From Betaproteobacteria bacterium (GTDB lineage Bacteria; Pseudomonadota; Gammaproteobacteria; Burkholderiales; Burkholderiaceae_C), in contig RFYV01000010.1 in assembly GCA_009921265.1 (NCBI GenBank), positions 1 through 64,000 on the forward strand: a stretch of 64,000 bases of DNA, in the 5' to 3' direction. The position numbers and the translations under genes were made by a program. Shown piece by piece: positions 1 to 64,000 of this stretch. Every line of letters starts with the position of its first letter. The first letter of the stretch is position 1. The notes below the pieces were generated by a model. The model saw only the letters and a program-made list of their open reading frames with translations. It searched no databases and was not told where the DNA came from.

Positions 1-1
1 A

Positions 2-517
2 AACTATGCATCTGTAGGTAACGGTAGTGCTGTGCATTTGGCCAGTGAGTTATTTAAAACACGTGCTGGAATTGATATTGTTCATATTCCGTACAAAGGA
101 AGCGCTCCAGCATTAAACGGTTTATTAAGTGGTGAGGCTTCAATGATGTTTGTGAATTTATTATCTGCACTGCCATTGGTTAAAGCCGGAAAATTAAACA
201 TGTTGGCTGCTGCTACGCCTCAACGAATTTCCAACGTACCTGATCTGCCAACGGTAGCTGAAGCGGGGGTGCCAGGGTATGAATTTCAAGCATGGTTTGG
301 TTTAATCGCTCCAGCAGGTACGCCCAAAAATATCATCGAAAAGTTAAATGCTGATTTTCGCAAAGTCATTAGTATGCCTGAGGTAAAAGAATTTTTTATT
401 AATCGCGGTGGATTTGAACCTGTTGGAAGTTCGATTGAGACCTTTTCCTTACTGATACCCCAAGAAATTGAAAAATGGGGCAAGCTCGTTAAGGAAACTA
501 ATGCGAAAGTTGATTAA
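2..517 (+). CDS. Bug/TctC-family periplasmic binding protein (5' end cut by window)
   Basis: C-terminal half of a tripartite-tricarboxylate-type solute receptor. The frame is already open at base 2 and reads NYASVGNGSAVHLASE, the conserved family stretch before HIPYKGSAPALNGLL, so the GTG at base 32 is internal and not the start. Family marks follow: a G-K-L-x-x-L-A-A motif, DLPTVAEAGVPGYEF and the APAGTP segment. About 170 of roughly 325 residues are in view. Such proteins bind carboxylates in the periplasm. The stop lies 2 nt before the PrpD-family gene, so the two are probably co-transcribed and may handle the same compound. The ligand is unknown. Confidence 0.93.
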   Translation, partial: NYASVGNGSAVHLASELFKTRAGIDIVHIPYKGSAPALNGLLSGEASMMFVNLLSALPLVKAGKLNMLAAATPQRISNVPDLPTVAEAGVPGYEFQAWFGLIAPAGTPKNIIEKLNADFRKVISMPEVKEFFINRGGFEPVGSSIETFSLLIPQEIEKWGKLVKETNAKVD

Positions 518-519
518 TC

Positions 520-1857
520 ATGAAACCTGAAAACATACACGTTTCACAAATTCTTTCGAGCTATATTCAGAATAGCAAATACGGACATTTAAGGAACGAT
601 GTCATACATGAGGCTAAACGCGCCTGGATAAATTGGATTGCTTGCGCAGTTGGCGCAAGTCATCATCCAACGGTTGAGTATGCATGGCAAGCACTGAAGC
701 CTTATGCAGGATCTGAACAAGCAATATTGCTCGGCAGAAATGAAAAAACCGATATCTTAACTGCGACCTTGCTCAACGGTGTTTCATCACATGTTCTTGA
801 TTTCGATGATACACATCCACAAGCGATGGTTCATCCAAGCAGTCCAGTTGCCCCAGCTGTTTTGGCATTGTGTGAGCACCATAATCGATCGGGTGAGGAC
901 TTGATTAATGCGTTTGTTGTGGGTGTTGAGGTTGAATGCAGAATAGCAAGAGCTGTGTTGCCATCTCATTACGATATCGGGTGGCACATCACATCGACTG
1001 CTGGTGTTTTTGGTTCAGCCGCAGCATCTGCTCGCTTATGCGGGTTGAATATTGTGCAAACTCAATGGGCACTCGGTCTTGCGGCCACACAAGCCAGTGG
1101 GCTTCGTGAAATGTTTGGCAGTATGGCAAAGAGTTTGCACCCTGGTAAAGCTGCGCAAAACGGATTGTCATCCGCTTTGCTGGCTCAACAAAACTTTACC
1201 AGTTCTGAATCAGGAATTGAAGGTAAGCGTGGATTTGCTCATGTGCTCTCAGAAACGGTCAATTTGAATGAATGCGTGAGTCAGTTGGGCGAACGTTATG
1301 ATTTGTTAGGTAACACTTATAAACCCTTTGCTTGTGGACTTGTTCTTCATCCTGTTATTGATGCCTGTATAGAGTTAAGAAATATCCACAAAATACCTGT
1401 GAATCAAATTTCTGCGATTGAGCTGATTGTTCATCCCAAAGTTCTTGAGTTAACTGGAAAGCTGAAGCCTAAAACCGGACTTGAAGGTAAATTCAGTTTT
1501 TATCATGCTGCAGCCGTGTCTATGGTCGATGGCGCTGGTGGTGAGTTGCAATTTCAAGACGCTCGGGTCAATTCATCGGATGTTGTTGAACTTCGCGCCA
1601 AAGTAAGTGCTGTCGTTCATGAGGAGATGCCAATGCATGCGGCACGTTTAACTGCTACCTTGCTTGATGGAAAAAAAATACAGATCCAAATCGATGATTG
1701 TGTAGGCAGTCAGAAAAAACCCATGAGTGATGGAGATATTTCAAATAAATTCATTGCACTTTGTGCAGACGTATGGGGTGAGTCTAAAACTGAAAATATT
1801 CTGAAGGAATTTTGGAGTCTAGAAAAAATATCTAGTTTTTCTGAATTGTTGTCTTAG
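520..1857 (+). CDS. MmgE/PrpD family protein
   Basis: 445 residues, close to the usual length of the MmgE/PrpD family (2-methylcitrate dehydratase, cis-aconitate decarboxylase and relatives). The N-terminal helical domain has the typical A-x-x-x-W-I-N-W-x-A-C start and the segment SHVLDFDDTHP near residues 89-99, which carries conserved family residues. GLAATQASGLREMFGSMAKSLHPGKAAQNG, seen around residues 187-216, is another family signature with its conserved Lys and His. It follows the Bug gene by 2 nt, so it probably acts on the carboxylate that the receptor binds, as a dehydratase, isomerase or decarboxylase. The exact reaction cannot be assigned; a propionate role is unlikely because no prpB or prpC lies nearby. 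Confidence 0.88.
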   Translation: MKPENIHVSQILSSYIQNSKYGHLRNDVIHEAKRAWINWIACAVGASHHPTVEYAWQALKPYAGSEQAILLGRNEKTDILTATLLNGVSSHVLDFDDTHPQAMVHPSSPVAPAVLALCEHHNRSGEDLINAFVVGVEVECRIARAVLPSHYDIGWHITSTAGVFGSAAASARLCGLNIVQTQWALGLAATQASGLREMFGSMAKSLHPGKAAQNGLSSALLAQQNFTSSESGIEGKRGFAHVLSETVNLNECVSQLGERYDLLGNTYKPFACGLVLHPVIDACIELRNIHKIPVNQISAIELIVHPKVLELTGKLKPKTGLEGKFSFYHAAAVSMVDGAGGELQFQDARVNSSDVVELRAKVSAVVHEEMPMHAARLTATLLDGKKIQIQIDDCVGSQKKPMSDGDISNKFIALCADVWGESKTENILKEFWSLEKISSFSELLS

Positions 1858-1943
1858 AAATGCATTCATTTTTTTCTTATTTTCTTAAAGCTCTCAATGA
1901 CGATAAGCAGCAATAATATTGTTAATTTTTGAATAGGGGTTTT

Positions 1944-2882
1944 ATGCGAGCCGTAGGATTTTTTAATTTTGGAGGACCTGAGGTTTTGCAAATGGTCGAC
2001 CTGCCTGAGACGCATGCAGGGGTTGGACAAGTTCGCGTACGTGTTCATGCGTCTACCGTCAATCCAACGGATACATACTCACGCAAGGGGGCTCGAGCCG
2101 ACATCATGAAAGATATTCCTGGGCCTTATGTCTTGGGCATGGATATCGCAGGAGTCATCGACGAGATTGGTTTCGATACAAAAACCGATCTCGTTATTGG
2201 TGATAAAGTGATGGCCATGGTCGTGAATAACGCCAGTCATGGTGGATACAGAGAGAGTATTGTGGTGTCTATTCAATCGGTTGTAAGAGCGCCAGCAAAT
2301 GCCACATTGATACAAGCGGCAACACTGCCGATGAATGCACTCACGGCGCGTCAAACATTGGATCAACTGGCTTTAATACCTGGTCAAACGCTGGCTGTTA
2401 CTGGTGCTGCTGGATGCTATGGCGGTTATGTGATTCAATTGGCAAAAGCGCAGGGGTTGCGTGTCATTGCAGATGCATCAGCAAGTGATGAGCAACTCGT
2501 GCGCTCATTCGGTGCTGATATTGTTGTGCCTCGCGGTGATGATATCGCTTTGCAAATTCGAAAATTAGTTACTAGTGGTGTTGATGGTCTTGCGGATGGT
2601 TCATACCAAAGTGAGAAAGCAACGGGTGCTGTACGCGATGGCGGGGGTTTTGCTTCTGTTCGCGGCTGGAGTGGGCAAGAGCGTTCGATTATTTTTCATA
2701 AAACTTTTGTTCGACAGTATGATAATCGTGCTGATTTGTTAGATCGCTTGCGACAACAAGTTGAAGATGGTGTGATCACGCTGCGTGTGGCGGCTACATA
2801 CTCACCAGAACAAGCAGCAGATGCGCATCGCCGTCTTGAAGCCAAGGGTACGCGGGGTCGACTTGTTATTGTTTGGTCATGA
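1944..2882 (+). CDS. MDR-family NAD(P)H:quinone oxidoreductase / zinc-type alcohol dehydrogenase-like
   Basis: Medium-chain dehydrogenase/reductase of 312 residues. I start it at the ATG at 1944 (MRAVGFFNFGGPEVLQ), preceded by AGGGG, rather than the in-frame TTG at 1929. It has the GroES-like N-domain (VHASTVNPTDTYSRKG) and a Rossmann domain with the AVTGAAGCYGGYVIQLAK nucleotide-binding segment. The clustered cysteines of zinc alcohol dehydrogenases are absent, which points to the quinone-reductase/enoyl-reductase branch. It lies 86 nt after the PrpD-like gene on the same strand and may be the third gene of that module. It ends almost flush against the oppositely oriented livF-like gene. The substrate is unknown. 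Confidence 0.88.
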   Translation: MRAVGFFNFGGPEVLQMVDLPETHAGVGQVRVRVHASTVNPTDTYSRKGARADIMKDIPGPYVLGMDIAGVIDEIGFDTKTDLVIGDKVMAMVVNNASHGGYRESIVVSIQSVVRAPANATLIQAATLPMNALTARQTLDQLALIPGQTLAVTGAAGCYGGYVIQLAKAQGLRVIADASASDEQLVRSFGADIVVPRGDDIALQIRKLVTSGVDGLADGSYQSEKATGAVRDGGGFASVRGWSGQERSIIFHKTFVRQYDNRADLLDRLRQQVEDGVITLRVAATYSPEQAADAHRRLEAKGTRGRLVIVWS

Positions 2883-2883
2883 T

Positions 2884-3636
2884 CTAAATAGGTGGAGATG
2901 CCGCAACAAGCGCACCGCCTAAAAATAATCGTTCCATATGCGGATCAGCCAAAATTTGAGCAGCGGGTTGATGCAACACCAAGCGACCCGATTCCAATGC
3001 AATTGCATCATCCGAATAATTTAAAGCACTCTTGACGTTTTGTTCAACCATCAAAACAGTAGTTCCCTGAGAAGCCAATTGACGCAAGAGCTTAAACACA
3101 TCGAGCACCACAATGGGCGAGAGACCGATCGACGGCTCATCAATCAATAGCACTTGCGGGCGAAGCAAAAGGGCTCTTCCAATTTCCAATTGCTTTTGTT
3201 CGCCACCTGATAGAGACGCTGCTCTCGAATGAAGGCGCTCTTTGATGCGAGGGAAAAAATCTAATACTTCGGGTATGCGCTCATGGGTTGTTTTCATGCC
3301 CAGTGTGATGCCACCCAACTCCAAATTTTCGTAAGCACTCAGCTGACCAAATAAATTGCGACCTTGTGGCACAAAGGCAATCCCTTTGGCCAGCAAATCT
3401 TTTTGACTCGCGCCATTGATGTTTTCACCATTGAGTAACACTTCGCCTTGTCGAGGTTTGAGTAATCCAAACAATGTTTTAAGAACTGTTGATTTGCCAG
3501 CCCCATTAGGACCTAAGAGCATAGTGATTACGCCGCGTCGGGCTTTAAATGAAAGGTTATTGAGGATCATGAAATCCTTGTAACCCGACACTACGTCTTT
3601 GAATTCAATGCAGGTATCCTGATGGTTTGAATTCAT
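2884..3636 (-). CDS. livF: Branched-chain amino-acid-type ABC transporter, ATP-binding protein LivF
   Basis: Second ATPase of a HAAT (branched-chain amino acid/amide) ABC importer, 250 residues. Walker A GPNGAGKST is at 42-50, the signature LSGGEQ at 142-147 and Walker B LLIDEP at 163-168. The longer frame reaches 3699 but would run into livG. The ATG at 3636 (MNSNHQDT) follows the livG stop directly and gives the normal LivF length. It is the last gene of the livK-H-M-G-F operon. The ligand need not be an amino acid: in this family amides, urea and aromatic acids are also imported. Confidence 0.93.
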   Translation of the reverse strand: MNSNHQDTCIEFKDVVSGYKDFMILNNLSFKARRGVITMLLGPNGAGKSTVLKTLFGLLKPRQGEVLLNGENINGASQKDLLAKGIAFVPQGRNLFGQLSAYENLELGGITLGMKTTHERIPEVLDFFPRIKERLHSRAASLSGGEQKQLEIGRALLLRPQVLLIDEPSIGLSPIVVLDVFKLLRQLASQGTTVLMVEQNVKSALNYSDDAIALESGRLVLHQPAAQILADPHMERLFLGGALVAASPPI

Positions 3637-3637
3637 A

Positions 3638-4384
3638 TTAATTCCCCAAGTAGGCGTCAAGCACCTGTTTATTGGCGCGAATTTCTTCAGGCGTGCCAAT
3701 GGCTAATACTTTTCCTTCAACCATCACCATGATGCGATGACACAATCCCATGACAAAGTCCATGTTATGTTCAATCACCACAAACGAGCCCGTACGTGTC
3801 TGATTGAGTTCGCGTAACAATTGACTGATGCCATTGACCAACGAAGGATTAACGCCTGCGCAGGGTTCATCCAATAAAACCAGATCGGGTTCGCTCATAA
3901 AGGCCATTGCTATATCAACCAACTTTTGCTGACCATAACTCAACTCACCTGCTTTTTTGTGCGCCACATGTGTCATTCGAAATTGTTCGATCAATGAATC
4001 GGCTTGCGAGCCTAAGTTGGAATCTGATGGTGCAAACATGCGACTGAGCATCGAGCCTTTGTGTTCTTGCGCTGCAACGATGAGGTTATCGCGAACACTC
4101 ATCCTGCCAAAAACTTGAAGTGTTTGAAACGTGCGTCCTACACCGCGACGATTCAATTCCAAGGGACCCAAGTGAGTCACGTCTTCGCCTTTTAATTCGA
4201 TACGACCAGCGTCAGGTTTGATTTGTCCTAGCATGCTATTGAAGAGCGTTGTTTTACCGGAGCCATTAGGGCCAATCACACCAAAAATTTCTCCTGGACG
4301 CACATCAAACGAAACACCACCGACCGCTGCGATTGCGCCATACGATTTTTTTAAATCGTGAACTTGCAAAAGGGGTGCACTCAT
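3638..4384 (-). CDS. livG: Branched-chain amino-acid-type ABC transporter, ATP-binding protein LivG
   Basis: First ATPase of the HAAT importer, 248 residues. Walker A GPNGSGKTT is at 38-46, and the variant signature LSYGQQ at 148-153 is the form normally seen in LivG. Walker B is LVLLDEP. The start ATG overlaps the stop of livM by 4 nt (ATGA), so translation is probably coupled. Both ATPases are present, which fits a heterodimer on the cytoplasmic face of the membrane. Confidence 0.94.
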   Translation of the reverse strand: MSAPLLQVHDLKKSYGAIAAVGGVSFDVRPGEIFGVIGPNGSGKTTLFNSMLGQIKPDAGRIELKGEDVTHLGPLELNRRGVGRTFQTLQVFGRMSVRDNLIVAAQEHKGSMLSRMFAPSDSNLGSQADSLIEQFRMTHVAHKKAGELSYGQQKLVDIAMAFMSEPDLVLLDEPCAGVNPSLVNGISQLLRELNQTRTGSFVVIEHNMDFVMGLCHRIMVMVEGKVLAIGTPEEIRANKQVLDAYLGN

Positions 4385-5364
4385 ACAGTACTTCCATTTT
4401 GAGCGGATACACGCCGCGCTTCAGATTCCATTCTTGACTGTTTGCGTGCACGAATACGTTCTGGAATACTGAGTAATCCATCGGGCAACCATATCATCAG
4501 CAAGACAACGGCAGAGCCAAATACAAATAAATACCAAGCTTGCGCAAAGCGCAACCATTCAGGCAGCATGACGCCTACAGCTGAGCCTAAAACAGGACCA
4601 AAAAAATAACCAGGTCCACCCACCACCACCATCAAATACATCATGATGGATGCGCCCACCGTAAACAGTGCAGGGTCAATGAATCCCACTTGTGATGCAT
4701 AGAGACCACCCGCAATACCTGCAAATGCAGCGCCGATTGCAAAACTCATCAATGTATAAGCGCGAGTGTCGACCCCTAAACTTTCCGCACGAATGGTGTT
4801 GTCGCGCAATGCAGTAAATGCTTTGCCCCAAGGTGAGCGCAAAAGTGCACCGAGTAATATAGCAAGCATCACAGTGAAGATCAACACCATTCGGTAGTAC
4901 ACCAAATTACTCTCTAAACTTAAATCGCCGATGCTTGGACGACTGATATTGTTGATGCCAAATGTGCCGCCTGTCAGCCACTCTTCATTGCGCATAACCA
5001 ACCAAGCTGCTGTGTTGAAGCCCAATGTCGCAAACGCCAAATAAATCGTTTGAACGCGCAGTGCTGGAAACCCAACAACAAGTCCAGTAAAAAAACAAAG
5101 CAAAGCACTCGTGGGCAACGCAAACCAAAAACTCATGCCTGCTTTAAGCATGATCGCCACTGTGTAAGCGCCAATGCCAAAAAATGCGGCGTGGCCCAGT
5201 GATTTTTGACCCGCATAACCCACTGTTAAATTCAGTCCCATGGTAGCAATAATGTAGACCAACCATGTGGTGATGATATGTACACCATAACTTTTTAAAT
5301 AACTGGGAATGATGGTGAGGGCAATCACAAAAATAACAGCTAAGAGCATATGATTTTTTTTCAT
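4381..5364 (-). CDS. livM: Branched-chain amino-acid-type ABC transporter permease LivM
   Basis: Inner-membrane permease of 327 residues, with an N-terminal transmembrane helix followed by several hydrophobic segments. The LivM signature GYAGQKSLGHAAFFGIGAY lies around residues 49-67, and the cytoplasmic coupling loop SPWGKAFTALRDNTIRAESLG follows later. The C-terminus is basic (RIRARKQSR) and cytoplasmic. It overlaps livH upstream and livG downstream by 4 nt each, so the operon is tightly coupled. It forms the heteromeric channel with LivH. Confidence 0.94.
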   Translation of the reverse strand: MKKNHMLLAVIFVIALTIIPSYLKSYGVHIITTWLVYIIATMGLNLTVGYAGQKSLGHAAFFGIGAYTVAIMLKAGMSFWFALPTSALLCFFTGLVVGFPALRVQTIYLAFATLGFNTAAWLVMRNEEWLTGGTFGINNISRPSIGDLSLESNLVYYRMVLIFTVMLAILLGALLRSPWGKAFTALRDNTIRAESLGVDTRAYTLMSFAIGAAFAGIAGGLYASQVGFIDPALFTVGASIMMYLMVVVGGPGYFFGPVLGSAVGVMLPEWLRFAQAWYLFVFGSAVVLLMIWLPDGLLSIPERIRARKQSRMESEARRVSAQNGSTV

Positions 5365-6236
5365 ACTTTACGATCCACAGGTTGACCTAATAGGCCTTGT
5401 GGCTTAAATAAAATCACAATCATGAAGATGATGAGTGCAACTGCATCTTTGTACGCCGATGAAACATAGGCTGCTGCTAAGTTTTCGCAAACACCCACGA
5501 TGATGCCACCCAGTAAAGCACCGCGTGTGTTGTTGAATCCACCAATGATGGCCGCAAAAAATGCTTTGGTGCCTAATGATTCACCCATATCAAATTTAGC
5601 TAAATAAATGGGCGTAACCAATAATGCCGCTGCAGCGGCCAACACCGCATTGATTGCGAATGTATAAAAAATCATTCGTGGAACATTGATACCCAACACA
5701 GACGCGCTTTCTGTGTTTTGAGCAACGGCTTGCATGGCGCGTCCCGTCACTGTTTGTGAAAGAAAGGCTTGCGTGAGCAACACCAAACCCAGCGCCATCA
5801 AAAAAGTACCCATGTCCGATGCGGAAATATTGACTCCAGCAAAGTCATACACCTTGTCAGGGAAAATCAATGGAAACGGTTGAGGCTCCGAACTGTATCC
5901 CGCGCGTACACCATTTCTCATAGCAATCGATAAACCAATGGTTGCCACCACAATGGGCATCATTCCATACTTGAATAAGGGGTCAACAAGGCCACGCTTG
6001 AATAGCCATCCCAGTACCAAAACAGAAACGATCACGCTGATTGCAAAGCTCACCGTGATCGACATTGAGTTGTGCAAAGAGATGACCATCACAAACGCGG
6101 GCAGCATCACAAATTCGCCTTGCGCAAAATTGATGGTGCCAGATGCTTGCCAAAGCAATGTAAAGCCCAGTGCAGCCAGAGCATAGATACACCCCGTTGC
6201 AAGTCCGCTAAAAAAGAGTTGGAAAAAATCTGTCAT
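5361..6236 (-). CDS. livH: Branched-chain amino-acid-type ABC transporter permease LivH
   Basis: Inner-membrane permease of 291 residues, the normal LivH length. It carries the N-terminal family motif GLATGCIYALAALGFTLLW and GTINFAQGEFVM, then multiple membrane helices. The coupling-loop region reads TGRAMQAVAQNTESASVLGI. It is separated from livK by 73 nt containing a hairpin, whereas all downstream junctions overlap. This is typical for operons in which the binding protein is made in excess of the membrane parts. Confidence 0.94.
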   Translation of the reverse strand: MTDFFQLFFSGLATGCIYALAALGFTLLWQASGTINFAQGEFVMLPAFVMVISLHNSMSITVSFAISVIVSVLVLGWLFKRGLVDPLFKYGMMPIVVATIGLSIAMRNGVRAGYSSEPQPFPLIFPDKVYDFAGVNISASDMGTFLMALGLVLLTQAFLSQTVTGRAMQAVAQNTESASVLGINVPRMIFYTFAINAVLAAAAALLVTPIYLAKFDMGESLGTKAFFAAIIGGFNNTRGALLGGIIVGVCENLAAAYVSSAYKDAVALIIFMIVILFKPQGLLGQPVDRKV

Positions 6237-6265
6237 TGCATTTCAACAATTGGTACGTTTCAAAA

Positions 6266-6290
6266 ATCAAGGGCACCGAAATGCCCTTTG
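6266..6290 (-). terminator. Hairpin between livK and livH (attenuator candidate)
   Basis: Read on the minus strand, AAGGGCA, loop TTTCGG and TGCCCTT form a 7-bp stem that can be extended with one bulged base. It is followed by GATTTTTG, a short T-run. It sits in the only sizeable gap inside the liv operon, so partial termination or 3'-end protection of the livK message is the natural reading. The weak T-tract suggests incomplete termination. Confidence 0.55.
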
Positions 6291-6309
6291 ATCTTTGGTT
6301 GAGTGAATG

Positions 6310-7443
6310 TTATTTTTTATTTAAAGGAGGTAGAGTTTCAGCAACAACGGTTTTGCCGTTGCGAATTTCTGTGATGAAGCTTTCGCGATCAATGTCACCT
6401 TTGTCGTCAAAGCAAACGTCCATCAATACATTGGGGTATTGCTTTGCTGTGAAGCAGCTGTTGCGAATCGCAGTAGCAGCCGCTTTGCGATCGACTTTGC
6501 CTGATTTCTCAATCGCTGCTTTTAAAATATACATGGCTGTATATCCTTTGACACCGTTGTGATCAGATACTGTGTTGTACATGGCTTGGTATTTTTTACC
6601 CCATGCTTGAAGCTGAGGAGCTTCAACGGTGAGACCCACGTGAGCCACTGCGCCGTTGGCCGCTTCACCTGCGAGTTCAACCACTTTTGCGCTGGTTAAA
6701 ACTGTTTCACCAATCACAGGCTTGTTCCAACCTTGCTTGCGCAACTCACGCAAAAGGCGTGCAGACTCTTCTTCGTTGGTATAGGCAAATAAAGCATCTG
6801 CACCTGATTGCTTGGCTTGAATCACTGCAGCAGAAAAATCAATCTGACCAGACTCGGTAGAAATTTCTACAACGATTTGTGTAGGTCCTGTTGCGAGCAA
6901 TTGTTTAATGGTGGATTGACCACCTTTGCCAAAGTCGTTGTTCACGTAAAGAACGGCCAGTTTTTTAGATTTGGCATTGATATAGCGAGCAAGTTTTGGA
7001 AAAGAAACGCTTTGACCAAACGCTGTTCTAAAAACCCATGGATTGCCTTGTTGCGTGATGGCTGCAGCTTCACCGCCAGTAAAATTAGGTGTTTCGCCAC
7101 GCTTACTTTCAGTCATTGAGACCATGATGGAACCAGAGAACACAGGTCCCATGATTGCAAACACATCGTTATCGATTGCTTTTTGTGTCAAACCTTTGGC
7201 AACGCCTGGATTACTTTGTGTGTCTTCTGAGGTGTAACTGATTTTGCGACCCGAAATGCCACCTGCTGCATTGATTTCTTTGATGGCCATTTCAACGCCT
7301 TGTTTGAACATCACGCCCGATGTGGTGCCTGGCCCAGACATCTCAACAATGTTGGCAATTTTGATATCTTGCGATTGAGCGAACGCCGAACTGGCGATCA
7401 AGAGGGTTGCTGCTGCAATGCGGGTGAGTTTTTGAATCGACAT
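6310..7443 (-). CDS. livK: Branched-chain amino-acid-type ABC transporter substrate-binding protein LivK
   Basis: Periplasmic binding protein of 377 residues (type 1 fold, Leu/Ile/Val-binding family). The Sec signal peptide MSIQKLTRIAAATLLIASSA ends at AFAQS, with likely cleavage after AFA. The mature part has the family segments KQGVEMAIKEINAAGGISGRK and YVNNDFGKGG. It is the first gene of the liv operon and diverges from an IclR-family regulator across a 139-nt promoter region. GGAGACA lies just upstream of its ATG. The ligand is not certain: the ABC type also takes aromatic acids and amides, and control by an IclR protein would fit an aromatic or carboxylate ligand. Confidence 0.93.
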   Translation of the reverse strand: MSIQKLTRIAAATLLIASSAFAQSQDIKIANIVEMSGPGTTSGVMFKQGVEMAIKEINAAGGISGRKISYTSEDTQSNPGVAKGLTQKAIDNDVFAIMGPVFSGSIMVSMTESKRGETPNFTGGEAAAITQQGNPWVFRTAFGQSVSFPKLARYINAKSKKLAVLYVNNDFGKGGQSTIKQLLATGPTQIVVEISTESGQIDFSAAVIQAKQSGADALFAYTNEEESARLLRELRKQGWNKPVIGETVLTSAKVVELAGEAANGAVAHVGLTVEAPQLQAWGKKYQAMYNTVSDHNGVKGYTAMYILKAAIEKSGKVDRKAAATAIRNSCFTAKQYPNVLMDVCFDDKGDIDRESFITEIRNGKTVVAETLPPLNKK

Positions 7444-7519
7444 CGATGTCTCCTAGTTTTGTATTAATGATTAATGTACTTTTTCTTGCGACGATTGATG
7501 TAAAAACCTGCTGGTTAAT

Positions 7520-7555
7520 GTTCGATAATCGTTCAATTATGTACGATAATCGAAC
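7520..7555. promoter_or_regulatory. Candidate IclR operator in divergent livK / iclR-type promoter
   Basis: Two 12-base arms, GTTCGATAATCG and CGATAATCGAAC, form an inverted repeat with one mismatch across a 12-nt spacer. The CGATAATCG core therefore also occurs as a direct repeat. The element lies between two divergent genes, one coding for an IclR regulator, the usual arrangement for autoregulation plus control of the neighbouring transporter. Binding by this protein is inferred. Confidence 0.6.
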
Positions 7556-7582
7556 GTAATGAGGGAAAATACCAGGAATTGC

Positions 7583-8386
7583 ATGAATCAGAAACTTACT
7601 AATAAAACATCGGCAAAAGTTGATCTCCATGAATTGAAGCCCCAAGATTGGATTGCAGGACTTGAGCGTGGTCTTGGCGTGATTGAATCCTTTGACGAAG
7701 ATCACCCACGCATGACAGCGCAACAAGTGGGAGAGCGATGTGGCCTGACGCGCACATCAGCAAGACGATATTTACTCACATTGCAACACCTTGGTTATCT
7801 GAGTGGTGATAACAAATACTATTGGCTCACACCTCGCATCATGCGGTTGGGGCAATCTTATTTATCTTCCGCAAGGCTACCGCGCATTGTTCAACCCGTT
7901 TTACAAAGAATTTCTGCCAGTCTTCAAGAAGTTGTTTATCTTGCTGTGCTCGATGGTGGCGATGTGGTTTATGTGGCGCGCAATGGTCCCAATCGAGCCA
8001 TGAATTCAGGTTTTGTATTGGGTGCGCGCGTGCCCAGTCACGTGACATCAGCTGGCATGTTGATGCTGGCGTATTTGTCGGATGAACAAATGGAACAATG
8101 GTTGCAAGTCAATTCTTTGCCGTCCTACACACCTTATACGATTGTGAAGCCTGCGCATTTAAAAAGAGAGCTTAAACTCATTCGCGAGCAAGGGTGGGTC
8201 ATGTCAGAGAAGCAATTTGATTTATCAACGAGAGGTGTTGCCGTACCGTTGCGAGATCTGCGTGGCGATATAGTGGGTGCTATAAGTGTTGTAATGCCAA
8301 GCCAACTCGAAACGGGCGCGCAAGCCATTGAGCGTGTAGTTCCTATTTTGCGAGAGTCTGCGCAGTCGCTCAGAAATTTAATTTAA
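7583..8386 (+). CDS. IclR-family transcriptional regulator
   Basis: 267 residues. I start at the ATG at 7583, which has AGGA upstream, rather than the ATG at 7559, which has none and lies against the operator. The N-terminal winged helix-turn-helix spans about residues 27-85 (GLERGLGVIESF, then MTAQQVGERCGLTRTSARRY). The C-terminal IclR effector domain has DGGDVVYVARNGP and the end segment GDIVGAISVVMPS. The protein resembles the PcaR/PobR-type subgroup, which often responds to aromatic acids. It probably controls the divergent liv operon and itself. The effector is unknown. Confidence 0.92.
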   Translation: MNQKLTNKTSAKVDLHELKPQDWIAGLERGLGVIESFDEDHPRMTAQQVGERCGLTRTSARRYLLTLQHLGYLSGDNKYYWLTPRIMRLGQSYLSSARLPRIVQPVLQRISASLQEVVYLAVLDGGDVVYVARNGPNRAMNSGFVLGARVPSHVTSAGMLMLAYLSDEQMEQWLQVNSLPSYTPYTIVKPAHLKRELKLIREQGWVMSEKQFDLSTRGVAVPLRDLRGDIVGAISVVMPSQLETGAQAIERVVPILRESAQSLRNLI

Positions 8387-8388
8387 AG

Positions 8389-8553
8389 ATTGGATATAAA
8401 TCCTATTCAACCGATAAAGAGATGGTGGCTGCGTTGAATGAAGATGGGTTGACGCCTAACCCCAGTTCGCGTGAGGACTTAGCAAAGTTTATTTCAAAGA
8501 AATCTGCAACTTATGCTAAATTAATTAAAGATAAAAACATTACTGAAGACTAA
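8389..8553 (+). pseudogene. 3' remnant of a Bug/TctC binding-protein gene
   Basis: Directly after the iclR-type stop, one frame reads IGYKSYSTDKEMVAALNEDG, then LTPNPSSREDLAKFISKKSA and TYAKLIKDKNITED before TAA at 8551. This matches the C-terminal end of Bug proteins: G-x-x-P-x-x-S-S-x-E-x-L-x-x-F-I, then K-L-I-K-D-x-N-I. The roughly 270 residues that should come before it are missing. It is a deletion remnant of a lost receptor gene, abutting the regulator. It is unlikely to be expressed as a functional protein. Confidence 0.75.
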
Positions 8554-8597
8554 GACTCTTCTCCCTTTTTGAACAACAGTTGATGGAGACAAAGCCA

Positions 8598-9926
8598 ATG
8601 ACTCAACAAGAACCGAAAAACCTTTTAACTCCAATTGGTGCTATAGCGCTCATTGTAGGAATTGTGATTGGTGCAGGCATTTTTAAAACTCCCTCTATGG
8701 TCGCAGGCGTCACAGGTGATGTCGGGTGGGTCATTGTGGTGTGGGTAGTGGGTGCACTGGTCTCTTTAATGGGTGCTTTGTGTTATGCCGAACTGTGTAC
8801 GGCCTACCCGCATGCTGGAGGTGATTACCATTTTTTATATCGAGCTTTTGGGCGTCATATTTCTTTTTTATATGCATGGTCACGTGCTACCGTGATTAAC
8901 CCCGGGTCTATTGCTCTGTTGGCATTTGTATTTGGAGATTATTTTGGACAGGTGTGGTCCTTGGGTACCTATTCCAATGCTATTTGGGCCTACACCATTG
9001 TGATCTTACTCACGGCAATTAATGTACTTGGTGTTAATGCTTCAGCGCGTTTACAAATGTTTTTAACCGTATTTGAAGTGTTAGGCTTGGTTGCGGTTAT
9101 CGTTGCTGGTTTTGTTGTGCCCACTCACCCAACCGCTGATTCAACGCCTTTTTTTAGCAGTACTCCACCCCTTGCAATGCTGGGTCTTGCATTGGTTTTT
9201 GTATTACTCACTTTTGGCGGCTGGAATGAATCTGCGTATGTTTCTGCTGAGCTCAAGGGAACAAGCTCAACGATGGTGCGCGTGATTGTGATTAGCATGC
9301 TGACACTTACTGCAATCTATCTACTAGTGAATATTGCATTGATCAATGGCCTTGGCCTCAAAGGATTGGCAGACAGTAAAACCGCGGCCTCAGACTTGAT
9401 AGGACTGGCGTTTGGTCCTTGGGCTCAAAAAGCTTTAGGTGTATTTGTTGCTATTGCAGCCTTAACAAGTATCAATGCAACCATGGTTGTGGGTGCGCGT
9501 TCGAGTTTTGCGATTGGCAGAGATTGGAAAACTTTAAGAGCATTAGGTCATTGGCAAGGTGAGCGCGGAAGCCCCACACATGCCTATTTATTTCAGACTC
9601 TGATTAGCCTGGCATTGATTACATTGGGCACTCAAGAGTCCGATGGTTTTTCTGCAATGGTTGAGTTCACTGCGCCTGTATTTTGGGGATTTCTGTGCTT
9701 AGTCGGCGCCTCTCTTTTTTGGCTTCGTATCCGCGACCCGCAAAGGGCAAAACCTTTTAAAGTGCCTCTCTATCCATTGACACCCGCGTTGTTTTGTTTG
9801 GCCTGTGCTTACTTAACTTACTCGAGTATTGGATATGCCATGAGTCAAAATGCAATCCATGTGTCGGTGCTTTTGTTGTTCAGTGGATCGGTGGTTTTAG
9901 CATTCATTCACTGGAGAGAGAAATGA
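8598..9926 (+). CDS. APC-superfamily amino acid permease
   Basis: 442 residues if started at the ATG at 8598, which has GGAGA 8 nt upstream; in-frame TTG/ATG codons at 8580 and 8583 are less likely. There are about 12 hydrophobic segments. The first carries GIVIGAGIFKTP, the APC substrate-backbone-binding motif in helix 1. ELCTAYPHAGGDYHFLYRAF follows helix 2, and NESAYVSAELKG matches the helix 6 region. It is an inner-membrane amino acid/polyamine-type transporter of unknown specificity. It stands alone: the Bug remnant lies before it and a convergent gene starts 5 nt after its end. Confidence 0.9.
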   Translation: MTQQEPKNLLTPIGAIALIVGIVIGAGIFKTPSMVAGVTGDVGWVIVVWVVGALVSLMGALCYAELCTAYPHAGGDYHFLYRAFGRHISFLYAWSRATVINPGSIALLAFVFGDYFGQVWSLGTYSNAIWAYTIVILLTAINVLGVNASARLQMFLTVFEVLGLVAVIVAGFVVPTHPTADSTPFFSSTPPLAMLGLALVFVLLTFGGWNESAYVSAELKGTSSTMVRVIVISMLTLTAIYLLVNIALINGLGLKGLADSKTAASDLIGLAFGPWAQKALGVFVAIAALTSINATMVVGARSSFAIGRDWKTLRALGHWQGERGSPTHAYLFQTLISLALITLGTQESDGFSAMVEFTAPVFWGFLCLVGASLFWLRIRDPQRAKPFKVPLYPLTPALFCLACAYLTYSSIGYAMSQNAIHVSVLLLFSGSVVLAFIHWREK

Positions 9927-9931
9927 ATCAA

Positions 9932-10768
9932 CTATTTTCGTTGCCCTGTGATCATGACCGCGGCACTGAGTATTTGTTGCTGAGCCTTTATTGTTGCGCC
10001 TTCAATAGTCCCACTCACTTTGACAATACTGCGATCTGGTCTTTGATATTCAAAAGTAAAATCGCTGGCACGTAAAAGTCCGTTGACCACTTGAAAAGTT
10101 TCGCCCCCTAGTTTGAGCGTTCCAGTAAATTTTTGATCCCTTTGATTGATTGAAAGCTGAGCAGTTTTGCCTGCCAATTGCAAATTCCATTCGCCGGTCA
10201 TGATGGCAGGAATGATCCAAAAATAACCTCGACCACGGTCAGATTCAATCACTTCATCGGCCTCCCATTCACCCATCGTAAAAGAATTTGAAACCACGCG
10301 AGTACCTGGCTTCATCTTTTGGAGGATGGGTTTGAGTTTGAGGTTGAGTTCTGGAAGTAAATAAAGGGTCACTACAGTAGCTGATGAAAAATCTTCTACA
10401 AAAATATCGCCATTGATAATTCGAACTTTATCTTTGAGTCCTGCTCTTTCAACATTACGTTGAGCCAGTGCAGCCATTTCTGGGTTGAATTCGATGCCAG
10501 TGGATTTTGCGCCATAGTTGAGAGCAGCTGCAATCGCAATTTTTCCGTCACCTGCGCCAAGATCAAAGACAATATCTTTTTCTGTTACCTTTGCAGTTTT
10601 AAGCATTTTGTCGATGAGTTGATCAGGGCTGGGTACCCAAACCACATCTTTACCTGACTGCCCAATAAAAGGTTGGTATTTGTCATCACCTAAAGTTTGA
10701 GCATATGAACCTGCGCTAAAAAAAACGCATACTAAAAAAGTTAATCCTAATTGTTTAATAATTTTCAT
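9932..10768 (-). CDS. Class I SAM-dependent methyltransferase with N-terminal signal sequence
   Basis: 278 residues from the ATG at 10768, chosen because AGAGGA precedes it and the signal sequence MKIIKQLGLTFLVCVFFSAG begins there. The longest frame reaches 10813. SAM motif I is clear (VFDLGAGDGK, residues 67-76), followed by TGIEFNPEMAALAQRN (motif II) and a later motif resembling motif IV (IINGDIF). The last 90 or so residues are a beta-rich extension without obvious catalytic motifs. A signal sequence ending in SYAQT on a SAM enzyme is odd because SAM is cytoplasmic. The segment may act as a membrane anchor. The target is unknown. Confidence 0.82.
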   Translation of the reverse strand: MKIIKQLGLTFLVCVFFSAGSYAQTLGDDKYQPFIGQSGKDVVWVPSPDQLIDKMLKTAKVTEKDIVFDLGAGDGKIAIAAALNYGAKSTGIEFNPEMAALAQRNVERAGLKDKVRIINGDIFVEDFSSATVVTLYLLPELNLKLKPILQKMKPGTRVVSNSFTMGEWEADEVIESDRGRGYFWIIPAIMTGEWNLQLAGKTAQLSINQRDQKFTGTLKLGGETFQVVNGLLRASDFTFEYQRPDRSIVKVSGTIEGATIKAQQQILSAAVMITGQRK

Positions 10769-10837
10769 TTTTTCCTCTGGCATTAAAATTTTTTTAAAAA
10801 TGAATATTGCCATAACATTGCAATCGTTTCAACAGTT

Positions 10838-11467
10838 TTATTTGCGTAGGCCTAGAGCAGTGCCAAGTTTTTCGTAGAGTTCAAATTGATCGCGGGCGAA
10901 TTTTTCTGTATCTGATAATGACCGTAAGGTTGCAATGGCGCCCATATTCATATTGGCTTTGTGCCAATCTGGATCGTCGGCTACTTTTTTAAGAACCTCT
11001 TTCCATTTATTCATGACTTCAACAGGTAAACCGGGTGGGCCATAAAGTCCGCTCCAGCCCGTGACTTGCTCAAGTGGGCCAACACCCGCCCTGCGAGCGC
11101 TGGGGACGTCTGGAAACTCATTGAGTCGTTCGGTTGTGGATGTAACAAAAGCGCGCATCGTGCCTTCTTTGATTTGTCCAACCAAGGTGGGCAGGTTGTT
11201 GCAAAGAAACTGCACTTGTCCACTAAGTACGGCGGCTGTTGCTTCTCCGCCGCCTTTGTAAGGTATTTGTACTGTATTCGATGAGGAAATATTAGGGGCT
11301 CGCAATAAAACTTCAACTGCGAGATGTTGTGTCATGGCAGTGCCCGCAGTTGCATGATTAAGCTTGTCTGGTTGAGTTTGTATAGCGGTCAATAGGTCTT
11401 TGATCGTTTTGTAAGGGGTATCAGCTTTCACAACACAAACCACAGGATTTAAATCCAGCAGTGTGAT
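10838..11467 (-). pseudogene. Bug/TctC binding-protein gene lacking its 5' third
   Basis: Homology to Bug proteins runs from ITLLDLNPVVCVVKAD to the C-terminus ELYEKLGTALGLRK, including NHATAGTAMTQHLAVEVLL, IPYKGGGEATAAVLSGQV and VTGWSGLYGPPGLPVEV. About 110 residues are missing, among them the signal peptide and the first lobe start (PFPPGG-type motif). Upstream, the frame soon meets a stop near 11495. The only start codons are internal GTGs, such as the one at 11443. Without a signal peptide it cannot reach the periplasm, so I call it a pseudogene. Its broken end lies at about 11465, exactly where a second Bug fragment begins on the other strand. Confidence 0.82.
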
Positions 11468-11614
11468 CCAGAAGTAGCGGCGGATATTTCTAAATTAGGA
11501 ATTGTGAGAACGATTGCAGGTGATGGCGGTACAGCTGCTGCAAAAGTTTACTTTGATTCAGAGTTTGTGCGCTGGGGCGAAGTAATTCGCAATGCCAAAA
11601 TATCGATGCAATAA
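11465..11614 (+). pseudogene. 3' remnant of a second Bug/TctC gene, opposite strand
   Basis: The plus-strand frame reads DPEVAADISKLGIVRTIAG, then DGGTAAAKVYFDSEFVRWGE and VIRNAKISMQ before TAA at 11612. This is the typical C-terminal end of a Bug receptor (aromatic W-G-x-V-I-R-x-A-x-I). Only about 49 residues remain and no start codon with a ribosome-binding site is visible. Together with the headless gene on the other strand it marks a rearrangement junction. Confidence 0.75.
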
Positions 11615-11653
11615 TTTATTTCAAAATCTATATTGCATTGAGTGATGCAGTCC

Positions 11654-12859
11654 TTACCTAAACAAAAGCAACCAGTATCTTCGTGTCAGGACCAGCATGA
11701 TCAGGCCTTGCACAGCCAAGGCAACGATGGCTATTCGAGGCGAGAAGGTTTCTGCCAAAAAACCGATATACAAAAAACCAATCGGTCCCGTACCAATACA
11801 CGTTGAAAGTACACCTAACAATCGTGCGCGCATCTCAATGGGTGAATCTCTGTAAACCAAGGTTGCTTGCATCACAGAAAACCCCAACGCTCCGAGCCCA
11901 TTGCAGAATAAAAACAATGCGGCCAGTGGCGACCAAAGCGTATTTGCAAATCCAATCATCGTCACAAAATACATGGCAACTGCAATCACATAGATACGCC
12001 CATACCAATGCGGTCGCGCAAAGTTTGCAAATAAAAATGCACCCGTGAGTCCACCGATACCCTCAAAGCTGGCAAGAAATCCAACGTCTTTGGGTATCAG
12101 TTGCAAATAATCAGTTGCGATGACAGGAATCATGCTGGTGTAGGGCCAGCCAAAAATATTAAAAGTTACGGTGATTAAAAAAATACCGATAAGCCTTGGG
12201 TCATTCTTAATCAATACGAAACCTTCGATGACAGGTGTTAGCAATGATCCGCGATGTTGATGCGCGGGTACATCGCGTTTGTTCATGTGCATGACGATCC
12301 ATCCACTCGTGCAATATAGCAATACACCAAACCAAAAAACACCTGCAATATCAAAGTAAAACAATAAGGTGCCCGCCAATATAGGGCCCAATATGCGACT
12401 GACATTATTGGCTCCCGCATCAAATGAAATCGCAGAGCCCACTCGATCAATGCCGACGACATCACCCAACATCATTCGACGCACTGGATTGTCTGCTGTC
12501 CAACAAATGCCATTCACAAACGCGGCAATGCCTAAATGCCAAACTTGCAATAAGCCTGTGCTCGACAAGATCGCTAATGAACCCGTGGTGATCATCGACA
12601 CCATGAGGATGCCAATGAGGGTGCTTCGACCTTCAAAGCGATCAGCCGCCGCCCCAATTAAAGCGCCAAATAATCCCATGGGCAACATGCGTAGCATGCT
12701 GAGAACGGCAACAATAAAAGCAGACTCTGTTGCTTTGTATGCAAATAAACCAATTGCCAGTGTTTCTAACCATCGAACGCACGACGACACAAAACCAATC
12801 AAAATCAGACGCCGAAAATCGGCTATATGAATGAGTGAGTTGCTACTCAATGGCAGCAT
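11654..12859 (-). CDS. MFS transporter (EntS/MFS_3-like)
   Basis: 401 residues with about 12 hydrophobic segments. Features of the EntS/MFS_3 subgroup are visible: MLRMLPMGLFGALIGAAADR in helices 2-3, with the D-R of the cytoplasmic loop motif, and NPVRRMMLGDVVG after helix 4. These proteins usually export small molecules. It lies 46 nt downstream of the DapA-family gene on the same strand, so the two may form one unit. The substrate is unknown. Confidence 0.87.
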   Translation of the reverse strand: MLPLSSNSLIHIADFRRLILIGFVSSCVRWLETLAIGLFAYKATESAFIVAVLSMLRMLPMGLFGALIGAAADRFEGRSTLIGILMVSMITTGSLAILSSTGLLQVWHLGIAAFVNGICWTADNPVRRMMLGDVVGIDRVGSAISFDAGANNVSRILGPILAGTLLFYFDIAGVFWFGVLLYCTSGWIVMHMNKRDVPAHQHRGSLLTPVIEGFVLIKNDPRLIGIFLITVTFNIFGWPYTSMIPVIATDYLQLIPKDVGFLASFEGIGGLTGAFLFANFARPHWYGRIYVIAVAMYFVTMIGFANTLWSPLAALFLFCNGLGALGFSVMQATLVYRDSPIEMRARLLGVLSTCIGTGPIGFLYIGFLAETFSPRIAIVALAVQGLIMLVLTRRYWLLLFR

Positions 12860-12893
12860 TGAAGTGGGTGCGGATGGCCAACCAATTTAAACC

Positions 12894-13847
12894 CTAGGCT
12901 GCCTTAGACAATGCGTTGGGAGTCATACCAATTTGATGCAAGCATTGCGCAATGGTGATTTTTTGTTTTGCATCAGGGCTGACAAGTGGTGCACGAATAC
13001 GTGCAGACTTCAAGTGACCCGATTGAAAAAGTGCTTCTTTGGTCGCCGCAAAATAACTGGTATGTGATTTATGCAATTGATTTTCAAAGACAGCATCCAT
13101 GACAGGCATTGCAAATTCAATATGTAGTTTGTGCGCTTGATCTAACTCGCCATGGGTTGCATGACGAACAAGATCTGACCATCTTTGGGTATCAATCACG
13201 CTAATACCAATTAAAGCGCCAGGACAGCGATACATCAACATGCCCAACAACGAAGGTGCATCAGAAGCAGCGAGTACATCGACTTTATCGCCCACTGCAT
13301 TCATGATTTCCACAAAAGCGGTGGTTGAGGTGCAGGCAGCTTTAATCGCCACCACTTGAGGAATTTCAACAATCGCTCGCAAAGCATCCAACGAGTAGGC
13401 CACACCTGAGGCTTCAGCGTATTGAAAAACAATCATCGGCAGATCGACTTCATCGTTCAATCGTTGAAAGATGGCACGCACTGATTCTGTGTGATGGGTC
13501 AGCATTCTATAGGGTCTCACATCAAAAGGCGGCAATACCAAGAGCACGTCGGCGCCTGCTTTTTTGGCGCGAAGACCTTGCTCGATCAGATCGTCAAAAT
13601 TGTGTCCCTCAATACCAGCCACTAACTTGATATTTTTTGGAATGACTTTTTTGGCATGTTCAACTATTTTCGCGCGTTCATCTGTACTGAGTGCCAAAAC
13701 TTCACCAGCATGCCCATTGACCGCGATGCCATAAAGCCCAGTTGCACTGCTGACGTGGATCAGATGTTTTTCTAATTCTTTGTAGTCCACATTGCCGTTG
13801 GCCTCAAAGGGTGTTAGTGTTGCAGGTATGAGTCCGCGAATAGGCAT
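12894..13847 (-). CDS. DapA/N-acetylneuraminate lyase family aldolase
   Basis: 317 residues. The start at 13847 (MPIRGLIPATLTPF) has GGAG at normal spacing; the ATG at 13859 would place that site inside the gene. It is a class I aldolase of the dihydrodipicolinate synthase superfamily, a TIM barrel with a Schiff-base lysine. The expected Lys is at 169 (VVAIKAACTS) and the Tyr at 143 (VFQYAEASG). The G-x-x-G-E motif is replaced by NGHAGEVLALS. True DapA is unlikely because the sequence is diverged and no lysine genes are near. A pyruvate-dependent lyase for a sugar acid or aromatic breakdown product is more likely. Confidence 0.87.
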   Translation of the reverse strand: MPIRGLIPATLTPFEANGNVDYKELEKHLIHVSSATGLYGIAVNGHAGEVLALSTDERAKIVEHAKKVIPKNIKLVAGIEGHNFDDLIEQGLRAKKAGADVLLVLPPFDVRPYRMLTHHTESVRAIFQRLNDEVDLPMIVFQYAEASGVAYSLDALRAIVEIPQVVAIKAACTSTTAFVEIMNAVGDKVDVLAASDAPSLLGMLMYRCPGALIGISVIDTQRWSDLVRHATHGELDQAHKLHIEFAMPVMDAVFENQLHKSHTSYFAATKEALFQSGHLKSARIRAPLVSPDAKQKITIAQCLHQIGMTPNALSKAA

Positions 13848-14001
13848 AAAAGTCTCCATGATTTTTGTCGATGCTTGGTTTATAGGGCAAATTCAATGCG
13901 AACTGTACATTTTTTTTCAATTTCTGTCTCCAGTGCGTCAGCCAAAACAAGCGTTGTCGACTCAAAATTTGCTATAACAACTTGAAAAAAAGGAGGCCTG
14001 T

Positions 14002-14979
14002 ATGAACTTATCGCGCAGAAGAATGCTTGTTAATCTGGCGGGCTCATTGGCAGCAATGGGTAGCTCATCGAGTTGGTCTCAGGCCTATCCATCGCGTCCT
14101 ATTCGGATTGTGGTGCCCTATTCGCCAGGCGGTCCTGTGGATGTGACGGCCAGAATTTTGGCCGAACCCTTAGGACGCTACCTGCGTCAATCCATCGTCG
14201 TTGATAACCGTGCGGGTGGCAACGCAGCCATTGGTACGGAATATGTGGCGCGCTCTGCTCCCGATGGCTATACGCTCTTGATGGCTGCACCTGCACATAC
14301 ATCCAACCCCAGTTTGATGAAATCCTTGAGTTTTGATACAGCAAAAGATTTCACAGGAATTTCATGCATCATGGATCAACCCTTGTTGATTGCCGTACAT
14401 TCCGATTTAGAAGTTAATACTTTGGATGAATTGCTAGCTAAGCTCAGAGCCAATCCAGGAAAATTTAATTATGGAACGTCTGGTGCGGGTGGGCCGCAGC
14501 ATCTGATGGGTGAGATGTTTAAAACAGCAACGGGCACACAAATCACGCATATTCCTTACAAAGGCGCGGCGCCTGCATCGGTTGCATTGTTAGCGGGCGA
14601 AACCCAAGTTGCATTCAGTACGCCAACTAATATTCTTCCGCATATCAAAACAGGCAAACTCAAAGTCTTGGCAGTTAGTAACGCTAAAAGATCTCCATTC
14701 ACGCCAGATATTCCTACATTGGCAGAGTTGGGTGTAACTGGATTTAATTATTCATCATGGACTGGGTTGCTTGCACCGACAGGAACGCCAAAAGATGTGA
14801 TTCAAAAACTGTATTCAGGCGTACTTGCAAGCTTGGCTGAAAAAGAAGTCAAAGACAAAATGTTTCAAAATGGAATTCAGCCCCTAGGAACAAGTCCCGA
14901 AGAGTTTGCAAAATTTTTAGCGCTTGATTTTTCAAGATCAGCAAAAATTATCAGTGATTCTGGTGTCAAAGCACAATGA
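14002..14979 (+). CDS. Bug/TctC-family periplasmic binding protein, Tat-type signal
   Basis: 325 residues, full length. The start is fixed by AAAGGAGG a few bases upstream. The signal peptide begins MNLSRRRMLVNLAG, a twin-arginine-like motif, and ends near SWSQA. Family motifs are VVPYSPGGPVDVTARIL, VDNRAGGNAAIG, APDGYTLLM, HIPYKGAAPASVALL and APTGTPKDV. It is the first gene of the long operon reaching to about 26491 and its stop overlaps the next start by 4 nt. Co-translation with an FAD oxidoreductase suggests that the bound carboxylate is that enzyme's substrate or a precursor. Confidence 0.95.
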   Translation: MNLSRRRMLVNLAGSLAAMGSSSSWSQAYPSRPIRIVVPYSPGGPVDVTARILAEPLGRYLRQSIVVDNRAGGNAAIGTEYVARSAPDGYTLLMAAPAHTSNPSLMKSLSFDTAKDFTGISCIMDQPLLIAVHSDLEVNTLDELLAKLRANPGKFNYGTSGAGGPQHLMGEMFKTATGTQITHIPYKGAAPASVALLAGETQVAFSTPTNILPHIKTGKLKVLAVSNAKRSPFTPDIPTLAELGVTGFNYSSWTGLLAPTGTPKDVIQKLYSGVLASLAEKEVKDKMFQNGIQPLGTSPEEFAKFLALDFSRSAKIISDSGVKAQ

Positions 14980-16469
14980 CAGAATTTGCAGGTGCTATTG
15001 ATTCTAAAAGTTATGATGTCATCGTGGTGGGCGCAGGAGGTTCTGGCTTGGCTGCAGCAGTCAGTGCAGCCGAGAGTGGCGCATCAGTTTTGGTTTTAGA
15101 AAGTCAACAACGCCCAGGTGGGACATCACGCATGGCCGTTGGATCGATTAGCGCTGCAGGAACGCATTTACAAAAACAAGCCGGCATTGTTGACAATAGC
15201 AACGATTTTATTACGGACATGGAGTTATTCACGGCTGATTTATTAGTACATGACAATGCAAATTTACGACAAGTACTTGCCGAGCAAGCCTCACTTACGG
15301 TTGATTGGTTGAGCCAGATGGGCGTTGTATTTGTGGGGCCTTATGCCGAACCCCCGCACAGAGTCGAGCGCATGCACAACGCTGTTCCGGGTGCTGCATC
15401 CATTGTTAAACGATTACTGATTGCATGTCAAAGCTTGGGCGTTGAAATACAAACGCAATCGAGCGTAAGTCAATTGCATCAATATGCAGATGGACGCGTT
15501 CATGCATTGAGTTTTAAAAGTTTGGATGGCATGCATCGCGTCAGCGCACGAAAAGCCGTTATTTTGGCCAGTGGTGATTTCAGCGCAAGCAAAACCATGT
15601 GCTCTGCTCATTTGCCTTTAGAAGCATCGCGCGCTATTCCAATTAATCCAACCAATACAGGTGAAATGTTTGATGTTGCATGCAAAGTCGGTGCGCAAAC
15701 ACTCAATATGCAACATGTTTTTGGTCCGCAAATGCGGTTTCCTGCAGGCACTTCAACCCACATCGCCAACAAAATGCCGAGTTGGCCTTGGCTCAATCAA
15801 TTCATGGCAATGTTTTTTGAATACGCGCCACCTGCGCTTAAAAAATTATTGGCCAAGCCCATGTTGATGGCGCATATGTCACCTTCTGAGCAATTGTTTG
15901 CACAAGGCGCCGTATTGGTCGATGAGAATGGGCAATTACTTGATAACAAGAGTCCAGCAAAATCAATTGCAATGACCGAGTCACGACGTGGCTTTATTGT
16001 GATGCCCAATCATGTTGCAAAAAAATTCAATGCGTTACCGTATTTTATTTCTACAGCCCCAAGCATTGCATACGCTTTTATCGATGATTACATCAGTGGC
16101 AGACCTGATATCACTTTTAAAGCCAAAGATTTAGAAACATTATCTACTTCAATGGGGTTATCCAACGCAAAAGGTTTGCGTCAAAGTTTGTCGGGTATCT
16201 CTGCTGATTATTGGGTAGGTCTTGGTCCCGTGCAAGCCATGCTCACTACCACCGAAGGTTCTATTGCAATTAATTCGCAATGCCAAGTGATGGGCGCAAC
16301 AGGACAGCCCATCGAAAGTTTGTATGCGGTCGGTTGCATCGGGCAGGGCGGATTACTACTTCGGGGGCATGGTCTTCATTTGGCTTGGGCTTTTACATCG
16401 GGACGAATCGCAGGAAAATATGCAGCATCACAAAAATTATTAAAGGAGACATCACATGCGACTGTTTAA
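14976..16469 (+). CDS. FAD-dependent oxidoreductase, fumarate reductase/ketosteroid dehydrogenase-like flavoprotein
   Basis: 497 residues. The FAD-binding Rossmann motif GAGGSG is at 19-24 after the beta strand YDVIVVG, with E-S at the end of the second strand (LVLESQ). The middle region has the FAD_binding_2 layout, and the C-terminus ends in GCIGQGGLLLRGHGLHLAWAFTSGRIAG, the usual FAD closing segment. The family oxidises or reduces an activated C-C bond (fumarate reductase, 3-ketosteroid delta-1-dehydrogenase, tricarballylate dehydrogenase). No signal peptide is present, so it is cytoplasmic. It overlaps its neighbours on both sides by a few bases. A tricarballylate dehydrogenase-like role is possible but not proven. 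Confidence 0.87.
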   Translation: MTEFAGAIDSKSYDVIVVGAGGSGLAAAVSAAESGASVLVLESQQRPGGTSRMAVGSISAAGTHLQKQAGIVDNSNDFITDMELFTADLLVHDNANLRQVLAEQASLTVDWLSQMGVVFVGPYAEPPHRVERMHNAVPGAASIVKRLLIACQSLGVEIQTQSSVSQLHQYADGRVHALSFKSLDGMHRVSARKAVILASGDFSASKTMCSAHLPLEASRAIPINPTNTGEMFDVACKVGAQTLNMQHVFGPQMRFPAGTSTHIANKMPSWPWLNQFMAMFFEYAPPALKKLLAKPMLMAHMSPSEQLFAQGAVLVDENGQLLDNKSPAKSIAMTESRRGFIVMPNHVAKKFNALPYFISTAPSIAYAFIDDYISGRPDITFKAKDLETLSTSMGLSNAKGLRQSLSGISADYWVGLGPVQAMLTTTEGSIAINSQCQVMGATGQPIESLYAVGCIGQGGLLLRGHGLHLAWAFTSGRIAGKYAASQKLLKETSHATV

Positions 16470-17436
16470 TTTATTTCGCCTCTGTTTTATTTTGTTGCTT
16501 TGTTCTAGCAGTCAGGTCTTTGCACAAGCTGCACAAACTGCACAAATTCCGATTCGATTTGTTGTGACGTTTCCACCAGGCGGTGCTGCCGATCAAGTGG
16601 CGCGCATCATTGCACAAGAAACCTCTGTAATTCTCAATACGCCTATCCTTGTTGAAAACAAAGCAGGTGCCAGTGGCATGATTGGCGCTGATTTTGTTGC
16701 GCGCGCCAAACCCGATGGCAAAACTTTTTTGATCGGTGGAAATGGTCCTACCGTTCTGAACCAAGCCTTGTTTAGCAAGATGCCCTACGACCCAGAAAAA
16801 TCTTTTACTCCTGTTGTAGGTCTTGCAAAGTCCCCTTTGTTGATGTTTGTTCGCAAAGATCTGGGCGTTACCAATCTCAAAGATTTTTTGGAATTGGCGC
16901 GCAAAAAACAACCACCCTTGAGCATGGCTTCAGCAGGAATTGGCAACATCACTCACATCACGGGTGAATATGCTGCAGCGTTGATGGGATTCAAAATCAA
17001 TCACATTCCATTCAGTGGCAGTGCGCCTGCCGTTACTGCTGTGATGGGCAACAATGTGGATTTGATGTTTGATCCACTTCCCTCGTCAATGCAGCAAGCA
17101 CGCAACGGGTTAATGATTCCATTGGCGTTAATGGATGACCAACGTTTTCCTCCTCTTGCACAAGTGCCCACGCTCAAAGAGTCTAACTTTGCAAATATGG
17201 AAATCAGCGCATGGTTTATTCTTTTAGCGCCTGCACAAACGCCTAGAAATATCGTTTTAGAAATGAATAAGGCCGTCAACCTTGCACTGACGCGTCCCGA
17301 ACTCATTGCTCGTATTCAAGGCATTGGCGAGCAACCTTTAGGTAATATGTCACCCGAACAAGCGGGTGAATTCATCTCAGCAGAGCGTCAGCTCTGGGTC
17401 CCACTCATCCGTCAACTAGGAATCAAAGCAGAATGA
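16456..17436 (+). CDS. Bug/TctC-family periplasmic binding protein
   Basis: 326 residues with a Sec signal (MRLFNLFRLCFILLLCSSSQ, ending VFAQA). A short in-frame repeat, AAQTAQ, follows the cleavage site. Motifs: VVTFPPGGAADQVARII, VENKAGASGMIG, HIPFSGSAPAVTAV and LLAPAQTPRNI. The ribosome-binding site AAAGGAG lies inside the end of the oxidoreductase gene, whose reading frame it overlaps by 14 nt. Its stop overlaps the start of the FAA-hydrolase gene by 4 nt. It is the second receptor of this operon. Confidence 0.95.
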   Translation: MRLFNLFRLCFILLLCSSSQVFAQAAQTAQIPIRFVVTFPPGGAADQVARIIAQETSVILNTPILVENKAGASGMIGADFVARAKPDGKTFLIGGNGPTVLNQALFSKMPYDPEKSFTPVVGLAKSPLLMFVRKDLGVTNLKDFLELARKKQPPLSMASAGIGNITHITGEYAAALMGFKINHIPFSGSAPAVTAVMGNNVDLMFDPLPSSMQQARNGLMIPLALMDDQRFPPLAQVPTLKESNFANMEISAWFILLAPAQTPRNIVLEMNKAVNLALTRPELIARIQGIGEQPLGNMSPEQAGEFISAERQLWVPLIRQLGIKAE

Positions 17437-18371
17437 AATTAGGCATCATCAAACGCGCACATGGATTGCGCAACGCTGTTATTGTCAAATGGGACTCCGC
17501 CACGCCAATGGCGCTGGACATTTCTCAAGCGGCCGCATCCATGGGCGATCAATGGCTTGCAGGATTGAACATGCAAGGCATCATTGAAAGTGGAGACAAA
17601 GCGTTGGATCACATCCGTCGATTGATTAAATGGTCTGTGAATCATCAAAACTCGCAATGGGTTGAGACTGCAAGTACAGCAGCATGGGATATTCCATTAC
17701 CTGCGCGTTCAATTATTTGTGCAGGACGCAATTTTGGTCGACACAAACAAGAGAGTTTGGATTATTGGAAAACACAAGGCGCAACAGGAATTCATTTTGA
17801 ATTTCCATCGGCGTTCATTAAACTGGCTCATACTCTTGTACCTCATCAAGCTCGCGTTGCACGCCCCGCAGACGTTCACGCGTTTGATTACGAAGTAGAA
17901 GCCGTTGCCATATTGGGTAAAAACTGTTTTCGCGTCAGCGAAGAGAATGCGCTCGAGCACGTATTTGGCTATACCGTTTTTAATGACTTGTCTGCTCGTG
18001 AATGGCAACTTAAAGAAATGCGCAATCAAATGATCATGATGGGGAAAAATTTTCCAGGCTTTGGTCCAATTGGTCCTTGGATAGTCACGGCTGATGAAAT
18101 TTCTGATCCCTCCAAAATGCACGTTTCACTTCGCGTCAATGGTCGAACCTTGCAAGACGAGAGCTGTGGCGATATGGTTTTTAGTTTTCCACAACTAATT
18201 TCGTTTTGGTCCAAATCGGGATTGGGCGCGGGAGACATGATTGCGTCAGGCACACCCGAGGGCGTTGCCTTACACAGAAAACCCAACGCTGACGATTTTT
18301 ATCTCAAGCCTGGTGATGTGATGGAGGCCGAGGTGGACGCAATCGGCATACTCACGACGCATATTGTTTGA
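17433..18371 (+). CDS. Fumarylacetoacetate hydrolase family protein
   Basis: 312 residues: an N-terminal lead and the C-terminal FAH domain from about residue 90 (IICAGRNFGRH). Metal-binding acids lie in FEFPSAFIK and FDYEVEAVAILGK, followed by FGYTVFNDLSAREWQ, MGKNFPGFGPIGPW and SGTPEGVAL, all family markers. FAH enzymes hydrolyse or decarboxylate/hydrate beta-dicarbonyl and 2-keto acids with Mg2+. It overlaps the Bug gene before it by 4 nt. A step acting on a diketo acid made by the neighbouring enzymes is plausible. The specific substrate is unknown. Confidence 0.9.
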   Translation: MKLGIIKRAHGLRNAVIVKWDSATPMALDISQAAASMGDQWLAGLNMQGIIESGDKALDHIRRLIKWSVNHQNSQWVETASTAAWDIPLPARSIICAGRNFGRHKQESLDYWKTQGATGIHFEFPSAFIKLAHTLVPHQARVARPADVHAFDYEVEAVAILGKNCFRVSEENALEHVFGYTVFNDLSAREWQLKEMRNQMIMMGKNFPGFGPIGPWIVTADEISDPSKMHVSLRVNGRTLQDESCGDMVFSFPQLISFWSKSGLGAGDMIASGTPEGVALHRKPNADDFYLKPGDVMEAEVDAIGILTTHIV

Positions 18372-18391
18372 ATTCAAAAGTTGGAAGATTC

Positions 18392-20470
18392 ATGAATCAA
18401 GCAAAAAACGCATTTTTACTCGCGGTTGACATTGGCGGCACTTTCACTGACTTAACTGTTTTTGATATCCAAACAGGGGATTTAAAAGCAGTGAAGTGTC
18501 TCACTTCATACGACAATTTTGTTCGTGCTATTGATGAATGTATGGCCGCACTTGGGTTATCGATTTCAAACGCTTTGTCTTTTAAGCACGGCACCACTTT
18601 GGTGATTAACTCGCTGTTGCAAAGAAAAGGTTCGCATACGGTGTTGCTCACCTCGCGCGGCTTTAAAGATGTATTAGAAATTGCGAGAGGGAACAGGGCG
18701 TTGCCCTATCAAATGCATTACCGCAAAGCCGACCCATTGATTTCTCGTGAGCGTCGCTATGAGCTAACTGAAAGAAGCAATGCGATGGGTGAATCGGTTG
18801 CCGCGCCTGATCTTTTGGAGTTAGAAAATTTAGCGCATCAATGGAAAGAGAAGGGCGTTGAGTCTGTTGCGATTTCTTTTATCAACGCATACGCAAACCC
18901 TGCGCACGAAGAAACGGTTGCAAACGCATTGCAAAAATTATTGCCTCATGCATTCATTACTTACGGAAGTCAGTTATCGCGCGAATGGTATGAGTATGAA
19001 AGAACGGCAACCGCATCTGCCAATGCGTTTGTCGGCCCCGAGGTGGGTCGCTATGTAGATCGATTGAGCAAAGGCCTTGATGAAAGAAAATTTGTCGGAG
19101 AGCGCTACTTTATGGGCTCGGGTTCGGGTGTAATCAGTTTTGAAGTGGCTTCTGCACAACCTGTTCGATTGGTCGAGTCGGGTCCTGTTGGTGGTGTGGT
19201 GGGCGCTGCCGCTTACGCACAAGCTTTGGGTATCTCGCACATGGTTGCTTTTGATATTGGTGGCACAACTGCCAAATGTGCATTGGTGAAGTCTGGACAA
19301 TTTGATATCAAGACTTCGTATTGGGTGGGTGGCTATGAACATGGATTTCCTATTCGCAGCAGCATAATCGATATTATTGAAGTGGGTGCGGGCGGTGGAT
19401 CGATTGCTCGACTTGATGTCGAAGATCGTTTGCGTGTGGGCCCTGAAAGTGCAGGATCTTTTCCAGGCCCCGTTGCTTTTGGTAGAGGCGGTACTGAACC
19501 AACAGTTACGGATGCAAATATTGTTTTAGGTCGACTCGACCCGCAAGCGCGCATGGGCGAAGATATCGTACTGAGTGTAGAAAAAGCACGTGAAGCCATT
19601 TGGCAAAAATTAGGCGAGCCTCTTGGATACACGAGTGAGCATGACGTCCCTCAAATTGCACAAGGCTTACTCACATTGGTTTCGGTGAAGATGTCTGCTG
19701 CGATTCGAAAAATAACTATCGAACGTGGTGAGGACCCCAGAGAATTTGTTTTGTTTGCATACGGCGGTGGTGGCCCATTGCATAGTGTCGAACTCGCTCG
19801 AGAGCTCTCGATTCCTAAAGTGATTGTTCCGATTCGTGCGGGCGTTTTTTCTGCATTAGGTATGCTGTTTGCAGAAGTGGAGTCCGATGAAAGTCGAACA
19901 TTTTTGGCGCCTCTCAATGCAGCCAATCTCATTCATGCAGTCAAATTATGCGAAGATATGCTCAGCGTGATCAAGGCTCGAATGCCTGCGTCTCAATCGC
20001 AGAACGACATGATTGTGTTGCGGTATGCTGAACTTCGTTATAAGGGTCAACACCACACGCTCCGTATTTTGTGGGATTCAAACACAACGAGTGATTCACT
20101 CCAAGAACATTTTGAAAATACGTATCGACAACGTTATGGACATGTGACTGCAGGTGCACTCATCGAGTTTGTTTCCATTGCAACCATCGTAAGACATGCG
20201 GTACAAAAACCCAACTTAGAGGCCATGGCGATTCAATCGGTGGCAGGAGCAAAGTCGAGTCCTACGACAGTTCAACGAGAGGTTTTTCTCGCGCGCAGTC
20301 GCAGTTGGAAAAAAATGCCTGTCTTTCAGCGTGCCGAGTTGCCCATCGGTTTTGCGCATCCAGGTCCTGCGTTGATTGAAGAGTATGGCGCTACCTGCCT
20401 CATCGATGAAGGCGATCGATTCCATATTGGTCGTCTCGCAGAACTTCACATTGATGTTTCATTAACTTAA
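18392..20470 (+). CDS. hyuA: Hydantoinase/oxoprolinase family subunit A (HyuA-like)
   Basis: 692 residues from the ATG at 18392, preceded by GGAAG; the TTG at 18368 is less likely. The N-terminal hydantoinase A domain starts LAVDIGGTFTDLTVF (DIGGTFTD at 13-20), with a second ATPase-fold phosphate loop later (FDIGGTTAKCALV). GAGGGSIARLD and FAYGGGGPLHSVELAREL are strongly conserved in N-methylhydantoinase, 5-oxoprolinase, acetone carboxylase and acetophenone carboxylase subunits. These enzymes use ATP to activate a carbonyl or amide. No third small subunit of acetone carboxylase type is present, which favours a two-subunit hydantoinase/lactamase-type enzyme. Confidence 0.93.
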   Translation: MNQAKNAFLLAVDIGGTFTDLTVFDIQTGDLKAVKCLTSYDNFVRAIDECMAALGLSISNALSFKHGTTLVINSLLQRKGSHTVLLTSRGFKDVLEIARGNRALPYQMHYRKADPLISRERRYELTERSNAMGESVAAPDLLELENLAHQWKEKGVESVAISFINAYANPAHEETVANALQKLLPHAFITYGSQLSREWYEYERTATASANAFVGPEVGRYVDRLSKGLDERKFVGERYFMGSGSGVISFEVASAQPVRLVESGPVGGVVGAAAYAQALGISHMVAFDIGGTTAKCALVKSGQFDIKTSYWVGGYEHGFPIRSSIIDIIEVGAGGGSIARLDVEDRLRVGPESAGSFPGPVAFGRGGTEPTVTDANIVLGRLDPQARMGEDIVLSVEKAREAIWQKLGEPLGYTSEHDVPQIAQGLLTLVSVKMSAAIRKITIERGEDPREFVLFAYGGGGPLHSVELARELSIPKVIVPIRAGVFSALGMLFAEVESDESRTFLAPLNAANLIHAVKLCEDMLSVIKARMPASQSQNDMIVLRYAELRYKGQHHTLRILWDSNTTSDSLQEHFENTYRQRYGHVTAGALIEFVSIATIVRHAVQKPNLEAMAIQSVAGAKSSPTTVQREVFLARSRSWKKMPVFQRAELPIGFAHPGPALIEEYGATCLIDEGDRFHIGRLAELHIDVSLT

Positions 20471-20496
20471 TTTATTTTTTGCAATCACAAAATTTT

Positions 20497-22203
20497 ATGA
20501 GCAATTGCCACTCCATCGATCCCATCACCTTAGAGGTGATTCGAAACAAATTGTTAGCCATTCCTGAACAGATCGAGGCCAACATCACGCGTACTGCATT
20601 TAGTCCACTCATTTATGAATACAAAGATTTTGCAGTGGGAATTGTTGACGTTGAATGTCGATTGATATCGCAGGGAAAAGGCGGCATCCCTCTTTTTGTT
20701 GCGAATATTTTGGGTGCTGCCGTCGAGGATGGCATCTATTTTTATGGCAAAGATGGGTTCGAGCACGGTGACGTGATCATTTGTAATTATTCAGGTGTGT
20801 TGGGTCAGCATCTCAATAACGTTGTTATGTATACGCCCATATTTGCCAGCGAACAATCGCGATCTCCTGAAGCGTTTTTAGCAATAGCCGCACATTGGAC
20901 GGATGTGGGTGGTCGTGAAGTGGGCTCATCTGCGACGAATGACACTGTGAGTATTTTTCAAGAAGGCATTCAGTTTAGAACTGTTAAGTTGCAAAAAGCA
21001 GGGCAGCCTGTTCAAGATATTTATCGGATGATCGAATTCAATACTCGATTTCCTGTCGTTGTTTTGGGTGATGTGGCATCACAAATGGGCGGTTGTTTGC
21101 TTGGACGCAATCTGTATCAAGGATTACTTAAGCAATATGGCGTTGAAACTGTATCGCACGCGATTGAGCAACTGTGGATGAAATCAGAACAAGCAGCACG
21201 TCAAATCATTGAAGGCATTCCTGATGGCACTTATACGGCCTATGCTGAACTTGATGACGACGGCATTCAAGTGGGGCAAGTCGTTCCGATACCAGTTACT
21301 GTACGGATTAAGGGTAAGCAACTCGAAGTTGATTTTTCAGATATCGCGCCCGTGCTCAAAGGCCCGTTTAATTCTGGCGCATTAGGCGGCGGAATCACTG
21401 CCGCGAGAATTGCAATGAGTTATCTTTTACCCAATGGTGATGCACCCAACGAAGGAACCTTTCGATGTTTGTCGGTTGTATTGCCTGAAGGAAAATTTTT
21501 GAGCGCTCCAGCAACAGCACCGATGGCGCGTTACAGTACGCCCTTAGCCACAGTCATTGACGTTGTGTTGCGTGCAGTGGGTCAAGCAAGACCTGATTTG
21601 GTTGCAGGCGGACATCACGGTGCTTTTGGTGTTCATGTGTTCAGTGGCAGAAAAGCAAATGGAGAGCTGTTTAAAAATCTTGAAACAGGTCAAGGTGGTT
21701 TTGGCGCGAGTCAAAGAGGGGATGGCAGTGGTCCATTTAAAACCTATGCGCATGGCGATACGTTCAACGTGCCTGTTGAATTGCAAGAAGCGCTCTATCC
21801 GGTTTTTTTCGATTCCATTTCTCTCAGACAAGATTCGGGTGGACCTGGTCAATTCAGAGGCGGACTCGGTGTTAGCAAGCGCGTCAAAGCGCTTCAAGAC
21901 TGTCACCTCAACGTGAGTATGGATCGAACAAAATGCCCGCCATGGGGGGTTAACTCAGGGCACGATGGTGCAAGTGGGCAAGTAATTTTGAATCCAGGAA
22001 CTGATCGTGAAGAGCACTTAAAGAAAGCCGACCGTTCACTCAAAAAGGGCGATTGGGTACAAGTCGATTCTGGGGGAGGCGGTGGCTACGGTGAACCATC
22101 CAAACGTTCAATCGACAGCATCACGCATGATCTTTTAAAAGGCTATATCAGTGAAGAGGCCGCAAAAAAGATTTATGGTTATTCATCACCTTCCAAACTT
22201 TGA
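20497..22203 (+). CDS. hyuB: Hydantoinase/oxoprolinase family subunit B (HyuB-like)
   Basis: 568 residues if started at the ATG at 20497 (MSNCHSIDPITLEVIRNKL). No good ribosome-binding site is visible, so the TTG at 20479 is not excluded. Family marks: IDPITLEVIRNKL at the N-terminus, YEYKDFAVGIVD, the GGHHGAFGVHVFSG stretch and DSGGPGQFRGGLG followed by DSGGGGGYG near the C-terminus. It forms the catalytic complex with HyuA, whose gene ends 26 nt before this start. The reaction is probably ATP-dependent hydrolysis or carboxylation of a cyclic amide or ketone. Confidence 0.93.
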   Translation: MSNCHSIDPITLEVIRNKLLAIPEQIEANITRTAFSPLIYEYKDFAVGIVDVECRLISQGKGGIPLFVANILGAAVEDGIYFYGKDGFEHGDVIICNYSGVLGQHLNNVVMYTPIFASEQSRSPEAFLAIAAHWTDVGGREVGSSATNDTVSIFQEGIQFRTVKLQKAGQPVQDIYRMIEFNTRFPVVVLGDVASQMGGCLLGRNLYQGLLKQYGVETVSHAIEQLWMKSEQAARQIIEGIPDGTYTAYAELDDDGIQVGQVVPIPVTVRIKGKQLEVDFSDIAPVLKGPFNSGALGGGITAARIAMSYLLPNGDAPNEGTFRCLSVVLPEGKFLSAPATAPMARYSTPLATVIDVVLRAVGQARPDLVAGGHHGAFGVHVFSGRKANGELFKNLETGQGGFGASQRGDGSGPFKTYAHGDTFNVPVELQEALYPVFFDSISLRQDSGGPGQFRGGLGVSKRVKALQDCHLNVSMDRTKCPPWGVNSGHDGASGQVILNPGTDREEHLKKADRSLKKGDWVQVDSGGGGGYGEPSKRSIDSITHDLLKGYISEEAAKKIYGYSSPSKL

Positions 22204-22228
22204 AGTTTTTATCTAAAGGAGAATGCAT

Positions 22229-23239
22229 ATGAAAAAATCAAACACACTCAATCGCAGACAAATTCTTCAATCTGCAATTGCTGCACCAATGGCTTTGCAC
22301 GCACAGTTTTCTGGTGCACAAAGTCAAGATTTTCCTACCCGCCCCGTTAAAGTCACCGTCCCCTTTGCAGCGGGTGGTTCGGTTGATCAAATGGCGCGTT
22401 ACATCGGTGGCAAGTTGCTTCCTAAATGGGGGCAACCGTTGGTGGTGGAGAGTCGCGCAGGAGCCAATTCTTTGGTCGGTACAACCTATGTTGCAAAAGC
22501 GCCTGCGGATGGATACAACATTTTGATGGCCGCTGATCCTGCGTTTTCCATCATTCCGTTGTTAAACAAAAATATGCCCTACAACGCAGATAAAGATTTT
22601 GCACCTTTATCCATCATGTGTCAGATCTCGTTTTTACTTGTGGCACATGGCAGTTTTCCTGCTAATAATTTTCAAGAGTTTGTTGCTTATGCAAAAGCCA
22701 ATCCAGGAAAAGTTTCTTATTCATCGCCAGGTATTGCAAGTCAACATCATGTGATGTTTGAAGTGCTGGCCAATCGTTTAGGTATTGAGTTGTTGCATGT
22801 GCCATACCAAGGAATTGCACCTTCAATGTCTGCGCTGCTTGCTGGCGAGGTTAATTTATTGTTAGGTGCGTTGGCGCTACCACTGTCGCATATTCGTTCG
22901 GGCAGGATCAAAGCGCTTGCGTTTGCCGGTACAGAAAGACACCCCTTGTTGCCCCAAGTGCCCACTGTTTTGCAAGCGGGTGGTATTGCATTTGAAGCAC
23001 GCTCTTGGTTTGGCGCATTTGCACCCGCAGCAACACCCAAAGACATTGTGCAAAAAATGTCCAACGATATTTGGGATGTGACATCGAGCAAAGATTTTAG
23101 TGAGAACTTTTTGATTCCAAATGGGTACGATCCCATCAACACCATCAAGCCATCGCAGTTTGTAAAATTTTTACAGGATGATCGCGCTCGCTGGGAAAAA
23201 GCGATTGCACTCATTCCGCCTGATAAGCTCAAAACTTAA
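22229..23239 (+). CDS. Bug/TctC-family periplasmic binding protein, Tat-like signal
   Basis: 336 residues. The ribosome-binding site AAAGGAG ends 7 nt before the ATG at 22229; the ATG at 22223 would be too close. The signal has NRRQILQSAIAAPMAL, a twin-arginine-like motif, ending near SGAQS. Motifs: VTVPFAAGGSVDQMARYI, VESRAGANSLVG, HVPYQGIAPSMSALL and FAPAATPKDI. It is the third receptor of the operon and lies close behind hyuB. It shares a GS-V-D variant and a C-terminal ...DDRARWEKAI ending with the receptor at 32263, which suggests a common subfamily. Confidence 0.94.
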   Translation: MKKSNTLNRRQILQSAIAAPMALHAQFSGAQSQDFPTRPVKVTVPFAAGGSVDQMARYIGGKLLPKWGQPLVVESRAGANSLVGTTYVAKAPADGYNILMAADPAFSIIPLLNKNMPYNADKDFAPLSIMCQISFLLVAHGSFPANNFQEFVAYAKANPGKVSYSSPGIASQHHVMFEVLANRLGIELLHVPYQGIAPSMSALLAGEVNLLLGALALPLSHIRSGRIKALAFAGTERHPLLPQVPTVLQAGGIAFEARSWFGAFAPAATPKDIVQKMSNDIWDVTSSKDFSENFLIPNGYDPINTIKPSQFVKFLQDDRARWEKAIALIPPDKLKT

Positions 23240-23306
23240 TAAATGTGGTCCGTGCAGTGATAAGTAAATAGAGGACAATGTTTGAAATATCAAAGGAGAC
23301 TACCGA

Positions 23307-24302
23307 ATGTTGACTTTTTCATACGCTGGGCTGAGATATCTATTCATCACTCTTTTTGCATTTATATACGTCGCGTCTCCCCATATTTCATGGGCTCAGT
23401 CTGCATATCCCAATAAACCCATCAAACTGATTGCTCCTTTTCCACCAGGCGGTACCAGCGATGTGCTGGCAAGATTGATTGCAATGAAGCTTTCAGAAGG
23501 GTTAGGGCAGCCTATCACTGTGGATAACCGCGCAGGAGCCAGCGGTAATATTGGTCATGAGACTGCGGCTAAATCTGCTCCCGATGGATATACCTTATTG
23601 CTTTCAAATAGCAGCACAGTTGTGAATAACCCTTTCATGTTCAAAAAATTATCTTTTGATCCGATTGATGATTTTTCAGCGATTGCGTTGGTCGCTTCTG
23701 CTGGACAGGTTTTGGTTGTTCATCCATCTGTACCCGTTACCACATTGGCTGAAGTAACGGCTTATGCCAAAGCCAATCCAGGCATACTCAATTTCGGTTC
23801 GGGTGGTAAAGGAATTCAATCGCACATCAGCGGTGAAATGTATAAAAGTGCGGTTGGCGTCAACATTGTTCACATCCCTTACAAAGGAACAATACAAGCA
23901 GTAACTGATGTATTGGGAGGTCAAATACAAATGGTATTCTCAGATATGGTGCCTGCGATGCCGCATATTAAAAGCGGTAAGTTGCGAGCAATTGCAGTAA
24001 CCAGCGTTCAGCGATCCGTTGCATTGCCCGATGTACCCACGATGATTGAGTCGGGTGTGCTAGGTTTTGAATCGGGTGTGTGGTGGTCTATCGTTGCACC
24101 CAAAGGAACGCCTATAGAAATTATTAATCGCATCAACTTGGAGCTCGGCAAGATCATGCAATTGAATGATGTTCGTGAAACTTTGGGCAACTTGGGTGTT
24201 GCACCTCTTCATAGCACCCCCAATAAAGTTGCAGAAACAATTCGATCAGAGTCACCGTTGATGGGGAAAATTTTAAAAGCAGCGGGTGTTGAAGCTGAAT
24301 GA
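23307..24302 (+). CDS. Bug/TctC-family periplasmic binding protein
   Basis: 331 residues, with a Sec signal ending SWAQS and AAAGGAG upstream of the ATG. Motifs: LIAPFPPGGTSDVLARLI, VDNRAGASGNIG, APDGYTLLL, HIPYKGTIQAVTDVL and VAPKGTPIEI. The 67-nt gap before it has no clear terminator, so it probably belongs to the same operon. It lies 23 nt before the CoA-transferase gene. It is the fourth receptor of the operon. Confidence 0.94.
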   Translation: MLTFSYAGLRYLFITLFAFIYVASPHISWAQSAYPNKPIKLIAPFPPGGTSDVLARLIAMKLSEGLGQPITVDNRAGASGNIGHETAAKSAPDGYTLLLSNSSTVVNNPFMFKKLSFDPIDDFSAIALVASAGQVLVVHPSVPVTTLAEVTAYAKANPGILNFGSGGKGIQSHISGEMYKSAVGVNIVHIPYKGTIQAVTDVLGGQIQMVFSDMVPAMPHIKSGKLRAIAVTSVQRSVALPDVPTMIESGVLGFESGVWWSIVAPKGTPIEIINRINLELGKIMQLNDVRETLGNLGVAPLHSTPNKVAETIRSESPLMGKILKAAGVEAE

Positions 24303-24325
24303 AATTATTGTAAAAGACAACTCAG

Positions 24326-25504
24326 ATGCAACTTGAAGGAATTCGCGTAGTCGATTTGACGCGCATACTTGCAGGACCTTTTTGTTCGATGTTTTTAGCG
24401 GACATGGGTGCTGAAGTCATCAAGATCGAAGACCCATTCGATGGCGATCCTGTCAGAAAACAAGGCGCATCTGTCAATGGTTATTCACTTTACTTCGCAA
24501 GTTTCAATCGCAATAAACGCTCACTCACACTGGCCCTTCGTACCAAAGAGGGCATGGATATTTTGCGATCATTGATTCGACAAGCCGATGTAATCGTTAA
24601 CAACTATCGTCCTGGCGTGATGGAGAAAATGGGTTTAGGTCGAGCAGAGTTGATGGCTCTCAAGCCTGACATCATCAGCTGTCATGTCACGGGCTTTGGT
24701 TTAACGGGACCATACACTGACAGGCCTTCATTTGACTTCATCGCACAAGCAATGAGCGGGTTTATGAGTGTGACAGGTTTTGAAGAAGGCCCACCGATGC
24801 GCGCGGGCCCACCGATTTCTGATTTGGTGGCAGGCCAGCAAGCAGCGATGGGTATATTGGCTGCATTGGTTCGTCGCAACCGAACAGGCGAGGGCGAAGA
24901 AATCGCCACTGCACTCACCGATGGCATGACCAGCATGTTGGCTTTTTTGGCTACCAATTACTTTGCCAATGAAAAGATACCCAAGAGAACGGGTAATGAT
25001 CACAGCTTAGCGTCACCCTACGGATTATTTGAAGCGTCAGATGGTCAAATTGCAATTGCTCCATCCAACGATAGGTTTTATTTCAAACTGCTTGATGCAC
25101 TCGATTTAGGCCATCTTCGCGATCATCCCGACTTTCAAACCAATGACGATCGCTACCTTCATCGTTTGGCGATCAACGCCGAGATCAATTTGCAGACCAA
25201 AAAACAATCGGTTGCTCATTGGATAGATGCGATCAACCGAGCGGGAATTCCATGCGGTAAGGTTTTAGACATGGGGCAGGTGTTTGAGGACCCACAAACG
25301 CAGCACCAACAAATGCGCATGACGATTGATCATCCACAGCACGGCAAGCTCGATGTCTTGGGTTTTCCAATTAAATTCACAGATGAGCCCTGTCGCGTCC
25401 ATCGCCCCCCGCCCGTGCTAGGTGCAGATACTGATGCTATATTGACAGAACTGGGTTTTAATACACAACAAATTCATGAACTGCGCGCGCGTGGTGTGAT
25501 TTAG
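24326..25504 (+). CDS. Class III (CaiB/BaiF family) CoA-transferase
   Basis: 392 residues. The N-terminus has the family start GIRVVDLTRILAGPFCSMFLADMGAEVIKIE, followed by NRNKRSLTL. The catalytic aspartate expected after the R-x-G-P motif is present at 166 (AGPPISDLVAG). The C-terminal end PPPVLGADTDAIL is also typical. The enzyme moves CoA from a donor acyl-CoA, usually succinyl-CoA, to a free carboxylate in the cytoplasm. With the lyase that follows 30 nt later it makes a logical CoA-activation then cleavage pair. The substrate is unknown; succinyl-CoA:citramalate/itaconate-type transfer is one possibility. Confidence 0.93.
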   Translation: MQLEGIRVVDLTRILAGPFCSMFLADMGAEVIKIEDPFDGDPVRKQGASVNGYSLYFASFNRNKRSLTLALRTKEGMDILRSLIRQADVIVNNYRPGVMEKMGLGRAELMALKPDIISCHVTGFGLTGPYTDRPSFDFIAQAMSGFMSVTGFEEGPPMRAGPPISDLVAGQQAAMGILAALVRRNRTGEGEEIATALTDGMTSMLAFLATNYFANEKIPKRTGNDHSLASPYGLFEASDGQIAIAPSNDRFYFKLLDALDLGHLRDHPDFQTNDDRYLHRLAINAEINLQTKKQSVAHWIDAINRAGIPCGKVLDMGQVFEDPQTQHQQMRMTIDHPQHGKLDVLGFPIKFTDEPCRVHRPPPVLGADTDAILTELGFNTQQIHELRARGVI

Positions 25505-25534
25505 TTTTCATTTTTTTTCAAATAGGACTTTAAT

Positions 25535-26491
25535 ATGTCGTACCAACCCAAATCTAACAATGATCGTTTTGTACTCGTCACCGAAGTTGGCACCCGTGAC
25601 GGTTTTCAAGCCGAAAAAGAATTCATCCCCACACAGTCAAAAGCCGATTTAATCAACGCACTGATTGATGCGGGTGTGACGAGTGTTGAAGCTACGTCCT
25701 TTGTTTCACCGCGTGCTGTGCCTCAATTGGCCGATGCCGCTCAACTCATGGACATGATTGTTCGCAAACCTGGTGTACGAATCACTGCATTGGTGCCCAA
25801 CGCTCGAGGTGCCGAGCGGGCAGCTGCAGCCAAGGTCGACATGATGGCTTCGTTTATTTCTGCATCCGAAACTCATTGCCAAGCCAATTTAAATAAATCC
25901 ATCGATGCAGCCATTGCAGACTTCAATGAATTTGCACCCATTGCCAAAAAATTCGGCATCTCATTGCGTGGTGCAGTCGCTACTGCATTTGGTTGTCCGT
26001 TTGAAGGCGACGTCAAGATTGAAAACATTCTCAAGATCATCGATGCATACATGGCTGATGGTGTACGCAACATCAGTTTAGGAGATACAACGGGTATGGC
26101 CACACCGCCTGTGGTGTCAAGAGTGGTAGAGGCAATCAGGTCGCGTCATCCACAAGCGGTAATTGCGCTTCACTTTCACAACACCCGTGGCATTGGTTTG
26201 GCCAACGTGATGAATGGACTTGAACTCGGTATTCGTGAATACGAATCTTCATTTGGTGGCCTGGGTGGTTGTCCATTTGCACCAGGTGCAACAGGCAATA
26301 TCTGTACAGAAGATTTGGTTTATTTACTCCACGAATGTGGCTATGAAACAGGTATCGACTTAGAAAAACTGGCTTCAATCGCCATGCGCGTACAAGACTT
26401 GATGAAGCGCGAACTGCCAGGTCAATTTATGCGTTCAGGCCCGCGGCTCAAACTTTCATCGTTGGAATCGGTTCAACGCGCGGTGGGATGA
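25535..26491 (+). CDS. Hydroxymethylglutaryl-CoA lyase-like enzyme
   Basis: 318 residues of the DRE-TIM metallolyase family. The metal/substrate motif is TEVGTRDGFQ (R21, D22), the metal histidines are in ALHFHNTRG (213 and 215), and the active-site loop cysteine is 246 (GGLGGCPFAPGATGN). This is the full HMG-CoA lyase signature, so retro-Claisen cleavage of a 3-hydroxy-3-methyl or similar acyl-CoA is expected. In this operon the substrate is probably the CoA ester made by the preceding transferase. Leucine degradation is not indicated, since no isovaleryl-CoA or methylcrotonyl-CoA genes occur here. Confidence 0.93.
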   Translation: MSYQPKSNNDRFVLVTEVGTRDGFQAEKEFIPTQSKADLINALIDAGVTSVEATSFVSPRAVPQLADAAQLMDMIVRKPGVRITALVPNARGAERAAAAKVDMMASFISASETHCQANLNKSIDAAIADFNEFAPIAKKFGISLRGAVATAFGCPFEGDVKIENILKIIDAYMADGVRNISLGDTTGMATPPVVSRVVEAIRSRHPQAVIALHFHNTRGIGLANVMNGLELGIREYESSFGGLGGCPFAPGATGNICTEDLVYLLHECGYETGIDLEKLASIAMRVQDLMKRELPGQFMRSGPRLKLSSLESVQRAVG

Positions 26492-26513
26492 GTCCCACTT
26501 CACGCTGAATCAA

Positions 26514-27494
26514 TCAATCAATTTTGATATTGGATTCTTTGGCGACTTTGCCCCAGCGCGCATAGTCGGTACGAACAAATTGAGCAAATTCTTCGGATGT
26601 GCCGCCCACTGCAGTGGCACCCCCATTTGCAATTTTTTCTCGTACATCTGGCATCGCTAAAACTTTGTTGATCTCGGCATTGAGTCGAGCGACAACTGCT
26701 GGTGGTGTACCCACTGGTGCAAATAAACCTAGCCATATTCCTACATCAATACCTTTGATTCCTGCCTCATCCAAGGTTGGAGTGTCGGGGAGCATGGGAG
26801 AGCGTTTGATTGTTGTAATTGCAACGGGTTTGAGTTTGCCACCGTTAACCAAAGGCAGTACAGAGGGCACAGACAAAATGGCCATGTCCACGGATCCCCC
26901 AATGACATCGTTTAATGCAGGTGCAGCGCCTTTGTAGGGCACGTGAAGCAGTTTTGTTTGTGTTGCTTGTTTGAATTGTTCTGTGTAGAGATGCCCCACG
27001 GTTCCATTGCCCGCAGAGGCCCAGGTAAAACCTTTTTCAGTTTTGCCTTTGGCCACCATATCAGCGGGAGTTTGAATTCGATGCTGTTGGCCAACAGGTT
27101 GTGCATTGCTCACGATAGCCAGTGGTGCCACAGTGGCTTGAATAATAGGCGTAAAACTTTTGATCGTGTCATAGCCCACGTTGGGATAAAGCCAAGGACC
27201 GAGCATCATGTTATCGCTTTGCCCCATCACAATGGTGTAACCATCGGGTGCAGCCTTGGCCGCTGCAGCAATGGCTAAATTACCACCTGCACCCGGCATG
27301 TTTTCGAGTATCACAGCCCATTTCGTTGTTTCTGCTAGTTTGCTGCCTACAACGCGCGACACAAAATCAGTGCCGCCCCCAGGTGGGAAGGGTATGAGTA
27401 AACGAATCGGTTTATTAGGAAAATCTGTTTGTGCCCATGTTAATGTTCCAAACAAAACTGCAGTGATGCATAAAGATTGTCGAATGATTTTCAT
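26514..27494 (-). CDS. Bug/TctC-family periplasmic binding protein
   Basis: 326 residues from the ATG at 27494, where the Sec signal begins (MKIIRQSLCITAVLFG, ending TWAQT); the longer frame to 27581 only adds an unlikely lead. Motifs: LLIPFPPGGGTDFVSRVV, ENMPGAGGNLAIA, APDGYTIVMG, HVPYKGAAPALNDVI and APVGTPPAV. It converges on the end of the long catabolic operon. No partner gene is adjacent on its strand. Confidence 0.94.
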   Translation of the reverse strand: MKIIRQSLCITAVLFGTLTWAQTDFPNKPIRLLIPFPPGGGTDFVSRVVGSKLAETTKWAVILENMPGAGGNLAIAAAAKAAPDGYTIVMGQSDNMMLGPWLYPNVGYDTIKSFTPIIQATVAPLAIVSNAQPVGQQHRIQTPADMVAKGKTEKGFTWASAGNGTVGHLYTEQFKQATQTKLLHVPYKGAAPALNDVIGGSVDMAILSVPSVLPLVNGGKLKPVAITTIKRSPMLPDTPTLDEAGIKGIDVGIWLGLFAPVGTPPAVVARLNAEINKVLAMPDVREKIANGGATAVGGTSEEFAQFVRTDYARWGKVAKESNIKID

Positions 27495-27634
27495 AAGTTC
27501 CCAATCAAGAAAAGATGAAGCGTTGATAGTCATTTGAATTGTCGGTCTTTTCAAAAATAATTCAATTAGATTTATAGACATTTTGTCATCCGAAAGGATT
27601 AAATTATTCTGTATTTAGTTCAGAGGAGGCTCTG

Positions 27635-27802
27635 ATGAATGCATGTTCAACGCCATATTGTTCATTAGGGTCATACTTGATTGACGATATTTATAAAAAT
27701 CCTTTAGGATGGGTTCAGGCAAGACTTGGCGTGCACAGTCGTTCGTTTTTATTCAAAGTACAACATCATGAACAAAATTCCTACCAAAAGAGTCACAGTT
27801 GA
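27635..27802 (+). CDS. Candidate small ORF (55 aa) with strong ribosome-binding site
   Basis: An ATG at 27635 follows AGAGGAGG at good spacing and opens a 55-codon frame (MNACSTPYCSLGSYLIDDIY, later SFLFKVQHHEQNSY) ending at TGA 27800-27802. It overlaps the start of the cupin gene by 35 nt in another frame. No family is recognised and there is no signal or membrane segment. It could be a leader peptide coupled to cupin translation, or chance. The gap would otherwise hold only the divergent promoter. Confidence 0.3.
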   Translation: MNACSTPYCSLGSYLIDDIYKNPLGWVQARLGVHSRSFLFKVQHHEQNSYQKSHS

Positions 27803-28340
27803 AGAGATGCGTCGACGTGTCGCGCTCAAATCGGATCAAAAAGGATTTGATGGCGGCCTGCCCGATAGTCGCTACCCGAGTGCAACCCGTACTCTCATTA
27901 ACATCATTGGTTTTCAACCTCCCGAAGGTGACCCAACACTCGTCTCGCCTGTTGGTGCGCAAGCAGCAGAAAATGCAGCGATCAAAATCAATGAAGGATT
28001 TAATTTGGGTTTTTGTGATGCGCTTCCAGGACACGGTCCCATGATGCATAACCACGATACCAATGAAACTTTTATGCCGATCAGTGGACGTTGGCGTTGT
28101 TCATGGGAGCTCGATGGTCATGTTGAATTTTTTGAACTCGATCCATGTGAAGTGATTTCATTTCCGCCTGGCGTTCAAAGACGATTTGAAAACGTAACCC
28201 ATAACGAGCCCAATCGCACGCATCGCTTGATGTTTGTGATTGCAGGCAACACTCCCCAAGCAGAATTTTCACCCGAGGCTCAGGCAGAACTCATGGCCAA
28301 GGGCTACATCAGCAAAACTGGACAATTATTGGAACATTGA
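27768..28340 (+). CDS. Cupin-domain protein
   Basis: 190 residues from the ATG at 27768 (MNKIPTKRVTVEEMRRR); the TTG at 27726 is unlikely. A single cupin fold occupies the C-terminal two thirds. The first metal motif is GPMMHNHDTNETFMPISGRW, with His, His and Glu ligands, and the second cupin strand pair is seen in CEVISFPPGVQRRFENV. It lies 47 nt before a Bug gene on the same strand. Two other cupin genes in the window also neighbour transport genes, so a role in processing a small organic acid is plausible. The activity is unknown. Confidence 0.85.
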   Translation: MNKIPTKRVTVEEMRRRVALKSDQKGFDGGLPDSRYPSATRTLINIIGFQPPEGDPTLVSPVGAQAAENAAIKINEGFNLGFCDALPGHGPMMHNHDTNETFMPISGRWRCSWELDGHVEFFELDPCEVISFPPGVQRRFENVTHNEPNRTHRLMFVIAGNTPQAEFSPEAQAELMAKGYISKTGQLLEH

Positions 28341-28387
28341 AGTCTGAATGTCATGAAGTGAGTGCTCTTTAATTTTTTGGAGAATGT

Positions 28388-29392
28388 ATGAAGCAGATTT
28401 TTTTCTTCTATTCAAAATTTTTTGTTGCTTGTATTCAAAGATTGTTTTTTGTATGGGGCGTTTTGGCGTTAACAAGTTCACTTTCTCTGGCGCAACCTTA
28501 CCCCAATAAACCCATTAAATTAATCGTGCCATTTGGCGCGGGTGGGGCGGTTGATGTGGTTGGAAGAATTATTGCCAATGATTTGACGACGCGATTAGGT
28601 CAATCGGTGGTTGTTGAAAACAAAACAGGCGCAGGCGGAAATTTGGCTGCGTCATTTGTCGCTAAATCTGCACCGGATGGCTACACATTTTTAATGGGAT
28701 CAACGGGTAATTCAGTCAATGGTAGTTTGTATTCAAATTTAAACTACAACCCCGACAAAGACTTAGCACCTGTTGTTTTGGCGGGGCAAGTTCCTACCGT
28801 TTTAATTGCACATCCTTCCGTTGCTGCAAACAACGTCTCCGAATTGATTGCATTAGCCAAGGCCAATCCCGACAAGCTCAACTTTGCTTCTGGCGGTGGC
28901 GGAACGACAGAACATTTAGCTGCTGCGATGTTTAATATTCGCGTGGGTACATCGATTAAACATATTCCTTATCGGGGTGGCGCGCCTGCTATGAATGATT
29001 TGTTAAGCGGTCAAGTTCAACTTTTCTTTACCAATCAACTCAATGCATTGCCTCACCTCAAAGCGGGCACCTTAAAAGCATTGGGTTCAGCCAGTTCAGA
29101 GCGCAGTGCTACTTTGCCCAATGTGGCCACCTTTGCGGAGCAAGGCGTGCCTGATTTCAATGTTGCAGTTTGGTGGGGTATTTTTGGTCCTGTCAATATT
29201 CCAGAGCCAGTCATGATGCGTTTTAATCAAGCGGTCAATGCTGCGCTGAAGACTCCAGAAGTGATTGCAAAACTCGAGTCTTTTGGGGCAATCGTATTGG
29301 GTGGAACTCCCGCTGAATTCAATTCTTTTTACATGAAAGAGTCGAGCAAATGGGGCGCTGTGGTTCGATCAGGTAATATTAAGCCTGATTAA
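28388..29392 (+). CDS. Bug/TctC-family periplasmic binding protein
   Basis: 334 residues, with a long Sec-type signal (charged start MKQIFFFYSKFF, cleavage near SLAQP) and TTTGGAGA upstream. Motifs: LIVPFGAGGAVDVVGRII, VENKTGAGGNLA, APDGYTFLMG, HIPYRGGAPAMNDLL and FGPVNIPEPV, where TP is replaced by IP. It pairs with the preceding cupin gene. Its stop overlaps the stop of the convergent monooxygenase by 4 nt. Confidence 0.94.
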   Translation: MKQIFFFYSKFFVACIQRLFFVWGVLALTSSLSLAQPYPNKPIKLIVPFGAGGAVDVVGRIIANDLTTRLGQSVVVENKTGAGGNLAASFVAKSAPDGYTFLMGSTGNSVNGSLYSNLNYNPDKDLAPVVLAGQVPTVLIAHPSVAANNVSELIALAKANPDKLNFASGGGGTTEHLAAAMFNIRVGTSIKHIPYRGGAPAMNDLLSGQVQLFFTNQLNALPHLKAGTLKALGSASSERSATLPNVATFAEQGVPDFNVAVWWGIFGPVNIPEPVMMRFNQAVNAALKTPEVIAKLESFGAIVLGGTPAEFNSFYMKESSKWGAVVRSGNIKPD

Positions 29393-30606
29393 AATTGATG
29401 TGCCACGCCCTCTAATTCAACGGCGGTGTCTCTCACGACATTGGCAACATCACTGTAATAAAGACACCATTTGGCGAGTTCACCCTCTGGTTGAGAGATG
29501 ACGGAGCCTAATCTTTGTGCGTATTGAATCACCTTGTGTCCAATTGCCACTCTTTGCGTTGAAAACGATTGCAGTGCAGACACGACATCATTGTTTTGTA
29601 ATTGAAGACTCTTGACCAAACACAAAGCGTCGCCCGCGGCTTTAGTCACGCCTTGGCCAATATGGGGTCTGGATATAAATGCAGCGTCACCTATTAATGC
29701 AACACGCGACAAAGCCATGCTGTTTGTTATGCTATCAAAAATTGGTTGAATAAAATGCTCAGGTGCTAATTGAATAATTTGCGCCCAAGAGGGATGCAAT
29801 GTATTTTTTGCTTGTTGTTTTAATTCATTCAATACATCGGTTCGAATCAGTTTGGGTGGTATGCCATCTTTATGCTCAATTCCTTTTTCGTCAGTTAATA
29901 AATTTTTTAAAGATGTCGTATTTGTTTTTCGATACCACACGATGTTGATATGAACATCATGATTGTGATTGGACGGCATCACTGGATATCCTAAAATTTG
30001 GTCACCCGGGAGCTGCGAAATCATCATTCCATCATGCAACAAAGCCTGATGCGCTGGATCTAATCGAACCAATTGCAACATGGCGCGCCAAGCAACATAG
30101 CCAGCGTATATTGGGGCAGGCGCATCAAATAAGTGTTGGCGCGACCAAGATCTGTAGCCGTCTGCAGCCACCACCAAGTCGGCCTCCAAAGTTTTTCCGT
30201 TCGCAAGATGCACAACGGCCCGATTGGTTTCATTACCTGGATCTATTCTTGTTACCGCTTTGCCTATATGATACAAATTGTTAGGTATTGCTTCTAATAA
30301 AAAACTCAATAAGCGAGACCAAGACGCCATCACCTGTTGAGTCTGTAGCTGCGAAATAATATTACCCTGCGCATCAAATGCTTTGCGCGTATGAATAGGC
30401 ACACCTAATTCTTCTCCAAATCGTGCACCCGCGAGCTCCATGACTTTCATCAGCCCCGCATGGGTTGCAATTCCAGTGCCTCTGCTTGTGAGTGGCGTAG
30501 TTGATTTTTCCAATACTTGAATCTGCCATCCCGCACGATGTAACAGGTTTGCAGCAAAAAGCCCTGCCATGGAACCACCAATGATCAACGCCTGAGGTTT
30601 GTTCAT
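29389..30606 (-). CDS. FAD-dependent monooxygenase (salicylate hydroxylase/UbiH-like)
   Basis: 405 residues. The N-terminal dinucleotide motif GGSMAG is at 10-15, with the acidic strand end in VLEKS. The middle DG motif is DLVVAADGYRSWSR, and the third FAD motif is VALIGDAAFISRPHIGQGVTKAAGDAL. This is the class A flavoprotein hydroxylase pattern, a single-component NAD(P)H-dependent enzyme of the cytoplasm. It diverges from an EamA-type exporter across 35 nt. It probably hydroxylates an aromatic or heteroaromatic acid, but no ring-cleavage gene lies nearby to confirm this. Confidence 0.9.
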   Translation of the reverse strand: MNKPQALIIGGSMAGLFAANLLHRAGWQIQVLEKSTTPLTSRGTGIATHAGLMKVMELAGARFGEELGVPIHTRKAFDAQGNIISQLQTQQVMASWSRLLSFLLEAIPNNLYHIGKAVTRIDPGNETNRAVVHLANGKTLEADLVVAADGYRSWSRQHLFDAPAPIYAGYVAWRAMLQLVRLDPAHQALLHDGMMISQLPGDQILGYPVMPSNHNHDVHINIVWYRKTNTTSLKNLLTDEKGIEHKDGIPPKLIRTDVLNELKQQAKNTLHPSWAQIIQLAPEHFIQPIFDSITNSMALSRVALIGDAAFISRPHIGQGVTKAAGDALCLVKSLQLQNNDVVSALQSFSTQRVAIGHKVIQYAQRLGSVISQPEGELAKWCLYYSDVANVVRDTAVELEGVAHQF

Positions 30607-30641
30607 ATATAGTTAATAGTTTATATCGAACCCATCCTTTT

Positions 30642-31547
30642 ATGTCCACTATTTCTGAGCGACGCACACACCTTGATGCAACGGCCATTGGATTGCTGAT
30701 TGGCTGTTGTTTTGTGTGGGGTTTTCAGCAGGTGCTGATTAAGCTCACATTGCCCGCGATGGCTCCCGTGTTTCAAGCATCGTTGCGCATGGTTGTTGGG
30801 GCATTGTGTCTACTGATTTGGTGTCGCTTGCGGGGAATTGCTTTGTGGCAACGCGATGGAAGCTTGTGGCCCGGTTTGTTGGCCGGCACTTTGTTTGCAT
30901 TTGAGTTTGTCTGTATTTATATAGGTTTGATTGACACGAGTGCATCTCGCTTAACAATTTTTTTATATACATCGCCATTTTGGGTCGCCGTGTGTGTGCC
31001 ATTGCGTATTCGTTCTGAGCGATTGAATTTATTGCAGTGGGTTGGACTTTGTTTGGCTTTTGGATCTGTGGGCTTGGCCTTGCAAGAGGGTTGGAATGTT
31101 CAGACGGACCATCCCTATCAATGGCGCGGCGATTTACTGGGTGTGCTTGCTGGTGCTTTGTGGGGCTTAACCACATTAACCTTGCGCACGACACGATTGG
31201 TTCATGTAGGCGCCGAAAAAATGCTCATCTACCAACTCGGCGGCAGCGCACTTATTTTGCCCCTTGTTTCTTTGGCCTTGGGTGAGACTTGGAATTGGAG
31301 CGCGCCCTCATGGGCTTGGGCGTCGATCGCTGCTCAATCCGTATTGGGTGCTTTTGTGACCATATTAATTTGGATGTGGTTGATGGCTCGATACCCAGTC
31401 ACTCGAATCACATCGTTTTCTTTTTTATCGCCGATATTTGGTTTGTTGATTGCTCACCTGTGGTTGGGTGAGGCGTGGACCGTGAGATTAGGCGTTGCTA
31501 TGTTTGGCGTGGCTGTTGGTATTGTGTTGGTCAATCGACCTAAATAG
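30642..31547 (+). CDS. EamA/DMT-superfamily transporter
   Basis: 301 residues with about ten hydrophobic segments, arranged as two EamA repeats (first about residues 12-140, second about 160-297). Typical pieces are GCCFVWGFQQVLIKL near the start and SFLSPIFGLLIAHLWLGE in the last third. It is an inner-membrane metabolite exporter of unknown substrate. The start (ATGTCCACTATTTCTGAG) lacks a strong ribosome-binding site. It diverges from the flavin monooxygenase and may share its regulation. Confidence 0.88.
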   Translation: MSTISERRTHLDATAIGLLIGCCFVWGFQQVLIKLTLPAMAPVFQASLRMVVGALCLLIWCRLRGIALWQRDGSLWPGLLAGTLFAFEFVCIYIGLIDTSASRLTIFLYTSPFWVAVCVPLRIRSERLNLLQWVGLCLAFGSVGLALQEGWNVQTDHPYQWRGDLLGVLAGALWGLTTLTLRTTRLVHVGAEKMLIYQLGGSALILPLVSLALGETWNWSAPSWAWASIAAQSVLGAFVTILIWMWLMARYPVTRITSFSFLSPIFGLLIAHLWLGEAWTVRLGVAMFGVAVGIVLVNRPK

Positions 31548-31557
31548 GGGTGAGTCT

Positions 31558-31725
31558 TTAAATCCTTTTTGAAACTGATTCAAACCAAGCAATCAGATGT
31601 TCTTCGGATGTTTCCACAACATATAGGGGGTCTCCCTTATAAACCGTGAGTATGTTCAGAATTTCTTTGAGAAGAATGATGCCAACAGAATTGCCAAAGT
31701 TAGTAAGTTTGAGTGAGCTAATCAT
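31558..31725 (-). pseudogene. MazE/AbrB-like antitoxin remnant (55 aa)
   Basis: On the minus strand an ATG opens MISSLKLTNFGNSVGIILLK, then EILNILTVYKGDPLYVVETSEE and stops after about 12 more residues. The pattern L-x-K-x-G-N-S-x-G-x-I-L-P-K-E-x-L, followed by V-x-K-G-D-x-L-Y-V-x-E-T, is the swapped-hairpin DNA-binding domain of MazE/AbrB antitoxins. The usual Pro of L-P-K is Leu here and the toxin-binding tail is missing or replaced. No toxin gene follows, because the exporter gene converges immediately. It is probably an orphaned, decaying antitoxin. A GAGA-TTT-TCTC inverted repeat lies just upstream of its start. Confidence 0.6.
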
Positions 31726-31942
31726 GAGATTTTCTCATTCTTGAAATATACAACATTCGTTTTAACTAGTAAAGCAAGGATTTATCTATCTAATATATTT
31801 TTATTGGAATTCGATTGCTTTGAATCCATCGAAAGGCAGTGTAATATGAATGCAATAAAACAATAAAAAATCTGGTTTAAACCTGCTGTACTGTCCTCGA
31901 TGTGAAAGCTTTTGACATTCAATCATTCCATGAAAGGTAAAC

Positions 31943-32206
31943 ATGACAGACGTAAATATAGGTATCTGCTTATTCCTCTTCGTGGGGGCCTGTTTTGGGT
32001 TTGTCACTTTTTCAAAGCGGCACTTGTTTAGCGAAGGGCCACACAAGTCAGAGGATTCAGATCAAACCTCGTTACTTAAAAGTCGTATTCTTTGGGTCAT
32101 GATTTGTACATGGCTGTGGCCAATTATGGTGATCACAGGCATTAATTCCGCATGGATACTTTCTAAGCGCAAAAAGCAAATTCAAAAGAATTCGCAGCAG
32201 ATTTGA
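31943..32206 (+). CDS. Small membrane protein, unknown function
   Basis: 87 residues with GAAAGG upstream of the ATG. Two hydrophobic segments are seen: about residues 6-22 (IGICLFLFVGACFGFVTF) and about 50-70 (WVMICTWLWPIMVITGI). Between them is a polar loop, and the tail is strongly basic (SKRKKQIQK), so the C-terminus should be cytoplasmic. No family is recognised. The gene stands alone before a Bug gene, with 56 nt between them. It is probably real because of the start site and clear membrane pattern. Confidence 0.6.
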   Translation: MTDVNIGICLFLFVGACFGFVTFSKRHLFSEGPHKSEDSDQTSLLKSRILWVMICTWLWPIMVITGINSAWILSKRKKQIQKNSQQI

Positions 32207-32262
32207 TTTAATCATAATAGAGGGGTTTTGTATCCAAAGTTTTTTTTATTGAAAGTGGTTTT

Positions 32263-33288
32263 ATGAATCATGACGTTTCACGCCGCAGTGCGCTTGGCTC
32301 AATAGCAAGCAGCACTTTTGCTTTAACGGGTTTAAGTTCTGCGGTTTTATCTGCTGCACATGCACAAACCCCCGGTGCTTATCCAAACAGACCTATTCGA
32401 GTGGTCATTCCAGTACCACCGGGGAGCGCTTTTGATACCGTGATCAGGCCTCTGAGTTTGCGAGTGCAACCCACTCTTGGGCAACCATTTTTTATTGACA
32501 ACAAGCCAGGTGCCTCACTGATGCTTGGAACAACTTTTATAGCGCGCTCGCTGCCCGATGGTTACAACTTACTTTTAGCAAACGATACGCCTTTCTCCAT
32601 TCTTCCAGCGCTAAATACGCCTATGCAATACGACCCTGACAAGGACTTCATACCTTTGGGTCTGATTGCGCAGGCATCATTTCTCTTAATCACTCCTGCC
32701 AATTTCCCAGCCAATACATTGCAAGAGTTTATTAAGTACGTCAAAGCCAACCCTGGCAAATTGTCTTATGCAACTGGCGGCATCGGTGGTCAACACCACA
32801 TTGCAATGGAAAATTTATTGATGCGTTTTGGTCTCGACATGTTGCACGTTCCTTATCAAGGTATAGGCCCCGCTTTTAATGGACTGCTGTCAGGCAGTAC
32901 GCAAGTGATGTTTGCTGCGATTGCACTACCCGCCCAGCATATTGCTTCTGGCCGATTAAAGGCGTTGGGATGGACAAACCCGAAGAGACATCCAACGCTT
33001 CCAAACGTACCGACATTTGAAGAAGCAGGCGTACCCGATTTCAATGTGGGTGCTTGGTTTGGTCTATTTGCGCCTGTTGCAACGCCCGTTGAAATCACTA
33101 AAAAAATATCATCAACTGTATGGAGCATTGTTGCGACCAAGGAATACACAGACAATGTATTACTCCCTGCGGGTTTTGATCCAAATCCAAGTGTTGCACC
33201 CGAGCAATTCAATATCTTTTTGCGCGAAGACAGACGCAAATGGCGTGAATGGGTTTCGCGCATTGATCCTAAAAAACTTGTAAGCTGA
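32263..33288 (+). CDS. Bug/TctC-family periplasmic binding protein, Tat-type signal
   Basis: 341 residues. The signal starts MNHDVSRRSALGSIASSTFA, a clear twin-arginine motif, with cleavage near AHAQT. The usual first-lobe motif is altered to VIPVPPGSAFDTVIRPL (S for G, no Ala-Arg), so ligand contacts there may differ. Other motifs are standard: IDNKPGASLMLG, LPDGYNLLL, HVPYQGIGPAFNGLL and FAPVATPVEI. The C-terminal FLREDRRKWREWVSRIDPKK resembles the receptor at 22229. It converges with the next Bug gene across a 40-nt hairpin. Confidence 0.93.
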   Translation: MNHDVSRRSALGSIASSTFALTGLSSAVLSAAHAQTPGAYPNRPIRVVIPVPPGSAFDTVIRPLSLRVQPTLGQPFFIDNKPGASLMLGTTFIARSLPDGYNLLLANDTPFSILPALNTPMQYDPDKDFIPLGLIAQASFLLITPANFPANTLQEFIKYVKANPGKLSYATGGIGGQHHIAMENLLMRFGLDMLHVPYQGIGPAFNGLLSGSTQVMFAAIALPAQHIASGRLKALGWTNPKRHPTLPNVPTFEEAGVPDFNVGAWFGLFAPVATPVEITKKISSTVWSIVATKEYTDNVLLPAGFDPNPSVAPEQFNIFLREDRRKWREWVSRIDPKKLVS

Positions 33289-33330
33289 AAATTTCACAGA
33301 TTGCCTGATTCAATCAGGATCAAAATTTTC
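33287..33330. terminator. Shared hairpin between convergent Bug genes
   Basis: Inner arms CCTGATT and AATCAGG (33304-33318) and outer arms GAAAATTT (33287-33294) and AAATTTTC (33323-33330) form a nested inverted repeat. It is symmetric, so it can serve both strands. It fills the whole space between the two stop codons. The outer arms also supply T-rich ends, which fits a bidirectional terminator, though the stem is AT-rich. Confidence 0.55.
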
Positions 33331-34318
33331 AATCAACTTTGATGTTGTGATCCTTGACGAGACGCACAAACTTGGCTTTTTCGTCCGAAACAAAGCGTGC
33401 AAGTTCTTCGGGTGTACTTGTGATCACTTCTGCACCTTGATCAGCAAAGCGTTTTTTAATTTCAGCCGATGATAGAAACTTGATTACTTCTGTTCGGAGT
33501 TTGTCAGCGATTTCCTTTGGAAGACCCTTGGGTGCATAAAGGGCTTGCCACTGTCCTGCAACGTATCCAGGAAAGCCCGACTCTGCAACAGTTGGGATAT
33601 CAGGTAAAAAACTTAAACGCTCTCGACTCATAACGCCGACCAATTTAATTTTTCCACTTTTTACAAATGGATAGGTTGAAAGCATCGCAATGGACAATGC
33701 TTGCGCTTGTCCTCCAGCAACATCAGTTAAAGCAGGCGATCCACCTTTATACGGTACGAATGTCATTGGTACTCCAGCCAAGGCGCTTAGTTCGATTCCA
33801 GCAAGGTGAGATGCGCTACCATTTCCAAGCATGGCATAGTTGAATTTACCTGGGTTAGCTTTGGCATAGGCCAATAATTCTTTGACGTTGTTAACAGGTA
33901 ATGATGGATTGATTGCTAATCCATAAGGAGAACCGAGCAACATTGTGATGGGTGTGAAGTCATTCAAAGGATCAAAAGGCAGGTTGGGGTAGACAGCAGC
34001 ACCACTTGTGAAAGTACCCAGATCGGCAACCATGAGTGTGTACCCATCAGCGGGTGACTTTGCGACAAAATCTGAACCGATGTTGCCATTGGCTCCAGCG
34101 CGATTATCAACAACGAATGGTTGGCCCATCACCTCTTGCAGCCTAACAGCGAGCAAGCGAGCCACCATATCAGTTGCACCACCTGCGGCATACGGAACAA
34201 CCAAACGCACTGATTTAGACGGATAGGTTTGAGCAGATAATATTGTTGAACTCAGCGCAATCGCACCAACAAAGATGAAAGAAAGTGCGAGATTCAATCG
34301 TTGAATAATGGTTGTCAT
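33329..34318 (-). CDS. Bug/TctC-family periplasmic binding protein
   Basis: 329 residues, with a Sec signal (MTTIIQRLNLALSFIFVGAI, cleavage near LSAQT). Motifs: LVVPYAAGGATDMVARLL, VDNRAGANGNIG, PADGYTLMV, FVPYKGGSPALTDVA and YAPKGLPKEI, with LP in place of TP. The start ATG is 17 nt downstream of the cupin stop on the same strand, so the two are probably co-transcribed. This is the second cupin-Bug pair of the window, with the same gene order as 27768-29392. Confidence 0.94.
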   Translation of the reverse strand: MTTIIQRLNLALSFIFVGAIALSSTILSAQTYPSKSVRLVVPYAAGGATDMVARLLAVRLQEVMGQPFVVDNRAGANGNIGSDFVAKSPADGYTLMVADLGTFTSGAAVYPNLPFDPLNDFTPITMLLGSPYGLAINPSLPVNNVKELLAYAKANPGKFNYAMLGNGSASHLAGIELSALAGVPMTFVPYKGGSPALTDVAGGQAQALSIAMLSTYPFVKSGKIKLVGVMSRERLSFLPDIPTVAESGFPGYVAGQWQALYAPKGLPKEIADKLRTEVIKFLSSAEIKKRFADQGAEVITSTPEELARFVSDEKAKFVRLVKDHNIKVD

Positions 34319-34335
34319 TATCTATCCTATGGTTT

Positions 34336-34929
34336 TCAAGTAGATTTAAGATGGTATTGATCAAGTGAGTCTTTCAACTCTGCATCAAATTTCCCATCAA
34401 TGAGGATAAATGCAACTTTGCAAGGTTTATTTGATCGATTGACCCAAGCGTGATTGGTGCCACATTGAACAACCACATCACCTTCTTTGAGGTGAACATC
34501 TTTGTCATCGAGCAGCATATCGATCTCACCTGAAAGAATGATGGCGTAGTCAATGGTTTCAGTTCTGTGCATCATGGGATGACGCCCACCTCGACCAAAT
34601 GTGGATGCTTTTTCATTTCCAAGAGCCGCAAATGCTTTTCGAGCTTCTTCAGGAGTCATGTTGGCGACATATTTGGCTTCTGGGGGGAAGCTGTTGATGC
34701 GAACAACGGTGCCGTTGCGAGTTGGCATTTGTCTACGAGGTCCAAGCGTTGACTCCTCTGAACGAGAAGCGATGGACGTAGGTGTGCTTTCGGTTCGCCA
34801 AATGTCACTGGAATGCCAATCAGGTTCTGCTGGCATTTGGTGGAAAAATGGTGCAGGACCATCCATTAAAACAATGGCTTTGCCATTGGCATCGTGCCCT
34901 GTAACTACGCGTCTGACCGGTGATTCCAT
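34336..34929 (-). CDS. Cupin-domain protein
   Basis: 197 residues with a strong ribosome-binding site (AAGGAGG) just before the ATG. The N-terminal half has no motif I recognise (VVTGHDANGKAIVLMDGPAP). The C-terminal half is a cupin barrel: HPMMHRTETIDYAIILSGEIDMLLDD holds the first metal motif and GDVVVQCGTNHAWVNRS the second, with its His. Such two-part proteins in Burkholderiales often lie next to carboxylate transport genes. The enzymatic role is unknown; dioxygenase, decarboxylase and isomerase activities all occur in this fold. Confidence 0.87.
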   Translation of the reverse strand: MESPVRRVVTGHDANGKAIVLMDGPAPFFHQMPAEPDWHSSDIWRTESTPTSIASRSEESTLGPRRQMPTRNGTVVRINSFPPEAKYVANMTPEEARKAFAALGNEKASTFGRGGRHPMMHRTETIDYAIILSGEIDMLLDDKDVHLKEGDVVVQCGTNHAWVNRSNKPCKVAFILIDGKFDAELKDSLDQYHLKST

Positions 34930-35237
34930 TTGTCCTCCTTATGCATTTAACTGCGTGCTTGTTATTTCAAAAAACAGATGAGCTTTTAAATTTACAGCAC
35001 AGACACTTGAAAGTCAATCGACACAAAATCCAATCGCGTGAATATCACCTATCAATGATTCATTCAGTTTGCTTAAAGATTGAAGCAATGAATTTGAATA
35101 TATAGGGATTACGCTAAGATTGACTTTCCCATACGTATGAAGTAAATTAAAAATGAATGCTACTCATACGATGAGTGAAATAGCTTATAAGTGGTTCAAA
35201 TCAATAATCGCAAGTTGTATATAGAAAGTTGAGCGAT
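34930..35237. promoter_or_regulatory. Divergent promoter region, cupin / LLM oxidoreductase
   Basis: This 308-nt gap holds no gene that I can support. It contains the perfect 10-base palindrome CATACGTATG (about 35130-35139), a nearby CTCATACGATGAG inverted repeat (about 35163-35175) and AGGGATTACGCTAAG at 35104-35118, which resembles elements in front of other genes in this window. Promoters for both flanking genes must lie here. No clear -35/-10 pair can be picked by eye. Confidence 0.4.
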
Positions 35238-36245
35238 ATGAAATTTGGTTTATTTGGCGGTGCGAGTGCAACAGATCAGAATACCGTTACCGATAGTAGC
35301 AAAAACTACCATCATTTTATTGATTATGTATGTGAAGCAGAGCGATTAGGATTTCACAGTGTGTTTATGGTTGAGCACCACTTCACTGGATTTAATCAAA
35401 TTTCTGCTTCACTCAATTTTCTCTCCTATTTGGCAGCTTGCACCAACAAAATAAGATTGGGTACGGCCGTTACTGTCTTGCCATGGCATAACCCGATTTT
35501 GCTTGCAGAGCAAGCCGCCACATTGGATCTTTTATCCAATGGACGACTTGATTTTGGGGTGGGCAGAGGATACCGATATTCAGAGTTTTCTGGTTTTGGT
35601 ATTCCAATGACTGAGGCTGAGGATCGTTACAAAGAGGCACTGAGCGTTATTCGCAAGTCATGGACAACGATGGGTCGATTTTCACATCAAGGACCTCACT
35701 GGAGTTATGATGATATTGTGGTTGAGCCAACGCCCGTTCAAAAACCTCATCCACCGATGTGGGTGGGTGCAGGAAATTTAGATGTGATTCGCGCACTTGC
35801 CAAAGATGATGTTCGACTGTTATTGGATCAACTATCGACGCCCGAAGTTTCGGGACAACGGTTAACTGCCTATAAAGAATCTGTTGAACAATTAGGTCGC
35901 ATATTTAATCCGATGGATGTAGCGCTTGCGAGAGGGTTTCTTCTTTCGATGAATAACAATGAGCGAGAGCGCCACCGTATGAATCGTTTACAGTTTATGA
36001 AGCATATTCAACGCTTGTCAGTGAATCCCAATGCGTTGGCCTCATCAATTGCACCTCCAGCCACAGATGATGAGGTTCATCAAGCCACAGAAAAAACGAC
36101 GTTAATCGGAAGCCCCGATGAGATTATTAAAAGACTGAAAGAATTGGAATCTTTGGGTATTGAATATGTATTGCTGATGGATCTTGATGTTTCAATTGAT
36201 TCATTAAAAACGTTTGCTAAGGAAGTGATGCCTGCATTTCATTAA
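35238..36245 (+). CDS. LLM-class (luciferase-like) flavin-dependent monooxygenase
   Basis: 335 residues from the ATG at 35238 (MKFGLFGG); a TTG at 35229 is the alternative. It has the TIM-barrel luciferase-like pattern: EAERLGFHSVFMVEHHFTGF near the N-terminus, IRLGTAVTVLPWHNPILLAEQAATLDLLSNGRLDFGVGRGY spanning roughly residues 75-115, and IGSPDEIIKRLKELESLGIEYVLLM at the end. These enzymes use FMNH2 or F420 and oxygenate C-C, C-S or C-N substrates. As a betaproteobacterial enzyme FMNH2 is likely. A partner reductase is not encoded here. It converges with the NIPSNAP gene. Confidence 0.9.
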   Translation: MKFGLFGGASATDQNTVTDSSKNYHHFIDYVCEAERLGFHSVFMVEHHFTGFNQISASLNFLSYLAACTNKIRLGTAVTVLPWHNPILLAEQAATLDLLSNGRLDFGVGRGYRYSEFSGFGIPMTEAEDRYKEALSVIRKSWTTMGRFSHQGPHWSYDDIVVEPTPVQKPHPPMWVGAGNLDVIRALAKDDVRLLLDQLSTPEVSGQRLTAYKESVEQLGRIFNPMDVALARGFLLSMNNNERERHRMNRLQFMKHIQRLSVNPNALASSIAPPATDDEVHQATEKTTLIGSPDEIIKRLKELESLGIEYVLLMDLDVSIDSLKTFAKEVMPAFH

Positions 36246-36264
36246 AACGAATCAAGGCCAATCA

Positions 36265-36987
36265 TTAAGGCTGGGATCCTAATGCAAGTAGAGGGTTTGG
36301 CAAACAAAACTGCATGGGTTCCAATAGATAGCAATCAAATTCTTGCAAATAATGATTGTTAATTTCTTCCACTTCTTTTTTTCTAGCAGCTACAACGCGT
36401 TGATCGGTTTCAAATTGTTTGAGTGCTTCTTGCCTTGATTCAAAATTTGGCCAAGACATAAAACTCGCAATGGAAGGGACGGGGGCACCGGAAATAATTT
36501 CAAATGCTCCAAGAATACTCGCGCCACAATGATCCAAGGTGGGGTAATCAATTTCTTTCATTTGCTGATTGGCTTTTCCAAGCATGCCGTATTGCAGTCT
36601 TTGAAATCGAAGCTCATGCAAGCGATTGCCTTGTGTAACCCCATGATTGGCTAATTGATTTAAGCTGTCATGGCAAGGTAAGTGACGTAGCATCACTATT
36701 CGTTGTTCTACAACAGTATCTCGAATGCCGTTGGTAGAAATACGAATTTTGTCCCATTCGGGATCGGAATAAAGGCCGCCAAAACATTTGGATCGATGGT
36801 CCAGATCTTCCCATTGAAGCATCCAAATATAAAGTGGCATATTGGGCCCGGCGACACAAACCCATTGACCAACTGGCCACGGAAATTGATGCTTCCTCAG
36901 CATTTGAGGCAAAAGATTTTGCATTCGACTAACAATATCTCCAAGTCGACCTTGTGCTGACTGATACATGCGAAGTTCAAAATACAT
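36265..36987 (-). CDS. NIPSNAP-family protein, two-domain
   Basis: 240 residues. The N-terminal half begins MYFELRMYQSAQGRLGDIVSRMQ, the NIPSNAP ferredoxin-like start, with WVCVAGPNMPLYIWMLQWEDLDHR as the second strand pair. The second half repeats the pattern (NRLHELRFQRLQYGMLGKANQQ, then SFMSWPNFESRQEALKQFETDQR). Two such domains would give a dimeric alpha-beta barrel in one chain. The function is unknown; bacterial members often sit beside monooxygenases, as here beside the luciferase-like gene, with which it converges. Confidence 0.83.
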   Translation of the reverse strand: MYFELRMYQSAQGRLGDIVSRMQNLLPQMLRKHQFPWPVGQWVCVAGPNMPLYIWMLQWEDLDHRSKCFGGLYSDPEWDKIRISTNGIRDTVVEQRIVMLRHLPCHDSLNQLANHGVTQGNRLHELRFQRLQYGMLGKANQQMKEIDYPTLDHCGASILGAFEIISGAPVPSIASFMSWPNFESRQEALKQFETDQRVVAARKKEVEEINNHYLQEFDCYLLEPMQFCLPNPLLALGSQP

Positions 36988-37012
36988 GAAGCATTTCCTT
37001 TGATCATTTTAA

Positions 37013-37029
37013 AAAAGGGTAACCCTTTT
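37013..37029. promoter_or_regulatory. Perfect palindrome AAAAGGGT-A-ACCCTTTT, with a related site at 37091-37100
   Basis: Eight-base arms around one central base, in the 142-nt space between the divergent NIPSNAP and TRAP genes. A second, looser GGGATAACCC lies at 37091-37100. Both resemble sites in other promoters of the window, so an operator is the likely reading. With only one central base the arms are better suited to protein binding than to an RNA hairpin. Confidence 0.45.
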
Positions 37030-37129
37030 ATTGTCTTGAGCTTAACGAATATCCAATGGCTTTTCCACTTTAAAACTTCTCAAAAAGAGCGGGATAACCC
37101 TGATGACATGGGTATGAGCAATCATTAAG

Positions 37130-38245
37130 ATGAAATTGTTCTATCACTTCAGAAGTCAAATGATGAAAAATACAGTTGGTTTTAAAACTAAGTTATTTGT
37201 TTTTATTTATGCTGCTTTTGCTTTTTGTTGTACTTCAGCTTACGCACAGCAAACGATTCAAATGACGGCTATTTCGGGTTATGCACCTGTTGCAACCTGG
37301 ATTAGAGAATTTAGAGATTATTTTATTCCCGAAATTAATAAAAAATTAGCAGTAACCGGCAAATACAAAATCAATTGGAACCAAGCCTATAGTGGGCAAG
37401 TTGCCAACGTCGGCGGTGAATTGCAGGCGATACAAAAGGGCTTAGCCGATATTGGAATCGTTGTTCTTCCATTGGCCACCGACAAGGTGGGCTTGTACGC
37501 TGTCAGTTATTACACCCCATTTGTCTCAAATGATGTCGTACTAATTTCTAAAACCATCGATAAAGTGGCTCAAAAATTTCCTGACATGGTTCGCCAGTGG
37601 GAGCAATTCAATCAGAAAAATCTAGTGACCTTAGGTGTTGTTGATACCTATCATGTTTTATCGCGCAAGGCTATTTCAAAAGCTGAAGATTTTAAAGGTA
37701 TGAAAATTGGTGGTGCAGGCCCCAACCTTTTGTGGCTTCAATCGATGGGAGCCACTGGTGTCGTTGCACCCATGAATGAAGCCTACAACGCCTTACAAAC
37801 GGGTGTAATTGACGGTTATTTTATTCACTCTGGTGCTGCGCAAAATGTCAAATTAAATGAAGTGGCTCCTTACCATGTAAATACAAAGGCGGGCGGTGCA
37901 TCAGCATTCGCAATGTCAATTAATCTCAACACTTGGAAGCGTTTGCCCGATGAGGTAAAGACTGCGATTACAGAAGTGTCAAAAAGTTTTCCTGACTATT
38001 TAGGCAAAGCCGCTCGCATCGATAACGATGCTGGCGTTAAAGCTTACAAAGATTCTAAGGGTACTTTTGTTGATATTTCGGATGATGTCAGAAAACAATG
38101 GGCGATGTCTATGAGCAACATTGCGCAACGATGGGCCGATGATCAAGAAAAGCAAGGCTATCCGGGTAAAGCTGTTCTTAAGGCATACATGGATGAAATG
38201 AGAGCGGCCAATCAACCGATTCTGCGCAATTGGGATAGGGAGTAA
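37130..38245 (+). CDS. TRAP transporter substrate-binding protein DctP
   Basis: 371 residues from the ATG at 37130; the ATG at 37160 also gives an intact signal and cannot be excluded. The Sec signal ends near SAYAQQ. The DctP fold is marked by GKYKINWNQAYSGQVANVGGELQAIQKGLADIGIV, SRKAISKAEDFKGMKIGGAGP with the conserved Arg/Lys carboxylate-binding region, and NALQTGVIDGYFI. It binds a carboxylate in the periplasm for the DctQ and DctM subunits that follow 37 and 577 nt later. The ligand is unknown; the downstream E1 pair suggests a 2-keto acid or acetoin-like compound. Confidence 0.92.
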   Translation: MKLFYHFRSQMMKNTVGFKTKLFVFIYAAFAFCCTSAYAQQTIQMTAISGYAPVATWIREFRDYFIPEINKKLAVTGKYKINWNQAYSGQVANVGGELQAIQKGLADIGIVVLPLATDKVGLYAVSYYTPFVSNDVVLISKTIDKVAQKFPDMVRQWEQFNQKNLVTLGVVDTYHVLSRKAISKAEDFKGMKIGGAGPNLLWLQSMGATGVVAPMNEAYNALQTGVIDGYFIHSGAAQNVKLNEVAPYHVNTKAGGASAFAMSINLNTWKRLPDEVKTAITEVSKSFPDYLGKAARIDNDAGVKAYKDSKGTFVDISDDVRKQWAMSMSNIAQRWADDQEKQGYPGKAVLKAYMDEMRAANQPILRNWDRE

Positions 38246-38282
38246 CTTCCGACCTTCCTGAAAAACACAGCAGATAGATTTA

Positions 38283-38819
38283 ATGTTAAATTTTTTATCG
38301 AAAATAACAACTGGATTAAATTTTTTAGGTTCAATTTGGGTGTTTGGATTGGCGTTGCTTATCTGTTCTGATATCACACTTCGCACTTTACTCAATAGTC
38401 CTATTCTTGGCGTTCCAGAGATCGTTCAGTATTCAATTGCAGGAATCATTTATCTTCAATTGGGTCAAGCAACCAAAAACAGCAAATTGATTCGCTCCGA
38501 TGCGTTTATTTCTCGTAGCCATCTCAAATTTCCTAACTTTACTCAGTATCTTTTGAGTTGTTGCGATTTATTTTGTGCGGTTATTTTTGGACTGTTATGT
38601 TATGGAATGATTCCTGAAATTATTGAATCGATCCAAATGAATTTTCAAATCGGCAATAGGCTTTATTTCACTTTGCCCGATTGGCCCGTCAAGTTCACTA
38701 TTTGCTTGGGTGCATTGATGGTCTGCATTCATTCTTCAATTCAATGTGTGATGCACTTGGGCATCGCCATCGGAAAACTTCCCATGCCATCAAATCCAAC
38801 AGACGAGTTGGAGTATTGA
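38283..38819 (+). CDS. TRAP transporter small permease DctQ
   Basis: 178 residues with four hydrophobic segments, as is normal for DctQ. The first helix pair contains the family stretch ITLRTLLNSPILGVPEIVQYSIAGIIYLQLG, and the last helix is near MVCIHSSIQCVMHLG. It lies between dctP and dctM on the same strand and ends 3 nt before dctM. It forms the membrane complex with DctM. Confidence 0.92.
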   Translation: MLNFLSKITTGLNFLGSIWVFGLALLICSDITLRTLLNSPILGVPEIVQYSIAGIIYLQLGQATKNSKLIRSDAFISRSHLKFPNFTQYLLSCCDLFCAVIFGLLCYGMIPEIIESIQMNFQIGNRLYFTLPDWPVKFTICLGALMVCIHSSIQCVMHLGIAIGKLPMPSNPTDELEY

Positions 38820-38822
38820 AGT

Positions 38823-40154
38823 ATGGATAGCATCACCATCACTTATTTGTCGATTTTAGCCATCGTAGTGATGGTGTACTTGGGCTTTCATGTGGCAGTG
38901 ACGCTCTGTGTAGTTTCCTTAATCTCTGTCACATATATAAGAGGTGACTTTTCAATTGCACAAAGTCTTCTCGTCACCACCGCTGTTGAAAGTATTTCCA
39001 ACTACGTACTTGGCGTGATTCCACTTTTTGTTCTGATGGGGATGCTCGTTACTGAGGCAGACATCGCAAAAGACAGCTATGACGTGGCTAACCGCTTATT
39101 TCGTAAAATTAAAGGTGGCTTAGGTATTGCAACTATTTTTGCAAACACGGTTTTTGCAGCTGTCACTGGTGTGAGTATTGCGTCAGCTGCAGTCTTTACT
39201 CGCGTTTCGTTGCCAGAAATGCTCAAGTATGGATATACACCGCGATTTGCAGTGGGAGTTGTTGCAGGCAGCTCGGTACTTGGAATGCTAATACCGCCCT
39301 CTGTCTTATTGATTATTTATGCGTTGCTTGCTGAAATTTCTGTTGGAACTATGTTCATTGCTGGAATTGTTCCTGGTTTGTTGCTGTCATTTTGTTACTG
39401 TGTGCTGGTACTCGTCATGGCGTATATGTTGCCCAATACAGTTTATGTGGATGGCAAAGATCACCAAATGGTTCGTGACAGCGAATCAAGCGAGCCCATC
39501 AGTTTTATTTGGTTGATTTTAAAAATCTTACCTGCAGTCTTTTTAATTGGTATGGTCATTGGTGGTATTTATGGCGGCATTTTTACGCCAACCGAGGCAG
39601 GGGCTGCGGGTACAGCCATTACTCTCGTTATAGGATTGGCTCGACGCAAAATCACCATGCAGGGCGTGTGGGCGATGGTTAAAGAGACCGGTGGAATTAC
39701 AGCAACTATTCTGATTCTTGTTTTTGCAGCGACACTTTATACTCGCATGCTTGGATTATCGGGATTGCCAACTGAATTAGGCGAATGGGTCGCAGGCAAT
39801 CATTTAAGTTTAGTCGGCATCATGATCACTTATTTAATTATTGTTCTAATACTCGGCTGTATCATTGATTCAATATCCATTATTCTTATTACAGTTCCAC
39901 TTTTTTTGCCACTGCTAAAACCACTCGGTGTTGATTTGATTTGGTTTGGAATCATTACAGTGATCACTGTTGAAATAGGATTGTTAACTCCTCCATTTGG
40001 AATTTCTGTTTTTGTCGTCAAAAGTAGTTTGCAGGATAAATCAATTACGCTTAAAGACATTTTTATTGGAGCCGCGCCATTTGCCGTTGTCATGGGCGTG
40101 GTCGTTTTGCTAGTTATGATTTTTCCGAGGCTCGCCACCATTTTAGTGAAATAA
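38823..40154 (+). CDS. TRAP transporter large permease DctM
   Basis: 443 residues with about 12 membrane helices. Family marks: PLFVLMGMLVTEADIAKD, ANTVFAAVTGVSIASAAVFT, GSSVLGMLIPPSVLLIIYALLAEISVG, FTPTEAGAAGT and EIGLLTPPFGISVFVVK, which are the Na+/substrate-site loops of DctM. It provides secondary, sodium-driven uptake across the inner membrane. The gene is followed 15 nt later by the E1 alpha gene, so uptake and first oxidation are encoded together. Confidence 0.94.
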   Translation: MDSITITYLSILAIVVMVYLGFHVAVTLCVVSLISVTYIRGDFSIAQSLLVTTAVESISNYVLGVIPLFVLMGMLVTEADIAKDSYDVANRLFRKIKGGLGIATIFANTVFAAVTGVSIASAAVFTRVSLPEMLKYGYTPRFAVGVVAGSSVLGMLIPPSVLLIIYALLAEISVGTMFIAGIVPGLLLSFCYCVLVLVMAYMLPNTVYVDGKDHQMVRDSESSEPISFIWLILKILPAVFLIGMVIGGIYGGIFTPTEAGAAGTAITLVIGLARRKITMQGVWAMVKETGGITATILILVFAATLYTRMLGLSGLPTELGEWVAGNHLSLVGIMITYLIIVLILGCIIDSISIILITVPLFLPLLKPLGVDLIWFGIITVITVEIGLLTPPFGISVFVVKSSLQDKSITLKDIFIGAAPFAVVMGVVVLLVMIFPRLATILVK

Positions 40155-40169
40155 AAACATAGGGTTCAA

Positions 40170-41141
40170 ATGATTTCTACTGTTGAACGTTTATTTGAAA
40201 CCATGTGCCTCATTCGTGCATTTGAAGACGAAGCAGGAAAGATGCTTGAGCAAGGATTTGCTCGTGGATCCGTTCATCAATATGTCGGTGAAGAAGCCAT
40301 TGCCACTGCAATTTGTGACCAACTTCATGTGACAGATTACATCTCAAGTTATCACCGAGGTCATGGACACTCAATTGCCAAGGGTTTAGATATTTGCGCA
40401 ATGGCCAAAGAATTGTTAGGACGTGCGGGTGGAACCTGCAATGGCAAAGGCGGATCGATGCATATTGCCGATTTCTCCAAGGGCATGCTGGGTGCCAATG
40501 GCGTTGTGCCTGACGGTGTCACGCTTGCAGTTGGTGCGGCTCAATCGATTAAATTATTGAAACAAGATCGCGTTGTTGTTGCTTTTTTTGGAGATGGTGC
40601 ACTCAATCGCGGACCTCTATTTGAAGCATTCAATTGGGCCAGTGTTTATGAATTGCCCATTTTGTTTGTTTGTGAAGATAACCAATATGCCCATACTCAA
40701 CGCACGCGTTCGGTGACTGCGGGTGAGGGTGGGCCCTTGCGTGCAAAAGCGTTTGGAATTCCTGCCGTGAGTGTTGATGGAAACGACGTGATCGCTGTGT
40801 ACGAAATGGCCAAAGCGCTTTTGAATCAATTGCGCACTGAAAGAAAACCTTTGTATCTTCATGCAAATACGCACCGTTTATACGGTCATTTAGCCTACGA
40901 TAAAGGACTTTATCGTGACCCCAATGAGGTGGAGTCTTGGAAGAAGCAAGATTGCATTTTACGAACTGAACAATGGTTACAACAACAGGGCGTTAAATCT
41001 TCAAAATTATTGAAGGTCCATCAGCATGCGAGGCAACAGGTCACACAGGCTTTTGAACAAGCCAAAGCGGCTCCATTTCCCGACATTTTGGAAGCATTCA
41101 CAGACGTGCAAGACGTAGGCTTTGAGAAGGGGTTGAAATGA
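40170..41141 (+). CDS. Thiamine-diphosphate dehydrogenase E1 alpha subunit (acetoin/pyruvate type), copy 1
   Basis: 323 residues, the short E1 alpha form typical of acetoin dehydrogenase AcoA. The ThDP/Mg motif starts GDGALN at 141 and closes with EDN at 169-171. The flexible phosphorylation-type loop YHRGHGHSIAKG and KGGSMHIADFSKGMLGANG are present. With the beta subunit it decarboxylates a 2-keto acid or acetoin-like compound and passes the acyl group to a lipoyl E2. No E2 or E3 lies in the window. It is translationally coupled to the beta gene by a 4-nt overlap. Confidence 0.92.
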   Translation: MISTVERLFETMCLIRAFEDEAGKMLEQGFARGSVHQYVGEEAIATAICDQLHVTDYISSYHRGHGHSIAKGLDICAMAKELLGRAGGTCNGKGGSMHIADFSKGMLGANGVVPDGVTLAVGAAQSIKLLKQDRVVVAFFGDGALNRGPLFEAFNWASVYELPILFVCEDNQYAHTQRTRSVTAGEGGPLRAKAFGIPAVSVDGNDVIAVYEMAKALLNQLRTERKPLYLHANTHRLYGHLAYDKGLYRDPNEVESWKKQDCILRTEQWLQQQGVKSSKLLKVHQHARQQVTQAFEQAKAAPFPDILEAFTDVQDVGFEKGLK

Positions 41142-42112
41142 CTTCAATGACTTGTGCGCAAGCCTCTTGCTTGGCTCTCAGACAGGAGATGCTTCGCGAT
41201 GATCGAGTTTGGGCGCTTGGGGAAGATTTGGGCCCTGAAGGTGGCGTAGCAGGTCAATACAAAGGCTTGCAGCAAGAGTTTGGTCGTCACAGGATTGTTG
41301 ACGCTCCCATTTCAGAAAATCAAATCTCTGCGACCGCCATTGGTGCGGCAATCACAGGAACACGTCCCGTCGTTGAATTGCGATACGCTGACTTTGCTTT
41401 TTGCGCTGCTGATGAAATCATTAACCAAGCGGCAAAAATTCGCTACATGCTGGGTGGACAGGTACGAGTACCACTGGTCGTTCGACAATCCATTGGTATG
41501 CGTGAGGGCATGGCCGCGCAACACTCTCAAAGTAATGAAGCCTTATGGATAGGCACACCAGGACTTGTTGTTGTTGCGCCCTCAAACCCTTCAGATCAAC
41601 ATCGATTGCTTAAAGCGGCCATCCGATGTGATGACCCCGTGATGTTTTTAGAGCATAAAGAATTGTGGAATTTGCAAGGCACTTTGGATCCTGATGCAGA
41701 ACCTTTAGAAATCGGAGTTGCGCATTTATTAGAACAAGGTTCAGACATCACCATTGTTTCTTGGTCTAGCACTGTCCATGCATGTATTCAAGCGCACTCT
41801 GCATTAACTAAGCTTGGCATCAGTGCCGATATTATTGATTTACGAACTCTTTGGCCATGGGATCAGTCGCTGGTCGAAAAGTCATTGAAGAAAACAGGGC
41901 GCTTGTTAATCGCGCATGAATCTATTCGCACGATGGGTTTTGGCGCAGAAATTATTGCGGAGATGACAGAAAAATATTTTGATTTGTTACGCAGTCCGCC
42001 CTCACGCGTTGCGTCTCCTAGAATTCCTGTTCCTTACTCCAAGCCTTTAGAAGATATATGTCGAGTGGGATCTGAAAAAATTGTTCAGTCCGTTTTAAAA
42101 ATGCTTCAATAA
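41138..42112 (+). CDS. Thiamine-diphosphate dehydrogenase E1 beta subunit, copy 1
   Basis: 324 residues, transketolase-type beta chain. The catalytic N-terminal region has VWALGEDLGPEGGVAGQYKG, with the Glu that activates ThDP. Then come VDAPISENQISATAIGAA, the aromatic loop LRYADFAFCAADEIINQAAK and HSQSNEALWIGTPGLVVVAPS, which holds the active-site His. The C-terminal domain has RTLWPWDQSLVEKSLKKTGRL. It overlaps the alpha gene by 4 nt and ends 12 nt before a convergent GMC oxidoreductase. Confidence 0.93.
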   Translation: MTSMTCAQASCLALRQEMLRDDRVWALGEDLGPEGGVAGQYKGLQQEFGRHRIVDAPISENQISATAIGAAITGTRPVVELRYADFAFCAADEIINQAAKIRYMLGGQVRVPLVVRQSIGMREGMAAQHSQSNEALWIGTPGLVVVAPSNPSDQHRLLKAAIRCDDPVMFLEHKELWNLQGTLDPDAEPLEIGVAHLLEQGSDITIVSWSSTVHACIQAHSALTKLGISADIIDLRTLWPWDQSLVEKSLKKTGRLLIAHESIRTMGFGAEIIAEMTEKYFDLLRSPPSRVASPRIPVPYSKPLEDICRVGSEKIVQSVLKMLQ

Positions 42113-42124
42113 GAAGTGCATTTT

Positions 42125-43795
42125 TTACGAAGCCATTAATGTAATTGTTTTTGCAATTTTTCTGGCGACCATCAATGTTGGAAGAAATGTATTAGCCCTT
42201 GGAATTTGGGGCATGACTGAAGCATCTGCAATCCAAAGACCTTGAATGCCCTTGACTTGGCCTTTGGGGGATACAACGGTTTCTGAATCTTGAGTTTGAC
42301 CCATTCGACAAGTTCCAGTCGGGTGATACATTCCGAAATGCATTCTTTCAACCGTATTCTTAATCCACTGCTCGGACCCTGTATTTTTGTTTGCTGATTC
42401 ACCCGCTGTAATTAAATGCTTGAGTGTCCATTTGCGACTCCAATTAGAAAAATCAAGTCCTGTGAGCAATGCAGATGAGAGGGCCGTATTTAAAAACCCC
42501 GGACGATTGAGTTGTCTGACTTTTTCAGAATAACCTGCGGCAAAAAGTTCACCTCGTATTTTTGAGATCGCAGGATGCTGCATTAAATCCCATGCTTGAG
42601 AATAACCCCAACATAAGCGATCAAAATCTTCTGCTAATTCTATGTATGAAAAACGCGGAAGTGGGTTGCCCAAACGATCAATGCGAACTTCACCAACGCC
42701 CTTCGGTTGATAGAGAGCAACACCCAAAGCGCCAATCGCATGCCCTAAACCCTTGAGTGAAGATTTGGGCAGCACTGTTACAGCAATGTCGCCAGTGTTC
42801 GCATAAGACAGGGGTGAGCTCAATCGGAGCCCCATATGAAAATGAGGCCTCAAATTGGGATTTTGACGCGCGCGCGGTTGAAGATATGTACCTAGATAGG
42901 CAATGCAGTGATTTTGAAGATTGCGTCCTACTGCAGGAAGATGATTGACAACGTTGACACCCATCGATTCGAGCATTGGCGCATTTCCAACGCCAGAGCG
43001 CATGAGTAGAGCTGGGGTATGAATACCTCCAGCGCACACAATCACACCGCCAGCACTCAGATTTTGGGTATCAAGACCTCGTTTGATTTGCACGCCTATA
43101 CATCGAACTTTCCCCCATCTTAACTTGAGTACCTCCGTGCGTGTCATCACTTGTAATCGAGACCTTACATCGGAGTTTAAAAAAGCAGAAGCACTCGACA
43201 CTCTTTCATTGGGTGTGCTACTTAATGGATAGGTACAGTAGCCGTCACGAAAGTCCGTATTCATATCTGCAACGTGAGAGAGACCTCTACTTTCCATCGA
43301 TTGAGCTAATGCATGACAAAAAGGTGGCCAAACTTCAGGTCCTCTGCGCATGATGTGAATAGGTCCGCCCTTGTTGTGATCGGGATGGTTTGGCCACGCA
43401 TCATCTTCTAGAGCCATAAATTCAGGTCGAACATCACTCCATGACCAGTCGGTCGCCCCCATTCGAGCCCAATGGTCATAATCTTCGGGATAGCCACGAA
43501 GTGCAACCATCCCCATGAGACTTGATCCTCCGCCCATGACCTTGGCTTGAAAGAAAGGTGTTGGCTTTGTATTTCCGTTATATAGCGTCGTTAGTGATGG
43601 CGTAGCGCCCCAGGTGTAATCGGGATTTGAATAAGATGCTGGAAAAGTGTCGCGGATATCTTCTGGAACTTGACCGGGAGCCGTATCAATACCCGCTTCA
43701 ATTAATAATATGCGATGGCCTTCTTGAGAGAGTTGATTTGCAACCGCACAACCTGCTGTCCCGCCACCAACTACGATAAAGTCCCAAGATTGCAT
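42125..43795 (-). CDS. GMC-family FAD oxidoreductase (choline dehydrogenase-like)
   Basis: 556 residues. The ADP-binding fold is at the N-terminus (FIVVGGGTAGCAVANQL, GGGTAG at 10-15). The GMC signatures are MGGGSSLMGMVALRGYPEDYDHW and VCAGGIHTPALLMRSGVG, and the C-terminal catalytic region has MYHPTGTCRMGQ and DASVMPQIPRANT. It oxidises an alcohol to an aldehyde or further. It is followed on the same strand by TRAP genes 9 nt upstream (dctM first), so a TRAP-imported hydroxy acid or polyol is a likely substrate. The closest named relatives would be choline or alcohol dehydrogenases; the exact substrate is unknown. Confidence 0.92.
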   Translation of the reverse strand: MQSWDFIVVGGGTAGCAVANQLSQEGHRILLIEAGIDTAPGQVPEDIRDTFPASYSNPDYTWGATPSLTTLYNGNTKPTPFFQAKVMGGGSSLMGMVALRGYPEDYDHWARMGATDWSWSDVRPEFMALEDDAWPNHPDHNKGGPIHIMRRGPEVWPPFCHALAQSMESRGLSHVADMNTDFRDGYCTYPLSSTPNERVSSASAFLNSDVRSRLQVMTRTEVLKLRWGKVRCIGVQIKRGLDTQNLSAGGVIVCAGGIHTPALLMRSGVGNAPMLESMGVNVVNHLPAVGRNLQNHCIAYLGTYLQPRARQNPNLRPHFHMGLRLSSPLSYANTGDIAVTVLPKSSLKGLGHAIGALGVALYQPKGVGEVRIDRLGNPLPRFSYIELAEDFDRLCWGYSQAWDLMQHPAISKIRGELFAAGYSEKVRQLNRPGFLNTALSSALLTGLDFSNWSRKWTLKHLITAGESANKNTGSEQWIKNTVERMHFGMYHPTGTCRMGQTQDSETVVSPKGQVKGIQGLWIADASVMPQIPRANTFLPTLMVARKIAKTITLMAS

Positions 43796-43804
43796 AAATT
43801 TTTT

Positions 43805-45109
43805 TTAATGGATCAAGCCAGTCGCCAACCATGGGAAAGCAATGATAAGCAAAACAATAACAAATGCAGCTAAAGCAAATGGCATCGCACCCACATAAAT
43901 ATCATTCAAACTAATGGACTTGTCGTCCAAGGTCATTTTGATTACAAAAGGTGCTATGCCTAATGGTGGAGTTATCAAGCCAATTTCAACTGTGATCATG
44001 GTAATGATTCCAATCCAGATCAAGTCCGCTTCCAAGGCTTTGAATATCACAGCAAAAATAGGCACAGCAATAAGAGTGGTCGAGGCCGAATCCATGGCAG
44101 TGCCTAAGAGCAAAACAACAATGAGGTAAATACCAAGCATGGTGTAGAGGCCATAGTGCCCTGCTGTGACCCATTGTTCTAGTGCATCGGGAAGCCCTGA
44201 TAGCGCCAAAAATCTGGAAAACATATTCGCAGCAATGATAATCAGAATCAATGATGCGGTAACGTGACCTGTATCAACGAGCAGACTCCATAATGTCTTC
44301 CGGTCTAATGTTTTTCTATACCATGCAATTAAAAAAGCTGCAGTGGTTCCTGTTGCACCAGCCTCTGTTGCTGTAAAAAATCCGATATACATACCCCCCA
44401 AAACCAAGATTACTAAAATTAAAATCGGCAGAGATTTTTTGAATAACTCCATGCTACTCAAATAAGAGGATGGCGCGTGATTATGTCCAAATTTCGATGG
44501 GTTGCGCTTAGCCATCCAATAAATAATTGCCGAAAACGCAACGCTCATCAAGATACCGGGAATGATGCCTGCCAAGAAAAGATCACCAATCGATACATCC
44601 GTGAGAATGGCATACAAAATCATCAACACACTAGGCGGGATGAGCATGCCCAACATGGCGGAGCCTGCAACCACGCCCACAGCAAATTTTTTATCGTAGC
44701 CACGCTCAAGCATTTCTGGTACGGCAAGTTTGGTGAACAGTACAACTGCTGCAACACTCACACCCGTGATTGCAGAAAAAATAGCATTACCTAAAACGGT
44801 CGCATGACCCAAACTACCGGGTACCCGACGCATGGTTTGATGTGCGACAAGATAGCTGTCTTTTCCCACCCCAGACACCATTACTAAAAAACCCATGAGT
44901 ACAAATAAAGGAATAACGCCATATTCGTAATCAGCAATTGCGTCGGTTGCGGCCAAACCCAATAAAGTTGCCGATATGGTCATGTCACCACGTAAAAGCC
45001 AAATGGCACCAAAAGAGGTGATGAACAGTGCCGTTGAAATATGCATGCCCGCATAGATGAGTACGGTGATGACTACGAAAGAAGCAAATGCAATGGTTAC
45101 ACCGCTCAT
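43805..45109 (-). CDS. TRAP transporter large permease DctM, second set
   Basis: 434 residues with about 12 helices. Motifs match the first set: PLFVLMGFLVMVSGVGKDSY, GNAIFSAITGVSVAAVVLFT, GSAMLGMLIPPSVLMILYAIL, FTATEAGATGT and EIGLITPPLGIAPFVIK. The start overlaps the dctQ stop by 4 nt. It is transcribed away from the cupin at 47022 and shares a unit with dctQ, dctP and the GMC gene. Together these form a complete TRAP system, the mirror image of the set at 37130-40154. Confidence 0.93.
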   Translation of the reverse strand: MSGVTIAFASFVVITVLIYAGMHISTALFITSFGAIWLLRGDMTISATLLGLAATDAIADYEYGVIPLFVLMGFLVMVSGVGKDSYLVAHQTMRRVPGSLGHATVLGNAIFSAITGVSVAAVVLFTKLAVPEMLERGYDKKFAVGVVAGSAMLGMLIPPSVLMILYAILTDVSIGDLFLAGIIPGILMSVAFSAIIYWMAKRNPSKFGHNHAPSSYLSSMELFKKSLPILILVILVLGGMYIGFFTATEAGATGTTAAFLIAWYRKTLDRKTLWSLLVDTGHVTASLILIIIAANMFSRFLALSGLPDALEQWVTAGHYGLYTMLGIYLIVVLLLGTAMDSASTTLIAVPIFAVIFKALEADLIWIGIITMITVEIGLITPPLGIAPFVIKMTLDDKSISLNDIYVGAMPFALAAFVIVLLIIAFPWLATGLIH

Positions 45110-45651
45110 GACAAAATCCGGTCAGCAGGATTTCCTACTGTAAGTAAGGCTTGGCCTCGCCAGCAAGCTATCAAGAATTCAAAGGTTAAAATTAAATATT
45201 GAATCATCATAATAAAACATCCGACCAAAACAATCGAATGAATAGGCCCTTTGGGAATTGTAAAAATTTGAGCGACACCGTAGTAATCTCCATACGAATA
45301 CATTTTTTCTACGATGGGGATCATGGCCTTAAATAAAATAAAAAACATAAATGCGCCGGTGGCGTGAAACAAAGCCAATAGAAGCATTTGAAGTCGGACA
45401 TAATCGCGTCCTAGCCATTCCAAAAAACCATCAACACTAATGACACGACCCGCTCTCAAAGTTGCTGGAAATTGAAGAAAAACAATCACAGCAATTGAAA
45501 CAGCTACTATTTCTGGAACACCTTTAAGTGGGCTATTAAAAATAACACGGCCCACAATATCAAAGTCCATGATGACCATCACGCCAATCACAAGCATTGT
45601 TCCAATCGCACTCATGAATTGAGTGAGTCGGTTAAAGGCTCTAATTAGCAA
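45106..45651 (-). CDS. TRAP transporter small permease DctQ, second set
   Basis: 181 residues with four hydrophobic segments. The family part is DFDIVGRVIFNSPLKGVPEIVAVSIAVIVFLQFPATLRAGRVI, resembling the equivalent segment of the first DctQ. It overlaps dctM by 4 nt and lies 29 nt after dctP. The subunit links DctP docking with DctM in the membrane. Confidence 0.91.
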   Translation of the reverse strand: MLIRAFNRLTQFMSAIGTMLVIGVMVIMDFDIVGRVIFNSPLKGVPEIVAVSIAVIVFLQFPATLRAGRVISVDGFLEWLGRDYVRLQMLLLALFHATGAFMFFILFKAMIPIVEKMYSYGDYYGVAQIFTIPKGPIHSIVLVGCFIMMIQYLILTFEFLIACWRGQALLTVGNPADRILS

Positions 45652-45680
45652 AATTGAAGGCTTTTTTTTGAAAGTGGATT

Positions 45681-46772
45681 TTATCGCTTATCCCAGTCGC
45701 GTGGCAATTGACCGTTTTTCTTTCTCAAGGCGTCCATATACGCGGTTAATATTTGCTGACCAGGATGTCCATTTTTGTCAGCTGCACGGGCCCACTCTAA
45801 ACCCAAAGGCTGAAGACTTTGTGCCCATTTTTGTCTTTCTGTTGCGGACATTTCGTGAATATTTCCACCGTCTTTAGTAATTAAAGCTAAGGCCTCTGCA
45901 AATTGAGTATCGACGGTTTTCATATAGTTAGCCTGCCAAACAGTTCCGCCTGCTTGAATCGCAGTCTGAACTTCTTTGGGGAGAGTTGCCCATTTTTGCT
46001 TATTGGCTGTGAGGTATACCGTGCTGACGGATCCAATTTGAGCGCGAAGCACATTGGGAGCGACTGTATGAACTTTGGCATTAACTGCAAGAATGATTGG
46101 AAGTATGACTGCGTCAATGACACCCGATTTAAGATCGTTGTATGCAGCTGCACCTGAAGTCGTTACAGGCGCGCTTCCAGTGCCTTCTATCCATCGCAAT
46201 TGTGGACCTGCAGCTCCAACTTTCATGCCTTTAATATCAGCCAGCGATTTGATCGGCTTGGTAGAAAACAAAGCGTATTCGTCCAGAGAGACGCTATTGA
46301 TATAAACTAAATTTTGAGAATCCCATTTGGCCTTTACCTTTGGATTGTCCAAATGAAGGCGGTGAGAAAACTCGGTTGCAAATCGGTGATCAGCGCCAGA
46401 AAAAGGCGCATAAAAACCTACATTCGCTGAACCCAATCGCACCTCTTCAAAAACAGGATGCAAATGCCCAATGTCAGCGATGCCGTTAGACATGGCGTCA
46501 AGTGTTGCAGGAATTTTTGCAAGTGTTCCCGACATTGCAATATTCCATTCGATTTTGTATTTGCCGCCTTGGGCTTCAAGTTCTTTATTAACAGCTGGAT
46601 AGAAGCTGTCTTGCATTTCTTTGAGCCATGAAAAAATTGGCGCATACGGCGATGTAAAGGTTAATTTGACCGTCTGTTGTGCCGAAGCGCCTAGGGGTAA
46701 AAGACCCAGCTGAAAACACAAAAGCAAATAGCAAAAAGGTTTGAAGCGCCGTGAAAGTTTTCCAAATGCCAT
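45681..46772 (-). CDS. TRAP transporter substrate-binding protein DctP, second set
   Basis: 363 residues from the ATG at 46772, chosen because AAAGGA precedes it at 7 nt; the longer frame reaches 46808. The Sec signal ends ASAQQ. GGKYKIEWNIAMSGTLAKIPATLDAMSNGIADIG and STKPIKSLADIKGMKVGAAGPQLRW match the first DctP in layout, with a ligand loop that differs. The two receptors therefore appear to be diverged paralogues. It is the first gene of the leftward dctP-dctQ-dctM-GMC unit. Confidence 0.92.
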   Translation of the reverse strand: MAFGKLSRRFKPFCYLLLCFQLGLLPLGASAQQTVKLTFTSPYAPIFSWLKEMQDSFYPAVNKELEAQGGKYKIEWNIAMSGTLAKIPATLDAMSNGIADIGHLHPVFEEVRLGSANVGFYAPFSGADHRFATEFSHRLHLDNPKVKAKWDSQNLVYINSVSLDEYALFSTKPIKSLADIKGMKVGAAGPQLRWIEGTGSAPVTTSGAAAYNDLKSGVIDAVILPIILAVNAKVHTVAPNVLRAQIGSVSTVYLTANKQKWATLPKEVQTAIQAGGTVWQANYMKTVDTQFAEALALITKDGGNIHEMSATERQKWAQSLQPLGLEWARAADKNGHPGQQILTAYMDALRKKNGQLPRDWDKR

Positions 46773-46861
46773 GATTGAATCCTTTAGTTGCTTATAAGGC
46801 TGGGCCACAAGTGTCTGTTATCAAAATTATTATAGGCATAGGAAAAAAAAATTAGCAACAT

Positions 46862-46900
46862 AGGTAATACCCCTTAAGAATAAAGAATCCTCTTCTTAAG
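46862..46900. promoter_or_regulatory. Inverted repeat CTTAAGAA-N12-TTCTTAAG next to AGGTAATACCCC
   Basis: Perfect 8-base arms (46873-46880 and 46893-46900) with a 12-nt spacer lie in the 249-nt divergent region between the dctP gene and the cupin gene. AGGTAATACCCC at 46862-46873 overlaps the first arm. The rest of the gap shows no ORF. A bipartite operator is likely; the spacer suits two protein half-sites one turn or more apart. The regulator is unknown. Confidence 0.5.
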
Positions 46901-47021
46901 AAAGATGCCCAAGCGTACAAGACGCTTTCATGATTGACGCGGTATTGCCTAATTGGTGGAATTGATTTAAAGTGAGGCAGAGAATTTCTAATTCAATAAC
47001 AAGCCTGAGGAGACAATCAAA

Positions 47022-47366
47022 ATGGGACAGTATTACAACGACGCACGAGACGCTTTAGCCAGTGTTAAAGATTTACCCGTCGGCAAATTGGCAAAGAGAG
47101 TTGTTCTTACAGATAACGAAGTCACGCGAGTAAGCTATTTTGAATTTGAACAAGGGGATAATACAGGTTGGCATAAGCATGCATTAAATTATTGTTCTTT
47201 ATATTTAACAGATGCTACGTTGTTTCATACACGCATCGATGGCAGTCAATTCTCATCGAGTCATGTGCCACAAGAATTTAAAATTCATCCCGTGGGTGTT
47301 GAGCACAATGTTAGAAGTGAGTCTCCTCATGTCGTCAAGTTGCTTGAAATTGAATTTAAAACTTGA
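47022..47366 (+). CDS. Small single-domain cupin protein
   Basis: 114 residues, one cupin barrel. The start ATG follows GAGGAG at 9 nt. The first motif is GDNTGWHKHALNYCSLYLTDA, with two His of the metal triad but no clear Glu. The second is KIHPVGVEHNVRSES with its His. Homologues of this size are often called cupin or beta-ketoacid-associated proteins, without known activity. It precedes the ribose-type ABC genes on the same strand by 118 nt and diverges from the TRAP unit. Confidence 0.8.
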   Translation: MGQYYNDARDALASVKDLPVGKLAKRVVLTDNEVTRVSYFEFEQGDNTGWHKHALNYCSLYLTDATLFHTRIDGSQFSSSHVPQEFKIHPVGVEHNVRSESPHVVKLLEIEFKT

Positions 47367-47484
47367 TATCTAAAAGATTTTAAAAATCGGTGTTTGGTTG
47401 AGCGTGTTCAAAATTAACATATACATTTATTTAATTTTTAACGCTTAAATTTTCGGTATTGATTCGTGATGTTTGGAGACTCAA

Positions 47485-48558
47485 TTGAGACTATATAAAA
47501 ATTTTTACGTGAAATCTTTCTTTGCTGCAGTCTTGTTGACTTTCAGCTCTTTTCAACTGACTGTTAATGCACAAGTTCAGCAGCCACCGCCTATGGGTCC
47601 TTCTGCATTTAAAGATGTGCTTCGAGGTGATGCGGCTAAGTCATGGCTCACAAAAGAAGTTGTTCCGAAAAAAAATTACGTGATTGGTGTTGCACTTCCC
47701 AATATGCCAGACCCATCTTGGCAGGCTATATGGTACGGAGCACAGACACAAGGTCAAAAGCTTGGTTTAAACATGAGAATTGCAGATGCGGGTGGCTATA
47801 ACAAACTTGATGTTCAAATTTCACAAATAGAAAATTTCATACAGTTAAAAGTAGATGGCATCATCATTGGTGCGGTTCAGGGGGATGGTGTTGCGCCTGT
47901 GTTGCGCCGTGCAGCCGACGCAGGCATCAAGATTGTTGATGCCTTCCTTTATGAAAGCAGTGGACGTACTGCGAGTAGAGTCATCAACGATCAAAGAGAG
48001 ATTGGGGCTGCTGAAGCTGCTTACTTAGGTCGAATGCTAGGTGGCAAAGGCAATGTCGTCATGCTCTTTGGTCCAGCAGGAAATGCCACTTTGACTGAAC
48101 GTGGTCTAGGATTTAAGGAGGCAATTACAAAAAATTACCCTCAAATGAAAATTTTAGCTGAACGCTTTTCAGATATAAGTCGCACTGAAGGACTCAGGCT
48201 TATGGAGGATATGCTTCAAGCGTTTCCTGGGCAAATAAATGGTGTTTATTCGCCAAGTGCTTTTTTGGCGGATGGTGCTGCTGATGCTATTTTGGCCAAG
48301 CGTGCAGGCAAAATTTTGATCGCCACTGCAGGTACCAATGTCGGCGTGATTGAACGCTTGCGTAAGGGGGAACTCCATATGGTTGCTGATCAACAAAACG
48401 TGATGCAAGGAAAAATGGCCGTTAATGTGATTGTTTCGGCAATGAATGGTGAGCCAGTCCCGCAATTGATTGCTCCGCCTATTCGTGAAATCACCTCTGA
48501 AAATGTTAATAGTACGGATTGGAGCGTATCCCTGCCACCTTCTACATGGAAGCCTTGA
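47485..48558 (+). CDS. Sugar-type ABC transporter periplasmic binding protein
   Basis: 357 residues from a TTG start at 47485 (residues RLYKNFYVKSFFAAVLL next). GGAG lies 7 nt upstream, and this start gives a Sec signal ending VNAQV. A TTG at 47473 is further upstream and the nearby ATG at 47469 is in another frame. The protein has the type 1 periplasmic binding fold of the RbsB/TorT group: VIGVALPNMPDPSWQAIWYGA, LDVQISQIENFIQLKVDGIIIG and GGKGNVVMLFGPAGN. It binds a sugar-like or other small ligand. Its stop overlaps the permease start by 1 nt. Confidence 0.88.
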   Translation: MRLYKNFYVKSFFAAVLLTFSSFQLTVNAQVQQPPPMGPSAFKDVLRGDAAKSWLTKEVVPKKNYVIGVALPNMPDPSWQAIWYGAQTQGQKLGLNMRIADAGGYNKLDVQISQIENFIQLKVDGIIIGAVQGDGVAPVLRRAADAGIKIVDAFLYESSGRTASRVINDQREIGAAEAAYLGRMLGGKGNVVMLFGPAGNATLTERGLGFKEAITKNYPQMKILAERFSDISRTEGLRLMEDMLQAFPGQINGVYSPSAFLADGAADAILAKRAGKILIATAGTNVGVIERLRKGELHMVADQQNVMQGKMAVNVIVSAMNGEPVPQLIAPPIREITSENVNSTDWSVSLPPSTWKP

Positions 48559-49577
48559 TGAGCTTGGATGCGAATCGAAATAATTCAGTTCAAGCGACGA
48601 AAAACAATCAAACGCAAACACCTGAGGCTTCAAAAAAACCACTGCGTTTTTTCATCACTCAAGAAATCGGGGTAGGAGCAAGCCTTTGTGTGTTGATTGG
48701 TATATTTTCTCTCTTGCAACCACTTTTTTGGGACAGAGGGAATTTCCTTAATATTTCTCGACAAGCTGCTGAACCCGCTTTATTAGCAATGGGTCAAGCT
48801 GTTGCAATGCTTGCGGGAGGTTTTGATTTATCTATTGGCGGAATCATGGGATTAACAAGCGCTGTGGTCGCCTATGCTGTTCTATCGGTTGGCGTTATTC
48901 CTGGAATGGTTATCGGTGTTTTACTTGGAACTTTTATTGGATTTATTAATGGAACTTTAATTGCTCGATATCGTTTGCCGCCTTTCATCGTAACGCTTGG
49001 TATGTTGTCGCTTTGCCGAGGGCTGGCTTACATCATTACGGGTGGTTTACCTGTGTTGAATCTTCCTGAAGAGTTTTCATACTTAGGCAGTACTGGGTAT
49101 GTAGGTGGATTGCCAATCGCGACGATCATTGCAGTTGTCATTTTCTGTATTTTTTATACAGTTCTAACAAGATCTAAGTTTGGCTACGACGTGTATTCCA
49201 TTGGTGGAAACGAGTCAGCTGCTCGACTTGCAGGTATTAATGTTGCGCGCATACGTACATTAATATACATGATCAGCGGGTCGCTTGCATCCATTGCAAG
49301 CATTCTTCTCTCCTCAAGAGTCAGTAGCGGACAGCCATCACTTGGCGATGGTGCTGAGTTGTTATCTGTAGCCGCCGTCATTATTGGTGGGGTGCGCTTA
49401 CGTGGCGGACAAGGAAGTCTCTTTGGAGTCATGTTGGGAGTCGCTTTGCTAGCTATTCTTGCTAATGGACTTAATCTGATCAACATGTCTTCATATGTAC
49501 AGCTTGTTGCCGTGGGTTTGATTGTCATGGTTGCATCCGTTGGCTCTGTTATTCGTGGTCCTAGGAGCGAAGAGTGA
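48558..49577 (+). CDS. Ribose-type ABC transporter permease (RbsC-like)
   Basis: 339 residues. The start ATG at 48558 overlaps the previous stop (TGATG) and follows GGAAG; the longer frame to 48519 overlaps the receptor gene too far. About 8-10 membrane helices are seen. Family marks: LLAMGQAVAMLAGGFDLSIGGIMGLTS near residues 70-96, GTLIARYRLPPFIVTLGMLSLCRGLAYI, and GGVRLRGGQGSLFGVMLGVALLAILANGLNL. A single permease type forms the homodimeric channel. The stop overlaps the ATPase start by 4 nt. Confidence 0.93.
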   Translation: MSLDANRNNSVQATKNNQTQTPEASKKPLRFFITQEIGVGASLCVLIGIFSLLQPLFWDRGNFLNISRQAAEPALLAMGQAVAMLAGGFDLSIGGIMGLTSAVVAYAVLSVGVIPGMVIGVLLGTFIGFINGTLIARYRLPPFIVTLGMLSLCRGLAYIITGGLPVLNLPEEFSYLGSTGYVGGLPIATIIAVVIFCIFYTVLTRSKFGYDVYSIGGNESAARLAGINVARIRTLIYMISGSLASIASILLSSRVSSGQPSLGDGAELLSVAAVIIGGVRLRGGQGSLFGVMLGVALLAILANGLNLINMSSYVQLVAVGLIVMVASVGSVIRGPRSEE

Positions 49578-50362
49578 GCGCAGTCATAAAAAAAGATTTC
49601 ATGCTGGATGAAGAGGCTGTCAAGCCCTTGCTCTCATTGCATCAAATATCTAAACATTACGGTCATGTTCGCGCACTTGAAAATGTTGATTTCTCACTAA
49701 CTTTTAATGAAGTTCATGCAATAGTGGGAGACAACGGTGCAGGCAAATCGACCATGATCAAAGTAATGGCTGGTGCAGTCTTGCCAGATGTCGGTGAAAT
49801 AAAATTTGATGGCCAGCCAATTCAAATCCGAAATCCTCAAGATTCATCTAATCATGGTATTACAACGGTATTTCAACATCTTGCGCTTGTCGACACGCGA
49901 GACGTTTTATCGAATCTTTTTTTAGGTAGAGAGCCCACGAATTGGGGATGGGTTGATCGACAGAAAATGCGCGATGATGCGAATCGAGTTCTTGGAGAGT
50001 TAAGCATCAAGATTCCATCCTTGAGTGAGCCTGTAGCTAATCTATCTGGTGGGCAGCGTCAAGCTGTCGCAATTGGTCGTGCACTGCTTCAGGGAAGTAA
50101 GGTCATTATCATGGATGAACCCACTGCTGCCTTAGGTGTTGAGGAGACTAGAAAGGTGCTACTTGTGATAGAGCAACTCCGTGAAAAAGGTCTGTCGGTG
50201 ATTGTTGTTAGTCACAATATGCATCATGTTTTCTCTATGGCTGACCGTATAACTGTGATGCGAGGAGGTCGACGAATTGCAACTGTTAAGAGACGCGAGA
50301 CTACTGGAGATGCTGTTGTTGGCCTAATTACAGGTACAGAATTAATTGATCGTGCAATTTAA
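49574..50362 (+). CDS. Ribose-type ABC transporter ATP-binding protein, single-domain form
   Basis: 262 residues with a GTG start overlapping the permease stop by 4 nt. Walker A GDNGAGKST is at 52-60, the signature LSGGQ at 157-161, and Walker B is IIMDEPTAALG. The closest relatives in sugar systems (RbsA, MglA) carry two ATPase domains in about 500 residues. Here only one is present, as in the FrcA-type single-domain ATPases, so it should act as a homodimer. It ends 11 nt before the second E1 alpha gene, tying uptake to oxidation. Confidence 0.92.
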   Translation: MSAVIKKDFMLDEEAVKPLLSLHQISKHYGHVRALENVDFSLTFNEVHAIVGDNGAGKSTMIKVMAGAVLPDVGEIKFDGQPIQIRNPQDSSNHGITTVFQHLALVDTRDVLSNLFLGREPTNWGWVDRQKMRDDANRVLGELSIKIPSLSEPVANLSGGQRQAVAIGRALLQGSKVIIMDEPTAALGVEETRKVLLVIEQLREKGLSVIVVSHNMHHVFSMADRITVMRGGRRIATVKRRETTGDAVVGLITGTELIDRAI

Positions 50363-50373
50363 TTTAAAAATAA

Positions 50374-51384
50374 ATGGATTTTATTTTGTCAAACACTAAT
50401 ACACAAACATCAACAAACGATCGTTATCTATCGTTATTTCGGATGATGTGCCTGATTCGTGAATTTGAGGAACGTGCAGCAGAGGAAAAGACCAAGGGAA
50501 GCGTTCCTGGCTTAGTTCATCAAAGTACTGGACAGGAAGCGGTTCCTACTGGAATCTGTGCACATTTAAAACCTGCAGACTATTTATTTTCTACTCACAG
50601 AGGCCATGGGCACGCATTGGCTAAAGGCGCTGATCCTATTGCAATGATGAAGGAAATTTTTGGAAAAGAGGGCGGTACTTGTGGTGGCAAGGGTGGTTCA
50701 ATGCACATTGCTGATTTCTCGGTGGGGATGCTCGGAGCCAATGGTATTCTTGCAGATGGTTTAACAATGGCAGTGGGTGCTGCACAGGCCATCAACCTAA
50801 AAGGTGAAGACAGAATTGCATGTTGCTTCGTTGGTGATGGAACAACGAATCGAGGTCCATTTTTTGAAGCATTGAATTGGGCACAGGTTTTCAAGTTGCC
50901 TGTATTGTTTGCCTGTGAAGATAACACTTATGCATCCACAACTCGAACTGATGAGGTATTTGCTGGACCCGGTATTGTTGCTCGAGTTGCTTCTTTTGGT
51001 ATGAAATCAGAAAGTGTTGATGGCAACGATGTGCTTGCTGTGGACGTTGCCGCAAGGCGACTTATTGAGGAAATTCGTGCGGGAGACGGACCTCGCTTTT
51101 TACATGCTCGTACTTATAGGATTCGAGGGCATATATCGAACGATCCTCTAACCTACAGAACCAAGGGTGAGACAGATTTGCAAATGACAGTAGAGCCCAT
51201 TAGCCGCTTTGAAAAATGGTTAATTCAAAACGGCATTTCTGAAGTTGATTGTAAAAAAATACGAAATGAAACATTTGCCTTGATTGATCGTGCAGTCGTT
51301 GAATCGTTGAGTGCGCCATTTCCTGATTCAAAACATGCATGGACTGATGTTCAGGATATTGGAGGTCCTCAATGGAAAGAGTAA
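50374..51384 (+). CDS. Thiamine-diphosphate dehydrogenase E1 alpha subunit, copy 2
   Basis: 336 residues. GDGTTN starts at 154 and EDN closes the ThDP motif at 182-184. THRGHGHALAKG, GGKGGSMHIADFSVGMLGANG and GPFFEALNWAQVFKLPVLFACEDN are shared almost word for word with copy 1 at 40170, so the two are paralogues. This copy has an extra N-terminal stretch of about 14 residues. It overlaps the beta gene by 13 nt. As with copy 1, no E2 or E3 is encoded nearby. Confidence 0.92.
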   Translation: MDFILSNTNTQTSTNDRYLSLFRMMCLIREFEERAAEEKTKGSVPGLVHQSTGQEAVPTGICAHLKPADYLFSTHRGHGHALAKGADPIAMMKEIFGKEGGTCGGKGGSMHIADFSVGMLGANGILADGLTMAVGAAQAINLKGEDRIACCFVGDGTTNRGPFFEALNWAQVFKLPVLFACEDNTYASTTRTDEVFAGPGIVARVASFGMKSESVDGNDVLAVDVAARRLIEEIRAGDGPRFLHARTYRIRGHISNDPLTYRTKGETDLQMTVEPISRFEKWLIQNGISEVDCKKIRNETFALIDRAVVESLSAPFPDSKHAWTDVQDIGGPQWKE

Positions 51385-52358
51385 CTTTTGGTGAGGCTGT
51401 TCGTCGGGGACTCGCTGAGGAAATGCGCCGCGATCCAACTGTATGGGTGCTAGGTGAAGACCTTTCTCGTGCTCATGGAAGCACTTCAAGCACGCAGTAT
51501 TTTGGTCTGATTGATGAATTTGGACCTAAGCGTATAGTTAATACACCTATTTCGGAATCAACCATCATGGGGGCTGCTGTAGGTGCAGCCCTAGCTGGAA
51601 CTAGGCCTATTGCAGAACTTAGAAATGTTGATTTTGGACTTTGTGCAATCGATGAGTTAGTCAATCAAGCCGCAAAAATTCGATATATGTTTGGAGGTCA
51701 GGCACGAGTGCCACTTGTTTCTCGACAAGGACTTGGTATAAAAAGATCACTTGGTTCGCAGCATACCCAATCAAATGAGGTTTGGTTTGTGCACACTCCT
51801 GGTTTGGTCGTTGTTGCACCTGCAACACCAGCCGATGGGCGAGGCTTGCTTAAATCATCGATTCGATGTGATGACCCAGTTGTCTTTTTAGAGCACAAAG
51901 AACTATGGGCATACGAGGATGATGTGGATTTCAGTAACGAAGGTGTTGTGCCATTGGGAAAAGCCCGGGTAGTTAAATCAGGAGCAGATTTAACCCTTGT
52001 TATTTGGTCGCGTTTAGCAATTGTTGCTGAATCTGTTGCTGAGGAACTTTCCATGACGGGAATATCGGTAGAGGTGATTGACTTACGAACACTTTGGCCT
52101 TGGGATAAGGAGACTGTCTTTAATTCAGTTCGTAAAACAGGACGTTTATTGGTTGCTCAAGAGTCGGTTCTTGTAGGTGGTTTTGCAAATGAGATTGCTG
52201 CAGAAGTTTCAGAAAATTTGCATCACGACTTGATTAAGCCAGTTAAACGAATCGGGGCTCCAAGGGCTCCTATGCCATATTCACCCTCTTTAGAGGATGA
52301 ATTTAGAATTGAAAAACCCCATATCGTTAATGCTGCGCAGTTGTTGATGCAAAGCTAA
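51372..52358 (+). CDS. Thiamine-diphosphate dehydrogenase E1 beta subunit, copy 2
   Basis: 328 residues. It has VWVLGEDLSRAHGSTSSTQYFG with the activating Glu, VNTPISESTIMGAAVGAA, GLGIKRSLGSQHTQSNEVWFV with the active-site His region, and RTLWPWDKETVFNSVRKTGRL. The ends and loops resemble copy 1 but differ at the ligand-facing loop (AHGSTSSTQ against PEGGVAGQ), which suggests another substrate. Its start lies inside the alpha gene, so translation is coupled. A CoA-transferase follows 46 nt later. Confidence 0.93.
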   Translation: MERVTFGEAVRRGLAEEMRRDPTVWVLGEDLSRAHGSTSSTQYFGLIDEFGPKRIVNTPISESTIMGAAVGAALAGTRPIAELRNVDFGLCAIDELVNQAAKIRYMFGGQARVPLVSRQGLGIKRSLGSQHTQSNEVWFVHTPGLVVVAPATPADGRGLLKSSIRCDDPVVFLEHKELWAYEDDVDFSNEGVVPLGKARVVKSGADLTLVIWSRLAIVAESVAEELSMTGISVEVIDLRTLWPWDKETVFNSVRKTGRLLVAQESVLVGGFANEIAAEVSENLHHDLIKPVKRIGAPRAPMPYSPSLEDEFRIEKPHIVNAAQLLMQS

Positions 52359-52404
52359 ATCTCATCCATACAAAAATCTCCACTAAACTCATGGTCGATT
52401 CAAT

Positions 52405-53625
52405 ATGTTAAATAGCGAAAGTACAGCACTTCAAGGTTTTCGGATCATTGATCTCACACAATTCGAAGCGGGCACGTCTTGCACGCAGACGCTAGCCTGG
52501 TTCGGCGCGGAAGTGATTAAAGTTGAGCCACCGATCAAGGGCGAGCAGGGGCGAAACTCCAGTGCTGAAGGTGGCAAGGACTCGCTTTATTTTGTACAAC
52601 TCAACACTAATAAAAAGAGTGTGACGTGTGATCTCAAGACTGCGCAAGGTAAAGAATTACTCACCGATTTAATTAAAAAGGGCGATGTATTTGTCGAAAA
52701 TTTTGCACCTGGTGTGATTGATCGATTGGGCTTTAGTTCGCAAGAGGTCTTAAAAATCAATCCCAAAATTGTGTTTGCAAGAATTAAAGGATTTTCGCCA
52801 ACAGGTCCTTATGCAAATTATCTTGCGTTTGATGCGATTGCTCAAGCCGCGGGTGGAGCTTTATCGATCACAGGTGAGGCGGGTGGGCGGCCTATCAAGC
52901 CGGGTCCTAATCTTGCAGATACAGGCACAGGCTTGCATTGTGCGCTTGGAATACTTGCTGCGCTGATGCAGAGAAACACCACGGGCAAAGGTCAGGTTGT
53001 TGAAGTGACCATGCAAGATGCTATTATTAATTTTTCACGCATTGCATATGCAGCTCAAGCGATGTCGGGCGAGACGGCGCCACGCACAGGCAATCAAAGT
53101 ATTTTTGGTGGCACGTCACCGAGTGAGGTTTATCGATGCAAGGGTGGCGGTGAAAACGATTACGTTTATGTTTATACAACTCGAGCAGGAAGTAAACATT
53201 GGCTCAATTTATGCAAACTCATGGGGCGTGAGGAACTTGTTGAAGATCCAAGATTTAAGACGCCAAAATCTAGAGCAGAGCATTCAGATTTGATCGACGC
53301 CATGCTTTCTGAATGGGCAGCTCAATACGACAAGCGCGAAGCGATGAAAATATTAGCGCAAGAAAATGTTCCTGCCAGTGCAGTGTTTGACACCATGGAG
53401 TTATTCAATGATCCTGATTTACGTGCGAGGGGTACATTTGCAACTTTTACGCATCCACAGCATGGTGAAATCACGGTGCCAGGAAACATGATCAAACTGT
53501 CGGGCTCCAAAGTGACTGTGTCATCGCCACCTCTCTTAGGTGAACATAATCAAGAGATTTATGGCGATTTATTGGGCTACACCGCAGAGCAAATCGAATC
53601 CTTGGCCGAGAAAAAAATTATTTAA
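52405..53625 (+). CDS. Class III (CaiB/BaiF family) CoA-transferase, second copy
   Basis: 406 residues. The start GFRIIDLTQFEAGTSCTQTLAWFGAEVIKVEPP is of the formyl-CoA transferase type, and the catalytic Asp is at 172 (PGPNLADTGTG). GEITVPGNMIKLSGSKV is also family-like. It probably activates the acid made by the preceding dehydrogenase, or the imported one. It differs from the copies at 24326 and 62105 enough that the three must have different substrates. The last base of the ORF is 57 nt from a convergent Bug gene. Confidence 0.93.
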   Translation: MLNSESTALQGFRIIDLTQFEAGTSCTQTLAWFGAEVIKVEPPIKGEQGRNSSAEGGKDSLYFVQLNTNKKSVTCDLKTAQGKELLTDLIKKGDVFVENFAPGVIDRLGFSSQEVLKINPKIVFARIKGFSPTGPYANYLAFDAIAQAAGGALSITGEAGGRPIKPGPNLADTGTGLHCALGILAALMQRNTTGKGQVVEVTMQDAIINFSRIAYAAQAMSGETAPRTGNQSIFGGTSPSEVYRCKGGGENDYVYVYTTRAGSKHWLNLCKLMGREELVEDPRFKTPKSRAEHSDLIDAMLSEWAAQYDKREAMKILAQENVPASAVFDTMELFNDPDLRARGTFATFTHPQHGEITVPGNMIKLSGSKVTVSSPPLLGEHNQEIYGDLLGYTAEQIESLAEKKII

Positions 53626-53631
53626 AAAATA

Positions 53632-53664
53632 CGCTTATTCCATTCAACTTCAATGCAATAAGCG
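53632..53664. terminator. Inverted repeat CGCTTATT-N17-AATAAGCG between convergent genes
   Basis: Perfect 8-base arms (53632-53639 and 53657-53664) lie in the 57-nt gap between the CoA-transferase and the Bug gene. A-rich and T-rich stretches flank them. The 17-nt loop is long for a classical terminator, so only a weak call is made. Confidence 0.35.
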
Positions 53665-53682
53665 CCACATCTTTCTATATTT

Positions 53683-54657
53683 TCAACCGGGTGCGATGCG
53701 ACCTTCACGTACGATGCGACCCCATTTTTCAGTTTCTGTTCTGAGCCATGCCTGTGTTTCACCAAGTGGAGTAGGGTTTGGAACAAGCCCTAGATTTTGA
53801 AATCCAGCACGCGCCTCTGGAGTTAAGAGTGCTTTTGAGGCTTCTGCATGCAGTCGATCAACAATAGCCGAGGGAGTTCCTTGAGGAACCAAAATAACGT
53901 TCCATGCGATGCCTTCGAATCCAGGAAAACCAGACTCTGCGATTGTTGGAATACCTGGCAGTTCGGCCAGCCTTTTTGCTGACGTCACGGCCAATGGTCT
54001 GATCTTGCCACCACGAATCAGTGGCAACAGGGCAGGCGTTGTATCGAACATGGCTGGAATGCTGCCGCCGATCAAGTCGGTGACCGCCGCGGCTGAACCC
54101 TTGTAAGGAATATGCGTCACATTGAGCTTGGCAGCAGATTTAAGCATCTCCATGACTAAGTGGTTGGTGATGCCATTGCCACTCGATGCATAGGCCAGTG
54201 CTGGTCCAGTTGATTTTGCAGATTCGAGAAATTCTGCAAATGTTTTGATCGGTGAAGTTGCGCTCACCACAAGAGCAAGTGGAATTGTGTTGGTGAGTGT
54301 GATGGGTATAAAGTCTTTTAGCGGGTCATATCCCAACTTGGGATACATAGACGGCGCAACGCAAAGCGGGCCAGCAGAACTGACCAACATGGAATAACCA
54401 TCGGGAGTTGAGCGCGCAGCGGCTTCGGCTGCCAAAGTACCGCTTGCACCTGGCCTGTTGTCGATAATGAATGTTTGACCCATGCTCTTTCGCATTTCGT
54501 CCGTCACAATACGAGCCACGACATCGCTTGAGTTGCCTGGAGGGAAGCCCACAAAGGTGCGGATGGATCGATTGGGATAAGGGTCTGCGCCATGTGAAGA
54601 AAAAGGCATTGGAGCAAGAGCCAATGCGGATGACGAAATAAATTCTCTGCGCTTCAT
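53683..54657 (-). CDS. Bug/TctC-family periplasmic binding protein, Tat-like signal
   Basis: 324 residues from the ATG at 54657, with AAAGGAGA upstream; the longer frame to 54732 is rejected. The signal starts MKRREFISSSALALAPM, a twin-arginine-like motif with a following Phe, cut near SSHGA. The first-lobe motif is FVGFPPGNSSDVVARIV, with N-S-S in place of G-x-x. Others are IDNRPGASGTLA, HIPYKGSAAAVTDLI and LVPQGTPSAI. It diverges from the next Bug gene across 181 nt. Confidence 0.93.
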   Translation of the reverse strand: MKRREFISSSALALAPMPFSSHGADPYPNRSIRTFVGFPPGNSSDVVARIVTDEMRKSMGQTFIIDNRPGASGTLAAEAAARSTPDGYSMLVSSAGPLCVAPSMYPKLGYDPLKDFIPITLTNTIPLALVVSATSPIKTFAEFLESAKSTGPALAYASSGNGITNHLVMEMLKSAAKLNVTHIPYKGSAAAVTDLIGGSIPAMFDTTPALLPLIRGGKIRPLAVTSAKRLAELPGIPTIAESGFPGFEGIAWNVILVPQGTPSAIVDRLHAEASKALLTPEARAGFQNLGLVPNPTPLGETQAWLRTETEKWGRIVREGRIAPG

Positions 54658-54838
54658 AAGAATGTCTCCTTTATTTTTTCTATTTAAAATTTCTGAAACA
54701 TTCTTGCATATTTTTAGCTCAATGGGTGTCACGTATTGTCGAATGAAGGATTATTAGTAATTACACCTATAGGACCCCAAGCCCATTACAAGTTAACCTC
54801 ATATATTCAGCAGTAATGATAAAAAGAGGCCACTCAAG

Positions 54839-55819
54839 ATGTTTAAAAGTGCAAGACTGTGCTTGGGAGTTATTGTCCTTTGTTCGCTCTTTGGTATTCG
54901 AGCGCATTCACAAACTGCGACTGACTGGCCGAATCGACCCATAAAAATAGTCGTTCCATTTGCACCCACCGGGACTACAGACGTTGCTGCTCGAATCGTT
55001 GCGCAAAAATTACAAGAAGATTTAGGTCAATCTGTTGTTGTTGAAAATAGGGTAGGGGCATCTGGAATGGTGGGAACTGATTTTGTCGCTCGTGCTGCAC
55101 CCGATGGATACACCCTGGTCATGGGCAGCAGCTCAACTTTTGGATCGGTTAAAGTTTTATTTTCTAAATTAACCTACGATCCAGTGACAGACTTTGTACC
55201 TGTTTCAATGGTTGCAACGTCGCAAGCTTTTTTAGTTGTTAATCCATCTTTACCTGTCAATTCAGTCAAAGAGCTTGTTGACTATCTTAAAAAAAATCCA
55301 GGCAAAATTAACTACAGCTCAGCAGGCATTGGAACCTTTCATCATATGTCGGGTGCATTGTTTGGATCCATGCTAGGTGTACAAATGACACACGTTCCTT
55401 ACTCGGGCGGCGGGCCTGGTTTTAATGCTGTAATGGCTGGCCAAGTTGAATTCATGATTGTCACATGGGCCGAAGTGGGGGGGTATATTAATTCCGACAA
55501 AATCAAAGTACTGGCGACAGTTGGAAAAGAAAAGTCCCCATTAAAACCAGATCTTCCCTCTATCACAGATGTTCTTCCAAATTATGAGGTGCCACTTTGG
55601 GTTGGATTACTTGCGCCCGCAAAAACTCCGCCTGCAGTGGTTGAAAAAATAAATTTAGCAGTCAAAAAAGTGATGGCTAATGAATCGGTTAAAAAAAGAC
55701 TTGTAGATCTTGGGTTTAACCCAGTCGGCAATACCTCTGCTGAATTTGCCAGTGCAATCAAAAGTGGGCTCGCTCAGTGGCCTGCCATTGTTCGTGCTTC
55801 TGGTGCAAAAGTTGAATAG
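54839..55819 (+). CDS. Bug/TctC-family periplasmic binding protein
   Basis: 326 residues, with a Sec signal ending AHSQT and AAAAGAGG some 10 nt upstream of the ATG. The first-lobe motif is VVPFAPTGTTDVAARIV, with T in place of the first G of P-G-G. The rest is standard: VENRVGASGMVG, APDGYTLVMG, HVPYSGGGPGFNAVM and LAPAKTPPAV. Its end overlaps the start of the dioxygenase gene, so the two are coupled and the ligand is probably a substrate of that dioxygenase, for example a sulfonate or other carboxylate. Confidence 0.93.
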   Translation: MFKSARLCLGVIVLCSLFGIRAHSQTATDWPNRPIKIVVPFAPTGTTDVAARIVAQKLQEDLGQSVVVENRVGASGMVGTDFVARAAPDGYTLVMGSSSTFGSVKVLFSKLTYDPVTDFVPVSMVATSQAFLVVNPSLPVNSVKELVDYLKKNPGKINYSSAGIGTFHHMSGALFGSMLGVQMTHVPYSGGGPGFNAVMAGQVEFMIVTWAEVGGYINSDKIKVLATVGKEKSPLKPDLPSITDVLPNYEVPLWVGLLAPAKTPPAVVEKINLAVKKVMANESVKKRLVDLGFNPVGNTSAEFASAIKSGLAQWPAIVRASGAKVE

Positions 55820-56684
55820 TATTTCAACAAAAAATATTTCAATACAAAAGGTATCGGGCGCAGTAGGCGCACTGATTGAAGGCATTGATCTTTCAAAAAA
55901 ATTAAGCGATTCACAGATTGATACGATGCAGCAAACATTGTTCAGTCATGGTGTGATTTTTTTTCGCAATCAAAAACTTGATATTCAAGAGCAAAAAAAA
56001 GTTGCGCGTTATTTTGGAAATATTTTTATACATCCTAATTTTCAAGGCTCAGGAGATGATCCAGAAGTTGTGATGGTCAAACGCAATCCAGGTGACGCAG
56101 CGATTGTTGGAGAAGATTGGCATAGCGATACCGCCATGATGGCCGAGCCGCCAATGGGTGCAGTGCTCTATGGAATTGATATTCCGCCTGTAGGGGGCGA
56201 TACTTTGTTTGCGTCTCAATACATGGCCTATAACGCACTGTCTGAGTCCATGAAGAAAATTGTCGATTCGCTGATGGCTGTGAATTCTGATAGAAACGTG
56301 GCTGGCCCCAATTCAGGTCTCAATAACAAGCGCTCAACCAAAGTCCGCGAAGATTCACTGTGGCGTGAAACAACCCATATTCATCCTGTGGTCAGAGTTC
56401 ATCCTAAAACTGGACGAAAAGCCCTTTTCATCAGTCGACCATATACCATCGCTATTGATGGAATGTATGAAACAGAAAGTAAAGCTTTGCTTGAGTTTTT
56501 ATTTAATCACTGTGTTCGGCCAGAGTTCACTTGTAGATTTCAATGGGAGCAAGGCTCTGTTGCTATTTGGGATAACCGTTGTGTAGTGCATTTAGCAATT
56601 AACGATACCGGTCCATACCACCGGTTGATGCGACGCATTCAAATCAGTGGTGATCGACCTCTGGGATGTCTGACTTCAATTTAA
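55812..56684 (+). CDS. TauD/TfdA-family Fe(II)/2-oxoglutarate dioxygenase
   Basis: 290 residues from a TTG at 55812 that overlaps the Bug gene by 8 nt; a GTG at 55803 is also possible, and no good ribosome-binding site decides. The longest frame to 55710 is rejected because it would overlap far into the Bug gene. The iron triad is H104-x-D106 (GEDWHSDT) and H260 (CVVHLAIND); the 2-oxoglutarate arginine lies in YHRLMRRI. The conserved YGIDIPPVGGDTLFA is present. It hydroxylates a small acid, releasing succinate and CO2. The compound is not known; taurine is possible but the partner transporter is of Bug type. Confidence 0.9.
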   Translation: MNSISTKNISIQKVSGAVGALIEGIDLSKKLSDSQIDTMQQTLFSHGVIFFRNQKLDIQEQKKVARYFGNIFIHPNFQGSGDDPEVVMVKRNPGDAAIVGEDWHSDTAMMAEPPMGAVLYGIDIPPVGGDTLFASQYMAYNALSESMKKIVDSLMAVNSDRNVAGPNSGLNNKRSTKVREDSLWRETTHIHPVVRVHPKTGRKALFISRPYTIAIDGMYETESKALLEFLFNHCVRPEFTCRFQWEQGSVAIWDNRCVVHLAINDTGPYHRLMRRIQISGDRPLGCLTSI

Positions 56685-56863
56685 ACATTACTTTTTCTTG
56701 AGCAATAAAGCACGGCAGGAATACTAATAATGAATGGATAAATTAATCCAATAATAAACCATTCACCAAATGCATCGTCATTTCTCTTTGCATACCATGC
56801 GCAAAAAATTCCAGAAAAAGGAATTGAAATAGCCCAAATAATTTGAACGAGTGTGTTGTCCAT
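56681..56863 (-). CDS. Small two-helix membrane protein
   Basis: 60 residues from the ATG at 56863, which has AAGGAAG about 7 nt upstream; the frame to 56902 is longer but lacks a site. It has two hydrophobic segments, about 3-21 (VQIIWAISIPFSGIFCAWY) and 34-54 (FIIGLIYPFIISIPAVLYC). Between them is a short charged loop (AKRNDDAFGEW). Such proteins with a W-x-x-x-G-L-x-x-P pattern are common but uncharacterised. It overlaps the end of the dioxygenase gene by 4 nt. Confidence 0.6.
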   Translation of the reverse strand: MDNTLVQIIWAISIPFSGIFCAWYAKRNDDAFGEWFIIGLIYPFIISIPAVLYCSRKSNV

Positions 56864-57151
56864 GAAATTCTTCCTTAAAAGGTGACTCCGAGAACAAGAC
56901 AAACTGGATGCGAGTTTGAGGTGAGCTTGGTTTTCTCATGCGGCTGAGCGACGCTGCCTCGTGAATCATTCTATGGCAGTTGCCTCTATCGTGCGTATTT
57001 TTTATAGCTGTGTTTGTCTAGAACGAAATGAGAAATTTGATTTCTCCCCTAAGGGTAATTATGCAAGTGTGAATCATGCTTCTGTGTAAACTGACTTTGC
57101 ACATTTGCTGTGCATGGTCTTTTAATTTCAAATTTTTTTATTGGAGCAACC
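56864..57151. promoter_or_regulatory. Divergent intergenic region with GAGAAAT-TTG-ATTTCTC repeat
   Basis: 288 nt without a supportable gene. It holds a perfect 7-base inverted repeat (57030-57046) with a 3-nt centre, followed directly by CCCTAAGGGTAATTATG. The second part resembles elements before other genes of the window. Promoters for the two small membrane protein genes must lie here. Confidence 0.4.
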
Positions 57152-57484
57152 ATGAATACATTAAATACAGACAAGATTGTTGGGTTAATAGGTTTGTTGA
57201 TTGCCGTCCTGGTGGGGATTGGAGTTGCGATTCCGTTCGCACCACTATTGCTACTTGTATGCGGTTTAGTTTTTGGTTATTACACACCGTCTGAGTTTCA
57301 AGTTCGAGTGATTGTGAGTGCTATCGCACTTACAACTTTTGCAAGCGCTCTGGTTGCTATACCCGAGGTTGGTTCGTATTTGGCTGCTATCGTTGGCAAT
57401 ATTGCAAAAACAGCTCAAGGGGCTGCTCTTTTGATTATTCTGCACAACCTCTCGAAACGTCTGACACCTGTTACACAATCATAA
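57152..57484 (+). CDS. Small integral membrane protein, unknown function
   Basis: 110 residues from the ATG at 57152, preceded by TTGGAG; the longer frame to 57110 adds an unlikely lead. Three to four hydrophobic segments: about 8-30 (IVGLIGLLIAVLVGIGVAI), 31-46 and 56-75, then a shorter one near 83-100. The C-terminus is polar and basic (LSKRLTPVTQS). No family is recognised. A DUF1330 gene follows 11 nt later, so they may form one unit. Confidence 0.65.
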   Translation: MNTLNTDKIVGLIGLLIAVLVGIGVAIPFAPLLLLVCGLVFGYYTPSEFQVRVIVSAIALTTFASALVAIPEVGSYLAAIVGNIAKTAQGAALLIILHNLSKRLTPVTQS

Positions 57485-57495
57485 TTAAGGAAAAG

Positions 57496-57828
57496 ATGCT
57501 GGTCACTGCTCTTGATTCTCAGCCCGCTTACTTTATTGCAGAAGTGGCGCTTACTGATAAAGATGGTTATGTCAATAATTTTGCTCCCATCATCACTAAA
57601 GTCTTTAATAAATTTGGAGGCTTTCATCTTTCTAGAGGAGGCGAGGTGCTTCAGGTAGAAGGTCAAGAAGCTTCATCACGAGTAGCGATCATTGAGTTTC
57701 CTTCATTGGCGAAAGCCAAAGAAATGATCGCCTCTATTGACTACAAAGATGTAATGGAAATCGGAAGAAAATATTGCACCTATCGAGTCTATACAACTGA
57801 AGGTTTAGAAGTTGGTAAACGGCATTAA
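57496..57828 (+). CDS. DUF1330-family protein
   Basis: 110 residues. The sequence AYFIAEVALTDKDGYVNNFAPIITKVFNKFGGFHLSRGGEVLQVEG follows the DUF1330 pattern (a ferredoxin-like alpha-beta fold, dimeric alpha-beta barrel). RVAIIEFPSLAKAKEMIASIDYKDVMEIGRK is its second half. AAGGAAAAG precedes the ATG. No activity is established for this family. A second, shorter member lies at 58843 on the other strand. Confidence 0.85.
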   Translation: MLVTALDSQPAYFIAEVALTDKDGYVNNFAPIITKVFNKFGGFHLSRGGEVLQVEGQEASSRVAIIEFPSLAKAKEMIASIDYKDVMEIGRKYCTYRVYTTEGLEVGKRH

Positions 57829-57872
57829 CAATTGCTAATGCAATATTTAATCAATCTGAATGAAGAATAATC

Positions 57873-58172
57873 ATGTCATATGCAACTATTTCAAATTGGA
57901 GTTCGTCAGTCAAGCGTGGCTCTGATGCCGCAAATAATAATGAAAAAACAATCAACGAAAAGTACATTCCTGCTTTAAAGGCGATGGGTGCAAACCACGT
58001 ATATTTTATTTATACAAGTGATACTACTGTTAGTATTATTGTGATTTACCCAGATGCAGTGACTGCAACTGCTGCCATCACTAAGCAAAATGCATTGCGT
58101 AGCCAAGGGTCATCTGAATTGGCCACAACTTTTATTGGCGAGTCACGCGGGGTGGTGTTTGCAAGCCTTTAA
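57873..58172 (+). CDS. Small alpha-beta barrel-like protein, unknown
   Basis: 99 residues. The layout (two beta-alpha-beta units: YIPALKAMGANHVYFIYTSDTTVSIIVIYPD, then a helix with the strand ESRGVVFASL) suggests a ferredoxin-like dimeric barrel related in fold to DUF1330 and ABM monooxygenases. No family motif allows a name. It follows the DUF1330 gene by 44 nt on the same strand, and it is likely real given its length and start. Its role is unknown. Confidence 0.6.
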   Translation: MSYATISNWSSSVKRGSDAANNNEKTINEKYIPALKAMGANHVYFIYTSDTTVSIIVIYPDAVTATAAITKQNALRSQGSSELATTFIGESRGVVFASL

Positions 58173-58229
58173 TCAAAAGTAAAAATAGACCATGCGCATA
58201 GTCGCCGCATGCCCATACAATATATTTTA

Positions 58230-58820
58230 ATGAAACCGATACAAAAATTATTCTTCGCTTTAGCCTTATTTTGTTTTGCTCTTACAGTTTGGGCACAAAA
58301 CATCAACTGGCGTGGCACTATTGCTTCTTACGATGGCAAAGTCTTAGGCGTGGCCTTGCGCGATGGTCAAAAAGTGTTAGTTGATTTGCCCGAGGGTTTG
58401 TTGATATCTACGACAGAGCGTTTCTCAATGGCCGATGTCAAACCTGGCATGGTGCTGGGTGTGACGACGATCAATCGTGCAGACGGTGCCAAAGTGGCAA
58501 TCGATATTCGACCTATTTCTGCCGCTGCTCCACAAGGTTTGTCAGCCTATGACTTGCAACCTCAATCGACGATGACTAATGCTGTATTGGAGGCTGCTGT
58601 CACAAGTCTCGATACGCACGAATTGGTACTCAACTATAAAACGGGTTCCGTCAAGGTGTTGGTACCCACAGGTACACCCATGTCACGAGCTGCACCTGGC
58701 GTTCGGAGTGACTTGATCTTAGGCGCGTCAGTGTATGTGGCATCGCGTCTCAATGAGACCAATGGCTATACCGCTGTGCGTGTACAAGTAGGAAAAAATG
58801 GGGTTAACCCAACTCAGTAA
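58230..58820 (+). CDS. Exported protein of unknown function (DUF5666-like layout)
   Basis: 196 residues from the ATG at 58230 (MKPIQKLFFALALFCFALTV), giving a Sec signal ending VWAQN; the ATG at 58209 adds 7 residues and cannot be excluded. The mature part consists of two short beta-rich repeats of similar design: INWRGTIASYDGKVLGVALRDGQKVLVDLPEG and LEAAVTSLDTHELVLNYKTGSVKVLVPTG. This repeated small barrel layout is like DUF5666. It should be periplasmic. The function is unknown. It converges with the next DUF1330 gene. Confidence 0.72.
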   Translation: MKPIQKLFFALALFCFALTVWAQNINWRGTIASYDGKVLGVALRDGQKVLVDLPEGLLISTTERFSMADVKPGMVLGVTTINRADGAKVAIDIRPISAAAPQGLSAYDLQPQSTMTNAVLEAAVTSLDTHELVLNYKTGSVKVLVPTGTPMSRAAPGVRSDLILGASVYVASRLNETNGYTAVRVQVGKNGVNPTQ

Positions 58821-58842
58821 ATTAACATCCTGCTTTAAAGGA

Positions 58843-59136
58843 TCAGACGCCTTCAATGATTCGAATTTCACGAACCACGGCATTGTTTCCCAAAGCAGCA
58901 AGCGCCTCTTTGTATCCTGGGCTATCGTAAGCCGCAAGAGCAGCAGCAACGCTTTCAAACTCAATTAAAACAGTTCGTTGTTGTATTCCGCTTTCTTTGA
59001 CTACTGCAGGTATTCCGCGAGCTAAAAATTTGCCGCCTGCGGCAGTCAAACTAGGCCCTGCCAATTTGGCATAAGCTGCCAAGGCGTCGTCGTCGTTGAT
59101 GCTGCGATATGTGCTGATCCAATATGCTTTTGTCAT
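58843..59136 (-). CDS. DUF1330-family protein
   Basis: 97 residues from the ATG at 59136 (MTKAYWISTYRSIND), preceded by GGGACA; the ATG at 59148 is 4 codons earlier. It is a standard DUF1330 member: AYAKLAGPSLTAAGGKFLARG, QQRTVLIEFESVAAALAAYDSPGYKEAL and NAVVREIRIIEGV. The family is small, cytoplasmic and of unknown activity. It diverges from the lactonase-like gene across 117 nt. Confidence 0.9.
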   Translation of the reverse strand: MTKAYWISTYRSINDDDALAAYAKLAGPSLTAAGGKFLARGIPAVVKESGIQQRTVLIEFESVAAALAAYDSPGYKEALAALGNNAVVREIRIIEGV

Positions 59137-59253
59137 ACTTTGTCCCATTTGTTAAAAAATTTGAAATCCGAGCCGTCAAGTACGGTGTCACCGACTTGCG
59201 CAATTTGTCCTTGAATCTTAGTATATTCAAACCTGAGTTTAAATGAGTAAAAC

Positions 59254-60300
59254 ATGAAAAAAAATGCAATTAACCTACTGATAGACTTTTCAGTAGACCG
59301 CAGTCTGCTTTCTTATGTGGGTAAGGATCTTCAAAGGCCCGAATGTATATTGGCCGAACGAGATGGGACTTTATGGGTGGCTGATGCGCGTGGCGGTGTG
59401 ACGCAAATTAATTCTGATGGAACCCAGAAGTTCATCGGACAAAAAGCAGACAACACCTTTGTCGATGCGAATGTCTCTAGTCATGATGATTTTGAAGCCA
59501 AGTTCACGCAAGGAACTCTTCCTAACGGAATGGCTTTTTCAAAAGACGGTCAGATCCTGATTGCTAACTTTGGAACTGATGTCCTCGAGATCATGGATCG
59601 CCAAGGTCATACACGTACGCTGTATGACCAAATTGATGGAAAGCCAATTGGCAAAGTTAACTTTGTATTGCGCGATCGTAAAAATCGAATATGGCTCACT
59701 GTATCAACTCAAGTTAACCCTTGGACGCTTGCGGCGAGCAGTCGTGTGTGTGATGGTTATATTGCAGTCGTTGATGAACACGGAATTCGTGTTGTTGCTG
59801 ATAATTTTTATTTTACAAACGAGATTCGATTAGACGCTGATGAAAAGTGGATGTATATCGTTGAAACCACTGGCCCGCATATCACTCGTATGCGCGTTAG
59901 TGAATCAGACAAAGGCGTGACGCTCACTCATCGAGAAGTATTTGGCCCCAGTCATTTGGGTGGATACCCAGATGGCATTGCATTTGATAGCTTTGGAAAT
60001 CTTTGGTGCACTTTAATCATGGTGGATCAATTAATTGCGCTGACACCGCAGGGGGATAAGCTGCTGCTTTTGGATGATGGCGACAAAGAGGCCAGTCGCA
60101 TTTTGTTAGAGCGCATAGCCAATAGGCAGGTTACTTCGGAAGATATGAGTCGGGCTCGCGGAACGATTGCTCCTTGGATGGCCAGTGTCACTTTTGGCGG
60201 GCCAGATTTACGTACCGTCTATATTGGTAGCTTGCTGGGGTCGACTATTCCTTGTTTTCAGTCACCAGTAGCTGGTCTGCCCATGGTGCATTGGGCCTAA
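59254..60300 (+). CDS. SMP-30/gluconolactonase-type beta-propeller hydrolase
   Basis: 348 residues, no signal peptide, so cytoplasmic. Propeller repeats are visible: RPECILAERDGTLWVADARGGVTQIN, LPNGMAFSKDGQILIANFGTDVLEIM, FTNEIRLDADEKWMYIVETTGPHITRM and GYPDGIAFDSFGNLWCTLI. The expected metal ligands are an N-terminal Glu (E in RPECIL), Asn in TNEIR and Asp in YPDGIAFD, as in SMP-30 enzymes. They hydrolyse lactones of sugar acids and other lactones. The following hydrolase gene on the same strand may share its pathway. Confidence 0.87.
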   Translation: MKKNAINLLIDFSVDRSLLSYVGKDLQRPECILAERDGTLWVADARGGVTQINSDGTQKFIGQKADNTFVDANVSSHDDFEAKFTQGTLPNGMAFSKDGQILIANFGTDVLEIMDRQGHTRTLYDQIDGKPIGKVNFVLRDRKNRIWLTVSTQVNPWTLAASSRVCDGYIAVVDEHGIRVVADNFYFTNEIRLDADEKWMYIVETTGPHITRMRVSESDKGVTLTHREVFGPSHLGGYPDGIAFDSFGNLWCTLIMVDQLIALTPQGDKLLLLDDGDKEASRILLERIANRQVTSEDMSRARGTIAPWMASVTFGGPDLRTVYIGSLLGSTIPCFQSPVAGLPMVHWA

Positions 60301-60365
60301 CATATCTGTTGACACTACAACAACTAGTGGTTAAATTTAATACAAAACTTAATTTGCTAGACCTC

Positions 60366-61202
60366 ATGAAAAAACACATACTCTGCTTTCTATTGTCACT
60401 GACCTTAACGTTTAATTACACGGCTAATGCGCAAGCACCGAAGGGTGAATTAAAAGATGGCCCCCTTATTCATACCATTGAATCAAGTGAAAACTTGGTT
60501 AAGGAAGCTCAATTATCACTTCCGTTATCTTTAATCCCTGGCGGTGTCTATGTTGGCTCATTCAAAGATGCTCCACAAATGAAAGAAGGTAGAGTTCCGG
60601 TTGTTTTATTTATGCATGGATCCTCTGGTTTGGGCTTAAAGGCAATTGCTGAGTGGCAGCATTGGTTGGCTAGCTTAGGAGTTGCAAGCATTGCACCTAA
60701 TTCCTTCGCGCTTAAAAATCGAATGACATACACATCACCGATTGACAAGGATATGTATGAAAAACTTCATGCTTTTCGATCCACTGAAATTGAAATCACA
60801 CTAAAGGCACTTCAAAAAATGCCATGGGTTGATCAAACCAAAATAGTTTTAGCTGGTACCAGCGAAGGCTCTGTCCCAGTCGCACGTTATTTGGGAAGGG
60901 AGTTTTTAGGAAGGATAATGTTTGCATGGTCATGTGAAGACAACTATTTTGTTTCTTCGCATAAAACGGCGATCCCTGACGATCAACCAACCCTCAATAT
61001 CATCAGTTCAATTGACCCCTTTTTTTCGCCCAGTAACAATTGGATAGGTAATCCAAAAGCAGTTGGCCACTGCCAAGCAGTTCTTAAAAACAATAAAAAA
61101 GCGAGTGTGGTTCTGATTCCAGGTGGCCCACATACTCTTTTAACATTCCCTCAAGCTAAAGGACCCGTACAAGGGTTTTTGAGTGATTTATTTAAACTAT
61201 AA
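60366..61202 (+). CDS. Exported alpha/beta hydrolase (dienelactone hydrolase-like)
   Basis: 278 residues from the ATG at 60366, where the Sec signal begins (MKKHILCFLLSLTLTFN, ending NAQAP). The longer frame to 60252 overlaps the lactonase gene. The fold is marked by VVLFMHGSSGLGLKA (oxyanion loop), nucleophile motif GTSEGS with Ser166, and GGPHTLLTF holding the likely catalytic His. A catalytic acid is probably in ISSIDPFF. It is a periplasmic esterase or lactonase. The gene follows the SMP-30 type gene by 65 nt with no clear ribosome-binding site. Confidence 0.83.
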   Translation: MKKHILCFLLSLTLTFNYTANAQAPKGELKDGPLIHTIESSENLVKEAQLSLPLSLIPGGVYVGSFKDAPQMKEGRVPVVLFMHGSSGLGLKAIAEWQHWLASLGVASIAPNSFALKNRMTYTSPIDKDMYEKLHAFRSTEIEITLKALQKMPWVDQTKIVLAGTSEGSVPVARYLGREFLGRIMFAWSCEDNYFVSSHKTAIPDDQPTLNIISSIDPFFSPSNNWIGNPKAVGHCQAVLKNNKKASVVLIPGGPHTLLTFPQAKGPVQGFLSDLFKL

Positions 61203-61224
61203 TGAACAAACTCTATTATTGGTT

Positions 61225-62025
61225 CTATCGCCCCTTAAATATAGGTTTGCGTTTTTCATTGAATGCGCGAATGCCTTCTAGGCGGTCTTCGGTGGAGATC
61301 ATGCGGTCGTAGGCTTGCACTTCAAAATACAAACCAGTTTTTAAATCTGTTTGCAGTCCTTGGTGGATTGACTTCTTGGCCTGTCGCACGGATATAGGAG
61401 CGTTATCGGCCAATCGTTGAGCGATGGCAAGTACTTTGGGCATCAACTCAGCAAATGGAACCACGCCATTAACCATGCCCCATTGCTCGGCTTGTTCTGC
61501 AGTGAAAGGTTGTGCCGCCAATATCAACTCCTTGGCTCGTCGTTCACCCACAGCGCGAGGTAGATTTTGTGTGCCACCCCCGCCAGGCATGATGCCAATT
61601 GAAACCTCAGTTAATGCAAATCGTGCACCGCTAACTGCATAGATGAAGTCACAGGCTAATGCCAACTCACATCCGCCGGCATAGGCGACTCCATTGACTG
61701 CAGCAATGACGGGTATGGGACAGTCCATGACTGCGTAATAGGCTTCTTCAAAAATTGCATGTTGCAGTCTCCAATCGGTATCCGTCATCCCGTGGCGCTG
61801 TTTGAGGTCACCGCCAGAACAGAATGCCTTGTCACCATTTCCTGTGATGACGATGCAACGCAGATCGCCTGGTGTGAAAACCAATGGTCCAAAAATATCA
61901 CGCAAATCAATACCCATCTGTGTATTGAGCGCATTACGCACTTCTGGTCGATTGAGTTCAATCAATAAAACATGAGGGGACGGTTGTGACAGGCGAAGGG
62001 TTTCGTAAATTTTTGGGGAGATCAT
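61225..62025 (-). CDS. Enoyl-CoA hydratase/isomerase family protein
   Basis: 266 residues, crotonase fold. Oxyanion-hole segments: DKAFCSGGDLKQR (first) and NGVAYAGGCELALACDF (second). The first catalytic Glu is in ALTEVSIGIMPGGGGTQNLPR and a second Glu in RAKELILAAQPFTAEQA, so hydratase activity is chemically possible. The C-terminal YDRMISTEDRLEGIRAFNEKRKPIFKG is the usual end. It acts on acyl-CoA in the cytoplasm. It diverges from the third CoA-transferase across 79 nt, so they are probably partners in one pathway. Confidence 0.92.
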   Translation of the reverse strand: MISPKIYETLRLSQPSPHVLLIELNRPEVRNALNTQMGIDLRDIFGPLVFTPGDLRCIVITGNGDKAFCSGGDLKQRHGMTDTDWRLQHAIFEEAYYAVMDCPIPVIAAVNGVAYAGGCELALACDFIYAVSGARFALTEVSIGIMPGGGGTQNLPRAVGERRAKELILAAQPFTAEQAEQWGMVNGVVPFAELMPKVLAIAQRLADNAPISVRQAKKSIHQGLQTDLKTGLYFEVQAYDRMISTEDRLEGIRAFNEKRKPIFKGR

Positions 62026-62104
62026 TGGAGGCTCTTTTTTTTGAACATATTGGGTTAAAGATGATATTATTCAAATCATTCATTTGACTGGACAATTAGA
62101 ACAT

Positions 62105-63289
62105 ATGTTGCCACTGCGAGAGATCACCATCGTTGCCGTAGAGTCATACGGCGCCGGTCCTTATGGCAGTATGCTTTTGGCCGATTTGGGGGCTAACGTT
62201 ATTAAGGTGGAGGATCGCAGCGTCGGTGGGGATTCAACGCGACACTCTGGCCCATTTTTTGATGAAAAAGGGCGCAGTTACTTTTACGAAACTTTTAATC
62301 GCAACAAGCGTAGCATCACTCTCGACCTTAGTCGCCGAGAGGGAAAGCAAGTGTTAGAGGATCTAGTGCGTAATGCCGATGCTTTGATGAATAATCTCCG
62401 CGGCGATGTACCGGCCAAGCTTGGCTTGGACTATGCGTCTATGGGAAAAATCAACTCCAAAATAGTTTGTGTGCATTTATCCGCTTACGGTAGAGAAGGT
62501 TCGAGGGCTGCGTGGCCTGGATACGATTTTTTAATGCAGGCGGAAACGGGCTATATGTCTCTTACAGGTGAGCCGGGTGGGCCGCCCGCGAGATGTGGTG
62601 TTTCTGTCGTTGACATGATGGGTGGAATGGCTGCGGGTATTGCTTTGCTATCTGGAATTATTGACGCAAGGAAAAGTGGGAGCGGTCGTGACTATGACAC
62701 GAGCTTGTTCGATGTGGCGCTGTCAAGTCTTTGGTACAGCTCTAGTTGGTATCTGAATGCTGGGCATACGCAAGAGCGCGCACCTCGTTCTGCTCATGCG
62801 TCACTAGGCCCCACACAGTTGTACAGAACCAGCGATGGATGGATATTTCTGATGTGTCCCATTCAAAAATTTTGGGTCACGTTAACGCAATTAATTGGTA
62901 GACCTGAACTCGCAGATGATCCATTGTTCAAAGGCTTGAGCGAGCGCGCTAAAAACCGCACAGCCTTAACCGAAGTTTTAGATGAAGCATTGATGCACAA
63001 AACGACAGAGCAATGGATGAGCTTGTTTGGCGGGAAAATTCCGTCTGCTCCCATCTACGATGTATCACAGGCGCTGGAGAGCAATTTTGTGCGCGAGCGT
63101 TCCAGAATCGTCGAATATGGAGACGAGGGAGACACCGTCAAACTCGTTGCAAGTCCCATTACCATTTCGGGGGAAGCGCTGCCAACACGGCGTTCACCCG
63201 AATTGGGTGCAGATACAGATGCTGTGCTGCGTGGCTTGGGATACAGCGAACAACAAGTTAAAGACCTACACAATAGTGGCATAGTTTGA
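62105..63289 (+). CDS. Class III (CaiB/BaiF family) CoA-transferase, third copy
   Basis: 394 residues from the ATG at 62105 (MLPLREITIVAVESYGAGPYG); a TTG at 62084 would add 7. The family part is NRNKRSITLDLSRREG, and the catalytic Asp is at 170 (CGVSVVDMMGG). The N-terminal start AVESYGAGPYGSMLLADLGANVIKVED is variant: the usual D-x-T-x-x-x-A-G-P is replaced. The gene ends 5 nt before a GntR-type regulator and diverges from the hydratase. A pathway of CoA transfer then hydration is likely. The substrate is unknown. Confidence 0.92.
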   Translation: MLPLREITIVAVESYGAGPYGSMLLADLGANVIKVEDRSVGGDSTRHSGPFFDEKGRSYFYETFNRNKRSITLDLSRREGKQVLEDLVRNADALMNNLRGDVPAKLGLDYASMGKINSKIVCVHLSAYGREGSRAAWPGYDFLMQAETGYMSLTGEPGGPPARCGVSVVDMMGGMAAGIALLSGIIDARKSGSGRDYDTSLFDVALSSLWYSSSWYLNAGHTQERAPRSAHASLGPTQLYRTSDGWIFLMCPIQKFWVTLTQLIGRPELADDPLFKGLSERAKNRTALTEVLDEALMHKTTEQWMSLFGGKIPSAPIYDVSQALESNFVRERSRIVEYGDEGDTVKLVASPITISGEALPTRRSPELGADTDAVLRGLGYSEQQVKDLHNSGIV

Positions 63290-63294
63290 AAACG

Positions 63295-64000
63295 ATGAAT
63301 CGAGAAAAGCCACAATACGAAACCATTGCTGACAATCTCATCGATACGATTGCGGTAGGGCATTACGCGATAGGTGAAAATATTCCAACTGAACATCAAC
63401 TCTGCGCAATGTTTGGCGTGAGTCGCTTCACCATAGCACACGCACTCGAAAAACTTGAGAGGTTGGGCATGGTGTCGCGCAAGCCTCGTCGAGGCACCCA
63501 AGTAATCTCACGGTTTCCGATTGAAAGTTTGGCGGAGAAGGGCGGCATATTACAGGAGTGGGTTGGCTACGGCAGAGAGTTTGTTTTAAAGATTGAAACT
63601 GTCCAAGAGATTGTGCCATCACCTAAATTGATTGGTGGACGTGCCAATCGTCAAAAGTGGTTGTATCTCTTTGGCGTAAGAAAAGCAAAAGGCATGTCTT
63701 TACCAGCATGCACATCTGAGATTTGGGTGCATCCAAGTTATAAAGGCGTCAGAGAAAGAATCATTGATCGTCCAGCGATGATATTTACTCTGATCGAAGA
63801 AAAATACGGCCCATTGATTATGCGTGTACGTCACGAACTGACCGCAGTTCCAATTTCAAAAAGTTTGGCTCATTGTTTAAAAGTGGAGCCTGGTTCACCA
63901 GGACTTCAAACTGTGCGGCGGTATTTAGGTGCCAATGATCAATTGGTTGAAATGGTGATTAATACCCACCCACATGACCGCTTCACATACTCCATCGAAG
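63295..64000 (+). CDS. GntR-family regulator with UTRA domain (3' end cut by window)
   Basis: The frame opens at the ATG at 63295 and runs off the window, so at least 235 residues are present. The N-terminal winged helix (about 5-75) reads QYETIADNLIDTIAVGHYAI, then IPTEHQLCAMFGVSRFTIAH, LEKLERLGMVSRKPRRGTQV. The second part has the UTRA/HutC effector pattern (a small alpha-beta fold, with LCLFGVR-like strand WLYLFGVRKAKG and LPACTSEIWVHP). It lies 5 nt downstream of the CoA-transferase, so it probably regulates that unit and the hydratase. The effector is unknown. Confidence 0.9.
   Translation, partial: MNREKPQYETIADNLIDTIAVGHYAIGENIPTEHQLCAMFGVSRFTIAHALEKLERLGMVSRKPRRGTQVISRFPIESLAEKGGILQEWVGYGREFVLKIETVQEIVPSPKLIGGRANRQKWLYLFGVRKAKGMSLPACTSEIWVHPSYKGVRERIIDRPAMIFTLIEEKYGPLIMRVRHELTAVPISKSLAHCLKVEPGSPGLQTVRRYLGANDQLVEMVINTHPHDRFTYSIE

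Follow-up and report, generated by a model that had tools for sequence, protein, structure and literature searches.

The ten genes between positions 14002 and 26491 of the 64,000-nucleotide stretch analysed here (the window) are more likely two gene sets lying side by side than one long pathway. We put at about 55% the probability that they are two catabolic modules arranged head to tail and working as proposed below, one built around an ATP-dependent HyuAB enzyme and an FAH-family enzyme (module 1) and the other around a class III CoA-transferase (CoAT) and an HMG-CoA-lyase-family protein (HMGL; module 2). The first-pass annotation had described a single compact operon, and its account of gene order and spacing was accurate. 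An ORF check of the window found ten ORFs, all on the plus strand, whose Pfam families follow the order TctC, FAD_binding_2, TctC, FAA_hydrolase, Hydantoinase_A, Hydantoinase_B, TctC, TctC, CoA_transf_3 and HMGL-like (Table 1). The first ORFs overlap by 4, 14, 4 and 4 nt in turn, and the gaps after them measure 8, 19, 67, 23 and 30 nt, below 70 nt as had been stated. The widest gap, between BugC and BugD, lies at the same place as the synteny break in the nearest relative. As also claimed, no named pathway for the gene set was found in openly licensed PMC papers, and searches of that literature for HyuAB operons with FAH, Bug or CoA-transferase genes gave nothing that looked related.

Table 1. 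Features of the locus (positions in the window; percentages are identities to the relatives named)
Feature	Position	Strand	Evidence
MFS transporter, adjoins DHDPS gene	11654..12859	-	Pfam MFS_1; 90% in L036, linkage kept
DHDPS-family protein	12894..13859	-	Pfam DHDPS 126 bits; 91% in L036
BugA, TctC-type periplasmic receptor, first gene of module 1	14002..14979	+	Pfam TctC 230.9 bits; 92% aa in Baikal MAG L036
FAD-binding oxidoreductase, flavocytochrome c/fumarate-reductase-like, module 1	14976..16469	+	FAD_binding_2 123 bits
BugB, TctC-type receptor, module 1	16456..17436	+	Pfam TctC 164 bits
FAH-family enzyme, core of module 1	17433..18371	+	Pfam FAA_hydrolase 215.9 bits; nearest solved relative 8sky, 140 bits
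HyuA, ATP-binding subunit, core of module 1	18368..20470	+	Pfam Hydantoinase_A; 60% in Ramlibacter
HyuB, variant-type metal-site subunit, core of module 1	20479..22203	+	Hydantoinase_B 446 bits; 71% in Ramlibacter
HyuB residue 114, Asn (CapB metal ligand Asp102)	20818..20820	+	Position computed from ORF start
BugC, TctC-type receptor, last gene of module 1	22223..23239	+	93% in L036, 62% in Ramlibacter
67-nt gap, end of synteny with Baikal MAG	23240..23306	+	Alignment stops ~20 nt inside gap
BugD, TctC-type receptor, module 2 side of break	23307..24302	+	Pfam TctC 244 bits
CoAT, class III CoA-transferase, module 2	24326..25504	+	CoA_transf_3 432 bits; 73-74% in L110, L111
HMGL, HMG-CoA-lyase-family protein, module 2	25535..26491	+	NF004283 353 bits vs cut-off 246; 72-76% in L109, L110, L111
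Bug receptor convergent to module 2	26514..27581	-	89% orthologue lies ahead of CoAT-HMGL in both L110 and L111

The nearest relative, a Lake Baikal Limnohabitans MAG (L036; 86% nucleotide identity to the window), keeps the order BugA–FAD–BugB–FAH–HyuA–HyuB–BugC together with the MFS and DHDPS genes, but the synteny goes no further: BugD was not found next, and right after BugC it carries a convergent 2-hydroxyacid dehydrogenase on the other strand. The search for the same order in other genomes recovered the part from BugA to BugC and not the ten-gene order, with a break seen in this one relative on a contig ending 993 nt past BugC. Four operon genes of L036 contain stops or frameshifts, among them those for BugB (one stop and a 1-nt deletion) and the FAD oxidoreductase (86% identity, premature stop). 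A Ramlibacter locus (L037) holds together HyuA, HyuB, BugC and FAH (50% for the last), and BugC follows hyuB there as it does in the window and in L036.

Gene content around hyuB, read by tblastn in the relatives, was compared among 14 loci of Asn type (window and L086 included), 17 of His type and 15 of Asp type, named after a metal-ligand position of HyuB discussed below. This count includes a locus with a hyuB fragment only (L052) and one on a 5.4-kb contig (L131), and leaves out two on contigs of ~3.3 kb (L008 and L016) that are in the HyuB tree. Of the 31 loci with Asn/His-type hyuAB, the window was the only one to have CoAT and HMGL within 6 kb, and the 46 neighbourhoods as a whole, the window among them, yielded no second locus with both. 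The first-pass annotation had named conservation of the HyuAB pair alone as one outcome that would speak against its operon; this is nearly what the relatives present, but FAH and Bug genes often stay with HyuAB. HyuAB, FAH and Bug make up the core unit, which is also present in Ramlibacter ginsenosidimutans.

Module 2, for its part, occurs as a unit elsewhere, and one proposed route through all ten genes, with CoA transfer and retro-Claisen cleavage as its last steps, was not supported. In two genomes of the same genus (L110 and L111) the order is Bug–CoAT–HMGL, with no HyuAB match on these stretches of 8.0 and 9.9 kb, and since the orthologue of the convergent Bug precedes the pair there, that receptor is probably part of module 2. 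Both genes are also present on the 18.9 kb of L078, where HyuAB had no match, and in another genus the two form a divergent pair. Two genomes (G161 and G217) carry module 2 away from hyuAB, but have His-type hyuAB on other contigs. Module 2 is itself loose, since in G159, the same MAG as L036 judging by matching coordinates, an HMGL (75%) adjoins a CoAT of only 33% identity.

CoA-transferase and lyase pairs of the hydroxymethylglutarate/itaconate type are known systems. Module 2 resembles them in that the best solved relative of CoAT is succinate-hydroxymethylglutarate CoA-transferase (SUGCT; 9br6) and those of HMGL are HMG-CoA lyases, HMGL also exceeding an HMG-CoA lyase subfamily cut-off. 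It differs in that CoAT falls below the cut-off of each of the seven NCBIfam models matched; the name succinate-glutarate CoA-transferase was rejected on its curated cut-off. As a stand-alone unit (23307-26491 plus the convergent Bug), module 2 would comprise a succinyl-CoA-dependent class III transferase, which activates a hydroxymethylglutarate- or citramalate-like 3-hydroxy acid, and a lyase that splits the activated acid.

Enzymes of the HyuAB kind act on very stable cyclic amides, which they open, or on ketones, which they carboxylate; to our knowledge, many of their relatives have no known substrate. HyuA carries the phosphate and adenosine motifs of the superfamily A subunit (DIGGTFTD at residue 21, DIGGTT at 296 and GSFPGP at 363), as defined in the excerpted text of PMC8453981. 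HyuB departs from the Asp-His-Asp-His metal tetrad of the B subunit, with D50, H111 and H139 kept and the second Asp replaced by N114; being homologous by fold and sequence but altered in its tetrad, it was filed as a variant rather than a canonical superfamily member. Among 46 HyuB sequences the variable ligand was Asn in 13, His in 17 and Asp in 16, and the other three ligands were kept in all 46. The tree of these sequences contained an Asn clade of 13 (100/100) and a His clade of 17 (100/100), joined at 97/93; on this tree, the ligand classes are clean clades, with the His clade sister to the Asn clade. Loci repeating a sequence already present (such as L002, L026, L081, L083 and L085) were left out of it, as was Neorhizobium L086, whose hyuB is split in two pieces and whose ligand, read separately, is also Asn.

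The FAH-family enzyme belongs to the FAH/FAHD family by its FAA_hydrolase domain and by His104/Glu107 and Glu154/Glu156/Asp185, which we take to be the catalytic dyad and the metal triad, respectively; all five residues were kept in 18/18 rows. In these residues and in its nearest solved relative, presumably B. subtilis YisK, it resembles the YisK-type oxaloacetate tautomerases/decarboxylases, from which it differs in its gene context of HyuAB and Bug. PMC10825186, as excerpted, describes oxaloacetate tautomerase activity for YisK and action of FAHD enzymes on enol/keto acids. By tblastn, 18 of 31 Asn/His loci (6/14 Asn and 12/17 His) had an FAH gene within 6 kb of hyuB, vs 0 of 15 Asp loci; by profile HMM the counts were 19 of 31 and 0 of 15. 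The 13 (tblastn) or 12 (HMM) Asn/His loci without it include some on short contigs. The Fisher p value of 8e-5 for this association overstates independence, because most of the His-type loci are nearly identical copies from a single family. Bug genes followed the same division (25/31 Asn/His loci vs 3/15 Asp loci in the 6-kb count). A small ORF adjoining the His-type hyuB of L028 had no Pfam match at 1e-8.

Three known systems were compared with HyuAB. The caprolactamase CapAB of Pseudomonas jessenii (PDB 6YRA) shares the two-subunit build, the ATP motifs of HyuA, three of the four metal ligands and the fold of HyuB (TM 0.81/0.80, AlphaFold model, which matches both 9h03 and 6yra_B), but has Asp102 at the position of Asn114. 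The window subunits reach 401.2 and 230.6 bits against NCBIfam equivalog cut-offs of 1000, and the name caprolactamase was rejected on these scores. Among solved structures, N-methylhydantoinase (PDB 7HK5, 9H03) scores best with both subunits, at 329 and 223 bits; unlike the window proteins, it is a fused single chain that keeps the Asp and has Gln at the position of CapB His124. Acetone and acetophenone carboxylases (5SVB, 5M45, 5L9W) have homologous subunits and fold, but give lower scores; acetophenone carboxylase as a name also fell below its curated cut-off.

In the preferred reading of two modules, whose reactions, substrates and directions are all predicted, each module would form one transcript. 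Module 1 (14002-23239) would be an operon round HyuAB, the FAH-family enzyme and a Bug receptor, to which the flavin oxidoreductase and two more Bugs would have been added in this lineage. The receptor would bind a small carboxylated substrate, which the flavoprotein may oxidise, and the FAH enzyme would interconvert enol and keto forms, or cleave or decarboxylate a beta-dicarbonyl. HyuA would use ATP to phosphorylate an enol or lactim form and hand it to HyuB, which, with Asn for one Asp ligand, would hydrolyse or carboxylate it. Acetone carboxylase likewise phosphorylates the enol tautomer of its ketone (PMC8453981). HyuAB may use ATP to activate an enolisable cyclic amide or ketone whose enol/keto form FAH would act on. 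The chemistry proposed earlier, its lactam/hydantoin link included, is likewise conjectural.

A single pathway from all ten genes in this strain, in which oxidation and ring opening by HyuAB would be joined by the FAH step, CoA transfer and cleavage of HMG-CoA-lyase type, seems improbable given the break after BugC in L036, the occurrence of module 2 apart from hyuAB and the 1-in-31 count. The shared strand and gaps of at most 67 nt would suit it. A consensus scan found no terminator-like site in the 67-nt gap, so that one transcript across all ten genes may exist in this strain; promoter and terminator scanning as a whole yielded sites at or below shuffle level. Nor is a CoA-transferase adjoining HyuAB unheard of: an Asp-type locus of the host genome (L034) has a 31% CoAT 2.1 kb from hyuB, and more distant ones lie 7-8 kb from hyuB in L032, L037 and L048. 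As this case shows, where Bug and CoA-transferase genes crowd a genome, tight gene spacing can give two modules the look of one pathway.

Two further alternatives concern HyuAB itself. That it is an acetone/acetophenone-type carboxylase of an enolised ketone, FAH then acting on the beta-keto acid, is a minority possibility worth keeping in view. The HyuB model matches the carboxylase subunits (TM 0.72-0.80, query-normalised), HyuA scores 234 bits against the ApcC model, and the activity of FAHD enzymes on enol/keto acids would fit. However, caprolactamase models, as well as N-methylhydantoinase and caprolactamase chains, score higher for both subunits, and a third or further carboxylase subunit had no Pfam match among the ten genes. 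Loss of the metal from HyuB of the Asn/His subfamily, which would then serve another purpose (for instance binding or regulation) beside a HyuA acting as a mere ATPase, is quite improbable. Histidine can bind metal, the other three ligands are invariant, most codon differences between the HyuB genes of the window and L036 are silent (156, vs 43 that replace a residue), and the Gln of N-methylhydantoinase suggests that the metal site tolerates change. In favour of metal loss, loop residues 106-112 of the HyuB model had pLDDT <50, so that the metal-site check gave no geometry, and the corresponding CapB substitution, D102A, abolishes caprolactam hydrolysis in the excerpted account of PMC8453981.

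A bolder reading, which we consider rather unlikely, makes the Asn/His clades a HyuAB subfamily not yet described, whose altered metal site and partner FAH tautomerase would give a new ATP-dependent reaction: FAH would supply the enol, HyuA would phosphorylate it and HyuB would open or carboxylate it by a mechanism other than that of caprolactamase. The reaction would run in Limnohabitans of fresh water, in other Burkholderiales and in some rhizobia. The subfamily is in any case well defined: a residue that caprolactamase cannot do without is naturally replaced, and gene order ties it to an FAH enzyme. It offers a testable handle on the role of the metal site and on the compounds that these genes break down in lake water.

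The four receptors, singled out by the first-pass annotation, reflect a genome background rich in TctC and were dropped as a special feature. The window contains 12 TctC stretches among 57 called genes, so that 2.1 Bugs are expected in ten genes and the probability of four or more is 0.12 (about 0.13 with 56 genes); in the host genome, where 150 of 184 first-look candidates were scored, TctC matches number at least 150, vs five TctA matches, three of them full-length. The FAD oxidoreductase is a lineage-specific addition to module 1, with no match near the Ramlibacter hyuAB nor in that Ramlibacter genome at E 1e-60. It scored too low to be named tricarballylate dehydrogenase TcuA (125.6 bits vs a cut-off of 369, and 76.4 vs 372.55). 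The gene is not specific: flavoproteins 24-32% identical to its product are encoded close to hyuB in L073 and also in three of the 15 Asp-type loci. Upstream, the DHDPS gene is divergent from BugA, with 142 nt between them and the linkage kept in L036, and both it and the MFS transporter gene are possible partners.

All ten open reading frames listed by the first-pass annotation were found at their expected positions, on the forward strand, with Pfam names that matched its assignments. Their spacing was compact, with overlaps of 4, 14, 4 and 4 nt followed by gaps of 8, 19, 67, 23 and 30 nt. The proposal that they form a single ten-gene pathway was not borne out, as synteny broke within the cluster and the class III CoA-transferase (CoAT) and HMG-CoA-lyase-family (HMGL) genes were found apart from HyuAB. 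The source genome comprises 3.56 Mb in 267 contigs, and the closest named relative found for it was a Limnohabitans MAG from Lake Baikal. The corresponding locus of this MAG (L036) could be aligned to the window across 11.6 kb with 86% nucleotide identity; the alignment began at the MFS gene and ended about 20 nt past BugC, the receptor gene following hyuB. Beyond this point a 2-hydroxyacid dehydrogenase gene occupied the opposite strand, until the contig ended 993 nt past BugC. Ramlibacter ginsenosidimutans (L037) had HyuA (60%), HyuB (71%), BugC (62%) and the FAH-type protein (50%) in that order, with a 36% CoAT approximately 7 kb past hyuB and, approximately 4 kb ahead of hyuB, a 28% DHDPS-family protein; the flavin oxidoreductase (FAD) and HMGL gave no match in that stretch. 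The end of the L036 alignment and the gene content of L037 thus leave HyuAB, FAH and a Bug receptor as the conserved core. The BugA-FAD-BugB block accompanied this core in the window and L036 only.

Coordinates of the features discussed
Sequence	Position	Feature	Observation
Window	8580-9926	Amino-acid permease
Window	9932-10813	Protein without Pfam match at 1e-10	Adjoins the permease
Window	10838-11443	TctC reading frame	Covers profile positions 80-272 only, hence probably a truncated receptor gene
Window	14002-26491	Ten-gene cluster	Forward strand
Window	24326-25504	Class III CoA-transferase	One of three in the 64 kb
Window	26514-27581	Bug receptor	Convergent
Window	52405-53625	Class III CoA-transferase	One of three in the 64 kb
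Window	62084-63289	Class III CoA-transferase	One of three in the 64 kb
L036 (SHXN01000048.1)	4508-9989	Lesions in four neighbouring genes	Genes on either side free of stops and indels
L087 (Comamonadaceae plasmid)	8231-9376	GTP-binding protein, flanked by a His-type hyuB and by a TctC gene	Perhaps a metallochaperone

Alignment with the window showed that the L036 copies of FAD and BugB contain premature stops and that those of BugB, FAH and HyuA contain 1-nt indels; MFS, DHDPS, BugA, HyuB and BugC carried neither type of lesion. Differences at third codon positions predominated in all nine genes. The lesions could reflect either a recent loss of the pathway in the Baikal population or assembly errors.

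The CoAT-HMGL pair had its own distribution. HMGL orthologues (72-75% identity) were present in 3 of 83 other genomes of the genus (search at E 1e-95). Two of them (G161 and G217) showed the order Bug-CoAT-HMGL, the Bug being 89% identical to the convergent receptor of the window; in the third (G159), the CoAT beside HMGL had only 33% identity. A different genus carried CoAT (58%) and HMGL (56%) in divergent orientation. HyuAB gave no match on any of the four stretches, which span 8.0 to 18.9 kb, although hyuAB were present on other contigs of G159, G161 and G217. Against a strict separation, a 31% CoA-transferase lay 2.1 kb from hyuB at an Asp-type HyuAB locus (see below) of the window's own genome (L034), and others lay 7-8 kb from hyuB in L032, L037 and L048. 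Some neighbours of this kind are to be expected, given the wide CoA-transferase set of the window's genome, in which a search at E 1e-60 yielded 13 CoAT matches. Given that CoAT is closest to succinate-hydroxymethylglutarate CoA-transferase and HMGL to HMG-CoA lyases, it is a fair inference that their substrate may be of the hydroxymethylglutarate or citramalate kind.

For its part, HyuB differed from characterized relatives at the metal site. According to PMC8453981, the metal ligands of the caprolactamase subunit CapB are Asp41, His99, Asp102 and His124, the last three being fully conserved among the enzymes compared there, and the D102A mutant is inactive. Asn114 of the window HyuB aligned to Asp102 without gaps. 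Across the 46 HyuB sequences from which a tree was built, this site held Asn in 13, His in 17 and Asp in 16, frequencies not representative of HyuB overall, since the sequences came from these searches and were selected by similarity to the window; D50, H111 and H139 were retained in all 46. The Asn and His types each formed one clade (100/100 in both cases) and joined each other at 97/93, a relationship less certain than either clade because, as the program warned, long branches meet there and among the Asp rows. N-methylhydantoinase has Gln aligned to CapB His124, so natural change at this metal site is not unique to these sequences. The HyuB structure predicted by AlphaFold2 (mean pLDDT 77) resembled N-methylhydantoinase 9h03 and caprolactamase 6yra_B (query-normalised TM ∼0.8), but its metal loop was poorly predicted, which places the ligand change beyond three-dimensional judgement.

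The type of site was associated with the presence of FAH. By tblastn, an FAH gene lay within 6 kb of hyuB at 6 of the 14 loci of Asn type and 12 of the 17 of His type, and at none of the 15 of Asp type; a profile HMM gave 7, 12 and 0, the additional match (L049) being weak, and restriction of the tblastn counts to loci with at least 9 kb of total flank gave 5/10, 9/12 and 0/13. The difference between the Asn and His types together (18/31) and the Asp type (0/15) had a Fisher p of 8e-5, although most His-type loci are near-copies. Flavoproteins of 24-32% identity occurred within the same distance of hyuB at L073 and 3 of 15 Asp-type loci. Within the Asn clade, FAH preceded hyuA in the window and L036, followed Bug in L037 and L048, came directly 3' of hyuB in L071 and lay past ABC-transporter genes in L073. 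Its retention despite this shifting position argues for a functional link with HyuAB. His104, Glu107, Glu154, Glu156 and Asp185 of FAH were retained in 18 of 18 rows.

PMC10825186 attributes tautomerase activity to FAHD enzymes, including Bacillus subtilis YisK, and notes that their genes often neighbour those for enzymes of enol-keto metabolites. According to PMC8453981, acetone carboxylase phosphorylates an enol and caprolactamase follows a lactim route. Combining these findings, we infer that FAH would set the enol form of the substrate, which HyuAB would then activate using ATP. Of the two possible outcomes, hydrolysis and carboxylation, we lean towards hydrolysis, because both HyuAB subunits score closest to N-methylhydantoinase and caprolactamase. 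HyuAB is regarded as a variant within an enzyme family that is already known; a literature search of openly licensed PMC papers found no description of its gene setting, and the HyuAB-FAH subfamily merits biochemical study. Related HyuAB on plasmids (L086, L088, L089 and L090) were accompanied, in varied combinations, by M24-type peptidases, Asp/Glu racemases, amidohydrolases and proline dehydrogenase, neighbours that suggest breakdown of cyclic dipeptides or proline-derived lactams.

The four receptors of the cluster corresponded to background: TctC matches numbered at least 150 in the whole genome (TctA matches, 5, of which 3 were full-length) and 12 in the window, and the probability of at least four among ten genes, given 12 among 57 called genes, was 0.12. 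Upstream of the cluster, the permease and the adjoining protein without Pfam match have adjacent relatives in L052, a stretch of G161, with 76% and 69% identity, respectively.
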